Source of the DNA: an uncultured Bacteroidales bacterium | GTDB taxonomy: Bacteria > Bacteroidota > Bacteroidia > Bacteroidales > Muribaculaceae | DNA: 64,000 bases | Assembly: GCA_902792895.1 (NCBI GenBank) | Contig: CADBBK010000003.1 | Span: forward strand, 1-64,000 | Reading direction: 5' to 3' | In this document: in pieces, positions 1 to 64,000 of the stretch | How positions within the stretch are numbered: the stretch's first letter is position 1 | How the letters are laid out: the number at the start of each line of letters is the position of its first letter | Notes under the pieces: model-generated | Database searches by the model: none | What the model saw: only the letters and a program-made list of their open reading frames with translations | What the model was told of the DNA's origin: nothing | Made by a program: the position numbers and the translations under genes

Positions 1-1602
1 CCCACGGGCAGCGGCGCCTATGGCAGCGACATCCTGCGTGCCGTCAAGTTCTTCGGCTATAACAGCGAGACGGCTGAGATCTATTACAAATACTCCTATA
101 ACAACAACACGTGGGCTGCCATGATTCAGGAGGAACTGGTCAACAACCGACCCATCGTGTATTGCGGCTATGACAGTTATGCCGGAGGCCATGCCTTCAA
201 CGTTGATGGCTATGACGCTTCAGACGACACTTACCACATCAACTGGGGCTGGAGCGGTGATTACAACTGCTACTGTGCGCTCAATGCCTTTACCGATGGT
301 GAATATAACTTCACTGAAGACCAGCAGATGGTCATCGGTATCCAGCCGCCCTATCTGGGCCCGACGATTACTGCCAGCGCCCTGAACATGGCCATCGAGT
401 CCTATGCCGAGAAGTCGGCTACGCAGGTGCTCTCGGTCTTCGGCTATTATCTGGACCATGATGTGACCGTTACCCTCGACGACCCCAATGGTGTCTTCTC
501 GATTGACGTTAACCATATCGCCTTGAGCGAGGTCGAGAGCGGAAAGGACATCACCATTACCTATGCTCCTCAGGAGGTGGGCACCCACAATGCCACCATC
601 ACGCTGAGCAGCGAGAATGCCGAGGACGTTGTCGTCAACATCGTGGGCACCTCGGTGTTTGAGACCCACGATCCCGTGATGCTCGAGGCCAATGAGGACT
701 TCATCCACCTCACCGGGTTCCGAGCCGACTGGACCGATGAGACTCCTGCCAAGAATGTAGAGAGCTACACTCTCGAGGTGGCTACCAAGGCCATCACCGC
801 TCTGCTGGGCGAAACCGACTGGAGTGACCTCACCTATCAGAGCAGCAGTGTGATTTCCCACTGGCAGGACTATTTCCCCGAGGGCTGGGAGTATCAGGGT
901 AGCCAGCTCTTCACCGGCAATGGCTGCCTCCAGCTGGGTTCTGGCGGTGCCATCATCTCTCCCGAATATGATTTGACGGGTTATGACAAGGTCACCGTCA
1001 AGATGCGCGCCAAGGGTTATAATTCGTGGTACAACTCGGGTGTAACCATCTCTACTAGCCTGCAATCCGTGCATGTGGACCTTGGCACCCAGTTCACCGA
1101 TTATGTCTTCGTCCTGGATTGCACTGACATCGAGCGGATTACCATCCGTGGCGACTACTATCCCAACAATTATGGCGAGATCGAGAGCATTCAGATTTAT
1201 GCCGGCGATGCCAGTGAGCCTCGCTTGACAGCGGCCAGCGAGCAGGGCGATGCCACCTACCGCCTGATTACAGGCATCACCCCCGATAAATTCTACAACG
1301 TTGAGAATCTGACTCCTGGCGGCACCTTCTTCTTCAGGGTGATGGCCCACTACACCGATGACACCTGGAGCGCTTGGAGCAAGGCCAAGACCGTTGTGCT
1401 CAAGGGTGAAGGCCACGGTTTTGCGTTGGGCGACGTTAATCATGACGGCATGGTCGACATCAGCGATGTGACCGATCTCATTGACTACCTGCTTGACCCG
1501 TCGATGGAAATCTGCTTGACATGTGCCGACCTCGATGGTGATGGCGAAGCCTCCATTGCCGATGTGACGGCGCTCATCGACAAGCTGCTGACTGAGGAAT
1601 AA
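1..1602 (+). CDS. C10 family (streptopain-like) protease with dockerin-like C terminus, 5' partial
   Basis: Secreted cysteine protease of MEROPS family C10. The reading frame is open from base 1, so the gene starts left of the window; the internal ATG at 121 is not the true start. The signal peptide, propeptide and catalytic Cys are missing. Visible are the catalytic His in GGHAFNVDGYD (His at residue 64 of the fragment) and the INWGWSG motif that completes the active site in streptopain. Then come an Ig-like domain (nt 360-650), an FN3 domain (about nt 670-1410) split by a beta-rich type A insert (about nt 784-1210), and two Ca-loop repeats at nt 1428-1599 (DVNHDG, DLDGDG). First of six tandem paralogues on this strand. 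Family assignment is firm; substrate and the dockerin partner are unknown. Confidence 0.93.
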   Translation, partial: PTGSGAYGSDILRAVKFFGYNSETAEIYYKYSYNNNTWAAMIQEELVNNRPIVYCGYDSYAGGHAFNVDGYDASDDTYHINWGWSGDYNCYCALNAFTDGEYNFTEDQQMVIGIQPPYLGPTITASALNMAIESYAEKSATQVLSVFGYYLDHDVTVTLDDPNGVFSIDVNHIALSEVESGKDITITYAPQEVGTHNATITLSSENAEDVVVNIVGTSVFETHDPVMLEANEDFIHLTGFRADWTDETPAKNVESYTLEVATKAITALLGETDWSDLTYQSSSVISHWQDYFPEGWEYQGSQLFTGNGCLQLGSGGAIISPEYDLTGYDKVTVKMRAKGYNSWYNSGVTISTSLQSVHVDLGTQFTDYVFVLDCTDIERITIRGDYYPNNYGEIESIQIYAGDASEPRLTAASEQGDATYRLITGITPDKFYNVENLTPGGTFFFRVMAHYTDDTWSAWSKAKTVVLKGEGHGFALGDVNHDGMVDISDVTDLIDYLLDPSMEICLTCADLDGDGEASIADVTALIDKLLTEE

Positions 1603-1640
1603 ACACCTGATTGTTCATCTTTTTGCCTTGCTAGAGAAGG

Positions 1641-1670
1641 GGCGGGTGGCTGCGGCCACCTGCCTTTTTT
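1641..1670 (+). terminator. Rho-independent terminator after the first C10 gene
   Basis: A 10-bp stem (GGCGGGTGGC with GCCACCTGCC, one G-U pair), loop TGCG, followed by six T. Confidence 0.85.
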
Positions 1671-1758
1671 GGTGCATTGGCATTTTGTCGGTCCACGGCT
1701 CTAGTAACTAGCTTTTTTCATGGTTTTTGCTGCGATAGGTCGCATTTTACCGAAATTA

Positions 1759-1790
1759 TTTGTATGATTGTGAATTAGTGTATAATTTTG
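1759..1790 (+). promoter_or_regulatory. Bacteroidetes-type promoter of the second C10 gene
   Basis: TTTG at 1759-1762, 20-nt spacer, TAATTTTG at 1783-1790: a full match to the Bacteroidetes -33/-7 consensus. It leaves a leader of about 75 nt before the ATG at 1872. Confidence 0.75.
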
Positions 1791-1871
1791 CATCATCAAT
1801 CTGAATTGATTCCGGCATAAACCTGACAATAATTGTGTATGTCCTTAATATTAACTATAAATTTTGTATTT

Positions 1872-4241
1872 ATGAAAAAAATGTTATTCCTTGCCGCACT
1901 GATGTTGGCGGCTTTCCAGGCCCTGGCAGGCAACATCGACGTGAACACCGCCCAGAGCTCAGCTGTACGTTTCCTGCAGAGTCGCGCCACTAGGGGTGCC
2001 ATGACGGCTCCCACCGTGAAGTGGACCCACGAGGTGAAGTCCTCGATCGCAACTCAGGCAGCTTACTACATTGTGAACACTGACTGTGGCTATGTCATCG
2101 TTGCTGGCGACGACCGTGCCCGTGAGATTCTCGCCTATGGCGAAGGTCAGCTCACTAACCTGAACGACCTGCCCGAGGCTATGCAGATGTTCCTGGACAT
2201 GTACCAGAAGCAGATGGAATACCTTCAGGCCCATCCCGGACTGGTGGTGCAGAAGGGTATTAACCGTGGCGGCGTGTCGGTAGGCCCGCTGCTGACCACC
2301 GCTTGGAACCAGGGCAAGCCTTACAATATGAAGACCCCCAAGAAGGGTTCTGGTCAGGATCCCTATTGCAAGGTGGGCTGTTCGGCAGTAGCCCTGGCTC
2401 AGGTGATGAGGTACTGGGAATATCCCAAGGTGTCTCCCGCTCTTCCTGGCTACACCTGCCCGACCTCTGGCTATGTCATCGAAGACCTGCCCGAATACAC
2501 CTTTGATTGGGCCAACATGCGTGATTCTTACCCCAGCAGTTCGAGTGGTATCGACCAGATTCCCGATGCGCAGATTGACGCCATCAGCTGGTTCATGCGC
2601 TATGTGGGCCAGGCCGAGACCATGGATTACGGTTTGGACAAGAGCGGTGCAGAGCGCGAGGAAATCATGCAGGCCCTGCGCACGTTTGGTTATCGTGATG
2701 CCCACGTGATTGAGAAGTGGGACTTCGACGATGGTACCGTCAACTACACCGAGGAGGAATGGGGTGAGCTGATCCAGTCCGAGCTGCTCGCTGGCCGTCC
2801 TCTGATTTATTGCGCCTTTGATATGTCGAGCGACTCCACCGGTATCGGTGGCCACGCCTTCAATGTCGACGGCTATGACGCCACCACCGACATGTACCAC
2901 GTGAACTTCGGTATGAGTGCCGAGAAGAACACCTACTACGCACTCAACGGTTTCACCCTTGACAATGGCATGACGGTCTATGACTTCTTCCCCATCCTGT
3001 TTGCCGACGTGCAGGATCCCACCCTCACGACCGAGCCCCGCATCTACACATCGACCGATGCCCTCAGCATGGAGTGCTACGCTGGTGAGACCACTACCGC
3101 AACGCTCAATGTTACTGGTGCTAACCTGACTGGTGACATTACCCTTGCCTTGAGCGATGCTGATGGCGTGTTCAGCATTGATGCCACCACGATTGCTCTT
3201 GCTGATGTTGCCAATGGAGCCGTCACTGTAACCTATGCTCCCCAGGCTGTTGGCACCAACAATGCCACCATCACCCTGAGCAGCGAGGGCGCTCCTGATG
3301 TGACCGTTAACTTGACGGGTACCGCCACGGCCGCTCCCCTCGTGGTCTATGACCCCGTGATGCTCCCCGCCGATGAGAGCAAGATCACAGCTACCTCGTT
3401 CCGCGCCGACTGGACCGACCAGACCGTTGCTCAAAACGTGACCAGCTACACCCTCGAGGTGAAGGAGAAACCCAGCACCGGTGGCTTGATTGCCGAGGCC
3501 GACTGGAGCAACGTGCCCTCGTCGGGCGGTGCTGATAGCTACCTGCCTGAGGGCTGGACCGTTGGCCCGTATGGCATCTATTGCGAGGGTGGCAGCATCT
3601 CTATCACCAGCGACAGCTGGATCAGGACCAATACGCTCGAGATTGGTACCGACAAGGTGACCGTGGTGTTCAAGGCCAAGAACTACTACACCTGGACCGC
3701 ATCGGCCCTGACGGTAAAGACCAGCGTTGACTCGAAGTATTTTGAGCTCACCAATGACTTCGTTGAGTACACCGTAGTTCTGAACTGCAACGAGAATGAC
3801 CAGATCGAGTTCTTCTCCAACACCTATTATCCCATGCTCCAGTATGTGAAGATCTACTCTGGTGAGGTGACCGCGCCGCAGCTGCGTGCCGAGGAGGGCA
3901 ATGAGACCTATCGTCTGATTACCGGCATCACCGACAAGTTCTACACCGTGAACAACCTGCTTGCCGAGGGCACCTTCGACTACCGTGTGAAGGCGCTCTA
4001 CACCGATGGCACCGAGAGCGCTTGGAGCAACAAGGAGACTGTGACGCTCGTTGGCGGCACTGTCATGTTGGGTGACGTGGATGACGACGGCGAGATCGGC
4101 ATCTCGGATGTTTCGGCCCTCGTTGACTATCTGCTGGACACTAGCAACACGATCAACCTGGCTAACGCCGACGTGGACGAAGACGGTGAGATTGGCATCT
4201 CGGACGTTTCCGCTCTGGTGGATATGCTGTTGGGTAACTGA
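1872..4241 (+). CDS. C10 family protease, dockerin-like C terminus, altered NFGM active-site motif
   Basis: Secreted C10 cysteine protease of 789 aa. The start was chosen at ATG 1872 because a signal peptide (MKKMLFLAALMLAAFQALA) begins there. Order: streptopain-type propeptide/inhibitor region (about 20-130), catalytic domain with Cys170 in KVGCSAVALAQ and His328 in GGHAFNVDGYD, Ig-like domain (about 390-490), FN3 (493-729) split by a type A insert (about 533-673), dockerin-like repeats (732-789). Odd: where four of its paralogues in the window keep NWGWSG this copy reads NFGMSAEKN, so both Trp are lost while the Asn is kept. It may have altered or reduced activity. It has its own promoter and terminator. 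Confidence 0.93.
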   Translation: MKKMLFLAALMLAAFQALAGNIDVNTAQSSAVRFLQSRATRGAMTAPTVKWTHEVKSSIATQAAYYIVNTDCGYVIVAGDDRAREILAYGEGQLTNLNDLPEAMQMFLDMYQKQMEYLQAHPGLVVQKGINRGGVSVGPLLTTAWNQGKPYNMKTPKKGSGQDPYCKVGCSAVALAQVMRYWEYPKVSPALPGYTCPTSGYVIEDLPEYTFDWANMRDSYPSSSSGIDQIPDAQIDAISWFMRYVGQAETMDYGLDKSGAEREEIMQALRTFGYRDAHVIEKWDFDDGTVNYTEEEWGELIQSELLAGRPLIYCAFDMSSDSTGIGGHAFNVDGYDATTDMYHVNFGMSAEKNTYYALNGFTLDNGMTVYDFFPILFADVQDPTLTTEPRIYTSTDALSMECYAGETTTATLNVTGANLTGDITLALSDADGVFSIDATTIALADVANGAVTVTYAPQAVGTNNATITLSSEGAPDVTVNLTGTATAAPLVVYDPVMLPADESKITATSFRADWTDQTVAQNVTSYTLEVKEKPSTGGLIAEADWSNVPSSGGADSYLPEGWTVGPYGIYCEGGSISITSDSWIRTNTLEIGTDKVTVVFKAKNYYTWTASALTVKTSVDSKYFELTNDFVEYTVVLNCNENDQIEFFSNTYYPMLQYVKIYSGEVTAPQLRAEEGNETYRLITGITDKFYTVNNLLAEGTFDYRVKALYTDGTESAWSNKETVTLVGGTVMLGDVDDDGEIGISDVSALVDYLLDTSNTINLANADVDEDGEIGISDVSALVDMLLGN

Positions 4242-4267
4242 TAACATACCACACTGACCGATTGATC

Positions 4268-4305
4268 CGGGGCCTGGGCGCTGCAAGCGCTTGGGCCCCG
4301 TTTTT
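4268..4305 (+). terminator. Rho-independent terminator after the second C10 gene
   Basis: A 14-nt stem pair (CGGGGCCTGGGCGC / GCGCTTGGGCCCCG, with wobble pairs), loop TGCAA, followed by five T. Confidence 0.85.
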
Positions 4306-4382
4306 CTTGTCATGCTTGCTGCCCTGCAATGAGCATAATGAAAGAATTAACCGATTTCGGTTAGAAAAAAGCTATGAAAGTG

Positions 4383-4411
4383 TTGCAAATGGCATTTTAT
4401 TTATAACTTTG
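4383..4411 (+). promoter_or_regulatory. Probable promoter of the third C10 gene
   Basis: TTG at 4383-4385 and TAACTTTG at 4404-4411, spacer 18 nt (slightly short). Leader about 80 nt before ATG 4497. Confidence 0.55.
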
Positions 4412-4496
4412 CAGGCGCTTTTCGTTGCAAAACGACAATTGCGATAATTGTTGTGACGATTTACCATTTTCAATAAACTATCAAAATCAAGCATTT

Positions 4497-6866
4497 ATGA
4501 AGAAATTACTGTTGATTGTAGCCCTGTTGTTGGGCGCTTTGCAGCTCTCGGCGGCCGACGTAAGTCCGGTTCAGGCCCGGGCAGCAGCCGAGCGTTTTTT
4601 GCAGAGTGACGTAAAGGGAAAGAATTTTGGCGCCATGCCTGCTTCGGGAGTCAAACTGCTCTACACCGAGATGAACTCCACCCAGGCCGACAAAGCCGTG
4701 TACTACATCTTTAACTCCGAGTTGGGGTTTGTCATCGTCTCGGGCGATGACCGTGCCCACCAGATTCTTGCCCACGGCGACCGCCCGCTGGACTTGAAGC
4801 GTATGCCCGAAAACATGAAGTTCTGGCTCAGCACCTACAAGCGCCAGCTGGAGTACCTGCAGGCCCATCCGGGACTGGCCGTTGAGTTGCCCAAGCTGAA
4901 AAGCGGCCAACGTGCTGACAAGGTTGAGCCGATGCTCACTGCCGAGTGGGACCAGGACGCCCCCTATTACAACCACTGCCCCACCTATGGCGGCTCATAC
5001 TGCCTGACGGGTTGCCCCGCCACCTCGCTGTCGATGGTGTTCTACTACTGGAAGTTCCCCACCGACCCGACACCTCCCGTCGAGGGCTATACCAACGAGA
5101 GCTATGGTTTTCAAGTGCCTGCGCTGCCGTCCATCACCTTTGACTGGGACAACATGCTCGACAAGTACACCAGCGGCTACACCACCGCTCAGGCCGATGC
5201 CGTGGCATGGCTGATGCGCTACGTGGGCCAGGAGGAGCACATGGACTACACGCCCAGCGGTAGCGGTGCCATGGGCGCTGACATCCTGCGTGCGGTCGAG
5301 TTCTTCGGCTACGATGAGGAGATGGCCCGTCTGGAGTTCAAGACGCGCACCGACGACTATGCCAACGACACAGCGGTCTATTACACCGACGAGGAGTGGG
5401 CTGCTATGCTCCAACAGGAGATGTACGAGGGCCGTCCCGTGGTTTACTGCGCCTATGACTACTCCTATTGGGGCTGGAGCGGACACGCCTTCAATGTCGA
5501 CGGTTACAATCCTGCCGACGCTACCTACCATGTGAATTGGGGATGGAGCGGCGACGGTAACGGTGACTTTGTCCTCAATGCTTTCTCTAGTGGTGGCTAC
5601 AACTTCACCATCGAGCAGCAGATGATTATGGGTATCCAGCCGCCTCCCCAAGGCCCTGGCATCAAGGTAAACCGTACTAAGCTCGACATCGAAGCCCTTG
5701 TCGGCAAGACCGCCACAGCTACATTTACCGTCAAGGGACACGAACTCACTAACGACATCACCCTGACACTCAATGATGCCGACGGAGCCTTCTCGCTTGA
5801 CGCCACTACGGTGGCTGTCGCCGACCAAGAGGAAGGAAAAGTCATCACCGTGACCTACGCTCCTCAGGCCAGCGGCCAGCACACGGCCACCATCACCCTG
5901 TCCAGCCCTGATGTTGACGACAAGGTGGTGACAATCAATGGTGTGGCTGCGCTGGAAACCTATCTCCCCAATCTGCTCCCCGCCAACGAGGCCTTTATTG
6001 ACCTGACGCAGTTCCGTGCCGACTGGACCGACGAGACACCGGTTGAGAATGTCGAGAGCTACACCCTGGAGGTGGCTACGCGACCTGCAGTCGAGCTGCT
6101 CGACTCCATCGATGGCAGCATCTATCCCGGCAGCTACGAGAACATGACGCTCACTGAGCCCTGGAGCGGCAACGGCGTCAAGTGCGGCCACGATGCGGTA
6201 TATTTCAGCAACTACGACCTGGACGGCTTCATCGCCTTTACCGTGCCCGATGGCTATACCGACGACGTGTTCACGATGCAGATTACGACCGTCAGCGACT
6301 ATTACGGCAGCGGCAATCTCACGGTTGGTTCCGACCAGACGGCGCCCGTTGGCCACCAGTTCACCAGCGGTCAGACCTATACTTGGCTGGTAACCGCCAG
6401 CGCCGGTGAGAAAATCACTATCACCTCGACCGATAACTACTTCTCGCCTGACATGAGCATGATTAGGGTCTATGCTGGTGATGTCAACGAGCTGAATACG
6501 CTCAGGGGCGAAGAGGGTGATGCCAATTATCGCCTGATCACGGATATTACAGGATTGTCCTATACCGTGAAGAACCTTGCCGAGGCAGGTACTTTCTACT
6601 ACAAGGTGAAGGCTATCTATACCGATGGCACTCAGAGCCGTTGGAGCAACACTCAGCGGGTGACCTTGCTGGCTGGCAGCGGCCACATGCTGGGTGACGT
6701 GAACCACGACGGCGAGGTGAGCATCGAGGATGTGAGCCTGCTCATCGACTACCTGATGACTGACGATGAGGCTGGCGTGTGCCTGACCTGTGCCGACATC
6801 AACGGTGATGGCGAGGTGAGCATTGGCGATGTCAGCGCCTTGATTGACAAGCTGCTCACGCTCTAG
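4497..6866 (+). CDS. C10 family protease with dockerin-like C terminus (type B FN3 insert)
   Basis: Secreted C10 protease, 789 aa. Start at ATG 4497, where the signal peptide MKKLLLIVALLLGALQLSAA begins; the open frame upstream lacks coding character. Propeptide about 21-130; catalytic Cys173 in TGCPATSLSMVFYYW, His330 in SGHAFNVDGY, then VNWGWSG. Ig-like domain about 395-485. The FN3 (489-726) is interrupted at about 528-664 by a type B module (TLTEPWSGNGVK ... GNLTVGSDQT ... TYTWLVTASAGEKITI ... IRVYAGD), unlike the type A module of its two upstream neighbours but close to both modules of the C10 gene at 42219-45686. Dockerin-like repeats (DVNHDG, DINGDG) lie at 730-789. Followed by a strong terminator. 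Confidence 0.94.
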   Translation: MKKLLLIVALLLGALQLSAADVSPVQARAAAERFLQSDVKGKNFGAMPASGVKLLYTEMNSTQADKAVYYIFNSELGFVIVSGDDRAHQILAHGDRPLDLKRMPENMKFWLSTYKRQLEYLQAHPGLAVELPKLKSGQRADKVEPMLTAEWDQDAPYYNHCPTYGGSYCLTGCPATSLSMVFYYWKFPTDPTPPVEGYTNESYGFQVPALPSITFDWDNMLDKYTSGYTTAQADAVAWLMRYVGQEEHMDYTPSGSGAMGADILRAVEFFGYDEEMARLEFKTRTDDYANDTAVYYTDEEWAAMLQQEMYEGRPVVYCAYDYSYWGWSGHAFNVDGYNPADATYHVNWGWSGDGNGDFVLNAFSSGGYNFTIEQQMIMGIQPPPQGPGIKVNRTKLDIEALVGKTATATFTVKGHELTNDITLTLNDADGAFSLDATTVAVADQEEGKVITVTYAPQASGQHTATITLSSPDVDDKVVTINGVAALETYLPNLLPANEAFIDLTQFRADWTDETPVENVESYTLEVATRPAVELLDSIDGSIYPGSYENMTLTEPWSGNGVKCGHDAVYFSNYDLDGFIAFTVPDGYTDDVFTMQITTVSDYYGSGNLTVGSDQTAPVGHQFTSGQTYTWLVTASAGEKITITSTDNYFSPDMSMIRVYAGDVNELNTLRGEEGDANYRLITDITGLSYTVKNLAEAGTFYYKVKAIYTDGTQSRWSNTQRVTLLAGSGHMLGDVNHDGEVSIEDVSLLIDYLMTDDEAGVCLTCADINGDGEVSIGDVSALIDKLLTL

Positions 6867-6914
6867 TGAAACTTCAGCAAGGGGCAAGGCCCTGAAGAAT
6901 TGAGAACTTTCTGC

Positions 6915-6957
6915 CAAGCGGGACAAAGAAGAATCATCTTTTTGTCCCGCTTGTTTT
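6915..6957 (+). terminator. Rho-independent terminator after the third C10 gene
   Basis: A 13-bp perfect stem (CAAGCGGGACAAA / TTTGTCCCGCTTG) with a 13-nt loop, followed by TTTT. Confidence 0.8.
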
Positions 6958-6999
6958 CGAAAAATAGGGCAATTATGCGGTAAAACAGCTTTTTATTGT

Positions 7000-7007
7000 T
7001 ACCTTTG
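7000..7007 (+). promoter_or_regulatory. -7 element of the fourth C10 gene
   Basis: TACCTTTG followed by C, 78 nt before ATG 7086. No convincing TTTG element lies at the expected -33 distance, so only half of the promoter is supported. Confidence 0.4.
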
Positions 7008-7085
7008 CACTTTTCCATGTAGTAACTGATGCCTATCACTGCTCATGAAAACCATTATCAAACTAAAACCATTATTAGATCTTAT

Positions 7086-9476
7086 ATGAGAAGATTTTAT
7101 TTGCTCGCCATGTTGCTGCTGGCTTTCACTCAGGTGGAAGCAGCCAGCGTCGATTTGGCGACTGCTCAGGCCACTGCCCAGCGTTTTGCGTTGGGCCGGC
7201 CTTCGAACCATCAATTCCAGGGCAACGCGCCAGGTGCTGTGAAGTTGATTTACACCGAGGTTAATTCCCGCCATCCCCAGCAGGCGGCCTATTACATCTT
7301 CAATACCGAGTGCGGTTTTGTCGTCGTCGCCGGTGATGATCGTGCCCAGGCCGTATTGGCCCATGGTGACCGTCAGCTGGACATGAACCGCATGCCCGAC
7401 AACATGAGCTGTTGGCTCAGCCAGTACAAGCGTCAGCTCGAGTTCCTGCAGGACCGACCTGACCTTGTGGTAGACAAGCCTTACCACAGTCAGCGTATGT
7501 CGCCACCCACCATCCAGCCGCTGCTCACTGCCGAGTGGGACCAGGCTGAGCCCTATTGGAACCACTGCCCGGTGTATAACGGTGACACCTGCCTGACCGG
7601 GTGCCCCGCCACCTCGCTGTCGATGGTGTTCTATTACTGGAAATATCCCACCGGGCCCACGCCCGAGGTGGACAGCTACATCAATCTGGGTACTAGCTCA
7701 CGCCTGCCTGCCTTGCCGTCAACCACTTTTGACTGGGACAACATGCTGGATCAATACATCGAGGGCAATTACACCGACGAGCAGGCCGATGCTGTGGCTT
7801 GGCTGATGCGCTACATCGGTCAGGAAGAGCACATGGACTACACGCCCGACGGCAGCGGTGCACAGGGCAGCGACATCCTGCGTACCGTCAAGTTTTTCGG
7901 CTATGATGATGGTGCCGAACTGGTGACCAAGTCGTTTGACGATACCTTTGGCAACGAGACGGTGCTCATCAGCGATGCTGATTGGGCCGAGATGCTGTTG
8001 ACCGAGCTTGTCGAGGGCCGCCCCGTGGTGTATTGCGCCTTTGACTACAAGAGTGACAAGGGTTGGACTGGCCACGCCTTCAATGTAGATGGCTATGATG
8101 CCGCCGACAATACTTATCACGTGAACTGGGGTTGGAGTGGCGTCGGCAATGGTAACTTTGCGCTGAACGCTTTCAGCTACGCCGGTTATACGTTCAATCT
8201 CGAGCAGCAGATGGTCATCGGCATCCAGCCTCCAGTGACCACCCCGACTATCAGGGTATCGCCCTTCCAGGTCGAGATGAATGCCTATGTGGACCAGAGC
8301 GCCACGGCAACCATCAACGTGATGGGTTTGCGTCTGCTTGACGGCGTGACGTTGACGCTGCACGATGAGGCTGGCGTGTTCTCCCTGGACCAGACCAGCA
8401 TCACTGTCGATGATGCCGAAGAGGGCAAATTGGTCACCGTGACCTATTCGCCCACGGCCAGTGGCCAGCACACTGCTACCATCGTGCTGTCCAGCCCTGA
8501 TGCCGAAGATGTTACCGTGGCCGTCAGCGGAAATGCAGTGCTCGATGTCCACACGCCCGAATTGATGACGCCCGAGGCCAATGACATCGGTCTGACGCAG
8601 TTCCGCGCATCGTGGCTCGACGCTACCGATGCCAAGTATGTGTCTGATTACACCCTCGAGGTGGCTACCAAGCCCGGCACCACGCTGGTGGGAGAAGCCG
8701 ACTGGAGCAATCTTGTAGAGAACACGTCGAACTGTGCCGAGAACTGGCAACCGCTCATGCCCGAGGGATGGTCATTTGTCGGAACAGGCCTGTGGCATGA
8801 GAACGGAGGTATATCGATTAACAACAAGAGCCAGATTGTCACCCCGACCTATGACCTGGCAGGTTACGAGAAGGTGACGGTGGTGGTGACCGCCAAATCG
8901 TCGATGAGCCAGAGCAGCTCCAAGTTCACTGTTTCGACCGACGCCCAGAGCATGGAGTTCTCAGCTGCGGGTGGCACACCGTTCACACCCTATGTCGCTG
9001 TACTTGATTGCAACGATCTGGACCAGGTGGCCATTGCGGGCAAGAGCAATTTCCCCATCTTCCAAAGCATATTGGTCTATGCCGGCGAACTGGATGAGCC
9101 CACCTTGCGCGACGTTGTTGAGCAGGGTGATGCCGACAGCCGGTTGATTACAGGCATTACCGATAAGCATTACACCGTGGCAGGCCTCAATGCGGAAGGC
9201 ACCTTCTACTACAGGGTGATGGCCCACTACATCGACGGCACCCAGAGCCCGTGGAGCAAGAGCTTCATCGTTACCCTGGCCGAGGGCAGCCACAGCATGG
9301 GTGACGTGGACCACAACGGCAGCGTGGACATCGCCGACGTGAGCCTGCTGATCGACTACCTGCTGAGTGGTGACGGTGATGCTGTGTGTCCCGCCTGTGC
9401 CGACGTGGACAACAGCGGTATTGCCGACATCGCCGATGTGACTGCACTCATCGACCGCCTGCTCATCGGGCAGTAG
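7086..9476 (+). CDS. C10 family protease with dockerin-like C terminus
   Basis: Secreted C10 protease, 796 aa from ATG 7086 (MRRFYLLAMLLLAFTQVEA signal peptide). Propeptide about 20-130 with the conserved YYIFNTECGFVVVAGDDRA stretch; catalytic Cys173 in TGCPATSLSMVFYYW and His330 in TGHAFNVDGYD, followed by VNWGWSG. An Ig-like domain follows. The FN3 (about 489-735) holds a type A insert (about 528-673: PEGWSFVGTG ... YDLAGYEKVTVVV ... YVAVLDCNDLDQVAI ... ILVYAGE). Dockerin-like pair (DVDHNG, DVDNSG) at 736-796. The second Ca loop has Ser in place of the Asp/Asn-Gly pattern seen in its sisters. No terminator is obvious behind it, so read-through into the next gene is possible. Confidence 0.94.
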   Translation: MRRFYLLAMLLLAFTQVEAASVDLATAQATAQRFALGRPSNHQFQGNAPGAVKLIYTEVNSRHPQQAAYYIFNTECGFVVVAGDDRAQAVLAHGDRQLDMNRMPDNMSCWLSQYKRQLEFLQDRPDLVVDKPYHSQRMSPPTIQPLLTAEWDQAEPYWNHCPVYNGDTCLTGCPATSLSMVFYYWKYPTGPTPEVDSYINLGTSSRLPALPSTTFDWDNMLDQYIEGNYTDEQADAVAWLMRYIGQEEHMDYTPDGSGAQGSDILRTVKFFGYDDGAELVTKSFDDTFGNETVLISDADWAEMLLTELVEGRPVVYCAFDYKSDKGWTGHAFNVDGYDAADNTYHVNWGWSGVGNGNFALNAFSYAGYTFNLEQQMVIGIQPPVTTPTIRVSPFQVEMNAYVDQSATATINVMGLRLLDGVTLTLHDEAGVFSLDQTSITVDDAEEGKLVTVTYSPTASGQHTATIVLSSPDAEDVTVAVSGNAVLDVHTPELMTPEANDIGLTQFRASWLDATDAKYVSDYTLEVATKPGTTLVGEADWSNLVENTSNCAENWQPLMPEGWSFVGTGLWHENGGISINNKSQIVTPTYDLAGYEKVTVVVTAKSSMSQSSSKFTVSTDAQSMEFSAAGGTPFTPYVAVLDCNDLDQVAIAGKSNFPIFQSILVYAGELDEPTLRDVVEQGDADSRLITGITDKHYTVAGLNAEGTFYYRVMAHYIDGTQSPWSKSFIVTLAEGSHSMGDVDHNGSVDIADVSLLIDYLLSGDGDAVCPACADVDNSGIADIADVTALIDRLLIGQ

Positions 9477-9700
9477 ACAACATTCAAGGCAATGATATGG
9501 CAGTTGACCTATTGATTTTTCTTTTCAATGCTAATTTCGCTAATTGGGCGAACCTCACGAAGAAATAACACCATTCGTCATCATTCGTTAAATTCGTGAA
9601 ATGGGCATTACCCCCGCAGGGCTTGGGCCAACTGCTATATCGTTATACAATCCAATCACTGAAATACCAAGAATCATTAACTATTTAAACAAGTGACGTT
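9477..9700. other. Intergenic stretch with an ATTCG-type repeat
   Basis: 224 bases between the fourth and fifth C10 genes. Unlike the other gaps in the array it shows neither a clear hairpin terminator nor a TAnnTTTG promoter. It contains ATTCGTTAAATTCGTGAAAT at 9583-9602, related to a second copy at 35789-35814 on the minus strand. Confidence 0.4.
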
Positions 9701-11809
9701 ATGAAAAGAATCATTATCATCATGGCAGCGCTCCTGGCAGTGCTGCAACTCACGGCCGCCGACATCGACATGCAGACGGCACAGGCCAAGGCTCAACGCT
9801 TCCTGGCCGGCAAGGCCACCAAGAACGGCTTTGCTGCCAAGCCCGCTGTCAAGTGGGTACACCAGGAAATGAATTCCTCCAATGCTAGCCAGGCTGCCTA
9901 CTACATTGTCAACACCGACCAGGGATTTGTCATTGTGGCCGGTGATGACCGTGCACAGGAAATCCTGGGCTATGGCTCTGGGACCATTGACATGAACACC
10001 ATGCCCGAGAACATGAAGGTGTGGCTGGGTTATTACAAGGCTCAGCTGGAGTACCTGCAGGCCCATCCCGGCATGATTGTCGAGAAGCCCGCCCGTCGCG
10101 GCGGCGTGACTGTAGCGCCGATGGTCGAGGCCATGTGGGACCAGGGCTCGCCCTATTATTCCCAGTGCCCTATAACGGGCGACGTGCGCGCCCAGACCGG
10201 CTGCGCCGCCACCTCGCTGGCCCAGGTGTTCTACAAGTGGAAATTCCCCACCAACCCCACTCCCGTTATCCCCGGTTACACGACGGCTACATTGGGCCTC
10301 GAGCTTGGTGCGCTCCCCTCAGTGACCTTTGACTGGGAGAATATGCTGCCCACCTACAACTTCGGCCACTACAATGACGTGAACAAGAACGCCGTAGCCC
10401 AGCTGATGCGCTACATCGGCCAGGCCGAGCACATGGACTACAACAGCACCTTTGGCGAGGCCTATGAGGAGGATATCCTCAGGGCTTGCCACACCTTCGG
10501 CTACGTTGATGCACACATTGCCTACAAGTCGATTCTCTATGCCAATGGCGTTGACAGCGTCTACATCGGTGACGACGAGTGGAGTGAGATGCTCCAGAAC
10601 GAGCTCATCGCCGGCCGCCCCGTGGTTTATTGCGCGATTTCCTACAGTTCGGTCTATAACAGCTACTACGGCCATGCCTTCAATGTCGATGGTTATAATG
10701 CCGAGGACGGCACCTACTCCATCAACTGGGGCTGGAGCGGCGTTGGTAACGGCTACTTCGCCCTCAACGCATTTGCTAACCAGGGTAACAGCTACACCCT
10801 GGGCCAGCTGATGGTGATGGGCATTGAGCCCCCTGCTCCCGTCGAGTCCTATGACCCCGTGATGCTTCGCGCCAACGAGCGCTACATCGATCTGACCTCG
10901 TTCCGTGCCGAGTGGACCGACGAGACGCCTGACGAGAACGTCGTGAGCTACACCCTCGAGGTGGCTGCCGAAGGTGGAGACCCCGGCGTGTATGAGAAAA
11001 AGTTCAGTGAGTCCTTCCCCTACTGCAATAGCTCCAGCAACACAGCAATCAGCAATTTCAACAACTATTGTGCTAATGCGGGTTGGACGGGTACACGCGC
11101 CTATGAGGCAAAGGGTGGCTTGCGCCTGGGCAATGCCGACCGCAGTGGTTCCATCACCACGCCGGCATTGGATATGACGCAAAGCGGCGGCAAGATGACT
11201 GTTGTTGCCAGCATGAAGCCCTACAACAACGACACTAATGTGCCTGTCACCATCTCCTGCGGTACCAGCATCGCCAACGTTACGGTGACTGCCGAGGGCA
11301 CCCAGACCGTAATCCTGGAGTGTGAGGCCGATGAGAACCAGAAAGTGACCTTCTCGACTGTTGAGGGCGGCAAGCGCGTGATCATCACCCAGGTGGACAT
11401 CTACAGCTCCACCCCCAGCTCAAGCAAGAAACTGTTCTCGCTGCGTGCCGAGGAAGGTGACGCCAACTCACGCGTCATTACCGATATCACCGACAAGTTC
11501 TACACTGTGAATGGTCTGGCTGAGGGCGGTACCTTCACCTACAGGGTAAAAGCCTACTACATCAATGGCACCCAGAGCGCTTGGAGCAACGTTGAGACGG
11601 TAACGCTGCATGAGTCCCAGCATCAGCATCAACCCGGTGATGTGGATAAAGATGGCAGCGTGGGCATTTCCGACGTGAGCCTCCTGATCGACTACCTGCT
11701 GGGAACCGAGATCGGTGACTTCTGCGGTACTTGTGGCGACGTGGATGCCGATGGCAGCGTGGCTATCGCTGACGTGAGTGTCTTGATTGACATCCTGCTC
11801 GGCAATTGA
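9701..11809 (+). CDS. C10 family protease, shorter form lacking the Ig-like domain (type C insert)
   Basis: Secreted C10 protease of 702 aa, about 90-100 aa shorter than its neighbours. Signal peptide MKRIIIIMAALLAVLQLTAA; propeptide about 21-125; Cys168 in TGCAATSLAQVFYKW; His325 in YGHAFNVDGY; then INWGWSG. Directly after the protease (MGIEPPAPVESYDPVML) the FN3 begins at about 381, so the Ig-like domain of the other paralogues is absent. The FN3 insert (about 422-580: FSESFPYCNSS ... GSITTPALDM ... VIITQVDIYS) is a third type, not resembling the A or B modules. Dockerin-like repeats (DVDKDG, DVDADG) at 645-702. No clear promoter of its own; possibly co-transcribed with the gene before it. 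Confidence 0.93.
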   Translation: MKRIIIIMAALLAVLQLTAADIDMQTAQAKAQRFLAGKATKNGFAAKPAVKWVHQEMNSSNASQAAYYIVNTDQGFVIVAGDDRAQEILGYGSGTIDMNTMPENMKVWLGYYKAQLEYLQAHPGMIVEKPARRGGVTVAPMVEAMWDQGSPYYSQCPITGDVRAQTGCAATSLAQVFYKWKFPTNPTPVIPGYTTATLGLELGALPSVTFDWENMLPTYNFGHYNDVNKNAVAQLMRYIGQAEHMDYNSTFGEAYEEDILRACHTFGYVDAHIAYKSILYANGVDSVYIGDDEWSEMLQNELIAGRPVVYCAISYSSVYNSYYGHAFNVDGYNAEDGTYSINWGWSGVGNGYFALNAFANQGNSYTLGQLMVMGIEPPAPVESYDPVMLRANERYIDLTSFRAEWTDETPDENVVSYTLEVAAEGGDPGVYEKKFSESFPYCNSSSNTAISNFNNYCANAGWTGTRAYEAKGGLRLGNADRSGSITTPALDMTQSGGKMTVVASMKPYNNDTNVPVTISCGTSIANVTVTAEGTQTVILECEADENQKVTFSTVEGGKRVIITQVDIYSSTPSSSKKLFSLRAEEGDANSRVITDITDKFYTVNGLAEGGTFTYRVKAYYINGTQSAWSNVETVTLHESQHQHQPGDVDKDGSVGISDVSLLIDYLLGTEIGDFCGTCGDVDADGSVAIADVSVLIDILLGN

Positions 11810-11841
11810 AATAATTCTTAAGAATTAAACCCCTATTGTTT

Positions 11842-11880
11842 CCCGTTATGGCTGAATGACTGGTCATAACGGGATTTGTT
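11842..11880 (+). terminator. Rho-independent terminator after the fifth C10 gene
   Basis: A 9-bp perfect stem (CCCGTTATG / CATAACGGG), 14-nt loop, followed by a T-rich stretch (ATTTGTTTT). Confidence 0.7.
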
Positions 11881-11937
11881 TTACTGGAAAACAGGAAAGT
11901 GCCATTTTCGTCTTTTTAATATTTATTGCAAAAATAG

Positions 11938-11968
11938 TTGCATTTTTGCGTTGATTGGTGTAATTTTG
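11938..11968 (+). promoter_or_regulatory. Promoter of the sixth C10 gene
   Basis: TTG at 11938-11940, 20-nt spacer, TAATTTTG at 11961-11968. Leader about 100 nt before ATG 12078. Confidence 0.7.
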
Positions 11969-12077
11969 CGACTGTTTTAAGGCTGGCTCAGGCCATTGCT
12001 TGCATATTTTTACATTATTTACAAGCTGAAGCGTGACTATATTAACTTAATAACCAATATATTACATTAACAGTTAT

Positions 12078-14504
12078 ATGAGAAGATTCTTATTATGTGC
12101 CGCAGTGATTCTGGCGGCGATTCAGTTGTCGGCATCTCCTGTCGATCTGAGGCAAGCGCAAATGAAGGCGCAGAAATTCGTTGCACAGAAATTGTATGGC
12201 GGCACCCTGCGTGCACCCATTGCTGGCGAAATGAAGTTGGCCCATGCCGAGATGAACTCCACGCAGCAAGGCCTGGTAGCGTATTACATCTTTAATTCGG
12301 CCAACGGCTATGTGATTGTGTCGGGTGACGACCGTGCCGAGGAAATCCTGGGCTACGGCGATGCTCCGCTGGACATCAACGCGATTCCTTGCAACATGCG
12401 TGCTTGGCTGGCTACCTACAAGGAGCAGTTGGAATACCTGCAGGCCCATGAGGGAATGCAGGTCGAGACGCCCTCGATGATGGCTCCCTCGTTGCGCATC
12501 GAGTCAGTGGCTCCGCTGCTGACCGCCAATTGGGACCAGGAGGCCCCCTACTGGAAGCAGTGTGTCATCAATGGCAACCAGTGCTTGACGGGCTGCCCGG
12601 CCACGTCGGCAGCGATGGTGTTCTATTATTGGAAGTATCCCGATTTCGAGACCCCTGAGGTGCCCGCTTATCGCTGTGAGCTCTCCACCTCGTTTTGGGG
12701 TGGTTCCTCCTATGTCAACGTTGCTGCTCTGCCCCCTGTGACCTTTGACTGGGACAACATGCTCGACAACTATAACAGCAGTTACAATAATGCCCAGGCT
12801 AATGCTGTGGCCACGCTGATGCGTTACATCGGTCAGGCCGAGCACATGGCCTATGGCACGAGTGCTGCCGGCGGTAGCGGCGTGAATGCCGACAGTGTGA
12901 GCCTGATTTCCGATGCATTCAAGTTCTTCGGCTATGATGAGGAAACCGTGCGCATGGTCAAGAAGACCAGCGCCTATAGTGGCGGCACGACACTCTATAG
13001 CGATGCCGAGTGGGCAGCCTTGATTCAAGAGGAACTCGCCGAGAGCCGTCCCATCGTGTTCTGCGCCATCGCTAGCGGTTACTATGGCGGTGGCCATGCC
13101 TTCAACATCGACGGTTATGATGCCACCACCAACAAGTACCACATCAACTTCGGCTGGAGTGGCTCCAGCAATAACTACTATGCGTTGAACGCCTTCAACG
13201 GCGGCGGCTCGACTTACAACCAGTACCAGCAGATGGTCATTGGCATCCAGCCCCCGATGAAGATTCCGCGCCTGACAACGACGCCCAACGAGCTCGCGAT
13301 GTCCTGTTTCAAGAACCACACCGATACGGCCGAATTCACCGTGAAGGGCCGTAACCTTGAGGGTGACGTGACGCTGACACTGCAGGACGAGAACGGCGTG
13401 TTCATCCTTCCCGAGGCTGCCGTCACTCCTGATGAGGATGGCAAGGTGGAGAATACCTTCACCGTGGTCTATGCTCCCAAGGCCGAGGGCGAGTATGTGG
13501 GCACGGTTACCGTGAGCACTCCTGGCGTTGAAGACTATGTAATCACGCTTCACGGCACATCGGTATATGAACTGTACCGTCCCGTGATGCTGGCTCCCAA
13601 TGAGCAGTACGTTACTGCTACCTCGTTCCGCGCCGAGTGGAGCGACAATACCCCCGCCGAGAATGTCGTCAGCTACACCCTTGAGGTGCGCAACAAGCCT
13701 GACGTATCGCTGCTTGCCGAGGCTGACTGGAGCGAGGTGCCCGATGAGTCGCTCAACCATGCCAGCGACGTACAGAACTACCTGCCCGAGGACTGGACCT
13801 TCACGGGCAACAACTTCTATCTGAACGGCGGCTTCGTGTCCACCAACCGTGGTGCTGTCCTCAACCCCAACTGTGATCTGACCGGTTACAACATGGTAAG
13901 CGTAATCGTAGTCGGTAAGGCTTACGAACGTGCTACCTCCAGTACGATTGACATCAGCACCGATGTTGAAACCAAGACCATCGTTCTGCCCAGGGATGTG
14001 GACACCTGTCTGGTAGTGCTTGAGGTGGGCGCAAACCAAACGCTCAAGCTCACAACCGGCTACTATCCCAATATCCAGAAGATCAAAATCTATGGTGGTG
14101 AGATTGCTAATGCTGAGCCCTTTGCACTCAGGGCCAATGAGACGGGCAATGGCGACTTACTGTTGATCGAGGGCATCACCCCCGACAAGTTCTACGACGT
14201 GCGCAATCTGACCGCAGGCGCTCCCTACCTGTATCGCGTGAAGTCATTCTATGTCAATGGCACGGAGAGCTCCTGGAGCAACAGCAAGGAAGTACTGCTC
14301 CTGCAGGGCGAGACCGTCAAGGGTGACGTGAATGGCGACGGTGTGATTGACATCATGGATGCTTCACTGCTCGTCGACTATCTGCTGGCTGGCGCTGGCA
14401 ATGTCAACCTCAGCGCTGCCGACGTGAATGGTGACGGTGAGGTCAGCGTGGGCGATGCTGCCATGCTTGTCGACTACCTGCTTGCAGGTTCTTGGCCCCG
14501 TTAA
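12078..14504 (+). CDS. C10 family protease with dockerin-like C terminus
   Basis: Secreted C10 protease, 808 aa, last of the tandem array. Signal peptide MRRFLLCAAVILAAIQLSA. Propeptide about 20-130; Cys173 in TGCPATSAAMVFYYW; His340 in GGHAFNIDGYD; the following motif is INFGWSG (first Trp replaced by Phe, second kept). A short insertion before the His (TSAAGGSGVNADSVSLI) is shared with the detached C10 gene at 42219-45686, suggesting that these two are closest relatives in the catalytic domain. Ig-like domain about 395-490; FN3 497-744 with a type A insert (about 537-683); dockerin-like pair (DVNGDG twice) at 747-808. A 16-bp hairpin follows at 14532. Confidence 0.94.
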   Translation: MRRFLLCAAVILAAIQLSASPVDLRQAQMKAQKFVAQKLYGGTLRAPIAGEMKLAHAEMNSTQQGLVAYYIFNSANGYVIVSGDDRAEEILGYGDAPLDINAIPCNMRAWLATYKEQLEYLQAHEGMQVETPSMMAPSLRIESVAPLLTANWDQEAPYWKQCVINGNQCLTGCPATSAAMVFYYWKYPDFETPEVPAYRCELSTSFWGGSSYVNVAALPPVTFDWDNMLDNYNSSYNNAQANAVATLMRYIGQAEHMAYGTSAAGGSGVNADSVSLISDAFKFFGYDEETVRMVKKTSAYSGGTTLYSDAEWAALIQEELAESRPIVFCAIASGYYGGGHAFNIDGYDATTNKYHINFGWSGSSNNYYALNAFNGGGSTYNQYQQMVIGIQPPMKIPRLTTTPNELAMSCFKNHTDTAEFTVKGRNLEGDVTLTLQDENGVFILPEAAVTPDEDGKVENTFTVVYAPKAEGEYVGTVTVSTPGVEDYVITLHGTSVYELYRPVMLAPNEQYVTATSFRAEWSDNTPAENVVSYTLEVRNKPDVSLLAEADWSEVPDESLNHASDVQNYLPEDWTFTGNNFYLNGGFVSTNRGAVLNPNCDLTGYNMVSVIVVGKAYERATSSTIDISTDVETKTIVLPRDVDTCLVVLEVGANQTLKLTTGYYPNIQKIKIYGGEIANAEPFALRANETGNGDLLLIEGITPDKFYDVRNLTAGAPYLYRVKSFYVNGTESSWSNSKEVLLLQGETVKGDVNGDGVIDIMDASLLVDYLLAGAGNVNLSAADVNGDGEVSVGDAAMLVDYLLAGSWPR

Positions 14505-14531
14505 TCAGGGCTGACATAATACCCTAGTTTA

Positions 14532-14572
14532 CATCGAGGGGTGTGCCTTTTATGACGGCGCACCCCTCGATG
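14532..14572 (+). terminator. Strong hairpin closing the C10 array
   Basis: CATCGAGGGGTGTGCC pairs with GGCGCACCCCTCGATG (16 bp, one G-U), loop 9 nt. No T run follows, so termination is inferred from its position only. Confidence 0.55.
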
Positions 14573-14643
14573 CTATCGTACGTAAGGCTCGTGGCGACGA
14601 GGAGTCAAAAAGCCTCCTACTTGGGAATTTTTCATCAAATTAT

Positions 14644-14674
14644 TTTGCCATGTCCCCGACTGTGGCTACCTTTG
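14644..14674 (+). promoter_or_regulatory. Promoter of the flippase-glycosyltransferase operon
   Basis: TTTG at 14644-14647, 19-nt spacer, TACCTTTG at 14667-14674. Confidence 0.7.
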
Positions 14675-14805
14675 TTGTCCATGTCTTGTTGCCAAACCCT
14701 CGCAGCAAGCGGGCTTAATGCCAGTCAGGAACCGTTATAGTCTCGGGTGATGAGCACCTTGGGACTAGTCAGTGACAGTCCATTAGGAATAGAATACAGC
14801 TATCA

Positions 14806-16467
14806 ATGTCAGATACAGAGAATAAAGAAACGAACCAATCGTCGTCCCATATGCCCGAACCGGAACGTCCGCTCGAGGAGCAAGTTGACCGTCAGCCCGT
14901 TGAGAAGGCTGAGGAGTCGCCCGAGCCGGTCGTCAGCGGTCAGCGTGTGGCTAAGAATGCGATAGCGCTCTACTTCAGAATGTTTATCTCGATGGCCGTG
15001 GGGTTCTATGCCTCGCGCGTCATCTTGAACGTCCTGGGTGTTGAGGACTATGGTATTCAGTCGGCTGTGGGAAGCATCATCTCGATGATGGGATTTCTCA
15101 AGGCATCGATGAGCGGTGCGACGAGCCGTTTCTTGACATTTGAGTTGGGCCGGAATAACAAGAAGAAACTGTCCGACACCTTCTGCTGTGCAATGATGAT
15201 ACATATTGCCATAGCGCTGATAATCTTCGTTTTGGCTGAGACTGTCGGCCTTTGGTTCCTTGAAAACAAAATGGTCATCCCGCCTGAGCGTATGGTGGCG
15301 GCCCGGTGGGTCTATCATGCTAACATCATCAGCGCGATGCTGACCATTACTCAGGTGCCCTACAATGCCGTCATCATTGCCCACGAGAAGATGAGCATTT
15401 ATGCTTATTTGGATATTTTGGGCGTGACTTTGAGGCTTCTCATCCTATACTTGCTTATTATCGGGAACTTCGATAAACTCATCCTGTACTCGATTCTCTC
15501 GTTGTCGGTAAGCATCTTCATGATGACGCTGTATCGCATCTACTGTATCAGGCATTATCCTGAGTCCCATTTCCATTTCGTGTGGCGCAAGGATATCTTT
15601 AAGCCCATGCTCAGTTTCTCGGGCTGGGACCTGTATGGCAACATGAGCGACATGGCGAGGACGCAAGGTGTGATTGTCTTGGTCAATATGTTCTTCGGCG
15701 TTGTTGTCAATGCTGCGGTGTCGATTGCATTTGCCGTACAGGGAATTGTGATGAAGTTCACCTCGGGTATCACAACGGCAGTAAGACCTCAGATTGTAAA
15801 GACCTATTCGATTGGTGACCACGAGAGAATGTCTGCCCTTGTTTACATGTCAGCAAAATACCTCTATCTGTTGTTGCTGATGGTGTCGGTACCTGTGTTC
15901 ATGGAGCCACATTATGTCATTGAATTGTGGCTCAAGCAAGTTCCCGAGCACACCGTAGGGCTGGTAAGGTGGATGATTATCTTTAACTTCTCGGCACTGA
16001 TGTCAATGGTGATGGCTATGGGTATCCATGCCACGGGTAAGATGAAAAGAATCAGCCTGATAAATGGCTCCCTCTACCTGAGTGTGATACCTATTACCTA
16101 CATTGCCTACAAGTTTTTCGGCAATCTTTATGTGGCGTTCATTTACAATGCCCTGGCCGTGTTTGTAGGCTGCCTGTGCAATGTCTATACTTTAGGCTTG
16201 TCGGTGAAACAAATCAGGATAGGACGGTTCATCAAGAAAGTGCTGTTGCCGATTGCACCGATTACGCTCGTGGCTTTTGTGGTAGCATATATTCCTAGAT
16301 TATACTACCAGGAAGGCTTTGTGCGCTTCCTCATTGTGGGAGCCGCATCCACAGTAGTCATTTTTGTGATTACTTATGTTACAGCCGAGGCTGAGGTGAA
16401 AGAGTTGATCAACAAAAGGATTCTGAAATATGTCAAGTTTGGTAAGCATACTGACTCCAACGTATAA
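14806..16467 (+). CDS. Wzx/MATE-like polysaccharide flippase
   Basis: Integral membrane protein of the MOP (oligosaccharide/lipid flippase) superfamily, 553 aa, expected to move lipid-linked glycan units across the inner membrane. About the first 45 residues are hydrophilic and Glu/Pro-rich (PEPERPLEEQ), an extension not typical of the family. Then some 12-14 hydrophobic segments follow, beginning VAKNAIALYFRMFISMAVGFY, with the early motif YASRVILNVLGVEDYGI typical of the group. The ATG at 14806 is the first after the promoter. The downstream glycosyltransferase start overlaps its 3' end by 38 nt, which indicates translational coupling. The glycan substrate cannot be told from sequence. Confidence 0.85.
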   Translation: MSDTENKETNQSSSHMPEPERPLEEQVDRQPVEKAEESPEPVVSGQRVAKNAIALYFRMFISMAVGFYASRVILNVLGVEDYGIQSAVGSIISMMGFLKASMSGATSRFLTFELGRNNKKKLSDTFCCAMMIHIAIALIIFVLAETVGLWFLENKMVIPPERMVAARWVYHANIISAMLTITQVPYNAVIIAHEKMSIYAYLDILGVTLRLLILYLLIIGNFDKLILYSILSLSVSIFMMTLYRIYCIRHYPESHFHFVWRKDIFKPMLSFSGWDLYGNMSDMARTQGVIVLVNMFFGVVVNAAVSIAFAVQGIVMKFTSGITTAVRPQIVKTYSIGDHERMSALVYMSAKYLYLLLLMVSVPVFMEPHYVIELWLKQVPEHTVGLVRWMIIFNFSALMSMVMAMGIHATGKMKRISLINGSLYLSVIPITYIAYKFFGNLYVAFIYNALAVFVGCLCNVYTLGLSVKQIRIGRFIKKVLLPIAPITLVAFVVAYIPRLYYQEGFVRFLIVGAASTVVIFVITYVTAEAEVKELINKRILKYVKFGKHTDSNV

Positions 16468-17332
16468 TTGCGGCAAGTATATCCACCGGTTGCTGGATTC
16501 AGTCCTCAAGCAGACTTATCCAGACATCGAGATGCATGTGATTGATGACGGCAGTACCGATGACACCAAGGCTGTCATCGAGAGCTATATTCCCAAGTTT
16601 GAGCAGCGCGGCTATCAATTGCATTATCATTACCAGGTCAACCAGGGCCAGTCGGTCGCCATCAACAACCACTTGAATCTGATCACCGGTGAGTATTTCG
16701 TGTGGCCCGATGCCGATGACTTTTACAAGACTGACGATGCCATTGAAACGCTTGTCAAGTCGCTGGAAAATACCGATGAAACCGTGGGAATGTCAAGATG
16801 CCTGCTGGAATATTTGCTGGATACTGACCTGTCCCTGCAGCGGTCGATGAGTCCTGGACGCACCTACTCCGAGTCCTTGTTTGAAGATTGCCTGTATGGC
16901 TCCAGCGCTTACTGGTACACCCCTGGCGGGCACATGGTGAAGACGCGGGTGCTGAAGGAGGTTATACCTGACCTTCAGATCTATACCGAGCACGATGCTG
17001 GCCAGAACTGGCAGCTCATGCTTCCGGTGCTGTATTCTCATCGTTGTCTGACGGTTAACCGTGTGATGTACTCGGTGCTGGTCCGCAGGGCATCCCATAG
17101 CCGTGGACAGTACTCTGCGCGCAAGCAGGTCAACAAGCAAATCAACGGTTACCGTAATACAATCGTTTCCACTCTTGAACGGATGGGGGAAATGCCCGAA
17201 GCTGAAAAGCGCGATTACATCAACAAGATCAATCGGCTCTACGACAAGAAGATTTTCGAGAACAACCTGCTTCACTTCACTATGCCGATTCGCCCCACGG
17301 TGAAACGTATCCTCAAGTTCTTTAAAAAATGA
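16430..17332 (+). CDS. Family 2 glycosyltransferase
   Basis: GT-A fold glycosyltransferase, 300 aa, cytosolic or membrane-associated. The N terminus SLVSILTPTYNCGKYI and VIDDGSTDDT are the nucleotide-sugar binding motifs of GT2, and WPDADDFYKTDD carries the metal-binding DxD-like motif. It starts inside the flippase gene and its stop codon overlaps the next ATG (ATGA at 17329), so the three genes form one tightly coupled operon. Donor and acceptor sugars are unknown. Likely role: adding a sugar to a surface or exported glycan moved by the flippase. Confidence 0.9.
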   Translation: MSSLVSILTPTYNCGKYIHRLLDSVLKQTYPDIEMHVIDDGSTDDTKAVIESYIPKFEQRGYQLHYHYQVNQGQSVAINNHLNLITGEYFVWPDADDFYKTDDAIETLVKSLENTDETVGMSRCLLEYLLDTDLSLQRSMSPGRTYSESLFEDCLYGSSAYWYTPGGHMVKTRVLKEVIPDLQIYTEHDAGQNWQLMLPVLYSHRCLTVNRVMYSVLVRRASHSRGQYSARKQVNKQINGYRNTIVSTLERMGEMPEAEKRDYINKINRLYDKKIFENNLLHFTMPIRPTVKRILKFFKK

Positions 17333-18447
17333 TTGACATTCAGGACAAATCACAGTGTTGCGGTTGCGGGGCTTGTGCGCAGCGATGCCCCCAGTCCTGT
17401 ATTGTCATGCAAGAGGATGAGAAGGGCTTTCTTTATCCTAAGGTAGATATAGATGCGTGTATTAACTGCGGCTTGTGTGAGCAGGTGTGCCCGGTGTTGA
17501 ATCCAGGAGAAAAGCCTGGTCAGTGTGACTGTTTTGCTGCGATTAACCCTGATGAAAAGGTGCGGCTAGCCAGTTCTTCCGGCGGCGTATTCTCAATCCT
17601 TGCCAGTCGAGTGATTGAGGACGGCGGCGCGGTTTTCGGTGCCCGTTTTGATGAGCAGTGGTCAGTTGTCCACGACTGTGCCGAAACGCTTGAGGGCATT
17701 GAAGCCTTTCGTGGCAGCAAATATGTCCAATCAGTCATCGGTGACAGTTATCAACGTGCCGAGCAGATCCTGAACCAGGGCAAAACGGTCCTCTTCAGTG
17801 GAACACCGTGCCAGATAGCAGGTTTGAAACGCTTCTTGCGTAAAGATTTCCCCAATCTGCTTACCGTAGAGATTGCCTGTCACGGAGTACCAAGTCCCAA
17901 AGTGTGGCGAGAATACCTCAATTCCAGGTTCAAAGGCCGCCCCATCACCCAAATCAATTTCCGTGACAAATCCACCGGCTGGCGCAACTATTCGGTCCTC
18001 ATCGGTCAGCATGCTAAACCACATGACGATGATGACTTTATGGCGTGCTACTTGGATAATTACAACTTTAGACCGTCCTGCTTTGCTTGTCCATCTAAGA
18101 TGGGAAAAAGTGGTGCAGACCTCTTGATTGCCGACTTTTGGGGTGCTGAGGCTGTTAACGGCATTGAGCATGATGACAAGGGCACCAGTGCCGTGATTGT
18201 ATATAGCAGCCGTGGCCGCTTATTCCTGGAGCAGTGCGGTATGGACTTGACTGCAGTGAATGTAGAGTCACTCATGAAGCATAATCCCTGCATCGGTGCT
18301 TGTCCCCGACGTCCAGCTGATTATGACACATTTTGGGAGCGGTATAACAAACGGCCGGGATGGTCACTGAAGCGCTACGGCACGCTTTCGAATAAAAAGC
18401 TCATAGTAAGGGCAAAAAGGATGGTTTCCAAATTATTGGGGAGGTAA
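17329..18447 (+). CDS. Coenzyme F420 hydrogenase/dehydrogenase beta-subunit-like Fe-S protein
   Basis: 372 aa. An N-terminal bacterial ferredoxin domain with two 4Fe-4S motifs (CCGCGACAQRCP at about 10-22 and CINCGLCEQVCP at about 44-55) is followed by the FrhB/FdhB-type N- and C-terminal domains (SSSGGVFSILA, FSGTPCQIAGLKRFL, FRPSCFACPSKMGKSGADLLIADFWG). In Bacteroidales such proteins sit in polysaccharide loci, often beside a polysaccharide pyruvyl transferase, but no such transferase is found here. It overlaps the glycosyltransferase by 4 nt, so a role in glycan modification is inferred from context. F420 itself is unlikely in this lineage; the electron partner is unknown. Confidence 0.85.
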   Translation: MIDIQDKSQCCGCGACAQRCPQSCIVMQEDEKGFLYPKVDIDACINCGLCEQVCPVLNPGEKPGQCDCFAAINPDEKVRLASSSGGVFSILASRVIEDGGAVFGARFDEQWSVVHDCAETLEGIEAFRGSKYVQSVIGDSYQRAEQILNQGKTVLFSGTPCQIAGLKRFLRKDFPNLLTVEIACHGVPSPKVWREYLNSRFKGRPITQINFRDKSTGWRNYSVLIGQHAKPHDDDDFMACYLDNYNFRPSCFACPSKMGKSGADLLIADFWGAEAVNGIEHDDKGTSAVIVYSSRGRLFLEQCGMDLTAVNVESLMKHNPCIGACPRRPADYDTFWERYNKRPGWSLKRYGTLSNKKLIVRAKRMVSKLLGR

Positions 18448-18564
18448 CCGGCTATCTCAGGATGCTAGTTCCAACTTCGGTCAAGAGATTCTTGGCCTGT
18501 TCTTTAAACCGATGGCTTTTAGGGAAGTCTAATTGGTGAGAAGTAAAAAAATCGGGCAAAATGC

Positions 18565-18594
18565 TTGACTTGTTGATGAAAAGTTGTAATTTTG
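18565..18594 (+). promoter_or_regulatory. Promoter of the small secreted protein gene
   Basis: TTG at 18565-18567, 19-nt spacer, TAATTTTG at 18587-18594; leader about 20 nt to ATG 18622. Confidence 0.65.
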
Positions 18595-18621
18595 CAGATT
18601 GAAACAGAACGAAGACGCAAG

Positions 18622-18933
18622 ATGAAGCGATTGCTTTACATAGTGACCTGCCTGGTGGCAATGGGTGGACTGCATGCAGTGCCCGTGCCCGACAATTTCT
18701 TGCCGCAACGTGTCGAGACCGTTGCGACAGGACCTGCCGCCCAAGGGGCCGAGGGTCGCATTGTCTTCATCGCTGGCAACAGTGACGCCACTTTCAACGT
18801 CTATTCGATTACTGGTCAACTGGTCAAGACTGTGCGCGTGAGTGCCGACCAGCGCGTCTCGGTGGACTTCCAGAAGGGGTTCTACATCGTGCGCTGCGGT
18901 AATCAGTGGTCACGCAAGGTGGTGGTGCGTTGA
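18622..18933 (+). CDS. Small secreted protein consisting largely of a sorting-type C-terminal domain
   Basis: 103 aa. The start is placed at ATG 18622 because a signal peptide begins there (MKRLLYIVTCLVAMGGLHA); the ten upstream codons are charged and lie downstream of the -7 element. After a linker of about 25 residues, the last ~55 residues (IVFIAGNSDATFNVYSITG ... QKGFYIVRCGNQWSRKVVVR) follow the pattern of the type A C-terminal domain of type IX secretion: G-x-x-F-x-V-Y-x-x-x-G, then KGxYIVR, then a K-V-V-V-R end. No other domain is present, so it is a nearly stand-alone sorting domain. Function unknown. Confidence 0.7.
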   Translation: MKRLLYIVTCLVAMGGLHAVPVPDNFLPQRVETVATGPAAQGAEGRIVFIAGNSDATFNVYSITGQLVKTVRVSADQRVSVDFQKGFYIVRCGNQWSRKVVVR

Positions 18934-19038
18934 TAGCGTGACATCTTGTGTGAATAGTTGAAATGAAAGCGAGCAATGGGCGTGACTGTGTCGCGTCCGT
19001 TACTGTTTATATAGATATAGAGCCTAGAGATAACAGAA

Positions 19039-20478
19039 ATGATTCTTGCCGAACTGTTCCCATATTTCCATGACATCCTGCTAACGCTTTATGTTATTAT
19101 TGTACTGTCTGTTGTCGTGATGGTGTTGAGCGAGAACCGCAATCCCGTCAAGTCGATGGCATGGGTGCTGGTGTTGCTGTTGCTGCCTGTCGCGGGAGTG
19201 ATAATCTATGCCATCTTCGGCCGAAGCCTCAAAGGCAAGAAACTGATTTCCCGTTCCCACCTGCTTGAGCTGAGGCGCATGAATGATTTCACGTTTGATA
19301 AGTCATTGGAATCTGGTCTGTGCGATGAATCCCGGCAGCTGATATCGATGGTCAACAACTTTGTGGGCCCCCACTTGTTTACGGGCAATGAAATCACGAC
19401 GTTCACCACAGGTCGAGACAAGTTTGACGCCTTGATGCATGATATAGAGGAGGCTAAGGATTATATTCACATCCAGTACTTTATCATCGAGAATGACCAT
19501 GTCGGTGCCAAATTCATCGACGCCCTTATACGCAAGGCAAAGGAGGGCGTGAAGGTGAGGGTGCTGTACGATTATGTGGGTTCATTCTATCTGCGGCCAC
19601 GGGTGTTGAGGCGGATGCGTGAGGCAGGCATCGAGGTACATCCCTTCCTTGAGTTGACGATTACCAAGTTTGCCTTCCGTCTCAATTGGCGCAACCACCG
19701 CAAGATTGCCGTCATCGACGGCAGGGTAGGCTATGTGGGCGGCATGAATATAGCCGATCGCTACGTCACTGGTGACAAGAAGTGGACGCCTTGGCGAGAC
19801 ACTCACCTGCGCATCGTCGGCGAGGCCGTGTCGGCCATGCAGTACACCTTTGCAGTCGATTGGGACTATACTACCCGCGCCTTGCTCACCTCACCGACAA
19901 TGCGCTATGACACTCCTCCCATTACCCGTGAGTACCTCATACAGATGGTGGGCAGCGGGCCTGCAAACCAATGGAACAACATCTCGTTTGTCTTTCTCAA
20001 AGCCATCACACTGGCCAAGCGATGTGTCTATATCCAGACGCCATACTTCTTGCCCAGTGATGCCCTGCTCAAGGCGCTGCAGAGCGCCGCTCTGGCAGGA
20101 GTCGAAGTACACTTGATGATACCTCGCAAACCCGACTCTTTGCTCTTGCGCTTAGCGACTGGCTCCTATATCAAGGAGTGCCTCATGTCGGGCATCAAGA
20201 TCTACTTCTACGAGCCCACCGTCTTGCATTCCAAGGTGGTCATTGTCGATGACGAGTTTGTCACGACCGGTTCGACCAATTTTGATTTCCGCAGCTTTGA
20301 ACACAACTTCGAGTTCAATGCACTGATTTACAGTAAGCAATTCAATAGCGAGATGAAGGCTGTGTTTATGGCCGACCTCGACAAGTGCACCCCGATAACC
20401 TTGAGTGTCTGGATACAGCGTCCTTTGCTGCAAAAGGCTCTGGAATCGGTCGTACGTCTCTTCAGCCCCATCTTGTAA
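19039..20478 (+). CDS. cls: Cardiolipin synthase (phospholipase D family)
   Basis: Joins two phosphatidylglycerol molecules into cardiolipin at the inner membrane. 479 aa: two N-terminal transmembrane segments (about 8-30 and 38-58, with the NPVKSMAWVLVLLLLPVAG motif), then two PLD domains. The first HKD motif is NHRKIAVIDGRVGYVGGMN at about 222-240 and the second LHSKVVIVDDEFVTTGSTNF at about 395-414; both are complete. Length and order match bacterial ClsA-type enzymes. The gene stands 11 nt before ispE, so co-transcription is likely. Confidence 0.93.
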   Translation: MILAELFPYFHDILLTLYVIIVLSVVVMVLSENRNPVKSMAWVLVLLLLPVAGVIIYAIFGRSLKGKKLISRSHLLELRRMNDFTFDKSLESGLCDESRQLISMVNNFVGPHLFTGNEITTFTTGRDKFDALMHDIEEAKDYIHIQYFIIENDHVGAKFIDALIRKAKEGVKVRVLYDYVGSFYLRPRVLRRMREAGIEVHPFLELTITKFAFRLNWRNHRKIAVIDGRVGYVGGMNIADRYVTGDKKWTPWRDTHLRIVGEAVSAMQYTFAVDWDYTTRALLTSPTMRYDTPPITREYLIQMVGSGPANQWNNISFVFLKAITLAKRCVYIQTPYFLPSDALLKALQSAALAGVEVHLMIPRKPDSLLLRLATGSYIKECLMSGIKIYFYEPTVLHSKVVIVDDEFVTTGSTNFDFRSFEHNFEFNALIYSKQFNSEMKAVFMADLDKCTPITLSVWIQRPLLQKALESVVRLFSPIL

Positions 20479-20488
20479 ACACAATAAC

Positions 20489-21310
20489 ATGATTACTTTT
20501 CCTAACGCTAAAATCAACCTGGGCTTGAACATTGTGGAGCGCCGTCCCGATGGCTACCACAACATCGAGACCGTGTTCTATCCCATACCGCTCACCGACA
20601 TTCTCGAGATTGTCCCCGCCACTGATGGCACCACTTCGCTCACTTGCACCGGCAACGCCGTGGACTGCCCGGTGGAGTCTAACCTGGTCATGCGTGCCTA
20701 TCGCATCCTGGAGGCCCAATATGGCCTTCCTCCGGTCGAGATCCATCTGTACAAGCACATTCCCGATGGTGCCGGCTTGGGTGGCGGTTCGAGTGATGCC
20801 GCCCATGCCTTGATGATGCTCAACACCATGTTTGACTTGAACCTGTCTGATGCCGACTTGGCGGCTATGGCAGTCAAGTTGGGTGCCGACTGTGCGTTTT
20901 TCATCTACAACCGCCCCATGTTGGCCACTGGCATAGGCGATGTGTTCAGCCCCGTCGAAGTGGATATTAAGGGCAAATTCTTGTTGCTGGTCAAGCCCCC
21001 TATGGGAGTGGATACCCGCACGGCCTACAGCCGTGTCGTTCCCGCTGTCCCTAGCGTAAAATTGGACGAGGTGATTGCCGGGCCGGTATCGTCATGGGAC
21101 GGCCTGCTGGTCAATGACTTTGAACCCAGTGTATTTGCCGCACTGCCGCAGTTATGGCTCATCAAGGCGCAGCTGCTCGATGCCGGTGCACAATATGCCG
21201 CCATGTCAGGCTCTGGCTCGACTGTGTTCGGCATTTTCGATAATGACAAACTGGCAGAAGCCGCTGCTGACACTTTTGCCGATTTTGCCACCTTTGTACT
21301 CCCACTTTAG
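20489..21310 (+). CDS. ispE: 4-diphosphocytidyl-2-C-methyl-D-erythritol kinase
   Basis: ATP-dependent kinase of the MEP (non-mevalonate) isoprenoid pathway; phosphorylates CDP-ME at the 2-hydroxyl. 273 aa from ATG 20489. GHMP kinase fold: N-terminal substrate motif PNAKINLGLNI, ATP-binding glycine loop PDGAGLGGGSSDAAHAL (about 91-107) and a C-terminal GSGSTVFGIF. The ATG lies 11 nt after the cls stop; longer in-frame starts would overlap cls without need. The length is usual for the family. Confidence 0.95.
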   Translation: MITFPNAKINLGLNIVERRPDGYHNIETVFYPIPLTDILEIVPATDGTTSLTCTGNAVDCPVESNLVMRAYRILEAQYGLPPVEIHLYKHIPDGAGLGGGSSDAAHALMMLNTMFDLNLSDADLAAMAVKLGADCAFFIYNRPMLATGIGDVFSPVEVDIKGKFLLLVKPPMGVDTRTAYSRVVPAVPSVKLDEVIAGPVSSWDGLLVNDFEPSVFAALPQLWLIKAQLLDAGAQYAAMSGSGSTVFGIFDNDKLAEAAADTFADFATFVLPL

Positions 21311-21437
21311 TTACCGTTTGGCGAATAGGCCACTGAATGCGGATGTTTGACCGTTATTGACGAGTCAAGTGCCGCATTGGTGTGGTTTTTGCAAGATATG
21401 CTCTAGTCAATTGAATATAAAAACTACAAAATACGAT

Positions 21438-22016
21438 ATGCCTAAAAAGAATAAGAAAAACAAGCAGAATGAAGAGCCTGTAACCGCTCAGGACGAACTC
21501 CTCAACGAGGAGAGCTCCAACCAGCAGGCACAGGAGAACACGGACACCAAGAAAGAGGATCCCGCTGCCATCATTGCCCAGTTACAGGAGCAAGTCGAGC
21601 ACGAGAAGAATAAATACCTCTTCCTGATGGCCGATTTTGAGAACTTCCGCAAACGCACCCTCAAGGAGAAGGCCGACCTCATCAAGAACGGAGCCGAGAG
21701 CGCCATGCGCGATCTCTTGCCCGTGGTCGATGATATGGAGCGGGCCATCGATGCCATCAACAAGGGTGGTGACATCGGCAGCCTTAAGGAGGGTGTGGAC
21801 CTCATCTACAGCAAGTTTGTGAAGTACCTCGAGAGCCAGCATGTGATGCCCATTGAGTCAACAGGTAAGGACTTTGACACCGATGTTCATGAGGCAGTGA
21901 CCATGTTCCCGGCCTCTGATCCCTCGATGAAGGGCAAGGTCATCGATACGACCATTAAGGGGTACATGATCAACGACAAGGTGCTGCGCCATGCCAAGGT
22001 GGTTGTGGGCAGTTAA
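21438..22016 (+). CDS. grpE: GrpE nucleotide exchange factor for DnaK
   Basis: Cochaperone that releases ADP from DnaK. 192 aa from ATG 21438 (MPKKNKKNKQNEEP). The N terminus (1-55) is charged and disordered, followed by a long coiled coil (about 55-115: AQLQEQVEHEKNKYLFLMADFENFRKRTLKEK) and the C-terminal beta domain ending VLRHAKVVVGS, the usual GrpE signature. It is 30 nt upstream of dnaJ, forming a grpE-dnaJ pair. No CIRCE element was seen upstream. Confidence 0.96.
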   Translation: MPKKNKKNKQNEEPVTAQDELLNEESSNQQAQENTDTKKEDPAAIIAQLQEQVEHEKNKYLFLMADFENFRKRTLKEKADLIKNGAESAMRDLLPVVDDMERAIDAINKGGDIGSLKEGVDLIYSKFVKYLESQHVMPIESTGKDFDTDVHEAVTMFPASDPSMKGKVIDTTIKGYMINDKVLRHAKVVVGS

Positions 22017-22046
22017 ACAACAAGCAGAAATCAGAAACTAAAGAAT

Positions 22047-23225
22047 ATGGCACAAAAGAGAGATTACTATGAGGTACTGGGCGTGGACAAGAATGCCACT
22101 GCCGACGACCTGAAGAAGGCTTACCGCAAGTTGGCCATCCAGTACCACCCCGATAAGCAGCAAGGCAAGTCCGATGCCGAGAAAAAGGCCGCCGAGGAGA
22201 AGTTCAAGGAGGCCGCCGAGGCCTATAACGTCCTCAGCGACCCCGACAAGCGTGCCCGTTATGATCAGTTCGGTTTTGCTGGCGAGCAGATGGGTGGTGG
22301 CGGCTATGGCGGAGGCATGTCGATGGAAGACATCCTGCGCCAGTTCGGTGACCTGTTCGGCGGTTTCGGTGGATTCGGCGGTTTTGGTGACTTCTTTGGT
22401 GGCGGTGCTGGCGGTGGCCAATCACAGCGCGTCAATCGAGGCACCGACCTGCGCGTGCGTGTTAAGCTGTCCCTCAGCGATATAGCCAAGGGTACCGAGA
22501 AGAAACTGCGCATCCCGCGCATGAAGTCCTGTGACCACTGCCACGGCACTGGCGCCAAGGACGGTACGGCACTCGAGACCTGTCCCACCTGCCACGGCAG
22601 TGGTGTGGAGGTGCGCATGCAGCGCACGATGTTTGGCACGATGCAGTCCCAGACTACGTGTCACACCTGTGGCGGCAGCGGCAAGCGCATCAAGGAGACC
22701 TGCCCCCATTGCAGCGGCAAGGGCCTTGTGCGTAAGGAGGAAGTCGTGAGCATCAGCATCCCCGCTGGAGTGAGCGAGGGAATGACCGTGCGCATGAGCC
22801 GGCAGGGCAACGATGCCCCTGGTGGCGGTGTGCCTGGCGACCTGCTCGTGGTGATTGAGGAGATGCGTGACGCACAACTCACTCGTGACGGCAATGACCT
22901 GATTTACAACTTGATGCTTGATATTCCCACGGCCGTGCTCGGTGGCAAGGTCGATGTGCCTACTGTCGATGGCAAGGCTCGGGTGACCATCAAGCCGGGT
23001 ACCCAGCCGGGCAGCATCCTGCGCCTGCGTGGCAAGGGCCTGCCTTCGCCTCAGCGCTATGGCACGGGCGACCTGCTCATCAATGTCATGGTTTACATTC
23101 CCGAGAAACTCAACGACACCGAGAAGCAGGCCATCGCCATGCTGCAGAATGCCGGTGAGCATGTCAAGCCCAGCGAGAGTGACAAGAGCCGCATCTTCTC
23201 GCGCCTGCGTCACATCTTTGATTAA
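22047..23225 (+). CDS. dnaJ: Chaperone DnaJ
   Basis: Hsp40 cochaperone that delivers clients to DnaK and stimulates its ATPase. 392 aa, classic type I architecture: J domain (about 1-70) with HPD in [11 protein letters not shown], Gly/Phe-rich region (about 78-125), zinc domain with four CxxCxGxG repeats ([32 protein letters not shown]), and C-terminal substrate-binding domains. Follows grpE by 30 nt. Intact. Confidence 0.97.
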
Positions 23226-23296
23226 AATGCTGTACGCTAGTGCTTTCCATTGGCGTGTGCAAAATATGTAATCAACCATCAAATCGATAAAGAACA

Positions 23297-24214
23297 GTGT
23301 CCAATCGACGTCATGACCACCGTGTGCCCCGCAACGATGACAAGGCTGTCACCCGCGAGGTGAAGCAACCCGCCAAGTTGCTCGAATTTGTTATGAACAC
23401 CCTTGACGGCATCAGCCGCAACAAGGCCAAATCCATCCTGGCCCATGGCGGTGTCACGGTCGACGGCCGGGTTCAGTCCCATGTCGATTATCCCCTCGAC
23501 CCGGGCTGTGTGGTGCAGATACGCCGCCATGCGCGCCTAACGTCGGCCAACAATCCCCACTATCGCATCGTCTATGAAGACCGTTGGGTTGTCGTCGTGG
23601 ACAAGCAGCAGGGTGTGCTGTCGATGCCTGTGGGAGCCGGTAGCTTGAACATGAAGTCGTTGCTCGATCAGCATTTTGCTGAAACACGTCAGCGTTGCAC
23701 GGCCCATGTGGTGCATCGTTTGGATGCCCGCACCTCGGGCCTGATGGTTTTTGCCAAGAGTGTTGATGTGCAGCAGCAGATGACAGCCGACTGGCACAGC
23801 ACCATCATCGACCGCCGCTATGTTGCTGTGGTCGAGGGCGTCATGGAAGATCCTGCCGGAAAGATTGAGAGCTGGCTGCATGATACCGAGAGCATGGTTG
23901 TCGTGAGCAGTCCCGTGGACGACGGCGGCAAGTGGGCAGCAACCGAGTGGGAACTCGTTGAGCAGGCTCCTGAACGTTCATTGCTGTTCCTCCACTTGCT
24001 CACAGGCCGCAAGAACCAGATCCGCGTCCACATGGCCGACATCGGTCACCCTGTCGTGGGCGACGGCAAGTATGGCCGGCAGGATGATCCCGGCACGCGC
24101 ATGTGTCTGCATGCCTTCCGCCTGGCGTTCCACCATCCCGTGACGGGCGAAGCGCTCTACTTCGAGACACCGATCCCCCGCTACTTCGGCACGGCACTCC
24201 ATGCCAAGCTTTGA
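23297..24214 (+). CDS. RluA-family pseudouridine synthase
   Basis: Isomerises uridine to pseudouridine in RNA, probably rRNA. 305 aa. N-terminal S4 RNA-binding domain (about 25-75: KLLEFVMNTLDGISRNKAKSI), then the catalytic domain with the RluA motif HVVHRLDARTSGLMVFAKS, whose HRLDxxTSG contains the catalytic Asp, and the late motif TGRKNQIRVHMADIGHPVVGD. The chosen start is a GTG at 23297, since no in-frame ATG exists before the S4 domain. It lies 71 nt after dnaJ and ends at a bidirectional terminator. Which RNA position it modifies is not clear. Confidence 0.9.
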   Translation: MSNRRHDHRVPRNDDKAVTREVKQPAKLLEFVMNTLDGISRNKAKSILAHGGVTVDGRVQSHVDYPLDPGCVVQIRRHARLTSANNPHYRIVYEDRWVVVVDKQQGVLSMPVGAGSLNMKSLLDQHFAETRQRCTAHVVHRLDARTSGLMVFAKSVDVQQQMTADWHSTIIDRRYVAVVEGVMEDPAGKIESWLHDTESMVVVSSPVDDGGKWAATEWELVEQAPERSLLFLHLLTGRKNQIRVHMADIGHPVVGDGKYGRQDDPGTRMCLHAFRLAFHHPVTGEALYFETPIPRYFGTALHAKL

Positions 24215-24241
24215 CGAGCATCGTCGACTACTACAATAACG

Positions 24242-24286
24242 ACTGCTGGCCGATTGACGTTGAATTTCAGTCAATCGGCCAGCAGT
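24242..24286. terminator. Bidirectional terminator between converging genes
   Basis: A perfect 17-bp stem (ACTGCTGGCCGATTGAC / GTCAATCGGCCAGCAGT) with an 11-nt loop, between the pseudouridine synthase (+) and the YbjN/TPR-like gene (-). Confidence 0.85.
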
Positions 24287-24305
24287 TGTCTTGTGGTTGT
24301 GGCGC

Positions 24306-25985
24306 TTACTTGCCTTGGGCCTGGTCATTGCCGTCGTCCGATGCATTACCGGCGTCGGCTGTCACATCCTCACCGCGCTGCTGGCGCAGCTTCTTGATAT
24401 AGGCCAGCTCGTTGATGGCATAGTCGGCATTTTCCTCCTCGTCGAGCATCTGGGTGAAAATCTTCTCGGCCTGGTCCAGCTGTTCAAAGTCAACGTAAGC
24501 ATAACCGCGGCGACGGCGCAGAAAGTTGATGAAGTCCTTGATGTGGTCGGGGAACTCATCGGCTTCACTGAAGTTGCGCTTCACCTCATCCATCACCTTC
24601 TCGGTGTAGTTGAACACGCGCAGGTCCTTGCTGTTGGCCATGGCGTTGACCAGTTCCATGGTGTGGCGGATGTTGCCGTCGTCTGAGAGCAGGTCAAGGT
24701 AGTAGAACGCCTGCTTGGGCAACCCCAACTCGTTGTAGCAGAATCCCAGCATGTAGGCCGTTTCCAGGAAGGTGCGCTTCTGGTCGGTGTCCAGGTCAAA
24801 GAAGTTCTTGCGGTAGCTGTTGATCATGTTCTCGAAGTAGAGCGTGGCCTCGTAGTAGCGTCCGCTATAGAACATCTTTTGGCCCCAGTACAGGCAGTAG
24901 GCGACATCGGCATAGGTCACCTGGCCGAGCAGTTTCTGGTCCTCGGTCATGCTGTTGACCTCGTTGTCCCTGATCTTCTGCTGGGCTTCGGTCCACATGT
25001 AGTCAAACTCCTGGTGGTGCTGCTTGTCGTCGATGCGGTCGAGGGCAATGAGCATGCTCGTGCTCAACGGGGCTTGGTGCTCCTCGTTGGTGATGGAATA
25101 GTTGCGGCCCACATTGCGGGGGGCACGGGTGATGGTCACGCGCGTGTAGATGGCGTGCTCATCTTCGCCCTCGGCAGTGAGTGCAACAGACAGCATGCGG
25201 GGCTTTTGGTCCATGCCCTGGATATAGTGCAGGTCGATCAAGGCGTAGTCGCGCACCAGGTGGGCCTCCTTGCCATAGCCCTTGGTCAGGGCGCGGCGCA
25301 GGTCGAAGTTGCGCATGGCGCTTTCGTGGTCGATGCGCTGCTGTCCGTCCACCGTGTTCACGTTCATGAACAGTAGCTTTGCGCTGGGCAGCGGGGCGAT
25401 GGTCTCAAGCATCTGCCACAGCGTGAGGGCATTGGGGTCGGACGCTATCTGAATGTTGCCGACGGGTTGTTCCCTGAGCTCCATTTGGCGCAGCAGGAAC
25501 AGTTCGCGGCGTTGTTGGTAGATGTCACTCTCGAGGTCTGAAGAGTTGTTCTCGTTGCCGGATTTGCTGGCATCGGCGAAATCGCTGTTCCACTGCCGCT
25601 GAATTTCAAATGCCGCAGTCAACTCATTGACCATTTCATCGGGGGTAACCCGGTTGTTGAAGAACGAGATGCTGATGTCGATGTTGTTCTCCTCATGGTC
25701 GATGGTGTAATAGACCTTGAACAGGGCATTCTTGTGGTTGATGTCGTTGCACTTCGAGCGCACATAGTTCATCTTGTCTACGGGCGCGCTCGCGATACAG
25801 GGGAAGGTGATCTCGACAAAGTCGTTATTTCCAAGGAAAGAGGCGATGAAATTCCCTCCCTGGAACTTGAAGAAGATGTACGTTCCCGAGTCTTCCTTTT
25901 CGGTGGTGTAGGTACAGTTGTACGCTTTGAGGAATTGCTCAAAGTCCTTGATGATGGGCTGTCTCTTTTTTTTCCTGGTGAACAT
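24306..25985 (-). CDS. YbjN-like domain protein with TPR-like C-terminal region
   Basis: 559 aa, start at ATG 25985 (MFTRKKKRQPIIKDFEQFL); the open frame runs 20 codons further but overlaps the spacer after the previous gene. No signal peptide or membrane segment, so cytosolic. The first ~150 residues (KDFEQFLKAYNCTYTTEKE ... FNNRVTPDEMVNELTAAFEI) resemble the YbjN / type III chaperone-like fold; this is a judgement from pattern and not certain. The region from about 370 onward (CLYWGQKMFYSGRYYEATLY ... YMLGFCYNELGLPKQAFYYL) looks like tetratricopeptide helices. Likely in an operon with the solute-binding gene 60 nt upstream. Function unknown. Confidence 0.75.
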   Translation of the reverse strand: MFTRKKKRQPIIKDFEQFLKAYNCTYTTEKEDSGTYIFFKFQGGNFIASFLGNNDFVEITFPCIASAPVDKMNYVRSKCNDINHKNALFKVYYTIDHEENNIDISISFFNNRVTPDEMVNELTAAFEIQRQWNSDFADASKSGNENNSSDLESDIYQQRRELFLLRQMELREQPVGNIQIASDPNALTLWQMLETIAPLPSAKLLFMNVNTVDGQQRIDHESAMRNFDLRRALTKGYGKEAHLVRDYALIDLHYIQGMDQKPRMLSVALTAEGEDEHAIYTRVTITRAPRNVGRNYSITNEEHQAPLSTSMLIALDRIDDKQHHQEFDYMWTEAQQKIRDNEVNSMTEDQKLLGQVTYADVAYCLYWGQKMFYSGRYYEATLYFENMINSYRKNFFDLDTDQKRTFLETAYMLGFCYNELGLPKQAFYYLDLLSDDGNIRHTMELVNAMANSKDLRVFNYTEKVMDEVKRNFSEADEFPDHIKDFINFLRRRRGYAYVDFEQLDQAEKIFTQMLDEEENADYAINELAYIKKLRQQRGEDVTADAGNASDDGNDQAQGK

Positions 25986-26045
25986 AGGGCAATGATGTGT
26001 TAATCTGTCTGAGATGGGTAAATATAGGTAATAAAAACGCTGCAA

Positions 26046-26888
26046 TTATCGTGCCAAGGTGGGGAATGTGCCACCGAAGTAGCGGCGCTGCAGACCCAGA
26101 TAGGTCGCCGTGTCGAGCTTCACCGCGTTGTGCCAGCGGTTGAGGCTGTCACACAGGCCCTTGCGGTCCTTGGACACCATCCACGACTGGAACTGCGACA
26201 GGCTGATGGCTACCGAGCGGTCCAGGTTGGGCAACTGGCTGGCCATCGCACGGGCAATGGAGCGGTTGACCACGGCATAGCGTATCTCGCCCGAGGACAC
26301 CATCATCATCAGCTGCTCGGGGCCGTACAGCTCATCGACGTGGGCATAAATCGTGTCGCCAATCTCACGGCTGAGGCTTGCGATGCGGCCCACCATAGGC
26401 GAACCCTTGACCACCCACACCGTGTCGCCTGCCAGGTCCAACTGGGAATGGATAGCGTCGCTGCCCCGGCGCTGGACGAGCACCTGCTGGTCGATGTAGA
26501 TGGGGTCGGTGAAGGCAAAGCGTGCCGTGTCACCTGCCGTCATGGGGAACTGTGCCACCAACACGTCATAGTGGCCGTCTTCCAGCCCGGCGAGGGCTTT
26601 CTCGAGCGTGACCACGGGGTGGAACTTCATGGGACGTCCTGCCTTGAGCGACATCAGGCGCAGCAGGTCATAGTTGTAGCCGCCCAGCGTGTCGGCATAG
26701 GTGTAGTAGGTTACCGGCGAGTACTCGATGGCGATGTCCAGCGTGTCACCACCGCTGGGCCGTGTGTCAGGTCCCTCGACGGGCTTGTCACACATGCTCA
26801 GTGCCACCATGCACCCCACGACCACTGCAAGCAATGTCAGGTAGAGTATCATTTGTCCCCGCTTGGCGGGCTGTTGTTGTCTCATCAT
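26046..26888 (-). CDS. Solute-binding protein family 3 (transporter substrate-binding domain), membrane-anchored
   Basis: Periplasmic amino-acid-binding-like fold, 280 aa. A hydrophobic N-terminal segment MILYLTLLAVVVGCMVALSM may be a signal anchor, or a lipoprotein signal with VVGC as lipobox (Cys26). The mature part begins DTLDIAIEYSPVTYYTYADT and contains GYNYDLLRLMSLKAGRPMKF, YDVLVAQFPMTAGDTARFAFTDP and LAGDTVWVVKGSP, typical of SBP_bac_3. The end lacks the lytic transglycosylase domain of MltF. No permease or ATPase gene is adjacent, so it may act as a sensor or in the envelope rather than in an ABC importer. Promoter at 26915-26946. Confidence 0.8.
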   Translation of the reverse strand: MMRQQQPAKRGQMILYLTLLAVVVGCMVALSMCDKPVEGPDTRPSGGDTLDIAIEYSPVTYYTYADTLGGYNYDLLRLMSLKAGRPMKFHPVVTLEKALAGLEDGHYDVLVAQFPMTAGDTARFAFTDPIYIDQQVLVQRRGSDAIHSQLDLAGDTVWVVKGSPMVGRIASLSREIGDTIYAHVDELYGPEQLMMMVSSGEIRYAVVNRSIARAMASQLPNLDRSVAISLSQFQSWMVSKDRKGLCDSLNRWHNAVKLDTATYLGLQRRYFGGTFPTLAR

Positions 26889-26914
26889 CTAGTCAGCATC
26901 TATTTTCTTGACCA

Positions 26915-26946
26915 CAAAGATAATCAATTCTTGTCATTCCTGCAAG
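26915..26946 (-). promoter_or_regulatory. Promoter of the solute-binding / YbjN-like operon
   Basis: On the minus strand TATCTTTG (26915-26922), 20-nt spacer, and CTTG at the -33 position (26943-26946). Confidence 0.6.
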
Positions 26947-26984
26947 GGCAGACGGCCGGACACAGCCAGAGGCTGTCAGACAAG

Positions 26985-27017
26985 AACAGCCGCCAGAGTG
27001 ATGTGCTGGCGGCTGTT
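26985..27017 (-). terminator. Terminator of the aminotransferase gene
   Basis: A perfect 12-bp stem (AACAGCCGCCAG / CTGGCGGCTGTT) with a 9-nt loop, just past the stop codon. Confidence 0.75.
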
Positions 27018-27037
27018 TGATGATAGGATGTTGTCGT

Positions 27038-28231
27038 TTAGCGTGCGTTGTAGGCCTCGAGAGCTTTCTCGAGCACTACCAGGGCGCGCTTCAAGTCTTC
27101 GATCTTGAGCACGTAGGCCATGCGTACCTCGTCCTTGCCCAGGCCGGGGGTGGCATAGAAACCGCTGGCCGGAGCCATCATCACGGTCTCGCCCTCGTAG
27201 TTGAACTCCTCAAGACACCAGCGGCAGAAGTCGTCGATGTCTTTCACCGGCAGCTTGCTCACGGTGTAGAAAGCACCCATGGGCATCGGGCAGAAGACGC
27301 CGGGAATCTTGTTCAATCCCTCCACCAGGCAGTTGCGGCGAGCGATGTACTCGTCATAGACGCCCTTGTGGTAGGACTGCGGAGCATCGAGTGATGCCTC
27401 GGCAACGAGCTGGCCGAGCAGGGGAGGGCTCAGACGGGCCTGAGCCAGCTTCATGGCGGCAGCACGCACTTCCTTGTTGCGGGTGATGAAGGCACCGATG
27501 CGGATACCGCACTCGCTGTAGCGCTTCGACACACTGTCAATCATGATCACGTTGTTCTCGATACCCTCGAGGTGCATGGCGCTGGTGTAGGGGGCGTCAC
27601 TGTAGATAAACTCGCGGTAAACCTCGTCGGCAAACAGGAACAGGTCATATTTCTTTACCAGGTCACGCAGGCGCATCAGCTCCTCGCGGCTGTAGAGCGT
27701 ACCGGTCGGGTTGTTGGGGTTGCAGATCATGATGGCGCGGGTGCGCTCGTTGATCACCTTCTCAAACTCCTCGACGGGGGGCAGAGCGAAACCGTCCTCG
27801 ATGTGCGTCGTGATCGTGCGAACTACGGCACCGGTCTCGCAGGCAAAGCCCATGTAGTTGGCATAGGCGGGCTCCGGAATGATAATCTCGTCACCAGGGT
27901 TCAGGCACACCATGAAGGCCATCTGCACGGCCTCACTGCCACCGCAGGTCACGATGATGTCATCCACACTCAGGTCGATATTGTAGCGCTTGTAGTAACC
28001 TACCAGTTTCTCCACGTAGCTGGGAATACCCTGAGAGGGTGAATATTCGAGCACCTTGCGGTCAACGTGCTTGAGTGCCTTGAGACCTTCCTCGGGGGTG
28101 TGCAGGTCGGGCTGACCGATGTTGAGGTGATACACTTTGATACCGCGTTTCTTGGCTTCGGCGGCAAACGGAGCAAGCTTACGGATGGGCGATGCCGGCA
28201 TCTTCACGCTGCGTTCTGAAAGTTTAGGCAT
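27038..28231 (-). CDS. Class I/II pyridoxal-phosphate-dependent aminotransferase
   Basis: 397 aa fold type I aminotransferase, close to aspartate/aromatic aminotransferases. Visible: N-terminal substrate motif NIGQPDLHTPEEGL, PLP ring contacts CNPNNPTGTLYSREEL (the Asn of NPTG) and DEVYREFIY, and the PLP lysine in DSVSKRYSECGIRIGAF at about 240. The arginine near the C terminus (VRMAYVL) fits carboxylate binding. The length is normal. Single gene with its own promoter and terminator. The amino donor is not predictable. Confidence 0.92.
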   Translation of the reverse strand: MPKLSERSVKMPASPIRKLAPFAAEAKKRGIKVYHLNIGQPDLHTPEEGLKALKHVDRKVLEYSPSQGIPSYVEKLVGYYKRYNIDLSVDDIIVTCGGSEAVQMAFMVCLNPGDEIIIPEPAYANYMGFACETGAVVRTITTHIEDGFALPPVEEFEKVINERTRAIMICNPNNPTGTLYSREELMRLRDLVKKYDLFLFADEVYREFIYSDAPYTSAMHLEGIENNVIMIDSVSKRYSECGIRIGAFITRNKEVRAAAMKLAQARLSPPLLGQLVAEASLDAPQSYHKGVYDEYIARRNCLVEGLNKIPGVFCPMPMGAFYTVSKLPVKDIDDFCRWCLEEFNYEGETVMMAPASGFYATPGLGKDEVRMAYVLKIEDLKRALVVLEKALEAYNAR

Positions 28232-28287
28232 AATTCGTCTTGAAATTGTATTTGTTAATGATATGAAGTGTTCTCTTAATTTGCCGA

Positions 28288-28318
28288 CAAAATTACACTT
28301 TTTTTTTCAAACAACAAA
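28288..28318 (-). promoter_or_regulatory. Promoter of the aminotransferase gene
   Basis: On the minus strand TTTG (28315-28318), 19-nt spacer, TAATTTTG (28288-28295). Confidence 0.7.
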
Positions 28319-28391
28319 GACTGCCCCGATGTTATGTCTCTCAGTCGGCTCCAGTTTCCTCAGGTAATCCGTGTCGCGGCAATCTTAACAT

Positions 28392-29147
28392 TTATAATAA
28401 CCCCTGATTGGTGGCAACAGTCAGGGCCTCGGTAATGCTGCGCACACCCAGGCGCTCAAACAAGGCACGCTTATAGGTCTTGACCGTATCCAGTGCGCGG
28501 CACATCTTGTCGGCAATCTGCTGAACTGTGAAGCCTTGGGCCGACAGGATAAGCACTTGCTTTTCCTGCCCGCGTAGGATCACGCTTTTGCGTTCCTGCC
28601 AGCGATGACCGTTCAAGTCATATTCCAAGTAAACGGATTGACCCTTCTTACGGAACTCGACGTGGCCGGAAGTGGTGTGATGCGACAATGACACGACGCA
28701 CATCGCCAACCAGGCACGTCCGTCGGGTGCAAGTGCAAACGGTGTAATCTTGTGGTTCACCAAGTAGCAGTCCTCGCCATTCACAATATGGAAGTCGTAG
28801 CTCATGAAGCAGCGGCTGCGCTCAGCGATGGGCTCCTCGTTGAAGCGCTTGAAACCCACCTCGTTGATTTCAGTGAGCATAATCTGCTCTTTGGCAGGGA
28901 CGTGATCGATATACAGGCGGTAGCCCATCTGGCGGACTTCCTCGGCCGTATGCCCACACAGGAACAGCGGATTACTCGCCACATGCAAGAAACCATGCTT
29001 CAGGTAGTCGATGACATAAATGCTCTGGTAGGTCGCATTGGCCATCGCATCGATGGCACGTATCATGGGATCAAGGTGGTGGTATTGCTCATCATCAATG
29101 CCCTCTACACTGTTGGTTAACGTAAAGAAATCCTCAATTTTTGCCAT
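28392..29147 (-). CDS. LuxR-type transcriptional regulator with PAS-like N-terminal domain
   Basis: 251 aa DNA-binding regulator. The N-terminal ~150 residues show PAS character (IYVIDYLKHGFLHVASNPLF ... YLVNHKITPFALAPDGRAWL). The C terminus (about 185-250) is a LuxR helix-turn-helix: LRGQEKQVLILSAQGFTVQQ followed by IADKMCRALDTVKTYKRAL. There is no receiver domain, so it senses a ligand or partner directly rather than by phosphorylation. Divergently transcribed from the outer-membrane protein gene at 29388; the region between contains a 14-nt inverted repeat that could be its operator. Confidence 0.85.
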   Translation of the reverse strand: MAKIEDFFTLTNSVEGIDDEQYHHLDPMIRAIDAMANATYQSIYVIDYLKHGFLHVASNPLFLCGHTAEEVRQMGYRLYIDHVPAKEQIMLTEINEVGFKRFNEEPIAERSRCFMSYDFHIVNGEDCYLVNHKITPFALAPDGRAWLAMCVVSLSHHTTSGHVEFRKKGQSVYLEYDLNGHRWQERKSVILRGQEKQVLILSAQGFTVQQIADKMCRALDTVKTYKRALFERLGVRSITEALTVATNQGLL

Positions 29148-29173
29148 ATCGGTCTTACTGGTTAATAGTCATG

Positions 29174-29205
29174 CAAATGTACACCAAATGCCCTATTTCG
29201 ACAAA
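29174..29205 (-). promoter_or_regulatory. Promoter of the LuxR-type regulator gene
   Basis: On the minus strand TTTG (29202-29205), 20-nt spacer, TACATTTG (29174-29181). Confidence 0.7.
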
Positions 29206-29268
29206 TGATGAAACTTAAAAAGCCTTATCCTTAAGAAGTAGTAACAAGCCACAAGGCAATTTAACACC

Positions 29269-29324
29269 CTAAAGTGTGAAAATGCGATTTCTTCGCCCAG
29301 ATACTGCAACCTTTCACCCTTTAG
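29269..29324. promoter_or_regulatory. Inverted repeat in the divergent promoter region (candidate operator)
   Basis: Left arm CTAAAGTGTGAAAA at 29269-29282; right arm CTTTCACCCTTTAG at 29311-29324, whose reverse complement CTAAAGGGTGAAAG matches at 12 of 14 positions. The right arm ends 28 nt before the -7 element TAATTTTG (29353-29360) of the outer-membrane protein gene, a position suited to an activator that contacts polymerase. Confidence 0.5.
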
Positions 29325-29387
29325 TGCGTATCTCTATTGAGGTTTGTCTCGATAATTTTGCACTCGAACAACCAAAATAGAAACATT

Positions 29388-31700
29388 ATGACTGAAAGAA
29401 CGATTATCATCATTGTAGAGCTTATTGTGGCTTTGACAGCTGTTGCGGGTACGGTTACAGGCCGCGTGCTGGATGAGAGCCAAATGCCCATGCCCTATGC
29501 CAACGTGATGCTGGTGAATCGGGCAGATTCGACCTTTGTACAAGGTACTACAACGGGTGAGGACGGCAGGTTTGCCTTTATGACAGATTGTAGTGACTGC
29601 CTGTTGAAAATAACAAGTGTGGGCTATGTGACCCGTTTCTTAGAGTCACCAGGAAACAGCATCGGAGATATTGTGATGCACCCTGACGTCACTCTGCTGG
29701 GAGAGGTCATCGTGCAAGGCCAACGTCCTGCTCACAAGTTGGGAAAGGAAGGATTGCTCACCAGCGTTGACGGCACCATCCTGAGCAGGCTGGGCACCGC
29801 CGAGGATGTGCTGCGCAACGTCCCGAGCGTGCAGAGCAAGGCCGATGGGTTGGAAGTTTTCGGCAAGGGCAAGCCGCTCATCTACATCAACAACCGACTG
29901 ATGCGCGACGCCAGTGAACTCAACGAGTTGAAGTCTCAAGACATCATCAGCGTTGAGGTAATCACCAACCCAGGGGCAAAGTATGACGCATCGGTGCAGA
30001 GCGTTATCCGCATCAAGACCCGAAAAGCGCATGGTGAGGGTTGGGGAGGTCACCTACGCAGCAGTTTCTTCCAGGGCGATATGTCACGCACCTACAATGC
30101 TTTCTTATGGAACTACCGCTGCAACGGGCTTGACATTTTCGGCACAGTGAGCGACTTTGAGAATGGCTGGTTGCAGAAATATCGCATTACCCAGGACGTC
30201 GCTGCCGACACCACATGGCATCAGGACAATCACGGTCACAGCCAGGGGAATTACAACATCTTGCGCTTTGTATTGGGAATGAATTATCAGTTCAATGACA
30301 AGCACTCGGTAGGCATTCAATACAACAGTAACAACCGTCTCAGGGATATTGACAAAGGCTTTTTTGCTGCTGAAGTGACCGCCAACGGCAATTTCTACGA
30401 CAGTCTGATGACCAATAGTAAGAATAAAACACGACACAATATGCCGCACTCGCTCAATCTCTATTATAATGGAGAGGTGGGCAAGACCAACATCGATTTC
30501 AATGCCGATTACTATTTTACCAAAAACCGCGAGAGTGAATGTAGCCTTGAGGAGAGCCAAGAGTGGGAAGACCGCACAGTAACCAGCGAGAATACAGTGA
30601 GAAATGAACTGTTTGCCGGCAAACTCGTGCTCTCATGGCCATTATGGGGAGGTAACCTGTCGGTGGGCAGTGAGATTGACTACACCCACCGCAACGATGA
30701 TTACCTCAACCCTGAACAGATTGTTCCGTCAAGTTATACCGAGGTCAAGGAGCGCAACTACAGCGCCTTTATCGAGTATAGCCGATTGACACCCATTGGC
30801 CAGGTGAGCGGTGGATTGCGTGACGAATATGTCACTACCGACTACTACAGTCAAGGCGTTCACATCGAGGAGCAAAGCCGCCATCAGAACCATTTATTCC
30901 CAAGCCTATCGTTATCAACTCAGGTGGGCTATGTCAATATGATGCTTGGCTATGCGATGAAGATTCGCCGTCCCACATATTTTGAACTCAGCAACAAGAC
31001 CTATTATTCCAACCGCTTCACTTGGCAATCAGGCAACCCGTTCCTGAAACCCACCATCATCAACAATCTATCATTTGATGCCACATGGAAATTTCTCTCT
31101 CTTAGCATGAGTTACTCCCACCTCAAGGATGTCGTTCTTCAGTTGGGACGCCAGATAGAGGGGCACGAGGCCACAACGCTTATCATACAAGAGAATATCG
31201 ACAATAAGGATGTGTTGAGCATCAGCCTAACCGCCGCGCCACACATTGGAATCTGGAGCCCACAACTAACGGTCGGTATGATGAAAGAGTGGATGGAGAT
31301 TCCCATGCCTGATGGCTTTTATCGTCCGTCAAGGCCCATTTTCATGGCCCAATGGAACAACAACTTCAAATTTATGCCATCTTGCACGGGATCTCTCAAT
31401 CTCGATTGGCAAGGTACGGGTGACAGCGAGAACATTTGCAGCCGCAACCATCAACTTGACCTATACATCGGCCTGACCAAATCGTTTTTTAATGACCGAC
31501 TGTCAGTTAAGGTTGCGGGGCATGACCTCTTCCATCGCAATGGCCAGGACGTGCTGGTACACTTCGGTGAATTGACTCTATGGCAGCACCGCACCAACGA
31601 AACCCGCTATGCCGAAGTGACCGTGCGCTACCACTTCAATTGGACACGCAGCAAGTACAAGGGCACCGGAGCAGGGAATGACGAGAAAAACAGATTATGA
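29388..31700 (+). CDS. Outer-membrane beta-barrel protein (TonB-dependent-receptor-like, OMP_b-brl_3)
   Basis: 770 aa from ATG 29388. Hydrophobic signal (TIIIIVELIVALTAVAG), then a carboxypeptidase-regulatory-like domain (about 22-100: GTVTGRVLDESQMPMPYANV), a plug-like region (about 115-205: GTAEDVLRNVPSVQSKADGL, ISVEVITNPGAKYDASVQSV) and a long beta barrel typical of OMP_b-brl_3. There is no SusD partner, which separates it from SusC pairs; such proteins may bind iron complexes or peptides, but the substrate is unknown. It ends with ATGA overlapping the next gene. Likely regulated by the divergent PAS-LuxR protein. Confidence 0.85.
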   Translation: MTERTIIIIVELIVALTAVAGTVTGRVLDESQMPMPYANVMLVNRADSTFVQGTTTGEDGRFAFMTDCSDCLLKITSVGYVTRFLESPGNSIGDIVMHPDVTLLGEVIVQGQRPAHKLGKEGLLTSVDGTILSRLGTAEDVLRNVPSVQSKADGLEVFGKGKPLIYINNRLMRDASELNELKSQDIISVEVITNPGAKYDASVQSVIRIKTRKAHGEGWGGHLRSSFFQGDMSRTYNAFLWNYRCNGLDIFGTVSDFENGWLQKYRITQDVAADTTWHQDNHGHSQGNYNILRFVLGMNYQFNDKHSVGIQYNSNNRLRDIDKGFFAAEVTANGNFYDSLMTNSKNKTRHNMPHSLNLYYNGEVGKTNIDFNADYYFTKNRESECSLEESQEWEDRTVTSENTVRNELFAGKLVLSWPLWGGNLSVGSEIDYTHRNDDYLNPEQIVPSSYTEVKERNYSAFIEYSRLTPIGQVSGGLRDEYVTTDYYSQGVHIEEQSRHQNHLFPSLSLSTQVGYVNMMLGYAMKIRRPTYFELSNKTYYSNRFTWQSGNPFLKPTIINNLSFDATWKFLSLSMSYSHLKDVVLQLGRQIEGHEATTLIIQENIDNKDVLSISLTAAPHIGIWSPQLTVGMMKEWMEIPMPDGFYRPSRPIFMAQWNNNFKFMPSCTGSLNLDWQGTGDSENICSRNHQLDLYIGLTKSFFNDRLSVKVAGHDLFHRNGQDVLVHFGELTLWQHRTNETRYAEVTVRYHFNWTRSKYKGTGAGNDEKNRL

Positions 31701-32041
31701 AACAGGTGTTGAAATACGTCGATTTGCCGTGGGCCGTTGTGGGCGTGTGTGAGAGTGAATCATTCACCATCAATCAACTCGTCCACGACGATAGTGTAGA
31801 GCAAGCAGTAGAGCATTATGTTATCGGTTACATGGCTTTCTGGCAGATTGCCTTCATCGAGAAAGAGCGTTTAGTAACTTGCGATGACGATGCCCTGCGC
31901 CAGGCAGCCCGCCTCAAGATTGCCCGTTTCATCAAGAGGCACCCGCTTGTCCAGCGCCTGCCCCGCTTCTATCTCGTGCTACTCAACCAGCCCATCGCTC
32001 CGATGGATGCCGACGGCATGAGCCGAGTTTATCAAGTGTAG
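31697..32041 (+). CDS. Small hypothetical protein translationally coupled to the outer-membrane protein
   Basis: 114 aa, not recognised. Its ATG overlaps the preceding stop (ATGA), so it is translated by coupling. No signal peptide or transmembrane helix; a moderately hydrophobic middle (HYVIGYMAFWQIAFIEKERL) and a basic helix (RLKIARFIKRHPLVQRLPRF). It is probably cytosolic and may assist or regulate the barrel protein or the sensor of this locus, but no family can be named. Confidence 0.6.
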   Translation: MKQVLKYVDLPWAVVGVCESESFTINQLVHDDSVEQAVEHYVIGYMAFWQIAFIEKERLVTCDDDALRQAARLKIARFIKRHPLVQRLPRFYLVLLNQPIAPMDADGMSRVYQV

Positions 32042-32309
32042 CATGAAGCCGTGGCGCAAAATACCAAGTAAAGGCCATGGCAGCAAGAGGCTAGTCCAGT
32101 GCCGGGTCAGCGAGAAGGAAAGACTATAAATATTGCTTTATTTTTCAATGACTCATGCCATGACGGGATATCAGTCCCCCGCGTGGGTCTTTTAGTTGTC
32201 GAAGTTGACCGAGACGCCGACTTGCAGTGGGGGGCAGGTAAAATGGTAAAAGTAATTGCGTGCCCTCTCGCGAGCAAACTTAAGAAACTTAGCGCCTTAG
32301 CGTGAGGCT
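32042..32309. other. Gap holding the porin remnant and CTTAGCG repeats
   Basis: 268 bases. Apart from the porin remnant, 32275-32305 contains short reiterations (AACTTAAGAAACTTAG, CGCCTTAGCG) of the kind seen scattered between genes in this phylum. No gene is supported here. Confidence 0.4.
32192..32227 (-). pseudogene. Remnant of the 3' end of a second porin gene
   Basis: The minus strand reads L-Q-V-G-V-S-V-N-F-D-N-stop. This matches the last codons of the porin gene at 32310-34331 (LQVGVSVNFVN) with only 3 mismatches in 36 nt, and similarity continues a few bases past the stop (GCGTGGGTC vs GCGTGAGGC). The upstream coding part is lost. Confidence 0.6.
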
Positions 32310-34331
32310 TTAGTTGACGAAGTTGACCGACACGCCCACTTGCAGGCGGGCAGGGTTGAGCGGGTAATGGGGCGTGGCGAAGTAGGCGTCACCGCCCTTG
32401 ATCTTCTGGTTGATGTGCGTCCAGGCGACGAAAAAGCGTGCCTGCTTCATCTTGAAGTTGGCATACAGGTTCATGATGGCGAAGTTGCCGCATTCCTGCT
32501 CGTGCTGGCTGTGGAACGTCATGGTAGCCGGGTTGTAAGCGGGCGCATAGTACTTGGTGTAATAGTTGCCGTCAACGCCCATCTGGACATGGAGCACGCG
32601 GGCGATGGTGAACGTGGCATACAGGTTGCTGTAAATCGCGAACTTGGGCAACGGCAACACCTGCTGGTTGCTGCTGGTCTGCAGCGTCACGCTGTTATCC
32701 CAATTGAAGGCCTTGAAGTGCAAGCCCTGGTGCAGGCGGGCACTCAGCACGTGGATGGCTCCACTGTGCTGGGCAGGCAGGCCGTCGGAGTCCCAATAGA
32801 TGTAGTCGGTTAGCGTCTCATAACCCACGTTGACGTTAGTCCACGAGAAGGGAATGTCCAACTCGCCGCCCACACGCACCCGCTTAGTCTTGGAGAAACT
32901 GTTCTCCCACACGAAGTGGTTGGAAATGAAGTGCTTCAGCAGATAGGGTACAGCCAGGTTCTTGAAGTAGCCGTAGCCCTTGATGCTCACCGTGTCGTCC
33001 AGCATCCTGAAGCGCGTTGTCACATCGCCTGTCAAGTCGATTTCGCCTGCGGCTTCGCCCAGTACACCGAATTGTGCCGTCGCGTTGTAGCGCAGCAAGG
33101 AGCCCTGCTGCTTGGTCAACTGGCCGCCCAGCCACAGCAGGTTGTGCGTCGTGCGATGGGGCACAACGGCCGGTACGGCTTCCAGCCCCTCGGGCAGTGT
33201 CGCTCCCGTGACGCTGTCGGTAACCTGGGTGAAACGTCTCACCTCATGGGTGCCATAGACCGAGAAACCGAACTTGGCGTACTTGTTGAAGCCTTCCAAC
33301 ATAGATACGCCCACGGTGTTGCGCAGCCGCCAGTAGCTTGTCGTCTCATCGGTACCGCCCAGCCCCAGATAGGTGTGGTCAAAGAAACTCTTGTCCTCGG
33401 CAGCGGAACTGTTCAGGAACTGGTGCTTGGCATGCTTGAACTCGAGGGTCCAGATGAAACTCGTCACGGGCACATAAGTGCGGTCGATGATGGTGTCGGT
33501 GATGCTGTCGCGGCGGTAGCGGTAGAATCCCACCTTGTAGCGCTGGTTGAGCCACAGTTGGCTGCCCTCCAGGTGGTTGTGTGTCGCTCTCAGCATGGTG
33601 GGGATGCTCTTGTTGTCCACCTTGGTCTCACCGCCCTGCACCTCGGCGGGGTCGGTGATGTAACGGTCGTCGGTGATGCCGCCGCTCTCCTTGGTGGTGT
33701 AGTTGTAGTGGTTGAAAAACGTCTGCACCTCGTAGCGGTCACCGATGTGTGATCCGGACAGGCGCCAGGTGAAGTCCTTGTCGGCCTGCATGTCGTAGGA
33801 GCCCTTGCTGTAGATGTAGTCGATAGCGCCGCCCACCTGTGTCTTGCGGTTGACGTTGCCCGAGAAGTCCAGGCGAGTACGGTCCAGATTGCTGTACTTG
33901 TCGCCGCCGGTCGAGTGGCTGAGCAGCGTCATGGGGATGCGCGTGTTGTAGAAGCGCATCTTGCCCGTGGTGTGCAGCCATGCCTCGATGGCGTCCTCAA
34001 AGAAGAATTCGCTGGTCAAGGGACGCTCGAAGAAAATCTGGTTCTGTCCCGGAGCGCCATAGTTGCCCGTCGTCAGCCAGGCATCGCTCACCAGCGACGG
34101 TATCATCGTGCGGTGATAGTCCAGATGGATGGTGTCGATGGTCGAGGTGTAGTGCAGGCCCAGTGGCTCGCTCACGCTCCAGGCATATGACGGCTCCACC
34201 CGCTGTTTCTTGGACTTAGGGGGCTTGTTGCTGACATTGCCGACGGCAATATCCTGCGGAGGCTGTGCCACAGCGACATTCATCACGGCGGCAAGCAGCA
34301 TCAGGGCCAATATGACCAGGGACTTCTTCAT
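32310..34331 (-). CDS. Putative porin (Porin_10-like beta-barrel)
   Basis: 673 aa from ATG 34331, with signal peptide MKKSLVILALMLLAAVMNVAVAQ. After a basic linker (NKPPKSKKQRVEP) the protein starts SYAWSVSEPLGLHYTSTIDT and continues as a long amphipathic beta-strand protein (FFERPLTSEFFFEDAIEAWL, GDKYSNLDRTRLDFSGNVNR), ending QVGVSVNFVN with the aromatic-rich last strand usual for outer-membrane barrels. This matches the Bacteroidetes putative-porin family PF14121. It probably forms a channel; cargo unknown. The gene follows the acyltransferase by 43 nt. Confidence 0.85.
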   Translation of the reverse strand: MKKSLVILALMLLAAVMNVAVAQPPQDIAVGNVSNKPPKSKKQRVEPSYAWSVSEPLGLHYTSTIDTIHLDYHRTMIPSLVSDAWLTTGNYGAPGQNQIFFERPLTSEFFFEDAIEAWLHTTGKMRFYNTRIPMTLLSHSTGGDKYSNLDRTRLDFSGNVNRKTQVGGAIDYIYSKGSYDMQADKDFTWRLSGSHIGDRYEVQTFFNHYNYTTKESGGITDDRYITDPAEVQGGETKVDNKSIPTMLRATHNHLEGSQLWLNQRYKVGFYRYRRDSITDTIIDRTYVPVTSFIWTLEFKHAKHQFLNSSAAEDKSFFDHTYLGLGGTDETTSYWRLRNTVGVSMLEGFNKYAKFGFSVYGTHEVRRFTQVTDSVTGATLPEGLEAVPAVVPHRTTHNLLWLGGQLTKQQGSLLRYNATAQFGVLGEAAGEIDLTGDVTTRFRMLDDTVSIKGYGYFKNLAVPYLLKHFISNHFVWENSFSKTKRVRVGGELDIPFSWTNVNVGYETLTDYIYWDSDGLPAQHSGAIHVLSARLHQGLHFKAFNWDNSVTLQTSSNQQVLPLPKFAIYSNLYATFTIARVLHVQMGVDGNYYTKYYAPAYNPATMTFHSQHEQECGNFAIMNLYANFKMKQARFFVAWTHINQKIKGGDAYFATPHYPLNPARLQVGVSVNFVN

Positions 34332-34374
34332 TTCAGCCGACAAAGATAGTGATTTTGTTTCTTGTATCTAGCTT

Positions 34375-35430
34375 TTAGGGATGAGTTTCTTTGGCACCGA
34401 AGAGCCACTTTGCCAGCCAGGGGCTCAGTCTGATGACGTTGCTGACGAACAGGCAGACGGCAATCACAAGGATGGCGATGACCGACGAAGTGAAGAACTC
34501 GATGACGGGCATCGGGTGGTCGCTGAACAGGGTAAAGGCGCTTAATCCACGGGGCAGCACGAAGAAGTGTATCAGGTAGATGTCCAGCGTGCGGCGTCCC
34601 ACATACTGCATGGTGCGCCCCAGGGCGTTGTCACGCGAGAACAAGTCCTGCTTGCGGCGGAAAAAGGCGAACAGGACAATCAGGCCCGTCAGTGACAGCA
34701 GTCCCTTGACGGGGATGGCCTTGACAGGCAGGATGCCACCGAGGGCATTGACCACGATGAAGAACACGATGCACACGGGCAGCAGCCACTTGCCGTCGAG
34801 CCACTGCTGCACCTTGTCAAAGTGTTCCTTGGCCAGCGTACCGAGCACAAAGAACAGGAAAAACCGCCATTGGTGCGCACTGAGGAGTGCCAGCAGGTTG
34901 TCCGCCGTATGGTGATGCAGCGTCATCGTCGTCCGGCACAGCCAGAACATGGCGATGCCCATTGCAAGCAGTATCCATGCCGACCAGCGCCCCCGCACGA
35001 AGTACCTCACGACTGCGTAGAAGACATAGAATTCCAGCAGCACAAGGGTAAACCAGTAGCCGCACTTCGTCTTGCTCAGGATGCCCTCATAGAGCGTCAC
35101 ATCGTTGATGTACAAGAAGATAGCAAAAAAGATGAACGGGCTGATGAGCTGGACGGGAATCTTCTTCTTGAAGAAGCTGACGATGTAACTGCCGTTCCAC
35201 TCCACCCCGGCCTTGTAGAGCACAAATCCGCTGATGAAGAAGAACATGGGCATCCTGATCTGCGTCAGGTAGGTGTGGAACGATGGGGTGCCGGGCGTAA
35301 TCTGCCAGCACAGGGCCGCCACGTGGTTGAGCACGACCAGAAACATCGTGAAACCCCGCAACGCATCGATGTAACCGATGCGTTGTTGACCACTGGCTGT
35401 GATGCCACCCTTGTTCTCCATCTGATTCAC
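34375..35430 (-). CDS. Acyltransferase family 3 membrane protein
   Basis: 351 aa, about ten transmembrane segments. The N-terminal motif RIGYIDALRGFTMFLVVLNH with the conserved Arg and His of acyltransferase-3 proteins and PMFFFISGFVLYKAG identify the family; such enzymes transfer acetyl or succinyl groups to surface sugars. The start may be Met1 or Met4. It lies 32 nt after the PG0541-type gene and may be read through from the efflux operon. Substrate unknown. Confidence 0.88.
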   Translation of the reverse strand: MNQMENKGGITASGQQRIGYIDALRGFTMFLVVLNHVAALCWQITPGTPSFHTYLTQIRMPMFFFISGFVLYKAGVEWNGSYIVSFFKKKIPVQLISPFIFFAIFLYINDVTLYEGILSKTKCGYWFTLVLLEFYVFYAVVRYFVRGRWSAWILLAMGIAMFWLCRTTMTLHHHTADNLLALLSAHQWRFFLFFVLGTLAKEHFDKVQQWLDGKWLLPVCIVFFIVVNALGGILPVKAIPVKGLLSLTGLIVLFAFFRRKQDLFSRDNALGRTMQYVGRRTLDIYLIHFFVLPRGLSAFTLFSDHPMPVIEFFTSSVIAILVIAVCLFVSNVIRLSPWLAKWLFGAKETHP

Positions 35431-35462
35431 TGCATGATGACTGGGCTAGCCCAGCGCTAAGG

Positions 35463-35756
35463 CTAAATCGTACGTTCTACAGGCAGGACAAAGGCGCGCA
35501 GTCCCAGTTTGGGCGTCGCCAGGTCCATCTGGTGCAACTCGTCGAGCACGACATCCACGCGGCGGTCGTCCACCACCGTCAGGATGGCCGATGCAATCGA
35601 GGGCCATGCGTGGGTAGCATAATGGGGCTCACCCGTCTTGCTGCCACGTCCCTGTACCTCGCGCCACCCTGTGAATCCACGGCAGTTGAGCAGATTCAGT
35701 TTCTCGACAATGCGGTCATAGTAGGCCTCGTCAAAGGCTATAAATATCGCTTTCAT
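35463..35756 (-). CDS. PG0541-family transporter-associated protein (P-II-like)
   Basis: 97 aa small cytosolic protein with a ferredoxin-like/P-II-like pattern (MKAIFIAFDEAYYDRIVEKL ... ILTVVDDRRVDVVLDELHQM ... GLRAFVLPVERTI). In Bacteroidales this family is found next to RND efflux permease genes, as here, 97 nt after the RND gene. It may sense state or regulate the pump. The role is inferred from context and not established. Confidence 0.75.
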   Translation of the reverse strand: MKAIFIAFDEAYYDRIVEKLNLLNCRGFTGWREVQGRGSKTGEPHYATHAWPSIASAILTVVDDRRVDVVLDELHQMDLATPKLGLRAFVLPVERTI

Positions 35757-35788
35757 TGTTTCAGGTTTCTGGTTATTATTTTGAAAAA

Positions 35789-35841
35789 CTACAAATTACG
35801 CGAATCAAACGAATAATCAGAGGTCTAATCAGCGTAATTTG
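35789..35841. repeat. Inverted repeat and ATTCG-type repeat between the RND gene and the PG0541 gene
   Basis: CAAATTACGC (35792-35801) and GCGTAATTTG (35832-35841) are perfect 10-bp inverted arms. On the minus strand 35789-35814 reads ATTCGTTTGATTCGCGTAAT and onward, related to the copy at 9583-9602. Could act as an attenuating hairpin within the operon. Confidence 0.4.
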
Positions 35842-35853
35842 CAGTTCTAGATA

Positions 35854-38800
35854 TTATTTCTTCAAGTGCTCCTTGGCCATCTTCTTGCGGTTGCGGCGGA
35901 TGCCGGTCAAGGCAAAGATGGTGTACATCGTCGGCACGAACAGCAAGGTCATCAGCGTGGACATGGCCAGACCGCCAATCACGGCGATACCCATCGGGCG
36001 CCACATCTCGCTACCTACACCCGTACCCACTGCCATGGGCACCATACCCAGGATGGTTGTCAACGACGTCATGAGCACAGGACGCAGACGTGAGTGACCA
36101 CCGTTGATTACGGCGCGGCGGATGCTCATGCCGCGCTCACGGTTCAGGTTGATGTAGTCAATGAGCACAATACCGTTTTTCACTACGATACCAATCAGCA
36201 TGATACCACCGATCATAGACATCACGTTCAGGTTGGTGCGCGTGATCAGCAGGATGAGCACGATACCTGAGAATGCGAACAGAATCGAGGTCATGATGAT
36301 ACCGGGATAGGTAAACGACTCGAACTGACCGGCCATCACGATGTAAACGAGCAGGATGATGAGCAAGCCTAACACGGCCAGGTCGCCGAACGAGTCTTGC
36401 TGGTCCTCGTAGCTACCACTCAGCTGAATCATCACGTCGCTGGGCTTGTCCATCTTGTCGATGAGCGGCTGGGCCTCGGCAATCACCTCACTCATGGGAC
36501 GGTCTTGGATAACGGTCGATACAGTGATGATGCGCTCACGGTCCTTACGCTCGATGGTGGGCGGATAGAACTGCTCGGTCACGGTACCCACCTCTTTCAG
36601 ACGGACTCCGGTACCCATGGTGTTGTAGAGCATGATGTTCTCGATGTCGCTGATGCTGCGGCGGTGTTCGGGGTCATACATCACCTTGATGTCATACTCC
36701 ATACCGTCCTCACGGAAGTAGCTGGCCGTCGTACCGTTGATGCGGTTACGCAGGGCAGTAGCAGCGGTGCTCAGATTCAGGCCGTACATAGCCAGTTTCT
36801 CGCGATCGAAGTCCACGTGGTACTCGGGCTGGTAATCGCTGCGGCTGATGTTGATGTCGGCTGCACCGGGCACCTTCTCGAGGATGCGTTTCAGACGCTG
36901 TGCCACACTGTCGGTCTTGGTGAAGTCATAGCCGTAGATCTCATAGTCGAGCGTGTTCTGGCCGCTCATGCCGCCACCACGGCCACCACCCACATTGACG
37001 AGGGCCTTTTTCAGTTCGGGATATTGCTTGAGGTCTTCACGCATCATGCCGGCAATCTCAGTGATGCCGCGCTTGCGCTCGTTAGCCTTGTTGAGCATGA
37101 TGTTCATCGAGATGATGTGCGAACCGTTGCTCTGCATCGAGGCGAAGGTGTTGTCGCTGCTGGCCTGGCCAACGGTGTAGTTGAAGGACTGGATTTCGGG
37201 ATACTTCTCGGTCCACTCCTTGTACAGGCGTTGGCTGACGTCCTTGGCCAGGTCAACGCGTGAGCCGATGGGGAGTTCAAGCGTGACGCCCAGACGGCCG
37301 TTATCGTTGGTCGGGAAGAACTCAGTGCCGACAAACTTCATCAGGAACATCGAGGCAACAAACACGCCTAATGCCGTTGCCGTAGTGATCCAGCGGTGGG
37401 CAACGCACTTGTCAAGCACCTTGGCATAGAAGTCATCAATCTTGTCAAGCACCTTGAGGATGGGACCATACACCTTCTGGAAGATTTTGGTATCGCCCAC
37501 ATTGAGGCGCAGCAGGCGGCTGCAAAGCATGGGCGTCAGCATCAAGGCGCAGATCAGTGACAGCACCATCATGATGGTTACCATCCAACCCAACTGCTTG
37601 AACAGCACACCGGTCATACCCTTGACCAGCGTCAGCGGGAAGAATACGGCAATCAGTGTCAATGTCGATGCCATTACCGACAGGGCGACCTCGTTGGTAC
37701 CGTTGACGGCTGCCTGCATGGGTGCCGAACCGCGCTCGATGTGCGTGGTGACGTTCTCCAGCACCACAATGGCGTCATCGACCACCATACCGATGGCGAT
37801 GGACAAGGCCGACAGCGAAACGATGTTCAGTGAGTTACCTGTCACATACAGGTAGATGAACGAGGCAATCAGTGAGATGGGGATGGTCACCAGCACGATG
37901 ACGGTAGCACGCCAGCGTCCCAGGAACACAAACACCACGATACCCACAAACAACAGGGCGAACAGCACGGTCTCGACCAGTGAGGAGATGGTGCTGCGGA
38001 TGTTGTCGCTCGTATCCACGATGTAGCCCAACTTGATGTCGCTGGGCAGGTTCTTCTGGATCTTGGGCAACTCCTTGGCAATCTTCTCTGAAATCTGCAC
38101 CGAGTTGGCACCGGACTGTTTCTGCACGATAATCATCGCACCCTTCTGGCCATTGTTGAAGCTCTCCTGGGCCCGCTCCTCGAGCGAGTCGTCGATGCGT
38201 GCCACGTCGCGCAGGTGAACCACGCCGCCGCTGGCCGACATACCCACGACCATGGCACCCATCTGCTGCGGGTCGTTGAACTCACCCTGCACACGCAGGG
38301 GGTAGGTCTCGTTACCGATATCGAAGGTACCACCCGGGATGTTGCGGTTCTCGGCACCGACGAGGGCAGCGACAGTCTCGACACTCAGGTTATAGGCTTC
38401 CATGCGCAGGGGGTCCAGATAGATGTGGATCTCGCGCTTGGGAGCACCGGCGATGGACACCGAGCCCACGCCATCGACGCGTGCCAACGGGTTGGCCACA
38501 TTCTCGTCAAGGATTTTGTACAGACCCGGCATGCTCTGTCCAGCCTGTACCGACAGCAGCACGATAGGAATCATGTCGCTGCTGAACTTGAAGATGATGG
38601 GCGTGTTGGCATCGTCGGGCAGCATGCTCGACACCATGTCAAGTTTGTCGCGCACGTCGTTGGTCAGTGTCTCGATATTGTAGCCGTATTCAAACTCCAG
38701 GGTAACAATCGAGATGTTCTCACGGCTGTTTGACGTGATGTGCTTGAGGTGCTCAACCGAGTTAAGCACATTCTCAAGGGGACGGGTCACGTTCTGCTCG

Positions 38801-38976
38801 ATGTCCGATGCACTGGTTCCCGCATAACTGGTCATCACCATGATGGTGTTGGTCTCCACGTCGGGGAACAGGTCAATGGGCAGGCTGCGGAGCGAGAACA
38901 GACCCAGCACAATCAGTGCCACGAACACGAGGATCGTGGTCACCGGTCGTTTTACTGAACTGGAATAAAGACTCAT
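35854..38976 (-). CDS. RND efflux permease (AcrB/HAE1 type)
   Basis: 1040 aa inner-membrane, proton-driven drug exporter of a tripartite pump. Typical 12-helix layout: TM1 (SLYSSSVKRPVTTILVFVAL), large periplasmic porter domain with DPLRMEAYNLS and YPLRVQGEFNDPQQ, TM helices 2-7 including SIAIGMVVDDAIVVLENV (the proton-relay Asp pair in TM4), a second periplasmic loop (TEFFPTNDNGRLGVTLELP) and TM 8-12 (GIMLIGIVVKNGIVLIDYIN). Full length. It follows its adaptor by 12 nt in the operon TetR-TolC-adaptor-RND-PG0541. Export substrates are unknown. Confidence 0.95.
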   Translation of the reverse strand: MSLYSSSVKRPVTTILVFVALIVLGLFSLRSLPIDLFPDVETNTIMVMTSYAGTSASDIEQNVTRPLENVLNSVEHLKHITSNSRENISIVTLEFEYGYNIETLTNDVRDKLDMVSSMLPDDANTPIIFKFSSDMIPIVLLSVQAGQSMPGLYKILDENVANPLARVDGVGSVSIAGAPKREIHIYLDPLRMEAYNLSVETVAALVGAENRNIPGGTFDIGNETYPLRVQGEFNDPQQMGAMVVGMSASGGVVHLRDVARIDDSLEERAQESFNNGQKGAMIIVQKQSGANSVQISEKIAKELPKIQKNLPSDIKLGYIVDTSDNIRSTISSLVETVLFALLFVGIVVFVFLGRWRATVIVLVTIPISLIASFIYLYVTGNSLNIVSLSALSIAIGMVVDDAIVVLENVTTHIERGSAPMQAAVNGTNEVALSVMASTLTLIAVFFPLTLVKGMTGVLFKQLGWMVTIMMVLSLICALMLTPMLCSRLLRLNVGDTKIFQKVYGPILKVLDKIDDFYAKVLDKCVAHRWITTATALGVFVASMFLMKFVGTEFFPTNDNGRLGVTLELPIGSRVDLAKDVSQRLYKEWTEKYPEIQSFNYTVGQASSDNTFASMQSNGSHIISMNIMLNKANERKRGITEIAGMMREDLKQYPELKKALVNVGGGRGGGMSGQNTLDYEIYGYDFTKTDSVAQRLKRILEKVPGAADINISRSDYQPEYHVDFDREKLAMYGLNLSTAATALRNRINGTTASYFREDGMEYDIKVMYDPEHRRSISDIENIMLYNTMGTGVRLKEVGTVTEQFYPPTIERKDRERIITVSTVIQDRPMSEVIAEAQPLIDKMDKPSDVMIQLSGSYEDQQDSFGDLAVLGLLIILLVYIVMAGQFESFTYPGIIMTSILFAFSGIVLILLITRTNLNVMSMIGGIMLIGIVVKNGIVLIDYINLNRERGMSIRRAVINGGHSRLRPVLMTSLTTILGMVPMAVGTGVGSEMWRPMGIAVIGGLAMSTLMTLLFVPTMYTIFALTGIRRNRKKMAKEHLKK

Positions 38977-38988
38977 GGCTGGCGATGC

Positions 38989-40002
38989 TTACTTCTTGAG
39001 TTGAACTTTGGCTCCATCCTGCAGGCGCGATGCACCGGCGATAACCACTTGAGTGCCGGGAACAAGTCCGCCCTTGATCTCGTAGCGGTCCTCCAGGCGC
39101 TGGCCCAGTTCCACTTCGCGCAACTCGACCTCTCCGCCCTGGTAAACCCAGACGTAGCGCACGCCCGAGCCGACCTGCTTCTGCACGGCGCGGTCAGGAA
39201 TCACGACGCTCTGGTTGGTACCGTAGTTGAAGCCTACGCGGGCAAACATGCCGGTGCGCACCTTGTCACTGCGATTGGTGATAGCGATCTCGACCTGGAA
39301 GGTGCGGCTCGTGGCGTCAACGGTGGGGTGGATGAGGTAAACCTGGCCGTTGAAGACCTCGTCGCCGTAAGTGTCAAACTTCACAGTGACGGGCATGCCT
39401 CTCTTCACCTTAGGATACTCGCTCTCATTGACGTTGACGATGACCTTGAGGGGATTTTGCTGCTCAATGGTCAGCACGGGAAGTCCTGCGGGCAGGTCGC
39501 CGGCATCATAGTTCTTGGCGGTAACAACGCCGCTCACAGGTGAGGTCAGCACCGTGTTCTCCTGCATGGTGCGGATGGCGCGTGCCGTGGCATCATATTG
39601 TGCCTGCAGCTGGTCAACAGTCTGTTGGGTGCCACCACCGATTTTCACCAGTTCACGGGCGCGATCCAGTTCACGCTTCAGGTTGGCCTGGGCAATCTGC
39701 TGCTGGGCGATGTTCACGTCGTCCAGGATGACCAGCCGCTGGCCGCGTGCCACGTGCGAACCCACGTCAACGAGGATGCGCTTGATGCGTGCGCCGCTGT
39801 TCGATGAGATGTTGTTGGTCTTGAAAGCCTCCACAGTACCTGTGTACTCGCTGGTCTGCTTCACGGCTTCAGCGCCGATGGTTACCACCTCAACGATGGG
39901 CAGTTCTTCCTTCACTTCGGTTGTCTTTTTCTCGTCCTTGCCGGTACATGAAACCAGTACCAGTCCGAGCAACGCGATCGTTAAAAGTTTTGATTTCTTC
40001 AT
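38989..40002 (-). CDS. RND efflux periplasmic adaptor subunit (membrane fusion protein)
   Basis: 337 aa lipoprotein adaptor linking permease and outer-membrane channel. Lipobox LVSC with Cys near residue 19 (MKKSKLLTIALLGLVLVSC). The barrel-sandwich/lipoyl halves (ISSNSGARIKRILVDVGSHV and VLTSPVSGVVTAKNYDAGDL) flank a short alpha-hairpin (about 105-150), followed by the beta-barrel domain (VIVNVNESEYPKVKRGMPVT). Second pump gene, between TolC and RND. Confidence 0.94.
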   Translation of the reverse strand: MKKSKLLTIALLGLVLVSCTGKDEKKTTEVKEELPIVEVVTIGAEAVKQTSEYTGTVEAFKTNNISSNSGARIKRILVDVGSHVARGQRLVILDDVNIAQQQIAQANLKRELDRARELVKIGGGTQQTVDQLQAQYDATARAIRTMQENTVLTSPVSGVVTAKNYDAGDLPAGLPVLTIEQQNPLKVIVNVNESEYPKVKRGMPVTVKFDTYGDEVFNGQVYLIHPTVDATSRTFQVEIAITNRSDKVRTGMFARVGFNYGTNQSVVIPDRAVQKQVGSGVRYVWVYQGGEVELREVELGQRLEDRYEIKGGLVPGTQVVIAGASRLQDGAKVQLKK

Positions 40003-40062
40003 TTGTCTTGTGATATTTTATTGTTGTTTACTTCTGTTCTTTATTGGAGGAAACCTAGCGAA

Positions 40063-41400
40063 TTACCTCAGGTAGTGGGTATTTCCCAGTACAAACTCCA
40101 GGTCGCTCTCAGCCACCAGATAGTTGTAGATGGCCTGATAATAGGCCAAGCGGGCGGCCATCAGGGCGTCCTCGGTGTCGCGCAGCTGGATGAATGTGGC
40201 TGCACCGATCTTGAAGCTCTTCTGCATGATGTCGTTGGCTTTCATGGCCATGCCCACGCTGGCTTCGTTACTTTCGATCTGCTTTAGGTTCTTGGCGATG
40301 ACGTCGTTCTGGGTGGCGACCTGCATGTGCAGGCTGCGCTCCAGGTTCTCGCGCTGCCACTTCATCTCCTCGACAGCGATTTCGGCCTGTTTCTGCTTGT
40401 AGTAGCGCTGACCGCCCTGGAAGATGGGGAAGGCAAGCGTCAGGCCCACGTTGGAGGCGCGGCTCCAACGCAGTCCGGAGAACGGGCTGCCGTTGTTCAT
40501 CGAGTGCCACATCACGCTGGCGCTACCGGTCAGGGTGGGGTACCAGGCCATCTTCTGCACGTCGAGAGCCTTCTTCAGGTAATCGGTCTGCAGGTCCATT
40601 GCCTTGAGCGAGGTGTTGTTGGCAAGCGTGGTGTCCGAGCCGAGCGTGTTGCTCAATACGCGCTCATACATTTCGCCCCTGAAGTCGCTCAGTTGCTGGC
40701 TCGGCGCAATCTCGGTGCGCACGTCCATACCCATGAGCACCTTGAGCTGGAGCAGCAGGGCATTGATGGAGTTCTCGGCTTCGATGATGGCCGGCTCCAG
40801 ATTGGTCACTGCGACATTGGCACGCAGCACGTCATACTCCGATGCGGCGCCGAGTTCATACTTCTTCTGGAAGATGTCGGCATTCAGCTTGGCGGTGGCG
40901 TGGTTCTCCTCGATCACGCGCTTGCTGTCAATGGCGAGCATCAGGGAGTAGTAGGCCTTCTCCACCTGGTTCACGAGCGACAACTTGTTAGCACGGGCCG
41001 ATTCCAAGTTCTGCAGAATCTGATTCTCGTTCAGTTTGATGGATTTCCACAACTGAGGCACTACCAGCGGAATCGAGGCGCTTAAACCCGCAGCATGGGT
41101 ATTGTCGCTACCCATCTTGATGGCCATGGTTCCGGCTTCGGTGTCCATGTACATCGTCTGCAGCGACAAGTTGCGCTGGTACTGACCAGACAGGTTGATG
41201 GAGGGGAACAACTTGCCCAGGGCCTCCTTGCGGGTGTAGTCCACACGGGTGATTTCCATCTCCTTCACCTTGATGGTGGGGTTCTCGTTCAGGGCGATGC
41301 GCACACACTCGTCGAGCGACAGTGTCAGTTGCGCTTGGGCACTTAGTGCCCCGCCGAACAATACTAAAAGAATAATGTAGAAAAATTTCTTGTTGAACAT
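40063..41400 (-). CDS. TolC-family outer-membrane efflux channel
   Basis: 445 aa. Signal peptide (FFYIILLVLFGGALSAQA), then two OEP repeats: LTLSLDECVRIALNENPTIK opens the first, and long helical segments (LVNQVEKAYYSLMLAIDSKR; FIQLRDTEDALMAARLAYYQ) form the coiled-coil tunnel. Ends YNYLVAESDLEFVLGN, characteristic of the family. The gene is 13 nt after the TetR gene and 60 nt before the adaptor. Confidence 0.95.
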   Translation of the reverse strand: MFNKKFFYIILLVLFGGALSAQAQLTLSLDECVRIALNENPTIKVKEMEITRVDYTRKEALGKLFPSINLSGQYQRNLSLQTMYMDTEAGTMAIKMGSDNTHAAGLSASIPLVVPQLWKSIKLNENQILQNLESARANKLSLVNQVEKAYYSLMLAIDSKRVIEENHATAKLNADIFQKKYELGAASEYDVLRANVAVTNLEPAIIEAENSINALLLQLKVLMGMDVRTEIAPSQQLSDFRGEMYERVLSNTLGSDTTLANNTSLKAMDLQTDYLKKALDVQKMAWYPTLTGSASVMWHSMNNGSPFSGLRWSRASNVGLTLAFPIFQGGQRYYKQKQAEIAVEEMKWQRENLERSLHMQVATQNDVIAKNLKQIESNEASVGMAMKANDIMQKSFKIGAATFIQLRDTEDALMAARLAYYQAIYNYLVAESDLEFVLGNTHYLR

Positions 41401-41413
41401 GGGTATGTGGTTG

Positions 41414-42028
41414 TTATTGTTTTTGCTGTTGTTGCTGCTCGAGATACTCGATCATCTCGATTCCCTTGATGGTTGCTACGCCACGCAGGAAACTCACGAA
41501 TACATGGTCGAACATGTCCTCTTGCTTGAAACCGTATTGCGCACCGTTGAAATCCTCGTTCAACGCGCGCATGGACCGCGAAAACAGGTAGGCTGCAATT
41601 TCGGGGTTGATACGCTTGATAACCAGGCCCTCGTCTTGGGCTTGGCGCAGCACCGAGGCAATGCCGGTGATAACGCTCTTCTCGTTCTCGATATGTTTCT
41701 CAAAGATGTCGGGATACAGGCGCTTGATGTCGTTGATGAAGGCCACCGAAGTCTCTTGGTACATCTTACGGGCCCGTTGATACACCCTGAACATCGCCTC
41801 AAAGCAGTTGGATGACGTGTTGAAAATCTCTTTCATCGCGGCATTCTTCCTCTCATGCTCCTGGTGGATGCACTCACCGATGAGCGTGCGCTTGTCGGGA
41901 AATGTTTCATAGAGGGTGCGTTTCGAGATGCCGCAGGCGCGTGCCACATCATCCATCGTCATCGACGTGGGGCCCACACTCATCAGCATCTGGCTGCATT
42001 CCGTCACAATGCGTTCTCTTGTGTCCAT
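41414..42028 (-). CDS. TetR/AcrR-family repressor of the efflux operon
   Basis: 204 aa. N-terminal helix-turn-helix: RERIVTECSQMLMSVGPTSM, then DDVARACGISKRTLYETFPD, the classical TetR motif. The C-terminal ligand-binding domain is variable and ends in a Gln-rich tail (EQQQQQKQ). First gene of the pump operon; its promoter overlaps a perfect 10-bp inverted repeat (42076-42103), so it most likely represses itself and the pump genes until an inducer binds. Confidence 0.93.
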   Translation of the reverse strand: MDTRERIVTECSQMLMSVGPTSMTMDDVARACGISKRTLYETFPDKRTLIGECIHQEHERKNAAMKEIFNTSSNCFEAMFRVYQRARKMYQETSVAFINDIKRLYPDIFEKHIENEKSVITGIASVLRQAQDEGLVIKRINPEIAAYLFSRSMRALNEDFNGAQYGFKQEDMFDHVFVSFLRGVATIKGIEMIEYLEQQQQQKQ

Positions 42029-42065
42029 TTTGTGCTTAGTGTATAAGTTCTCTATTTTGACGGCG

Positions 42066-42103
42066 CAAAATTACAGAAAACTTTTAAAACTCCAAAAGTT
42101 TTC
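42066..42103 (-). promoter_or_regulatory. Promoter and probable TetR operator of the efflux operon
   Basis: On the minus strand TTTG (42093-42096), 19-nt spacer, TAATTTTG (42066-42073). A perfect inverted repeat, GAAAACTTTT (42076-42085) and AAAAGTTTTC (42094-42103) with an 8-nt spacer, covers the spacer and the -33 element, as expected of a repressor site. Confidence 0.75.
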
Positions 42104-42154
42104 TTGGTTTTTGCTCACTTTTTCCATGGTATTTATCATTCTATAACAATAGCA

Positions 42155-42182
42155 AGGGTGGCGCCACTGTTGACGCCACCCT
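42155..42182 (-). terminator. Hairpin terminator of the large C10 gene
   Basis: A 9-bp stem (AGGGTGGCG / CGCCACCCT) with a 10-nt loop, 36 nt past the stop codon on the minus strand. Confidence 0.6.
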
Positions 42183-42218
42183 CACGATTAGTGATGTAAA
42201 TCAGAGTGATCTAATGCT

Positions 42219-45200
42219 TTAACGGACGACCTTAGTGCTCTTGACAGCACCGCTGCGGTAGCGGGTTACCACAATGTTGATGCCGTCCCAAGGCTCCTTG
42301 CTCTGAACGCCCGACATGTTGACATAGGTTACCGACTCAACCTCGTCCTCATCGGTGGCAATCGAGTTGATGGCGGTGTTGTTGCCCATGTTGATGCTGA
42401 CGAGCGTTACCTCCTGGGTGTTGCTGGTGGCGGTGGTGCCGTCAACGTAGTTGGCCACGAGGTAGATGCTGTAGGTACCACCCTCAACCAGGTTGCTCAG
42501 GGTAATGCCCGTGCTGCTGGCATCGATGTCGGTGATCACGAAGTTGGTGTTGTCACCGGTTGCAGTAGCATTGAGGTTCATCGTGCCGGCATAGATGGCG
42601 ATGTAAGCCATATCGGGCGAGTAGCTGCTGTCGGTAGAGTAGATGGTGATCTTGTCACCAGCGCTGCCGGTTACGGTCCAGGTGTAGGTCTCGCCCTTGG
42701 CGAAGCTGTGGGCCACAGCCGAAGTCTTAGCCGACTTCACGGTGATATTGCCAGAGCCATAGCTGGTGTTGGCCGTGGTAATCTGGATGGTGAAGGTGGC
42801 ATTGCTGTAACCCGACGGGATGGTGAAGGTGATGCTGCCATAGGAGGTTGACCACCACGACGAGGAGTTCTTGGTGTAGATAGCGCCATTACCTGCCTTC
42901 ACGTTGCTGCCGCCCCAAGGCGAGGTCAGCGTGATGCTGGCGTAGCTGCCGGTGTAGTTGCTGCCGTCGAGGCTGCCCAGCAAGGTGCTCGAAGGCTCGT
43001 CATCACCACTGGGCTGTGCCGTCAGCGTGCCATACAGCGAGTAGCTCGATACACTCGAGGCCGATACGTCGTGGGTCCAGTTGGCGGTGAAGCTGGTGCT
43101 GGATACTACTGTCGGTGCACTCAGCACGGGGTTAGCCTTGTCGAGCGTAGCGTTACCGGTGATGGAAACGGTCTTGCTCGTTGCGCCAGAGCTTGCTACG
43201 TTCACGGTAGCGGTCTGCGTGCCATAGGCGGTGGGCTTGTAGGTCACGGTCACGTTGACACCGTTAGCGGCATTGGCTGCCGTGATGGTGCTCGGCGAGA
43301 TGCTGAAGACGTTAGAACCACTCAGGCTGAGCGTTACATTACCAGTCAGGTCAGCACCGGTTACCTTGAAGGTAGCGGTTGACGTACCGTCAACCTTGGC
43401 GCTCATGTTCAGGCTGGTGGGCGTTACTGTCAGGGTGGGGGTAGCGGCGGGCGACTCCGTCTTGAGGGTGACGCTCTGCTCGTTGCTCCATGCGCTCGAG
43501 GTACCATCGACGTAGATGGCCTTCACCTTATAAGTATAGGTGGCGCCGGCAGTCAGGTTGCTGACGGTGTAGTACTTGTTGGTGATGCCGGTGATCGTGC
43601 GGGCGTTGGCATCGCCGGTCTCGCTGGCGTTGAGGTTGACATTGCCGGCATAGACTTGGATCAGCGACATATCGGGTGAATAGCTGCTATCGGTCGAGTA
43701 GATGGTGATGACATCGCCAGTCTTGCCAGTGACAGTCCAAGTGTAGGTCTCACCCTTTGAGAAGGAGTGGCCCACAGCCGAGGTCTGGGTGGACTTCACG
43801 GTGATGTTACCTGAACCGTAGGTACCGCTCACAGTGGTAATCTGTACGCTGAAGGTGGTGTTGCTGCTGTAACCCGAAGGAATGGTAAAGGTAATCTTAC
43901 CGGACGAGCCAGATGTGTAAACGGCATTGTTACCGCCCTTGACGTTGGTTCCGCCCCAAGGCGAGCTCAGCGTGATGGTCTTGTAGCTGCCGGTGTAGTT
44001 GCTGCCGTTGATGGTGCCCAGCAGGGTGGGGCTGGTCGACGGGGTCGAGCCACCCTCGCCGTTCACTTGCAGGGTGTAGCTGGCCACGTTGCTGCTCGTC
44101 GTCTGGTCGGTCCAGTCAGCGCGGAAGCTCGAGCTGGTGACGTAGCTGCTGTTGGCAGCGCTCATCACGGGCGTGTAGGTCGTCAGAGCGGCAGCGGTAG
44201 CAGTACCACTAAGCGAAACGGTCTTGCTGGTTGCGCCGCTGCTTGCAATCGAGATGCTGCCGGTGTGGGTGCCTGCTGCAGTGGGGTTATAGGTTACCGT
44301 AACGGTAGCCCCGCTGGCAGCAGCGCTGGCGCTGATGGTCGTCGGCGAGATGGTGTAAGCGCTGTTGGCATCGGTCTTGGTGAGCGTTACGCTGCCGGTG
44401 AGGTTGGTACCAGTAACGGTGAAGGTCTTGCTTACGGTCTGGCCAGCGGTGGTGCTGAATGACAGCGAAGTGGGGCTGACGGTCAGCGTGGGAGTAGCAG
44501 TGCTGCCACTGGGCGGCTGGATACCGATCACCATCTGCTGATAGACGTTGAAGTTATAGCTGCTGTAGCCGAAGGAGTTCAGCGAGCACCATGCATTGCC
44601 GTCGCCACTCCAACCGAAGTTGACGTGGTACTTGTTGGTGCTGCTGTTGTAGCCGTCAACGTTGAAGGCGTGTCCGCCGGCGTTGGAGCTGACGGCACAG
44701 AAGACGATGGGGCGGCCTGCGGCCATTTCCTGCTGGATCAGTGAAGCCCACTGTGAGTCGGAATAGAGCGTGGTGCCGCCGCTATAGGCGCTGGTCTTCT
44801 TGACGAAGCGCGTGGTGCTGGCGTCGTAGCCGAAGAAGGTGAACGCGTCGCGGATGTTGCAGACACTGTCCACACTCACACCGCTACCGCCAGCTGCACT
44901 CGTACCGTAACCCATGCGCTCGGCCTGGCCCACATAGTGCATCAGCGTGGCAACAGCGGTGCCCTGGGCGGTCGTGTAGCCGCTGGTGTAGTTGTCCAGC
45001 ATGTTGGCCCAGTCAAACGTGGTCGAGGGCAGGGCTGAGTGGGTATAGCTCTTGGAACCATAGCTAGAGTAGCTGATGGTGGACTTGTAGCCGGGGACAA
45101 CGGGCGTCGGGGCGGTGGGGTACTTCCAGTAGTAGAACACCATCGAGGCCGATGTGGCGGGGCAACCGGTCAGACACTGGTAGCTACCGAACTTACACTG

Positions 45201-45686
45201 ATTGTAGTAGGGCGCTTCCTGGTCCCAGTTGCAGGTCAGCAGCGGGCCGTAGGTCGTGGCGTTGAACGACGGTGTGGGCGGCTGGATAACCTCGGTGGGC
45301 TGCAGGCCCGGATGCTCCTGCAAGAACATGATCTGGTCCTTGTACTGGCCGAGCAGGTCCTGGAGACCCAGCGGCAGGTTGTTCACATCCTTCAGGGGGC
45401 GGTCACCGACCATGAGGATTTCCTCGGCACGGTCATCGCCGGCCACTACGATAAATGTGCTGGAGGTGTTGTAAATGTAATAGACAGGCTGATTGACCTT
45501 GGCACTGCCGATTTCGGCCTTCACCAGCACGGGCTGGTAGGCTGACGGAGCCATTAGTTTATTACCTGCATAAAGTTCTGCTAAGAAACTTTTTGCTTTC
45601 CTCGAAGCCGTTGCCTGGTCGACAGGAGCGGCCGATAAGGACATCGCCAGCATGGCTGATGTCAAGAAAAACAGGATTTTTTTCAT
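42219..45686 (-). CDS. Large C10 family protease with duplicated Ig/FN3 block and sorting-type C terminus
   Basis: 1155 aa secreted protease, the seventh C10 paralogue. Signal peptide MKKILFFLTSAMLAMSLSAA. Propeptide about 20-130; Cys175 in TGCPATSASMVFYYW; His339 in AGGHAFNVDGY; then VNFGWSGDGN. From about 400 on, an Ig-like domain and an FN3 with a type B insert occur twice (about 400-740 and 745-1090); the two inserts share long stretches (SGNITVKS, GETYTWTVTG, ITIYSTDSSYSPDM). It has no dockerin-like repeats; the end (VTYVNMSGVQSKEPWDGINI followed by VVTRYRSGAVKSTKVVR) looks like a type IX secretion sorting domain. Ser/Thr-rich composition differs from the tandem copies. Own promoter and terminator. 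Confidence 0.94.
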   Translation of the reverse strand: MKKILFFLTSAMLAMSLSAAPVDQATASRKAKSFLAELYAGNKLMAPSAYQPVLVKAEIGSAKVNQPVYYIYNTSSTFIVVAGDDRAEEILMVGDRPLKDVNNLPLGLQDLLGQYKDQIMFLQEHPGLQPTEVIQPPTPSFNATTYGPLLTCNWDQEAPYYNQCKFGSYQCLTGCPATSASMVFYYWKYPTAPTPVVPGYKSTISYSSYGSKSYTHSALPSTTFDWANMLDNYTSGYTTAQGTAVATLMHYVGQAERMGYGTSAAGGSGVSVDSVCNIRDAFTFFGYDASTTRFVKKTSAYSGGTTLYSDSQWASLIQQEMAAGRPIVFCAVSSNAGGHAFNVDGYNSSTNKYHVNFGWSGDGNAWCSLNSFGYSSYNFNVYQQMVIGIQPPSGSTATPTLTVSPTSLSFSTTAGQTVSKTFTVTGTNLTGSVTLTKTDANSAYTISPTTISASAAASGATVTVTYNPTAAGTHTGSISIASSGATSKTVSLSGTATAAALTTYTPVMSAANSSYVTSSSFRADWTDQTTSSNVASYTLQVNGEGGSTPSTSPTLLGTINGSNYTGSYKTITLSSPWGGTNVKGGNNAVYTSGSSGKITFTIPSGYSSNTTFSVQITTVSGTYGSGNITVKSTQTSAVGHSFSKGETYTWTVTGKTGDVITIYSTDSSYSPDMSLIQVYAGNVNLNASETGDANARTITGITNKYYTVSNLTAGATYTYKVKAIYVDGTSSAWSNEQSVTLKTESPAATPTLTVTPTSLNMSAKVDGTSTATFKVTGADLTGNVTLSLSGSNVFSISPSTITAANAANGVNVTVTYKPTAYGTQTATVNVASSGATSKTVSITGNATLDKANPVLSAPTVVSSTSFTANWTHDVSASSVSSYSLYGTLTAQPSGDDEPSSTLLGSLDGSNYTGSYASITLTSPWGGSNVKAGNGAIYTKNSSSWWSTSYGSITFTIPSGYSNATFTIQITTANTSYGSGNITVKSAKTSAVAHSFAKGETYTWTVTGSAGDKITIYSTDSSYSPDMAYIAIYAGTMNLNATATGDNTNFVITDIDASSTGITLSNLVEGGTYSIYLVANYVDGTTATSNTQEVTLVSINMGNNTAINSIATDEDEVESVTYVNMSGVQSKEPWDGINIVVTRYRSGAVKSTKVVR

Positions 45687-45785
45687 AAGCCTTGTAGTTT
45701 TTTGTAGTTAGAGTAATAATATAAGGTAATGCGGTATGTCAATTAAACTAATGTGGTAGTGAGGAGATGTCACAAAACATCGCCC

Positions 45786-45817
45786 CAAAGGTAATAGATT
45801 ATTGTAAATCCAACAAA
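45786..45817 (-). promoter_or_regulatory. Promoter of the large C10 gene
   Basis: On the minus strand TTTG (45814-45817), 20-nt spacer, TACCTTTG (45786-45793). Leader about 95 nt; the surrounding 45687-45955 is AT-rich and holds nothing else visible. Confidence 0.75.
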
Positions 45818-45934
45818 CAAAAATCAATTTTTTTTAAAAAATCTTCCTTTTTGCAAGAATTCATTTTTCGATACGATGGTTGGCAAAAGTGAAAATAATG
45901 CATGGTTATCCTAAATAAATTTGGTGGTTTTTAC

Positions 45935-45965
45935 TTGCAGAATTCAGTATAAATCAGTATCTTTG
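45935..45965 (+). promoter_or_regulatory. Promoter of the broken DUF2461 copy
   Basis: TTG (45935-45937), 20-nt spacer, TATCTTTG (45958-45965); the -7 element is identical to that of the intact gene at 47369-47376. Confidence 0.5.
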
Positions 45966-45986
45966 CACCACAACAACAGAAAACTA

Positions 45987-46082
45987 ATGACTATGAAATC
46001 AGCATTCAATATGCATGATATGCTGGTCCTCCTGCGCCAGCTCTCCATCAACAATGGCCGCACATGGCTCAAGGCACACTAG
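45987..46082 (+). pseudogene. 5' fragment of a duplicated DUF2461 gene
   Basis: 31 codons (MTMKSAFNMHDMLVLLRQLS then INNGRTWLKAH and stop) match the first 31 residues of the intact DUF2461 protein at 47398 (MTMKSASNMHEVLAFLRQLA then VNNDRTWFKAR). Similarity extends upstream to base 45956, including the -7 element. After the TAG the match ends. Either a decayed duplicate or a short expressed peptide. Confidence 0.75.
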
Positions 46083-46148
46083 GGCCGTTGTGTCGTCCTG
46101 TGCGTGACGGAAGGAATAGACAGATAAAGGGTGTGGCTGTGGCAAAAC

Positions 46149-46178
46149 AGAAAGCCACGATCGCAATCGTGGCTTTCT
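46149..46178 (-). terminator. Terminator of the hypothetical secreted protein gene
   Basis: A perfect 13-bp stem (AGAAAGCCACGAT / ATCGTGGCTTTCT) with loop CGCA. On the minus strand it is followed by GTTTTG, about 90 nt past the stop at 46265. Confidence 0.7.
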
Positions 46179-46264
46179 CTGCCTAATCTGTTTTCTAGGC
46201 GTTATATGAGTCTTTAATGATGCCCTCTTAGGGGGGACTTTTCGTTTTGATTCTAGTTCCCACC

Positions 46265-47131
46265 TTAATAGTCAGTACTTTCGAGGCCTGTGTAAGGATT
46301 GTTGTATTGATAGAGGTTCTCAATTAGTTTCAGGTTCCACTTTTCAACATCGTTGGGCTGTTTTTTGGCTTTCAGTTTGTTCAGCATGATCTGCCAGGAG
46401 GGTATGTCGAAGTTGTAGATGATGAAATCTGCGTCAAGGACATCTGTGCTGAGCCATGGCCATCCCGGATCTTTGGCATAACGCAGGATGATGGTATTCT
46501 CACGTGCATAGTCGACCTCTAACTCACCTGTCTGGGGATTAGTATCGCAAAAGTGCAGGTTGAGACCTTTGTCTGCCGGTGTGAAGGCCAAATGTGTACG
46601 TCCTATTGAGAGGCGGATTTTGTCTGTCAGGTCCCCTTTCCCATCTTCAATGAAGAAGTAATTGATGTCGGGGCTGCCAGGAAGGATAGGACCGCTCATT
46701 GTGTCATCGGTGATGGTGATGGGGCCGTCGGCGGTTGGCTCAAACTTGCTTTTCAGGATGCGGAGGTAACCTCTGTTGCGGTATGCTATCAAGTCATCGC
46801 AACTGATAAGTGAAAAGAGTATTATCTCGTTGTGGTATGCCGTCAGTGTTGTCACGCCACCCACTTTCTCGGCAACGAATCGTGCGCCATGACCTATCAT
46901 GTCCTTGTCCTCTGATATCTCTTGATAAACGCCGTTCCCTATTTCCTCAAGGCAGAATGTTTGGGAATCATCAGCGTTGGTGATGACGTAAATAGCTCCT
47001 TCTTGGTACATACTCATGGCTCCCAGGTCCCAGGAAACAAACTGGCTGATATCATCAATGGTGGCTGGTTTCTGAGCCGAGAGCGACATCGCTATGGTGA
47101 CGGCTGTCAGTAAAAATAGTAATCTCTTCAT
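46265..47131 (-). CDS. Hypothetical secreted protein
   Basis: 288 aa, not recognised. Signal peptide MKRLLFLLTAVTIAMSLSAQ (very like that of the C10 protein at 45686), then a beta-rich sequence (DLGAMSMYQEGAIYVITNAD ... LILRY-like strands ... DADFIIYNFDIPSWQIMLNK). No lipobox, no dockerin-like or sorting-type tail. It stands alone between the two DUF2461 copies with its own promoter and terminator, and may have been inserted there when the duplication arose. Expected location is periplasm or outside. Confidence 0.65.
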   Translation of the reverse strand: MKRLLFLLTAVTIAMSLSAQKPATIDDISQFVSWDLGAMSMYQEGAIYVITNADDSQTFCLEEIGNGVYQEISEDKDMIGHGARFVAEKVGGVTTLTAYHNEIILFSLISCDDLIAYRNRGYLRILKSKFEPTADGPITITDDTMSGPILPGSPDINYFFIEDGKGDLTDKIRLSIGRTHLAFTPADKGLNLHFCDTNPQTGELEVDYARENTIILRYAKDPGWPWLSTDVLDADFIIYNFDIPSWQIMLNKLKAKKQPNDVEKWNLKLIENLYQYNNPYTGLESTDY

Positions 47132-47209
47132 AAGTCTTTCGGATTAAGTTAAAATTGTTTGTAAATAATATACAGGTTTGTGGCGCATATCGTTCTCTAA
47201 TCACCCCCA

Positions 47210-47241
47210 CAAAGGTAATAATCTGAAACGAGTCTTGCAAG
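47210..47241 (-). promoter_or_regulatory. Promoter of the hypothetical secreted protein gene
   Basis: On the minus strand CTTG (47238-47241), 20-nt spacer, TACCTTTG (47210-47217). Confidence 0.65.
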
Positions 47242-47344
47242 CAAAGGTGGCATTTTTATGTGAATTACATCTTAATCATGGTCTCTTACCACGGCAGCAT
47301 GAGGCTTTCATTTGGACTCAACAGTTGGAATCTGATATAGGATA

Positions 47345-47376
47345 TTTGCCCGTTTGGCTCAAAACGAGTATCTTTG
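47345..47376 (+). promoter_or_regulatory. Promoter of the DUF2461 gene
   Basis: TTTG (47345-47348), 20-nt spacer, TATCTTTG (47369-47376); leader about 15-20 nt. Confidence 0.75.
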
Positions 47377-47397
47377 CACTACGACAACAGATAACTA

Positions 47398-48069
47398 ATG
47401 ACTATGAAATCAGCAAGCAATATGCATGAGGTGCTGGCCTTCCTGCGCCAGCTCGCCGTCAACAACGACCGCACGTGGTTCAAGGCCCGCAAGCCGCAGT
47501 TCGATGCCCTGCGCGGGCCCTGGGAGCAGGATATGGAACGGCTCATCGCCCTGGTCGCCGACTTTGACCCGCAGGCCCGTGGGCTTGCGGTCAAGGAGAG
47601 CGTTTACCGCATCTACCGGGATACCCGTTTCTCCCACGACAAGAGCCCTTATAAGACTTATTTCTCGGGTGTCATCGGCCGCGGGGGGCGCCACACGGTG
47701 CAGTCGTGCTACTATGTCCACTTCGGGGTCAATGAGATGATGCTGTGCGGCGGCATCTGGTGGCCCGAGAAACCGATACTGGAACAGTTGCGCCGGCTCA
47801 TCGATGCCGAGCCCGAGGAGTTTGTCGCCATTGTCGAGAATCCCGCCCTCATGTCACAGTACCAGTGGATGTCGAGGTCGCTCAAGTCCGTACCTAAGGA
47901 GTTCCCTGCCGACCATCCGATGGCCCGTTACCTCAAAATGAAGGAGTATCTGCTGGTCAAGTACATCACCGAGGACTACTTCGACTGCGATGATTGGGTG
48001 GAGCGTGTAGCCACCGACTTACAACCTCTCAAACCAATGAATGATTTCCTTAATTATGTATTTGAATAA
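47398..48069 (+). CDS. DUF2461 domain-containing protein
   Basis: 223 aa, the usual length of the DUF2461 family. Diagnostic stretches: FLRQLAVNNDRTWFKARKPQ near the N terminus, YRIYRDTRFSHDKSPYKTYF at about 63-82, and YYVHFGVNEMMLCGGIWWPE. No signal peptide, so cytosolic. Biochemical function is unknown for the family. Start could be ATG 47398 or 47404 (MTMKSA / MKSA). A broken copy of its 5' end lies 1.4 kb upstream. Confidence 0.88.
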   Translation: MTMKSASNMHEVLAFLRQLAVNNDRTWFKARKPQFDALRGPWEQDMERLIALVADFDPQARGLAVKESVYRIYRDTRFSHDKSPYKTYFSGVIGRGGRHTVQSCYYVHFGVNEMMLCGGIWWPEKPILEQLRRLIDAEPEEFVAIVENPALMSQYQWMSRSLKSVPKEFPADHPMARYLKMKEYLLVKYITEDYFDCDDWVERVATDLQPLKPMNDFLNYVFE

Positions 48070-48122
48070 TCAGCGATAGAGTAACAAATCGTAATTTGGG
48101 AATTTGCCACCGTTTTGGCTTG

Positions 48123-48170
48123 AGAATCGGCATTTTGTCAGAGAAAAATGATAAATGCCGATTCTTTTGC
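48123..48170 (+). terminator. Terminator of the DUF2461 gene
   Basis: A perfect 13-bp stem (AGAATCGGCATTT / AAATGCCGATTCT) with a 17-nt loop, followed by TTTG. Confidence 0.7.
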
Positions 48171-48266
48171 CATTTTTTAGGCCGTTTTAACAACCCGAGA
48201 CAGATTTTTTTGAGTCCTCTAGTGTTAATTTCTCAATATAATTACACCTATTAGAAAAAATGGTAG

Positions 48267-48274
48267 TATCTTTG
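48267..48274 (+). promoter_or_regulatory. -7 element upstream of the pyrophosphatase gene
   Basis: TATCTTTG, 90 nt before ATG 48364; no clear TTTG at the -33 distance. Confidence 0.4.
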
Positions 48275-48363
48275 CCGGCGTTTTCAAGGACACCCTCCTT
48301 GACAACAGCATGGAAACCCTGAAATATTAATATAATCAACATAAACACAAGTTTTTCACATTT

Positions 48364-50814
48364 ATGAAGAAATCTTTTATTCTCCTGCTGGCACTGGCCA
48401 CGAGCTTGGGCATGAGTGCCAGTGAAGCCGACCTGGTGATGCCGGAGTCGCTTCATGAGTTAAGTTTCTTGCACTGGGGATTCCTGGTGTGCATCTTGGG
48501 TATGCTCTTCGGAGTCTATCATTTCATGAAGACCAAGGGTCTGCCCGTTCACCCCGCTATGCGCGAGATTGGTGAGGTGATCTACAAGACGTGTTCGACC
48601 TACCTCAAGCAGCAGGGCCGTTTCCTGGCCATCCTGTTTGTGTTCATCGGTGTGGTTGTCGCCTTCTACTTTGGCGGTCTGAGCCACATGTCCGTGGGCG
48701 AGGTACTCGTCATCCTGTTATCGACCGTAATCGGTATGCTCGGCTCTTATGCCGTTGCTGCCTATGGTATCCGCATGAACACCTACGCTAACGCCCGCAT
48801 GGCGTTCGCCTCGCTGCGTCGTGAGCCGCTGCGTCTGCTCAATATCCCCTTGAATGCGGGTATGAGCATCGGTGTGATGCTGGTGTGCGTCGAGCTCATC
48901 ATCATGCTGGCCATCCTGCTGTTTGTCCCCTGCCATCTGGCTGGTGTCTGCCTGATCGGCTTTGCCATCGGTGAGAGCCTCGGTGCCAGTGCACTGCGCA
49001 TCGCTGGTGGTATCTTCACCAAGATTGCCGACATCGGTAGTGACCTGATGAAGGTGGTCTTCAAGATTGGTGAGGACGACCCCCGCAACCCTGGTGTGAT
49101 TGCCGACTGTACTGGTGACAATGCTGGTGACAGTGTAGGCCCCACGGCCGACGGCTTTGAGACCTATGGTGTGACGGGTGTCGCCCTGGTTTCGTTCATC
49201 CTGCTGGCTGTCAGTGATCCCGAGATGCAGAAGAACCTGCTCGTGTGGATCTTCTCGATGCGTATCCTCATGGTCATCACCTCGGTGGTTGCCTACTGGG
49301 TCAACAAGGCCTATTGCAAGGCTAAGTTTGCCAACACTGACGAGCTTGACTTCGAGAAACCGCTGACCTCGCTCATCTGGATTGCCAGTGTGCTGAGTAT
49401 CGCCGTAACCTATATCGTTTCCTACATGCAGCTGGGCAACGTGGATGGACACCCCAACCTGTGGTGGCAGTTGGCAAGCATTATCTCGATGGGTACCCTG
49501 GGCGCCGCCCTTATCCCCGAGATTACCAAGATTTTCACTTCGCCCAAGAGCGGCCATGTACTCGAGGTGGTGAAGGCTTCACACCATGGAGGCGCTTCGC
49601 TGAATATCCTCAGCGGTTTTGTGGCTGGTAACTTCTCTGGTTTCTGGACCGGTCTGGCCTTCGTGCTGCTGATGTTCGTGGGCTATGCCTTCTCGATCAA
49701 AATTTCTCCTGACCTGATGTCCTATCCCGCCATCTTCGCCTTCGGTCTGGTGGCCTTCGGTATGCTGGGCATGGGCCCCGTGACCATCGCTGTTGACAGC
49801 TACGGTCCCGTGACCGACAACGCACAGAGCGTCTATGAGCTCTCCCTCATCGAGGAAGTGCCCAACAAGGACCAGGAGATTGAAAAAGACTTCGGCTTCA
49901 AGCCCGATTGGGAGAAGTCCAAGCATTACCTCGAGGCTAACGACGGCGCTGGCAACACCTTCAAGGCTACTGCCAAGCCCGTGCTCATCGGTACCGCCGT
50001 TGTGGGCGCCACCACGATGATTTTCTCCATCATCCTTGTGATTCAAAAGACCCTCGGTGTGGATCCCGCCAGCCTGCTGAACCTCTTGAACGCCTACACC
50101 ATCATCGGCTTCCTGCTGGGTGGTATGGTCATCTACTGGTTCACCGGTGCTTCGACTCAGGCCGTTACCGTCGGTGCCAACCGTGCCGTGGCATTCATCA
50201 AGGATCATATCCAGTTAGACCCCAATGCACCCAAGAAGGCCGACGCCAAGTCCTCGGTCGAGGTTGTAAGGATTTGCACCCAGTATGCCCAGAAGGGTAT
50301 GTTCAACATCTTCCTGTCCATCTTCTTCTTCGCCCTCGGCTTTGCCTGCCTGGCATCGCCCGGTAGCATCGGTGGCGACAATGCTGTTTCGCTCTTCGTT
50401 TCCTACCTCATTTCGATAGCCTTGTTCGGTCTGTTCCAGGCCGTGTTCATGGCCAACGCCGGTGGTAGTTGGGACAATGCCAAGAAGATTGTTGAGGTGG
50501 ACCTTAACCTCAAGGGTACCGCATTGCACGATGCGTCGGTAGTCGGCGACACCGTCGGTGATCCCTTCAAGGACACTTCATCGGTTTCGTTGAACCCCAT
50601 CATCAAGTTCACCACCCTGTTCGGTCTGTTGGCAATGGAGATGGCAATCAGCGATAACTTCCGTGAGTATGCACCCTGGATTGGCATCATCTTCGTCCTC
50701 GTGGCTATCTTCTTCGTTTGGCGCTCATTCTACCGCATGCGCATCGATGACACCATCGAGAACATCATCACTGAAAATGAGAAAATGGCCAATAAGAAGG
50801 AAGCAGAGAAATAA
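48364..50814 (+). CDS. hppA: Membrane-bound ion-translocating pyrophosphatase, divergent clade
   Basis: 816 aa integral membrane enzyme that hydrolyses PPi and pumps H+ and/or Na+. About 16 hydrophobic helices, preceded by a signal-like N terminus (MKKSFILLLALATSLGMSAS). Family motifs: EDDPRNPGVIADCTGDNAGD, GGSWDNAKK and VVGDTVGDPFKDTS. Odd: the usual ADVGADLVGKVE reads ADIGSDLMKVVF (222-233), and the cation motif usually GNTTAA reads GNTFKATAKP with Lys534, the residue that marks K+-independent enzymes. This resembles the divergent Na+-regulated H+-pumping clade described from green sulfur bacteria; that assignment is from memory of the motifs. Own promoter half-site and bidirectional terminator. 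Confidence 0.9.
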   Translation: MKKSFILLLALATSLGMSASEADLVMPESLHELSFLHWGFLVCILGMLFGVYHFMKTKGLPVHPAMREIGEVIYKTCSTYLKQQGRFLAILFVFIGVVVAFYFGGLSHMSVGEVLVILLSTVIGMLGSYAVAAYGIRMNTYANARMAFASLRREPLRLLNIPLNAGMSIGVMLVCVELIIMLAILLFVPCHLAGVCLIGFAIGESLGASALRIAGGIFTKIADIGSDLMKVVFKIGEDDPRNPGVIADCTGDNAGDSVGPTADGFETYGVTGVALVSFILLAVSDPEMQKNLLVWIFSMRILMVITSVVAYWVNKAYCKAKFANTDELDFEKPLTSLIWIASVLSIAVTYIVSYMQLGNVDGHPNLWWQLASIISMGTLGAALIPEITKIFTSPKSGHVLEVVKASHHGGASLNILSGFVAGNFSGFWTGLAFVLLMFVGYAFSIKISPDLMSYPAIFAFGLVAFGMLGMGPVTIAVDSYGPVTDNAQSVYELSLIEEVPNKDQEIEKDFGFKPDWEKSKHYLEANDGAGNTFKATAKPVLIGTAVVGATTMIFSIILVIQKTLGVDPASLLNLLNAYTIIGFLLGGMVIYWFTGASTQAVTVGANRAVAFIKDHIQLDPNAPKKADAKSSVEVVRICTQYAQKGMFNIFLSIFFFALGFACLASPGSIGGDNAVSLFVSYLISIALFGLFQAVFMANAGGSWDNAKKIVEVDLNLKGTALHDASVVGDTVGDPFKDTSSVSLNPIIKFTTLFGLLAMEMAISDNFREYAPWIGIIFVLVAIFFVWRSFYRMRIDDTIENIITENEKMANKKEAEK

Positions 50815-50932
50815 TCTCTCATTTTGACCCATCAAGGGCTTCATAGCGAGCCCCCGTCAAAACTTGTGCAAGCCGAATGCAATGATGCTTGCATCAATTG
50901 ATGAGGCGCAGCCAAGTTTATCAAATAACCGT

Positions 50933-50969
50933 CAAGGCGGCTGGACACCACACGCGTCCAGCCGCCTTG
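50933..50969. terminator. Bidirectional terminator between converging genes
   Basis: A 14-bp perfect stem (CAAGGCGGCTGGAC / GTCCAGCCGCCTTG) with a 9-nt loop, between the pyrophosphatase (+) and the lipoprotein gene (-). Confidence 0.85.
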
Positions 50970-50986
50970 CTTGATTTGGGTTTAAT

Positions 50987-51580
50987 TTAGTGCAGATAGG
51001 GTGCATCCTTGAGCATCTGACGGGCGAACGTCTTTACCCGCTGGAACTCCTCATCGTCGCACAGCAAGGTGGTGCGGTTGTCCTTGTGGAAAATGTAGTG
51101 ATATCCCTTCTTAGCCTTGTGACCAGGACGGTCATTGGCATAGAACTGATGGTAAACATCGATGCCCTCAAACTCAACAGGGCGATTACCGAGGACATGG
51201 GCCCTGTCACGCACAATGCCCCTCAAGGTTTTCATGGCGTTCAGCTCGTTGCGTGCCTCCTGCGAGGTGGAGTCGTTGCCATATAATTCATTGAAGTTCT
51301 TCATAGCACGCTCCAGATCGCGCAGAGCGACAAATGCATGCGAGTCATAGATGACCATGTCGCTTGTCACTATGGACATGTCGGTACTGATCGACTCGTA
51401 GCTCTCAGGATACTTGAGGTTGTTAACGATCTGTTGCTGAATGCGCTGAAGGCCTTCCTTCTCAATTTGCTTCATCTTCTCGTGAGCCTGTTTCTCAATG
51501 ATTTGTTCGCGTGTCAGTTGTTGACAGCCGATGGCCAGAAACATCAACGCCATCATCAGTAATGTCTTGATTTTCACCAT
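50987..51580 (-). CDS. Hypothetical lipoprotein
   Basis: 197 aa, not recognised. A lipoprotein signal (MVKIKTLLMMALMFLAIGCQ, lipobox AIGC with Cys19) is followed by a charged helix (LTREQIIEKQAHEKMKQIEK) and a mixed domain with YPESYESISTDMSIVTSDMV and KAKKGYHYIFHKDNRTTLLC. Probably anchored in the inner or outer membrane. It converges on the pyrophosphatase gene; no functional link is evident. Confidence 0.75.
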   Translation of the reverse strand: MVKIKTLLMMALMFLAIGCQQLTREQIIEKQAHEKMKQIEKEGLQRIQQQIVNNLKYPESYESISTDMSIVTSDMVIYDSHAFVALRDLERAMKNFNELYGNDSTSQEARNELNAMKTLRGIVRDRAHVLGNRPVEFEGIDVYHQFYANDRPGHKAKKGYHYIFHKDNRTTLLCDDEEFQRVKTFARQMLKDAPYLH

Positions 51581-51972
51581 ATCAAACTATTCTTAAAGTA
51601 AATGAATTTGTAACTATCAATTTGGAATCAGCAGCGCAACATGTGGCACTTGCCGTGATTGCAAAGGACAAAAATACAATAATTTTCTATGTATCGCAGA
51701 CGATATTGATAGTTTTGGCGATGAAATCAATAAAAACAGTACAACCGAGCAGCAAAGTCATCCATCTTGCAGCCGGTGGCCAGAAACTGGGTTTTTCATT
51801 AGTCGTGAGGGAGCGCCAGTCTGATTTTGGGCCCTTTACTCCAAAAAAATCACAATTTGTAGGTAAATAATCATTCATTTTTGCTTGCTATGTCCTCAAA
51901 AAGGAGTATTTTTGTGGGTAATTAGACGAACTTACGATTAATAACCTTTTAAACTTTAAACTATTTCTTTTT
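51581..51972. other. Gap before the 2-oxoacid oxidoreductase operon
   Basis: 392 bases. It holds the operon promoter at 51885-51914. On the plus strand 51622-51870 is open for 82 codons (ending FGPFTPKKSQFVGK), and the opposite strand is open over 51687-51878; neither shows a family, a signal peptide or a promoter-start arrangement that would make it convincing. Confidence 0.4.
51885..51914 (+). promoter_or_regulatory. Promoter of the 2-oxoacid:ferredoxin oxidoreductase operon
   Basis: TTG (51885-51887), 19-nt spacer, TATTTTTG (51907-51914); leader about 52 nt. Confidence 0.6.
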
Positions 51973-52203
51973 ATGGCAAAAATTCATGGAGCCGTAGTAG
52001 TGAATACGGAACGATGCAAGGGATGCCGCCTGTGTGTTGTGGCTTGTCCCTGCAATGTGCTGAACCTCAAAGAGAAAGAGGTGAATGACCGCGGATATCA
52101 TTTCGCTTACATGGAGCAACCTGAGGCTTGTATCGGTTGCCAGAGTTGTGCACTTGTTTGCCCCGATGCCTGCATCGAGGTATACCGCGTGATGGAAAAA
52201 TAA
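51973..52203 (+). CDS. 2-oxoacid:ferredoxin oxidoreductase, ferredoxin (delta) subunit
   Basis: 76 aa with two 4Fe-4S motifs: CKGCRLCVVACP at about 17-28 and CIGCQSCALVCP at about 56-67. It carries electrons from the oxidative decarboxylation of a 2-oxoacid to ferredoxin. First gene of a four-gene operon with the alpha, beta (TPP) and gamma subunits; the next gene starts 34 nt later. Confidence 0.93.
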   Translation: MAKIHGAVVVNTERCKGCRLCVVACPCNVLNLKEKEVNDRGYHFAYMEQPEACIGCQSCALVCPDACIEVYRVMEK

Positions 52204-52237
52204 TAGTGACTAACCATTTAAATTACTGTCGAACAAT

Positions 52238-53323
52238 ATGAACGATAAAGTAACATTGATGAAGGGTAACGAAGCCCTCGCCATGGCAATGATCCGCTAC
52301 GGCGCCGACGGATATTTCGGATACCCGATCACTCCGCAGAGTGAGGTGCTTGAGAAACTCGAGGAAGAAATGCCTTGGGAAACTACAGGTATGGTTGTGC
52401 TGCAGGCCGAGAGTGAGGTCGCTGCTATCAACATGGTTTATGGTGGCGCAATGACCGGTAAAGCCGTCTGCACCTCTACTTCCAGCCCTGGCTTCAGTCT
52501 GATGCAGGAGGGTGTTTCCTATCTCGCTGCCAGCGAGGTTCCCGCTCTGTTGATCAACGTGCAGCGCGGTGGCCCCGGTCTGGGTACCATTCACGCATCG
52601 CAGGCCGACTACTTCCAGGCTTGCAAGGGTGGCGGTCACGGTGACTACCACATGATTGTGCTCGCTCCGAGCAGTGTCCAGGAGATGGCCGACATGGTTG
52701 CCCTGGGATTTGACCTGGCTTTCAAGTATCGTTGCGTGTCGATGATTCTCGCCGATGGTACCATCGGTCAGCTCATGGAGAAGGTCGTACTGCCCGAGCA
52801 GCGTCCGCGCCGCACCGACGATGAGATCCGTCAGCAGTGCCCGTGGGCCGTTAACGGTCGCAAGGGTATGCGCCCCAGCAATGTCGTTACCAGCCTCGAG
52901 CTCGACGACGACAAGATGGAGGAGAACAACTGGCGTTTCCAGGCTTGCTACCGCGAAATCGAGAAGAACGAGACCCGTTGCGAGCTCATTGACGTCGAGG
53001 ATTGCGACTACCTGATCACCGCCTTCGGTACCACCGCCCGCGTCGCTATGAAGACGATGGAGCTGGCCCGCGCCGAGGGTATCAAGGTTGGTATGTTCCG
53101 TCCCATCACTCTGTGGCCCTTCCCCGAGAAGCAACTGCGTGAAGCAGCCAAGAACGTCAAGGGTATCCTCTGCGTTGAGCTCAACGCTGGCCAGATGGTC
53201 GAGGATGTGAAGCTTGCTGTTGAATGCAAGATGCCGGTTGAGCACTATGGCCGTTTCGGTGGCAACGTGCCCACTCCCGACGAGCTGCTGAATGTACTTA
53301 AAGAGAAACTCATTAACAAGTAA
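52238..53323 (+). CDS. vorB: 2-oxoacid:ferredoxin oxidoreductase alpha subunit (VorB/KorA type)
   Basis: 361 aa subunit of the enzyme that converts a 2-oxoacid plus CoA to acyl-CoA and CO2 with reduction of ferredoxin. Motifs: GNEALAMAMIRYGADGYFGY and PITPQSEVLEKLEEEMPWET at the start, QAESEVAAINMVYGGAMTGK, then TSTSSPGFSLMQEGVSYLAA. In Bacteroidales this order of genes is annotated as branched-chain 2-oxoacid or 2-oxoglutarate oxidoreductase; the substrate cannot be fixed from sequence. 8 nt before the beta subunit. Confidence 0.9.
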   Translation: MNDKVTLMKGNEALAMAMIRYGADGYFGYPITPQSEVLEKLEEEMPWETTGMVVLQAESEVAAINMVYGGAMTGKAVCTSTSSPGFSLMQEGVSYLAASEVPALLINVQRGGPGLGTIHASQADYFQACKGGGHGDYHMIVLAPSSVQEMADMVALGFDLAFKYRCVSMILADGTIGQLMEKVVLPEQRPRRTDDEIRQQCPWAVNGRKGMRPSNVVTSLELDDDKMEENNWRFQACYREIEKNETRCELIDVEDCDYLITAFGTTARVAMKTMELARAEGIKVGMFRPITLWPFPEKQLREAAKNVKGILCVELNAGQMVEDVKLAVECKMPVEHYGRFGGNVPTPDELLNVLKEKLINK

Positions 53324-53331
53324 AGAACGCA

Positions 53332-54111
53332 ATGGAACTTAACGATATCATTAAACCTGAGAATAAGGTATATTCTGAACCTAAATTATTGAACAGGGTT
53401 CACATGCACTACTGCCCTGGTTGCAGCCATGGCGTTGTACACAAACTCGTTGCACAGGTCATTGAGGAAATGGGTGTTGCTGAGAAGACCGTTGGCGTTT
53501 CGCCCGTTGGTTGTGCAGTATTTGCCTATAACTATATCGACGTTGACTGGGAAGAGGCTCCCCACGGACGTGCTACCGCACTGGCTACCGCTGTAAAGCG
53601 CCTCTGGCCCGAGAACCTGGTATTCACCTATCAGGGCGACGGTGACTTCTCGGCTATCGGTACCTGCGAGTCGATTCACGCTTGCAACCGTGGTGAGAAC
53701 ATCGTCATCATCTTCATCAACAATGCAATCTACGGTATGACCGGTGGTCAGATGGCTCCCACGACCCTGCTGGGTCAGAAGACCGCTACCTGCCCCTACG
53801 GCCGCCGTCCGGACCTCAACGGTTATCCCCTGGCCATCACGCCGCTGCTGGCTCAACTCGATGGCACCTGCTACGTTACCCGTCAGAGCGTGCACACGCC
53901 TGCCAACGTACGCAAGACCAAAGCCGCTTTGAAGAAAGCCTTTGAGAACAGCATCAACTGCAAGGGCACCTCGGTTGTCGAGATCGTCAGCGCTTGCAAC
54001 ACCGGTTGGAAGCTCACGCCCGAGAAGGCCAACAAGTGGATGGAAGAGAATATGTTCGCCAAGTATCCCCTGGGAGACTTGAAGGACTTAGAAGATGGTA
54101 TTCAACGCTAA
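53332..54111 (+). CDS. 2-oxoacid:ferredoxin oxidoreductase beta subunit (thiamine pyrophosphate-binding)
   Basis: 259 aa TPP-binding subunit. HYCPGCSHGVVHKLVAQVIE near the N terminus, VSPVGCAVFAYNYIDVD, PHGRATALATAVKRLWPENL, and the TPP/Mg motif GDGDFSAIG ... NNAIYGMTGGQM. Length and motifs are those of KorB-type subunits that lack their own Fe-S domain. 15 nt before the gamma subunit. Confidence 0.92.
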   Translation: MELNDIIKPENKVYSEPKLLNRVHMHYCPGCSHGVVHKLVAQVIEEMGVAEKTVGVSPVGCAVFAYNYIDVDWEEAPHGRATALATAVKRLWPENLVFTYQGDGDFSAIGTCESIHACNRGENIVIIFINNAIYGMTGGQMAPTTLLGQKTATCPYGRRPDLNGYPLAITPLLAQLDGTCYVTRQSVHTPANVRKTKAALKKAFENSINCKGTSVVEIVSACNTGWKLTPEKANKWMEENMFAKYPLGDLKDLEDGIQR

Positions 54112-54126
54112 AATTTAGAAGACACT

Positions 54127-54666
54127 ATGATTAATGAAATAGTTATTGCCGGTTTCGGCGGACAGGGTGTATTGTCGATGGGTAAGATTCTTGCCTACTC
54201 TGGCCTGATGGAAGACAAGGAAGTCTGCTGGCTGCCCTCTTATGGTCCCGAACAGCGTGGCGGTACCGCCAACGTAACCGTTATCGTGAGCGATGAGCGC
54301 ATCAGCTCGCCCGTGCTCAACACCTATGACGTGGTGGTTGTACTCAACCAGCAGTCCCTGGACAAGTTCGAGAGCAAGGTAAAGCCCGGTGGTATCCTGA
54401 TGTATGACACCTATGGCATCCACAAGAAACCCACCCGCACCGACATCAAGATCTATCCGATCGATGCTACCGAGAAGTCAATCGAGATGAAGAACTCCAA
54501 GACCTTCAACATGATTGTCCTGGGTTCGATGCTCAAGGTTCGCCCCATGGTGACCATCGACAGCGTGCTCAAGGCTCTCAAGAAGACCCTTCCCGAGCGC
54601 CACTGGCACCTCATCCCCCTCAACGAGGAGGCTCTGAAGGAAGGCGGCAACCTCATCAAGGAGTAA
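54127..54666 (+). CDS. 2-oxoacid:ferredoxin oxidoreductase gamma subunit
   Basis: 179 aa. The glycine-rich start IVIAGFGGQGVLSMGKILAY and SYGPEQRGGTANVTVIVSD are signatures of the gamma domain of pyruvate/2-oxoacid ferredoxin oxidoreductases, which closes the CoA-binding site. Last gene of the operon, followed by a strong terminator. Confidence 0.92.
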   Translation: MINEIVIAGFGGQGVLSMGKILAYSGLMEDKEVCWLPSYGPEQRGGTANVTVIVSDERISSPVLNTYDVVVVLNQQSLDKFESKVKPGGILMYDTYGIHKKPTRTDIKIYPIDATEKSIEMKNSKTFNMIVLGSMLKVRPMVTIDSVLKALKKTLPERHWHLIPLNEEALKEGGNLIKE

Positions 54667-54687
54667 ACATTCCCGATTTTCCATAAT

Positions 54688-54725
54688 ACAAAACGGTTGA
54701 CCCATCAGGGCCAACCGTTTTGTTG
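54688..54725 (+). terminator. Terminator of the 2-oxoacid oxidoreductase operon
   Basis: A 12-bp stem (ACAAAACGGTTG / CAACCGTTTTGT) with loop ACCCATCAGGGC. Confidence 0.8.
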
Positions 54726-54739
54726 TCATTTAATGCTCT

Positions 54740-54775
54740 CTCCGAGCGCTCCGAGCACTCCGAGATCTCCGAGAT
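54740..54775. repeat. 9-nt tandem array (CTCCGAGnn), four units
   Basis: CTCCGAGCG, CTCCGAGCA, CTCCGAGAT, CTCCGAGAT in direct succession, ending 10 nt from the stop codon of the endonuclease gene (minus strand). Related to the array at 56639-56692. Confidence 0.85.
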
Positions 54776-54784
54776 CTCTGCTTT

Positions 54785-56509
54785 TTACCTTACGGCAACT
54801 TTCCAGGCACTGCGGCAGGTGGACGTCTTCAGCAGGTAGATGCCGCGCGGCAGGTCGATGAGCATATCGTTCTGCAGGTTCTCGATGCGGCGCACCTCTT
54901 GACCGGCCATGTTATAGATGATGGCTGTGCCCACGTCCTCGCTGCACTTGACGAGGATGCCGCCGTCACGGGCGATGACCTGCAAGGGCTTTTCGGCCTC
55001 GACACCGGTGATGCCTGTGGCATCGATGGTGATGACGTTGGACGGCTCACTCAGGTAGCCCAGACGGAAGGACTGCACATAGTAGGTGTGCGTCTCGCCA
55101 GGCTGGCGGTCATCAAAGGGGTAGGACGTCACATTGCTGTCGTCGGTTGTGAGGACCTCGGTGCGCGTTTCGCCCGAATTCTTGTTGTAGATCGTGCGGG
55201 TGATAACAAAGTTATCCACCTCCTCGCTGGGAGCCCGCCAGTTGGCCACATAGTTGTTGCCGTTGATTTCGGTGGCTTCCAGTGCTGTGAGTTTGCTCAG
55301 GGTGGGCACCGGCAGACAGTTGGCACGCAATTCCACGACGATGCTGCCCGTCAGGCCGCCGTCAAAGATGATGAGCTGGGCGGTGTGTGAGCCGGTAGTG
55401 GTGGGAGTATAGGTCACCTGGAGGGGATAGCCTTCGGCGCTGTTGGCCATCGGGCGGCTCACGGTGCTCACAGGGATGCTGAACATCTTGTAGTCGTCGC
55501 GGTAGAGCAGCAGCGACAGTGGGTTAGTCAGGCCGCGTCCCTTGATGTAGACGGTGTAGTTCAGCGACTTGCCCAAGGCTACCTCGCCGAAGTTGAGCAC
55601 AGTGCCCTGCGTGGGTGCAATGAGCTCGGGGTCACCGGTGTAGGTGGTGGTGTCAATGCTGGTGCCGGCCTCGCTCAGATAGAACACCTGGCCCTGCTTG
55701 TTGCCCCAGATGTATTCAAACAGCTGGGGAATGTCGATGAACGGGTTGCGGTTGTTCTGATACTTCTGCACGGCCTCGTTGCGGTCCAGCTCCTTATCGC
55801 TCACGGCATCGTTGCGGGCCCAGCGGCACAGCAGGTCGATGGACCAGTCGTTGAGCGTCTTCCACGTGTTGTTGTTGAGCATGAAGGTGTATTTCCACGC
55901 ATAGTGCTGGTAGGTGCACGCCATGTAGAAGTAGGTGCGGGCAAAGTCGCCCTTGTAGCGGTCATCGGGCTCAAACACTGTGTTGGCACCGCCGCCCTGG
56001 CCCATCTTGGGAGAACCCACACGGGTCACGCCGTTGTTGAAATAGATGGTTGATACCTCGCCCAGGGGCCAATAGTTCTTTGCCAGGTTGGCTTCTTCTT
56101 CCGAGGGGTAGAGGTGGTTCAGGTCGGTGTAACTGGCATAGCCTTGGGTCTCGTTATAGCCATACCACCAGCTCTTGGGCAGGGAGTGCTCGCGGTTCAT
56201 GCCATAGGCGGCCTTGGACCCTCTGAAGTAGAACGTGTCATCGCTGTACATGTCCCACACCTTGCTGGGGTCCTCGGGGCGGCAGTCAGTCTCGGTGAAG
56301 TAGCCCCACAGACTGCTGTAGCTCAGCACGGTGTGCTGCAGCGTCAGGTTGTGGATGGCGTCCTTGAGTGCCTGGCCACTTTTGCCCTCGAGTGAGTCGT
56401 AGTAGCCGGCGGGAATGTTGGCACTGGCACCAAGCCATGCAGTGATGGCCACTGCAGTCATTGCCATGCGGTATAATCGGATAATAGAGAACCTAACGGA
56501 ATTTTTCAT
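54785..56509 (-). CDS. Secreted endonuclease I-family nuclease with sorting-type C terminus
   Basis: 574 aa extracellular nuclease. N-terminal signal region about 1-30 (MAMTAVAITAWLGASANIPA). Endonuclease I domain about 30-290, with the metal-site motif NREHSLPKSWWYGY and DLNHLYPSEEEANLAKNYWP. Then an Ig-like domain (about 295-400), an ordinary FN3 (about 405-497) and a type A sorting-like C terminus (about 500-574: AIIYNMAGQEVRR, LPRGIYLLKT, AWKVAVR). It probably degrades external DNA, released or surface-held by type IX secretion; the secretion route is inferred. A -7 element TACATTTG lies at 56547-56554 (minus). Confidence 0.9.
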   Translation of the reverse strand: MKNSVRFSIIRLYRMAMTAVAITAWLGASANIPAGYYDSLEGKSGQALKDAIHNLTLQHTVLSYSSLWGYFTETDCRPEDPSKVWDMYSDDTFYFRGSKAAYGMNREHSLPKSWWYGYNETQGYASYTDLNHLYPSEEEANLAKNYWPLGEVSTIYFNNGVTRVGSPKMGQGGGANTVFEPDDRYKGDFARTYFYMACTYQHYAWKYTFMLNNNTWKTLNDWSIDLLCRWARNDAVSDKELDRNEAVQKYQNNRNPFIDIPQLFEYIWGNKQGQVFYLSEAGTSIDTTTYTGDPELIAPTQGTVLNFGEVALGKSLNYTVYIKGRGLTNPLSLLLYRDDYKMFSIPVSTVSRPMANSAEGYPLQVTYTPTTTGSHTAQLIIFDGGLTGSIVVELRANCLPVPTLSKLTALEATEINGNNYVANWRAPSEEVDNFVITRTIYNKNSGETRTEVLTTDDSNVTSYPFDDRQPGETHTYYVQSFRLGYLSEPSNVITIDATGITGVEAEKPLQVIARDGGILVKCSEDVGTAIIYNMAGQEVRRIENLQNDMLIDLPRGIYLLKTSTCRSAWKVAVR

Positions 56510-56638
56510 AATTGTGGTGAGGCATTATATGGTTGCTATGAGTCTGCAAATGTACTTAATTTATTTCAATAACAGTGTATTGCGATAGCAGAAATACTTT
56601 TTTGAGTCAAGGATAAAGCGAGCCGCAATTGTGTTGCA

Positions 56639-56692
56639 CTCCGAGACCTCCGAGATCTCCGATCACTCCAAGTTCTCCGAGATCTCCGATCA
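56639..56692. repeat. 9-nt tandem array (CTCCGAGAT-type), six units
   Basis: Six units of nine bases (CTCCGAGAC, CTCCGAGAT, CTCCGATCA, CTCCAAGTT, CTCCGAGAT, CTCCGATCA), ending 6 nt from the stop codon of the helicase gene on the minus strand. Confidence 0.85.
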
Positions 56693-56697
56693 TCCGA

Positions 56698-58161
56698 TTA
56701 CTCGGGGTCGTTGATCCAGTTGATGAGATAGACGCGGTCACGGGCGCGCGTCATGGCAGTGTAGAGCCACCGGTAGAAGTCCATCGACTGCATCGCATCG
56801 GGCATGATGCCGCCCATGTCGATGAACACGTTGCGCCATTGTCCGCCCTGCGCCTTGTGGCAGGTCACGGCATAGGCATACTTCACCTGCAGGGCGTTGA
56901 AATAGGGGTGCTCCTTCAATTGCTTGTAGCGCTCGCGCTTGTCACCGCTCAACTCGTTCCACACCTCGTTGAACAGGCGGTCGCTCTGCTCGCGGCTGAG
57001 GGCCGGTGTGTCGCTCAGCAGGCAGTCCACCACGATTTTGCAGTCCATCTCCACCCCGTCGTGGTCGGGAAACTCGACGGTGACGTTGGCAAACCGCAGA
57101 CCGTACTTGTGTTCAATCTCGCCCCACACGCGGCGGACGCGACACACGTCGCCGTTGGCAATGAAGTCCAGCTGCTCATACTCGCGTGCCCAGTAGTAGT
57201 TGTTCTTGGCCACCAGCAGCATATCGTCATTGACCAGCAGGTCCTCGCGGTAGAGGATGGAGTTGCGCACGCCCATATTAAATAAAGTGGCGCGCTTGTT
57301 GCTGCGGGTGACGATAATGGCCTCGCCCATCCCGTCGCGGTCATAGCAGTCGCTGATGGTCTCCAGCAGGAATTCGCTCGACACGGTCTGGATGTCCTCC
57401 ATGCCGTCGAGGTCAAAATGCGGCCGCCCCAATGTGCCGTCCTCCATCGCCTGGCGCAGCAGCGTGGCGTTGTGCAGGATGCCGCTCTCCTCGGCTTGAC
57501 GTGCAATCTGGCGCAAGAACACGCCATAGGTCGTCAATCCCAGCGTCCGCAGGATTTCATCGTCCAGAGCCGGACTGACCATCTGGCCTACGGGGGGCAA
57601 TTGGGCATTATCGCCCATGAGCACCAGTTTGCAACCCAAGCCGTTATAAACATAGCCGATGAGGTCCTCGAGCAACCGCCCGCTGCCGAAGATGCTTCCG
57701 TCGTTGGCATTGCTGATCATGGAGGCCTCATCGACGATAAACACGGTTTCGCTGTGCTTGTTGTCGGCCAAGCCGAAGGACTCGATGCCGTAGCCCTGCT
57801 GACGATAAATCTTGCGGTGGATGGTGTAGGCCGGGTGGCCCGAGTAGTCGCTGAAGATGTGTGCCGCACGGCCCGTCGGTGCCATCAGCACCGATTTGCG
57901 TCCATGCTGGTTCAGCGCCTTGACGATGGCGCCCGTGAGCGACGTCTTACCAGTTCCCGCATAGCCGCCCAGGATGAACACCGACCGCTCGGGGGCATAC
58001 ATCAGAAAATGGGCCAGCGCTACGATGACCAGCATCTGGTCATCGTTAGGGTCATAGGGGAGCCAGCGCAGCACGTCCACAGCCAGCTGCTTAACGCGTG
58101 GGTCTTGGCGGTCGGCACCGCCCGTGTGATTGAAGGATTGCAGTCGCTCATCGGGTTTCAT
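56698..58161 (-). CDS. RecD-like superfamily 1 DNA helicase / ATPase
   Basis: 487 aa ATP-dependent helicase. Walker A GGYAGTGKTSLTGAI at about 65-79, a Q-like upstream segment, Walker B FIVDEASMISNA, LVLMGDNAQLPPVGQMV (motif III-like), and the C-terminal UvrD_C_2 motif TCHKAQGGQWRNVFIDMG with YTAMTRARDRVYLI. No nuclease domain. It likely acts in repair or recombination. It is upstream of the nuclease gene on the same strand but separated by about 190 nt that include the 9-nt array, so the two are not obviously an operon. Confidence 0.9.
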   Translation of the reverse strand: MKPDERLQSFNHTGGADRQDPRVKQLAVDVLRWLPYDPNDDQMLVIVALAHFLMYAPERSVFILGGYAGTGKTSLTGAIVKALNQHGRKSVLMAPTGRAAHIFSDYSGHPAYTIHRKIYRQQGYGIESFGLADNKHSETVFIVDEASMISNANDGSIFGSGRLLEDLIGYVYNGLGCKLVLMGDNAQLPPVGQMVSPALDDEILRTLGLTTYGVFLRQIARQAEESGILHNATLLRQAMEDGTLGRPHFDLDGMEDIQTVSSEFLLETISDCYDRDGMGEAIIVTRSNKRATLFNMGVRNSILYREDLLVNDDMLLVAKNNYYWAREYEQLDFIANGDVCRVRRVWGEIEHKYGLRFANVTVEFPDHDGVEMDCKIVVDCLLSDTPALSREQSDRLFNEVWNELSGDKRERYKQLKEHPYFNALQVKYAYAVTCHKAQGGQWRNVFIDMGGIMPDAMQSMDFYRWLYTAMTRARDRVYLINWINDPE

Positions 58162-58193
58162 GACGACAAAAATATTAAAAAATCATCGAAAAC

Positions 58194-58225
58194 TTGCAAT
58201 AATCCGCCAAATTGTATTACCTTTG
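58194..58225 (+). promoter_or_regulatory. Promoter of the tRNA-Ser gene
   Basis: TTG (58194-58196), 21-nt spacer, TACCTTTG (58218-58225), 18 nt before the tRNA. Confidence 0.65.
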
Positions 58226-58242
58226 CCCCGCATTTGACGAAT

Positions 58243-58330
58243 GGAGTGATGCTCGAGTGGCTGAAGAGGCACGCCTGGAAAGCGTGTATACGTCAAAAGC
58301 GTATCCCGAGTTCGAATCTCGGTCACTCCG
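58243..58330 (+). tRNA. tRNA-Ser (anticodon GGA)
   Basis: 88 nt class II tRNA. Acceptor arms GGAGTGA / TCACTCC with G as discriminator, anticodon stem CACGC / GCGTG with loop CTGGAAA (anticodon GGA, reads TCC/TCT), long variable arm and T loop TTCGAAT. The 3' CCA is not encoded. Confidence 0.96.
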
Positions 58331-58331
58331 C

Positions 58332-58362
58332 AAAAAAGGACGACAACTGTCGTCCTTTTTTA
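58332..58362 (+). terminator. Terminator of the tRNA-Ser gene
   Basis: An A-rich arm and GGACGACA pair with TGTCGTCC across a two-base loop, followed by a run of T. Confidence 0.85.
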
Positions 58363-58422
58363 TTTTTTGAAAACTACTAGAGCAATGGATTTATATTAAT
58401 AGCCTTCCTTTTAGTATTGTGG

Positions 58423-60831
58423 TTATTGGTTTAGGAGGCGGTCGACAAGGGCGGAGACGTCGGCGATGGTTACCTCGCCATCACCGTCAACGTCGGCGTT
58501 GGTTTCTTTTATCGTCGTTTCGTGGTCCAACAGATAGTCGATGAGCAGGGAGAGGTCGGAAATGTTCACCAGGTTGTCGCCATCTATGTCGCCAAGCAAT
58601 GCCTCGACGGCATCACCGATGATATTTATGAAGTTCTGCCAGTAGGGTGCTGCCTGATAGGCTGCGAGCGATGCGGCTGGTACATGCAGCGTGCAGGAAT
58701 AGTCGGTAAATGAGTTTGCGTCACACACGGGAGGAGTGGTTGCATAGCAGTAAACGGCAGAGGGCTTGACATACATGCCCTTGACCGACGTGATCTGGCT
58801 GCCGATAGACACTTGCACGGGTCTGAGAATTGAGATTGTTCCACCTCGCCATTCACCTTCTCCGCTCAGGGTGATGGAGGAAATGTGGTAGCATCCCTCG
58901 AATGCATAGTAGGCAAGTGAAGTGACCGAAGTGGGCAGGGTTACGCTGGCCAAGCCGTAGCAGTTGGCAAATGCATGATAGCCGACCGTGGTGACTGAAT
59001 TGGGGATGATGACGCTTTCCAGGGCCGTGCATCCCTCGAAGGTGCTCTCGTCGATAGTGGTAAGGGAGTTGCTGAGGGTTATGCTGGTCATGCTGCTGCA
59101 ATTATTGAAGGCGCTGCCGCCGATGGTGGTGACCGAGTTGGGGATGACCACGCTGGTGAGTGCGCTGCACTCGGCAAAGGTGCTGTAGCCGATGTTGGTG
59201 ACGGAATTGCCGATTGTCACATCGGTCAGAGCGCTGCACTGGATGAATGCGCAGTTGTCAATCTCGGTGACCGAGTTGGGAATGACCACGCTGGTCAATG
59301 CCTCGCAGTTGCGGAATGCGCTGTTACCGATGCTGGTAACAGATTGGCCAATGGTCAAGTCTGACAAACTGGTGCAGCGTTCGAATGCACTACTGCCGAT
59401 AGTAGTAACCGAGTTGCCTATTTTTGCGCTTGTCATGCTGTTGCATCCCGAGAAAGCGCTGTTGCCGATGGTGATGACGGCATCAGGAATAACCACACCT
59501 CTTAGGCTGTGGCAGTAGGCAAAAGCGTTGTAGCCGATGGTGGTGACCGAACTGCCGATGGTCACATCGGTCATCGTGTTGCAACCATAGAACGCGCAAC
59601 TGCCGATGGTCTTGACCGAGTTGGGAATGACCACACTCTTCAAGCCGGTGCAGACCTCGAACGCATACTTGCCGAGGGTGTTGACCGAATTGCCGAGAGT
59701 CACGCTCGACAGGCCGTCGCAACGTGAGAAAGCCCCATCTTCAATCGCAGTGACCGAGTTAGGAATATTCAGAGTCGTCAGACTTGAGCATTTTTGGAAC
59801 GCATAACTACCGATGGTGGTAACGCCGTTGCCGAGGGACAGGCTAGCCAAATCGGAACAGCCATAGAAAGCGCTCCTGCCGATGGTGGTAATCGAGCCGG
59901 GAATGGTTACACTTGTCAGTCCTGTGCATTCCGAGAAAGCGTAACTGCCGATGCCCGTGACCGAATTGGGAAACGAAACACTTGTCAGCCCTGAGCAACC
60001 AGTGAATGTGTAGTCCCCAATGGAAGTGATCGAAGCGGGAATCGTCAGATTGGTGACTTCTGCAGTTCCCATGTAGAGGTGATGAGCATAATAAAGAGGA
60101 TTGGCCTTCTGGGTTGCAAAGTTGATTCTACACCATGGCGTGAGATCGATGGCAGTCACCTTGGTCAGGCTGGTGCAATCAAGGAACGCGTCCTTGCCAA
60201 CGATGGTAACGCCGCTGCCCATGGTCACGTTCGTCAGGCTGCTGCATCGTTCAAATGCACATTCCTTGATTTCGTGGACGTTGCTGGGAATGGTCAAGTT
60301 AGTCAGACCGGTGCATTCCTTGAATGCATACCTATCAATGGAGATTACACTATTGCCGATGCTTAGGTTCGTCATGCCTGAACATGAGTGGAATGCGCTC
60401 ATGCCGATGGTCGTGACCGAATTGGGGATGACCACGTTGTTTAATCCTTGACACATATTGAATGTGTAATTGTTGATAGCGGTGACCGAGTTGGGAATCT
60501 CAATGGCTGACAGACCGCTACAGCCATTGAAAGCCCAAATACCGATAGCGGTGACCGAGTTGGGCATATCAATGCTCGTCATGTCCGCACAGTTTTCAAA
60601 CGCGTGTTCGCCAATTGCAGTGACGTCATAGGTAATGCCGTCATAGGTAACGGTTTCGGGAATGACGATATCGCCTGAATACTCATTGTATTGACCGGCA
60701 TAGGAACCTTGGTAGGTCACCGTGGCCTCGTTGCCGTTGATGTTGTAATAAATGCCATTGACTTCAAAGTCGTGGGCTGAAACCAGTGCTGGCAGAAGGA
60801 TTGCCAGGACAGAAAGTGCGGTTTTGATCAT
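58423..60831 (-). CDS. BspA-type leucine-rich repeat protein with dockerin-like C terminus
   Basis: 802 aa secreted surface protein. Start at ATG 60831, where the signal peptide MIKTALSVLAILLPALVSA begins (an ATG three codons earlier is also possible). The body (about 50-640) is more than 20 LRR_5 repeats of about 23 residues of the form AFxxCxxLTSVxIPNSVTxIG, the Treponema/BspA type found in adhesins. A non-repeat region with YCYATTPPVCDANSFTDYSC precedes the tail (about 745-802), with two Ca-loop repeats (DIDGDN, DVDGDG) like those of the tandem C10 proteases. The first loop lacks the Gly. Likely host or partner binding. Own promoter at 60919. Confidence 0.92.
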   Translation of the reverse strand: MIKTALSVLAILLPALVSAHDFEVNGIYYNINGNEATVTYQGSYAGQYNEYSGDIVIPETVTYDGITYDVTAIGEHAFENCADMTSIDMPNSVTAIGIWAFNGCSGLSAIEIPNSVTAINNYTFNMCQGLNNVVIPNSVTTIGMSAFHSCSGMTNLSIGNSVISIDRYAFKECTGLTNLTIPSNVHEIKECAFERCSSLTNVTMGSGVTIVGKDAFLDCTSLTKVTAIDLTPWCRINFATQKANPLYYAHHLYMGTAEVTNLTIPASITSIGDYTFTGCSGLTSVSFPNSVTGIGSYAFSECTGLTSVTIPGSITTIGRSAFYGCSDLASLSLGNGVTTIGSYAFQKCSSLTTLNIPNSVTAIEDGAFSRCDGLSSVTLGNSVNTLGKYAFEVCTGLKSVVIPNSVKTIGSCAFYGCNTMTDVTIGSSVTTIGYNAFAYCHSLRGVVIPDAVITIGNSAFSGCNSMTSAKIGNSVTTIGSSAFERCTSLSDLTIGQSVTSIGNSAFRNCEALTSVVIPNSVTEIDNCAFIQCSALTDVTIGNSVTNIGYSTFAECSALTSVVIPNSVTTIGGSAFNNCSSMTSITLSNSLTTIDESTFEGCTALESVIIPNSVTTVGYHAFANCYGLASVTLPTSVTSLAYYAFEGCYHISSITLSGEGEWRGGTISILRPVQVSIGSQITSVKGMYVKPSAVYCYATTPPVCDANSFTDYSCTLHVPAASLAAYQAAPYWQNFINIIGDAVEALLGDIDGDNLVNISDLSLLIDYLLDHETTIKETNADVDGDGEVTIADVSALVDRLLNQ

Positions 60832-60918
60832 TGTTTGCATATTCGGTATATCCTAATTATTTGAAGTTTATTCTTGTTGTGATAGCAAAATGCCACAAAT
60901 ATTACCTAAAACAGGTGA

Positions 60919-60950
60919 CAAAAGTAGTAGTTTCCATACAAATTACCAAA
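60919..60950 (-). promoter_or_regulatory. Promoter of the LRR protein gene
   Basis: On the minus strand TTTG (60947-60950), 20-nt spacer, TACTTTTG (60919-60926). Confidence 0.7.
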
Positions 60951-61338
60951 GAATGTGCAAAATAATCTGACTTTTCATGGATTGATTGGCAACGATTTCC
61001 CTTCCTTGACTTGAATAATTATGAAGTAATGAGGGGGTGAAACATTCGTGTCCACTAAAAATTCGCAAATTCTTTTATAAGTATCTGATATTCTTTGTAT
61101 TATAAGTGATTTTGAGGTGCGACGATTTGAAATAGAGAAGTCTTTAAGAATCAAACGATTAAGAAAAAAAACATATTGATTTTTAGGCCTTTAATAAAAA
61201 CTATTTCATGTATCACCATTGTTTGAAAGTTTTAGTGGGCAGCAATGTGCAAGAATAGGTAATAAATTGTGTTTTTACAATATTTTTAGGCTTTTTGCAG
61301 ACAGATGGGTTGCTCTGCTGGATCGAGATTGGGTGGAA
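60951..61338. other. AT-rich gap holding an inverted-repeat element
   Basis: 388 bases between the LRR promoter and the RAYT gene. Apart from the 205-bp element at 61043-61247 nothing is visible; no terminator of the RAYT gene was seen. Confidence 0.4.
61043..61247. mobile_element. MITE-like element or insertion-sequence remnant
   Basis: Imperfect terminal inverted repeats of about 27 nt: left arm CATTCGTGTCCACTAAAA at 61043-61060 and onward to 61070; right arm ending TTTTAGTGGGCAGCAATG at 61230-61247. Both share CATT, the core CCACTAAAA and a following CAAA. The 150-bp interior is AT-rich and has no gene. No target duplication was established. Confidence 0.4.
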
Positions 61339-62328
61339 TTACTTGGATGGTAGAGTGGTGATATATCTTGCTAAGTTGTTGAGCTGAAGGCATTGGGTGC
61401 GGGTGATCCTTTTTCTCTCGCTATGATAGGGCCATGGGGCGACGAAGAGTAATTGCCCTCGTGCACAGGCATCGAATTGCTTTCCACCAGGTTTCCACAT
61501 CGGCGAAAAACCGTTCTCAAGCAGTACGATTTCTCTTATTCCTGCTTCGAAGGCTGTTCTCATCACCGCTTTTTCGCAAGGGCTGATGCATGGAGAAACC
61601 AGAATGGCGCCATCACGTGCCATCGCCATGTAACGGTTCACCTCGTGTGCTATAGCTTCATCGGTATTGATGCTTCGCGAGCATTGCACGACGACCTTGA
61701 AAGGATGGTCGAGCAGGAATTGGTTGCCAGCAATGGCGACTTGTGCTTCTCCTATGGTGATGTCTTGCCGAACGGTAAAAAACTCTGGATGGTAGCGTTT
61801 TATCCATAGTCGTCGGGGATTGTCATGCAGGTAATTCATCATGGTTTTTAACTGCCCTTTGTTGATTAGGATTCTGTCGTGGTAACCCTCTTCCCAAAGG
61901 GTTGTGCCCAATAATTCCCTTGCCGCCACATTACACCCTACCTTGAAACCGTTCACTACATTGCCCAAGTGGTAGGGGACTTGGCGGGTAACAAAGAGAA
62001 CCCCGTGCATGTGGTCGGGCATCAATTGGATATCCAGCAGCCGCACTTCGGGATAATGGGTAGCAATGTCTTGCCAGCAGCTGAGCACCCTCTCACCCAA
62101 GGCGCTTGGGCGTATCCAGGGACTGGTATGAGTGTCATTGGGGTCGCAGAGCTTTCCGAGGACAGGCTTGCGTCCTTCCACTGCCATGGTCACCATGTAG
62201 ATGCAGCGGCTGTGGTAGTCATGCCAGGCGTTGCGCCGTTTCATGGAGCGGTTCACTTGTAGGTCTTCATGGTGATCTTTCCACCACTCCCTGCGTCGCT
62301 CGTCCCGATCGTGCCTCTGGTTGCTCAT
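61339..62328 (-). CDS. REP-associated tyrosine transposase (RAYT, Y1/HUH family)
   Basis: 329 aa from ATG 62328 (MSNQRHDRDERRREWWKDHH); the frame is open to 62400 but that part lies in the REP hairpin, so the shorter start is preferred. IS200-like Y1 transposase domain: HUH motif in QLMPDHMHGVLFVTRQV, and the candidate catalytic Tyr in MMNYLHDNPRRLW. The C-terminal part (about 200-329) is longer than in minimal IS200 TnpA, as in stand-alone RAYT proteins. Such enzymes bind and cut REP sequences at GTAG in single-stranded DNA. An REP pair lies directly 5' of the gene. No TnpB partner. Confidence 0.88.
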   Translation of the reverse strand: MSNQRHDRDERRREWWKDHHEDLQVNRSMKRRNAWHDYHSRCIYMVTMAVEGRKPVLGKLCDPNDTHTSPWIRPSALGERVLSCWQDIATHYPEVRLLDIQLMPDHMHGVLFVTRQVPYHLGNVVNGFKVGCNVAARELLGTTLWEEGYHDRILINKGQLKTMMNYLHDNPRRLWIKRYHPEFFTVRQDITIGEAQVAIAGNQFLLDHPFKVVVQCSRSINTDEAIAHEVNRYMAMARDGAILVSPCISPCEKAVMRTAFEAGIREIVLLENGFSPMWKPGGKQFDACARGQLLFVAPWPYHSERKRITRTQCLQLNNLARYITTLPSK

Positions 62329-62345
62329 TGATGACTGGTTTAAAA

Positions 62346-62407
62346 CAGGCCGATGGCCTGCACTACTGCAACAGCAGCCTGTTGCAGTAGTGCGAGCCAT
62401 CGGCTCG
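62346..62407. repeat. Head-to-head pair of REP-like hairpins next to the RAYT gene
   Basis: Right unit (plus): GTAG (62387-62390), TG, stem CGAGCC / GGCTCG with loop ATC (62393-62407). Left unit (minus): GTAG (62363-62366), TG, stem CAGGCC / GGCCTG with loop ATC (62346-62360). The pair together forms a long imperfect palindrome (9 bp, 3x3 mismatch, 14 bp, loop 4). Confidence 0.75.
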
Positions 62408-62417
62408 TTAATGGTGA

Positions 62418-64000
62418 TTAGTTGTCTTTCTTGGCGCGCAGGCAGGAGACGGCAAGGAAGAGAATCAGGGCAATGTACATGACGATGCCCAGGAAGTTGC
62501 TGGCAGCGTCGCCCAGCGGATTCTCATACTTGAAGCCGAAGAAGATCATCGCTGCACTGACAACACCCATCAGGGCGCCACCGGCAATGAAACCAGATGC
62601 CAACAGGGTACCGCGCTCCTTGCGGGCGGCGTTGACCTTCTCATCCTTGCTGCGGCTGCCGACGAACCAGCTGATGATGGCGCCGACGAGCAGCGGGGCA
62701 TTCAACTGCAAGGGGATGAACATACCCAGCGAGAAGGGCAGGGCAGGCACCTTGAGCCAGTTGAGCAACAGGGCGAGAATAGCACCCACGCCGTAGAGTA
62801 ACCAGGGGGTCTCTCCGCCCATCATCAGGGGCTTGATGACTGCTGCCATGGCGTTGGCCTGGGGAGCAACCATGGCGTTGGGGCCAGTGAAGCCGTAGGC
62901 CTCGTTCAGGATCATCATCACACCACCTACAGTGGCAGCCGACACGAGGGTGCCGACAAATTTCCACGTCTGCTGCTTGGCGGGCGTGGTGCCGATCCAG
63001 TAACCTATCTTCATATCGGTGACCATACCGCCAGCCATCGAGAGTGCGGTGCAAACCACACCACCAATGACCATGGCTGCTACGATGCCCTTGGAGCCTT
63101 CGAGGCCGATAGCGACAAAGATGACACTGGCCACGATCAAGGTCATCAGGGTCATACCCGACACGGGGTTACTGCCCACGATAGCGATAGCGTTAGCGGC
63201 CACGGTGGTGAACAGGAAGGCGATAACCAGCACGACGAGGAAGGCCACGATGGTCTGCAGCAGGTTGTGAATGACGCCGATGTAGAAGAACACGAAGGTA
63301 ACCAACAGGGCAGCCAAGAGGGCAAACACGAGGACCTTCATGGAGATGTCACGCTGATGGCGCTCCACCTGCACGTTCTGGGCCTGTCCCTTAAAGGCCT
63401 GTCCGGCAAGACCGGCGGCGTTCTTGATGACACCCCACGACTTGACGATGCCGATGATACCGCTCATGGCGATACCGCCGATACCGATGTAGCGTGCACC
63501 GCCTGCAAAGATATCTTCGGGAGCCATCTGGGCAAACTCAGGATTCATGCCCATGAGGGGAACGATGATCCACCAGATAAAGGCACTACCGGCAAAGATG
63601 ATGAAGGCATAGGGCAGGCCGATGATGTAGCCCAGACCCAGCACAGCGGCACCGGTGTTAATCTTAAAGATCATCTTCACGTTGTTGGTGAAACTCTCAA
63701 GCGCGGGGATGGCTTGGGTGGTGAGCACCTCTTTCCACCATCCGAAGGTCGAGAGCAGGAAGTCGTACAGACCGCCCACGATACCTGCGATGAGCAGGGG
63801 ACGCGCCTGGTCGCCGCCCTTCTGACCGCTGACGAGCACCTGGGTGGTCGCGGTGGCCTCGGGGAACGGGAACTTGCCGTGCATGTCGCTCACGAAGTAC
63901 TTGCGGAAGGGGATGAAGAACAAAATTCCCAAGCAGCCACCCAGCAATGAGCTAAGGAAGACTTCCAGGAAGTTCACGGTGATTTCGGGGTACTCGGCCT
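62418..64000 (-). CDS. OPT family oligopeptide transporter, 5' partial
   Basis: 527 residues visible; the frame stays open to the right edge, so the N terminus lies outside the window. Polytopic inner-membrane protein with about 12 hydrophobic helices here. Family features: PEITVNFLEVFLSSLLGGCL followed by LFFIPFRKYFV, the loop MHGKFPFPEATATTQVLVSG typical of OPT proteins, and late helices GFIAGGALMGVVSAAMIFFG. Predicted proton-coupled uptake of oligopeptides. The apparent GTG start at 63977 is internal. It ends with a charged tail (CLRAKKDN). Confidence 0.92.
   Translation of the reverse strand, partial: AEYPEITVNFLEVFLSSLLGGCLGILFFIPFRKYFVSDMHGKFPFPEATATTQVLVSGQKGGDQARPLLIAGIVGGLYDFLLSTFGWWKEVLTTQAIPALESFTNNVKMIFKINTGAAVLGLGYIIGLPYAFIIFAGSAFIWWIIVPLMGMNPEFAQMAPEDIFAGGARYIGIGGIAMSGIIGIVKSWGVIKNAAGLAGQAFKGQAQNVQVERHQRDISMKVLVFALLAALLVTFVFFYIGVIHNLLQTIVAFLVVLVIAFLFTTVAANAIAIVGSNPVSGMTLMTLIVASVIFVAIGLEGSKGIVAAMVIGGVVCTALSMAGGMVTDMKIGYWIGTTPAKQQTWKFVGTLVSAATVGGVMMILNEAYGFTGPNAMVAPQANAMAAVIKPLMMGGETPWLLYGVGAILALLLNWLKVPALPFSLGMFIPLQLNAPLLVGAIISWFVGSRSKDEKVNAARKERGTLLASGFIAGGALMGVVSAAMIFFGFKYENPLGDAASNFLGIVMYIALILFLAVSCLRAKKDN

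What the first reader, a model, noticed from the sequence alone, without database searches (positions are those of the whole stretch)
1..14504. Exchangeable modules inserted into one FN3 loop across tandem C10 proteases
In all six tandem C10 genes, and twice in the gene at 42219-45686, the FN3 domain is split after the strand ending SYTLEV and resumes at a segment like RLITGIT..FYTVKNL. Between these conserved flanks sit 130-160 residues of at least three dissimilar types: type A (genes at 1, 1872, 7086, 12078), type B (gene at 4497 and both blocks of the 42219 gene), type C (gene at 9701). All end in a strand like I.IYAG or VDIYS. This suggests a fixed socket with swapped cargo, perhaps carbohydrate- or protein-binding modules that retarget the same protease.
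Basis: partly seen in the sequence, partly recalled or inferred. Interest (0 to 1): 0.72.

Follow-up and report, generated by a model that had tools for sequence, protein, structure and literature searches.

The report
Swappable domain in rumen bacterial proteases
Related rumen bacteria carry secreted protein-cutting enzymes with a sugar-binding-like domain plugged into one loop of a support domain, and this plug appears to have been exchanged between otherwise matching enzymes, which may change what the enzymes stick to.

Summary
Six tandem C10 protease genes (the first cut by the contig edge) and the gene at 42219-45686 have an FN3 domain split at one point by 150-168 residues (8 splits). 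The flanks are one FN3: two related proteases, one in this genome, have it uninterrupted, and AlphaFold models of types A and B rebuild one FN3 from the halves. The three types are real sequence clusters (90 A, 41 B, 19 C of 150), but diverged relatives: A-C clearly, A-B probably. A and B are jelly rolls like CBMs and gingipain adhesin domains; C was not modelled. Exchange is supported: insert type needs 14-16 changes on the protease tree, one clade for B is rejected (p 0.0003), and two syntenic genes with 95% DNA identity carry A and B between like FN3 halves. Against: within a type the insert partly diverges in step with the protease, so exchange is episodic. The cassette also sits on an M6 protease and a DNase, and the C-terminal dockerin is replaced more often than the insert. 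Ligand binding and retargeting are inferred. New variant of a known kind (compare gingipain adhesin exchange).

The parts
1..1602 (+). g1: C10 protease, 5' end cut by the contig; Ig, split FN3 with type A insert, dockerin
781..1260 (+). type A insert of g1 (FN3 halves 649-780 and 1261-1401)
1872..4241 (+). g2: C10 protease, type A insert, dockerin
3462..3911 (+). type A insert of g2 (FN3 halves 3330-3461 and 3912-4052); DNA identity dips in the insert against L205, L206 and L208
4497..6866 (+). g3: C10 protease, type B insert, dockerin
6075..6530 (+). type B insert of g3 (FN3 halves 5943-6074 and 6531-6671); modelled within 5955-6680
7086..9476 (+). g4: C10 protease, type A insert, dockerin
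8664..9140 (+). type A insert of g4 (FN3 halves 8532-8663 and 9141-9281); modelled within 8544-9290
9701..11809 (+). g5: C10 protease without a detected Ig domain, type C insert, dockerin
10964..11467 (+). type C insert of g5 (FN3 halves 10832-10963 and 11468-11608)
12078..14504 (+). g6: C10 protease, type A insert, dockerin
13689..14159 (+). type A insert of g6 (FN3 halves 13557-13688 and 14160-14300)
42219..45686 (-). g7: C10 protease with two Ig + split FN3 units, both with type B inserts; no dockerin match, ends in another tail
43605..44063 (-). first type B insert of g7
42543..43028 (-). second type B insert of g7

Best explanation
A family of secreted C10 cysteine proteases of rumen Bacteroidales carries an accessory cassette: an Ig domain (usually), an FN3 domain whose loop after the SYTLEV strand holds a CBM-like jelly-roll domain, and a C-terminal module, usually a dockerin. 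The FN3 halves are a structural socket and, being conserved among paralogues and species, probably also serve as homology arms: recombination between tandem paralogues or between species replaces the jelly roll in frame and leaves the FN3 whole. The jelly roll is proposed to bind a surface ligand (a glycan or glycoprotein of feed, host or microbial surfaces), so that an exchange changes where the same kind of protease is held. Shown by computation: the socket, natural empty sockets, the fold of A and B, discordance of insert type and protease, an exchange between syntenic genes, and the cassette on two other enzymes. Inferred: homologous recombination as the route, ligand binding, and retargeting as the benefit.
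Against: Within types the insert correlates with the protease (r 0.67 A, 0.66 B, 0.92 C), and the nearest neighbour by C10 is also nearest by insert in 34 of 90, close to 38 for the propeptide and 40 for Ig. Among 121 pairs with C10 of 88% or more the insert is under 75% in 40, but so are the FN3 C-half in 43 and the propeptide in 53 of 118; at 98% or more the insert is under 75% in 0 of 35. Synonymous-site sharing is no higher within a locus than between loci, so homogenisation inside arrays is not shown in general. Nearly all the data are MAGs; the L045/L081 alleles found no independent copy in 397 genomes of the family. No binding was tested and the inserts have no sequence relatives among solved structures.
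Confidence: 0.55

Rival explanations
1. One ancestral insert diverged in place together with its protease; the three types are old paralogous lineages and no exchange occurred.
For: A, B and C look like one superfamily; within types insert and protease identities correlate, r 0.66-0.92.
Against: 14-16 changes of type on the protease tree, B as one clade rejected; the sharp dip and recovery of DNA identity in L045/L081.
Confidence: 0.08
2. The discordant genes are assembly chimaeras of short-read MAGs that joined parts of different paralogues or strains.
For: Nearly all genomes here are MAGs; the two L045/L081 alleles have no independent copy in the 397 genomes searched; window g1 is itself cut by a contig end.
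Against: The A insert of L081p231 is only 71% identical to its nearest relatives, so it is not a copy of another gene seen in that locus; the change keeps the frame and falls at the domain border; the A inserts inside the B clade recur, related, in three loci of different MAGs.
Confidence: 0.07
3. The insert varies mainly to escape recognition by host antibodies, phages or predators, and exchange is antigenic variation, not retargeting.
For: Type A inserts are more variable than their FN3 halves (mean entropy 1.93 against 1.30 and 1.33), in strands (1.90) as well as loops (1.96). Gingipain adhesin exchange was discussed partly in these terms (PMC5266723, passages).
Against: Type B inserts are less variable than their FN3 halves (1.07 against 1.29 and 1.14), which fits a kept ligand better (the A and B row sets differ in size and spread). 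The C-terminal dockerin is replaced more often than the insert, which escape alone does not predict.
Confidence: 0.2
4. The insert is a structural spacer or stabiliser without a ligand.
For: No ligand is known; two proteases do without it.
Against: The fold matches are mostly binding modules, and exchange among distinct types is not needed for a spacer.
Confidence: 0.1

Closest known systems
Gingipain Kgp/RgpA/HagA cleaved adhesin domains of Porphyromonas gingivalis (PMC5266723, passages seen)
   Different: Another protease family; there adhesins stand in series after the catalytic domain, here one sits inside an FN3 loop; here tandem arrays of C10 genes with dockerins.
CBM families 35, 36 and 6
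   Same: Jelly-roll fold.
   Different: No sequence match was found; carbohydrate binding untested; inserted in an FN3 of a protease.
Large C10 proteases of Bacteroidales (PMC2873492, passages; S24-7 genomes PMC4936053, passages)
   Same: Spi propeptide and C10 domain; long C-terminal regions described there as of undetermined role.
   Different: Here the C-terminal region is resolved into Ig, split FN3 with cargo, and dockerin or other tail.
Dockerin-cohesin complexes (cellulosomes)
   Same: Type I dockerins above the Pfam cut-off in six window genes; three cohesin matches in the genome.
   Different: Bacteroidales host, proteases as clients, few and weak cohesin matches; docking untested.

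Membership tests
Peptidase C10 | Pfam PF01640 above the curated cut-off | tested here: met
   7 of 7 genes
Peptidase C10 | Cys and His of the catalytic motifs (motif recalled) | tested here: met
   Cys in g2-g7 (g1 cut), His in all 7
Fibronectin type III domain | One FN3 fold built from both halves | tested here: met
Fibronectin type III domain | Pfam PF00041 above the gathering score | tested here: not met
   Best fn3 match in the seven window proteins 18.6 bits against 25, as expected for a split domain
CBM35/36/6 | Jelly-roll fold | tested here: met
CBM35/36/6 | Carbohydrate binding | not testable with these tools
   needs binding assays
Cleaved adhesin / choice-of-anchor J | Fold of gingipain K1/K3 | tested here: met
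Cleaved adhesin / choice-of-anchor J | Curated sequence model NF038128 | tested here: inconclusive
   1 of 76 A rows at E 0.022; the endonuclease with a C-like insert E 1.1e-4, 22.5 bits against 30
Dockerin type I | PF00404 above the cut-off | tested here: met
   g1-g6; no match in g7
T9SS type A sorting tail | TIGR04183 match of the non-dockerin tails | tested here: not met
   No NCBIfam or Pfam match of the g7 and L079 tails; g7 not among 12 own-genome matches
Invertible shufflon | Inverted repeats in the array | tested here: not met
   0 inverted pairs of 30 bases or more (seed 12) in 1-14600

The most novel reading that the evidence does not exclude
A combinatorial display system in rumen Bacteroidales: catalytic heads (C10, M6, endonuclease I), an FN3 socket that is empty or loaded with jelly roll A, B or C, and a C-terminal module (diverse dockerins or a non-dockerin tail) are reassorted among genes and species by homologous recombination, so that a population retargets and re-docks the same enzymes, the dockerin clients being held by cohesin proteins at the cell surface.
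Probability: 0.3. Interest if true: 0.78.

Novelty: new variant of a known kind. Interest (0 to 1): 0.58.

Why it matters
Nature's own rule for replacing a folded domain inside another domain (two conserved half-domains as borders) would become measurable, because alleles with different cargo and naturally empty versions exist. It also resolves the C-terminal region of large C10 proteases, whose role was described as undetermined (PMC2873492, passage), and points to dockerin-based attachment of proteases in Bacteroidales.

Tried and rejected
Solved-structure sequence search with the three fragment alignments found FN3 relatives, mostly through the C-half; a few weak hits of other kinds lie over the insert (E 0.05 or worse) and none is convincing. 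Pfam and NCBIfam named no convincing family for A or B inserts (B only against Pfam). No paper in the library holds the PDB codes 8X8H or 8WC1. Iterated HMMs of each type recruited 150, 143 and 149 of 150 inserts and were useless for typing. Third-codon and synonymous sharing gave no sign of stronger homogenisation within a locus than between loci. Family-wide DNA search for the L045 gene found the L045 (100%) and L081-like (95%) copies only, then 72% or less over comparable lengths, so no independent copy of either allele. The label 'first insert' counts ABB against BB forms of the g7 orthologues as changes, though loss of a repeat unit explains them; ABB rows were left out.

Rows dropped: one search used 133 of 136 socket proteins (3 with a short C10 match left out), labelled by first insert, 2 empties kept as a group. 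One search used 94 rows: rows at 93% or more C10 identity to a kept row of the same label, two empties, six ABB proteins and short ones were left out. Searches used single-insert proteins only. One search dropped rows at 97% or more C10 identity and rows with a short propeptide, Ig or odd tail (66 A, 17 B, 17 C, 90 together). Insert pairs under 75%: 39, 40 (rounding). Alignments A1-A3 hold 76 of 90, 35 of 41 and 17 of 19 fragments after dropping rows over 92% alike. The dockerin count of 146 is of matches, from 150 scored of 249 candidates.

Full report
WHAT IS THERE. The window is bases 1-64000 of contig C3 of an unnamed 3.2 Mb genome in 58 contigs. The 70 related loci are MAG contigs titled Muribaculaceae, Prevotellaceae, Porphyromonadaceae, Bacteroidaceae, Bacteroidales or Prevotella; where the title names a source it is a ruminant gut site, and the RUG series is, as I recall, from rumen. 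The six tandem genes and the gene at 42219-45686 (g7) are C10 proteases with a Spi propeptide (not seen in the truncated g1), an Ig domain of the choice-of-anchor D kind (not seen in g5), a split FN3, and a dockerin (g1-g6) or another tail (g7). The genome has 25 C10 matches; 12 of these proteins carry the FN3 socket, 11 loaded with 13 inserts and one empty.

EXCHANGE. On a tree of the protease domain alone (133 rows) insert type needs 16 changes; the least possible is 3 and the shuffled mean 42.5, so the label is clustered but not in one piece per type; starred branches force at least 8 for A, 6 for B and 3 for C. With a mixture model and 94 rows it needs 14 (least 2, shuffled mean 31.1), and holding the 20 B rows together costs 488 log units (p-AU 0.0003, quick tree). 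The clearest case is L045p139 (B) and L081p231 (A), at corresponding places in syntenic arrays: DNA identity is 54-60 of 60 per block until just after the SYTLEV strand, 18-37 of 51-60 inside the insert, 60/60 and 55/60 in the FN3 C-half, then falling in the dockerin. The A insert of L081p231 is 71% identical to those of the next gene in both arrays, whose protease is only about 42% identical, and 69% to two others. For the window's own g2, L205, L206 and L208 keep 80-83% (C10), 87-90% (FN3 N-half) and 74-84% (FN3 C-half) DNA identity but 52-54% in the insert; L203, L204 and L207 show a mild or no dip (65-72% in the insert) and L209 none (70%).

HOW FAR IN STEP. Within types the insert partly follows the protease (r 0.67 A, 0.66 B, 0.92 C; rho 0.31, 0.72, 0.67); over all types together rho is 0.09, against 0.59 for the propeptide and 0.55 for Ig. 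By nearest neighbour the insert agrees with C10 in 34 of 90, the propeptide in 38, Ig in 40, so exchange is episodic. In type A the FN3 halves and dockerin are decoupled from the protease (rho 0.07, 0.17, 0.07); short length is not the whole cause, since 45-column pieces of C10 keep rho 0.52-0.84 with the rest. In type C they follow it (rho 0.45-0.71). Of 121 single-insert pairs with C10 identity of 88% or more, segments under 75% are: insert 40, FN3 C-half 43, FN3 N-half 21, Ig 22, propeptide 53 of 118, dockerin 105; at 98% or more, insert 0 of 35 and dockerin 25 of 35. The insert is thus not the most divergent part in general; the change of type is the sign of exchange, and the dockerin is the most often replaced module. 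Pairs are not independent.

BEYOND C10. Two other proteins of the genome carry the loaded socket: an M6 metalloprotease with an A-like insert and an endonuclease I with a C-like insert, both with dockerins. A second endonuclease I, in the window at 54785-56509, has an Ig and an uninterrupted FN3-like domain (below the Pfam cut-off, not clearly of the socket kind).

HOW IT LIKELY WORKS. Conserved FN3 halves form direct repeats between the genes (for example D3, 132 nt, 61-77% to its reference in five genes; no inverted repeats of 30 bases or more). In-frame replacement between the same two strands keeps the FN3 whole. The jelly roll most likely binds a surface ligand, so the same kind of protease is held to another target. 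Recombination as the route, binding and benefit are inferred.

AGAINST WHAT IS KNOWN. Adhesin-domain variants not linked to catalytic-domain variants are described for the gingipain Kgp (PMC5266723, passages). Larger C10 proteins were said to have C-terminal domains of undetermined role (PMC2873492, passage). C10 homologues, M6 proteases and T9SS were noted in S24-7 genomes (PMC4936053, passages). Among the papers listed by eight library searches on these subjects (titles and abstract starts) I saw none describing an exchangeable domain inside an FN3 loop of C10 proteases; that is no proof of absence. I rate it a new variant of a known kind.

Noticed in passing
own genome (G000), whole: 146 Dockerin_1 matches (150 of 249 candidates scored) and 3 cohesin matches over the cut-off, in a Bacteroidales genome; 30 of 48 genomes of the genus have a cohesin match, 25 over the cut-off. 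A 2018 paper on rumen Bacteroidetes says no cohesins or dockerins were found, as in other Bacteroidetes (PMC5831590, passage).
   Followed up: partly
L067:6003-10150 against L078, L079, L076: L067 and L078 are 99.8% identical over 4148 bases, ending at the start of the dockerin of L067; L076, L078 and L079 instead end in a non-dockerin tail like that of window g7. Near-identical proteases thus carry different C-terminal modules in genomes held as different species.
   Followed up: partly
own genome contig C8:54000-64000 (L037): A second array with a B, an A+B and an empty-socket C10 gene; the two neighbouring B inserts are 96% identical while their C10 domains are 70% identical.
   Followed up: partly
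window 54785-56509: Endonuclease I with an Ig and an uninterrupted FN3-like domain, and a weak sub-threshold T9SS tail match.
   Followed up: partly
window 58423-60840: BspA-type leucine-rich repeat protein with a dockerin.
   Followed up: no
window 62418-63998: OPT oligopeptide transporter, which would fit use of peptides as food.
   Followed up: no
own genome C6:65051 and C6:26234 (L170, L169): Cohesin domains stand next to dockerins in the same proteins, one with leucine-rich repeats and a tail like that of g7.
   Followed up: no
window 1872-4241 (g2): g2 reads NFGMS where the other six C10 genes read NWGWS or NFGWS.
   Followed up: no
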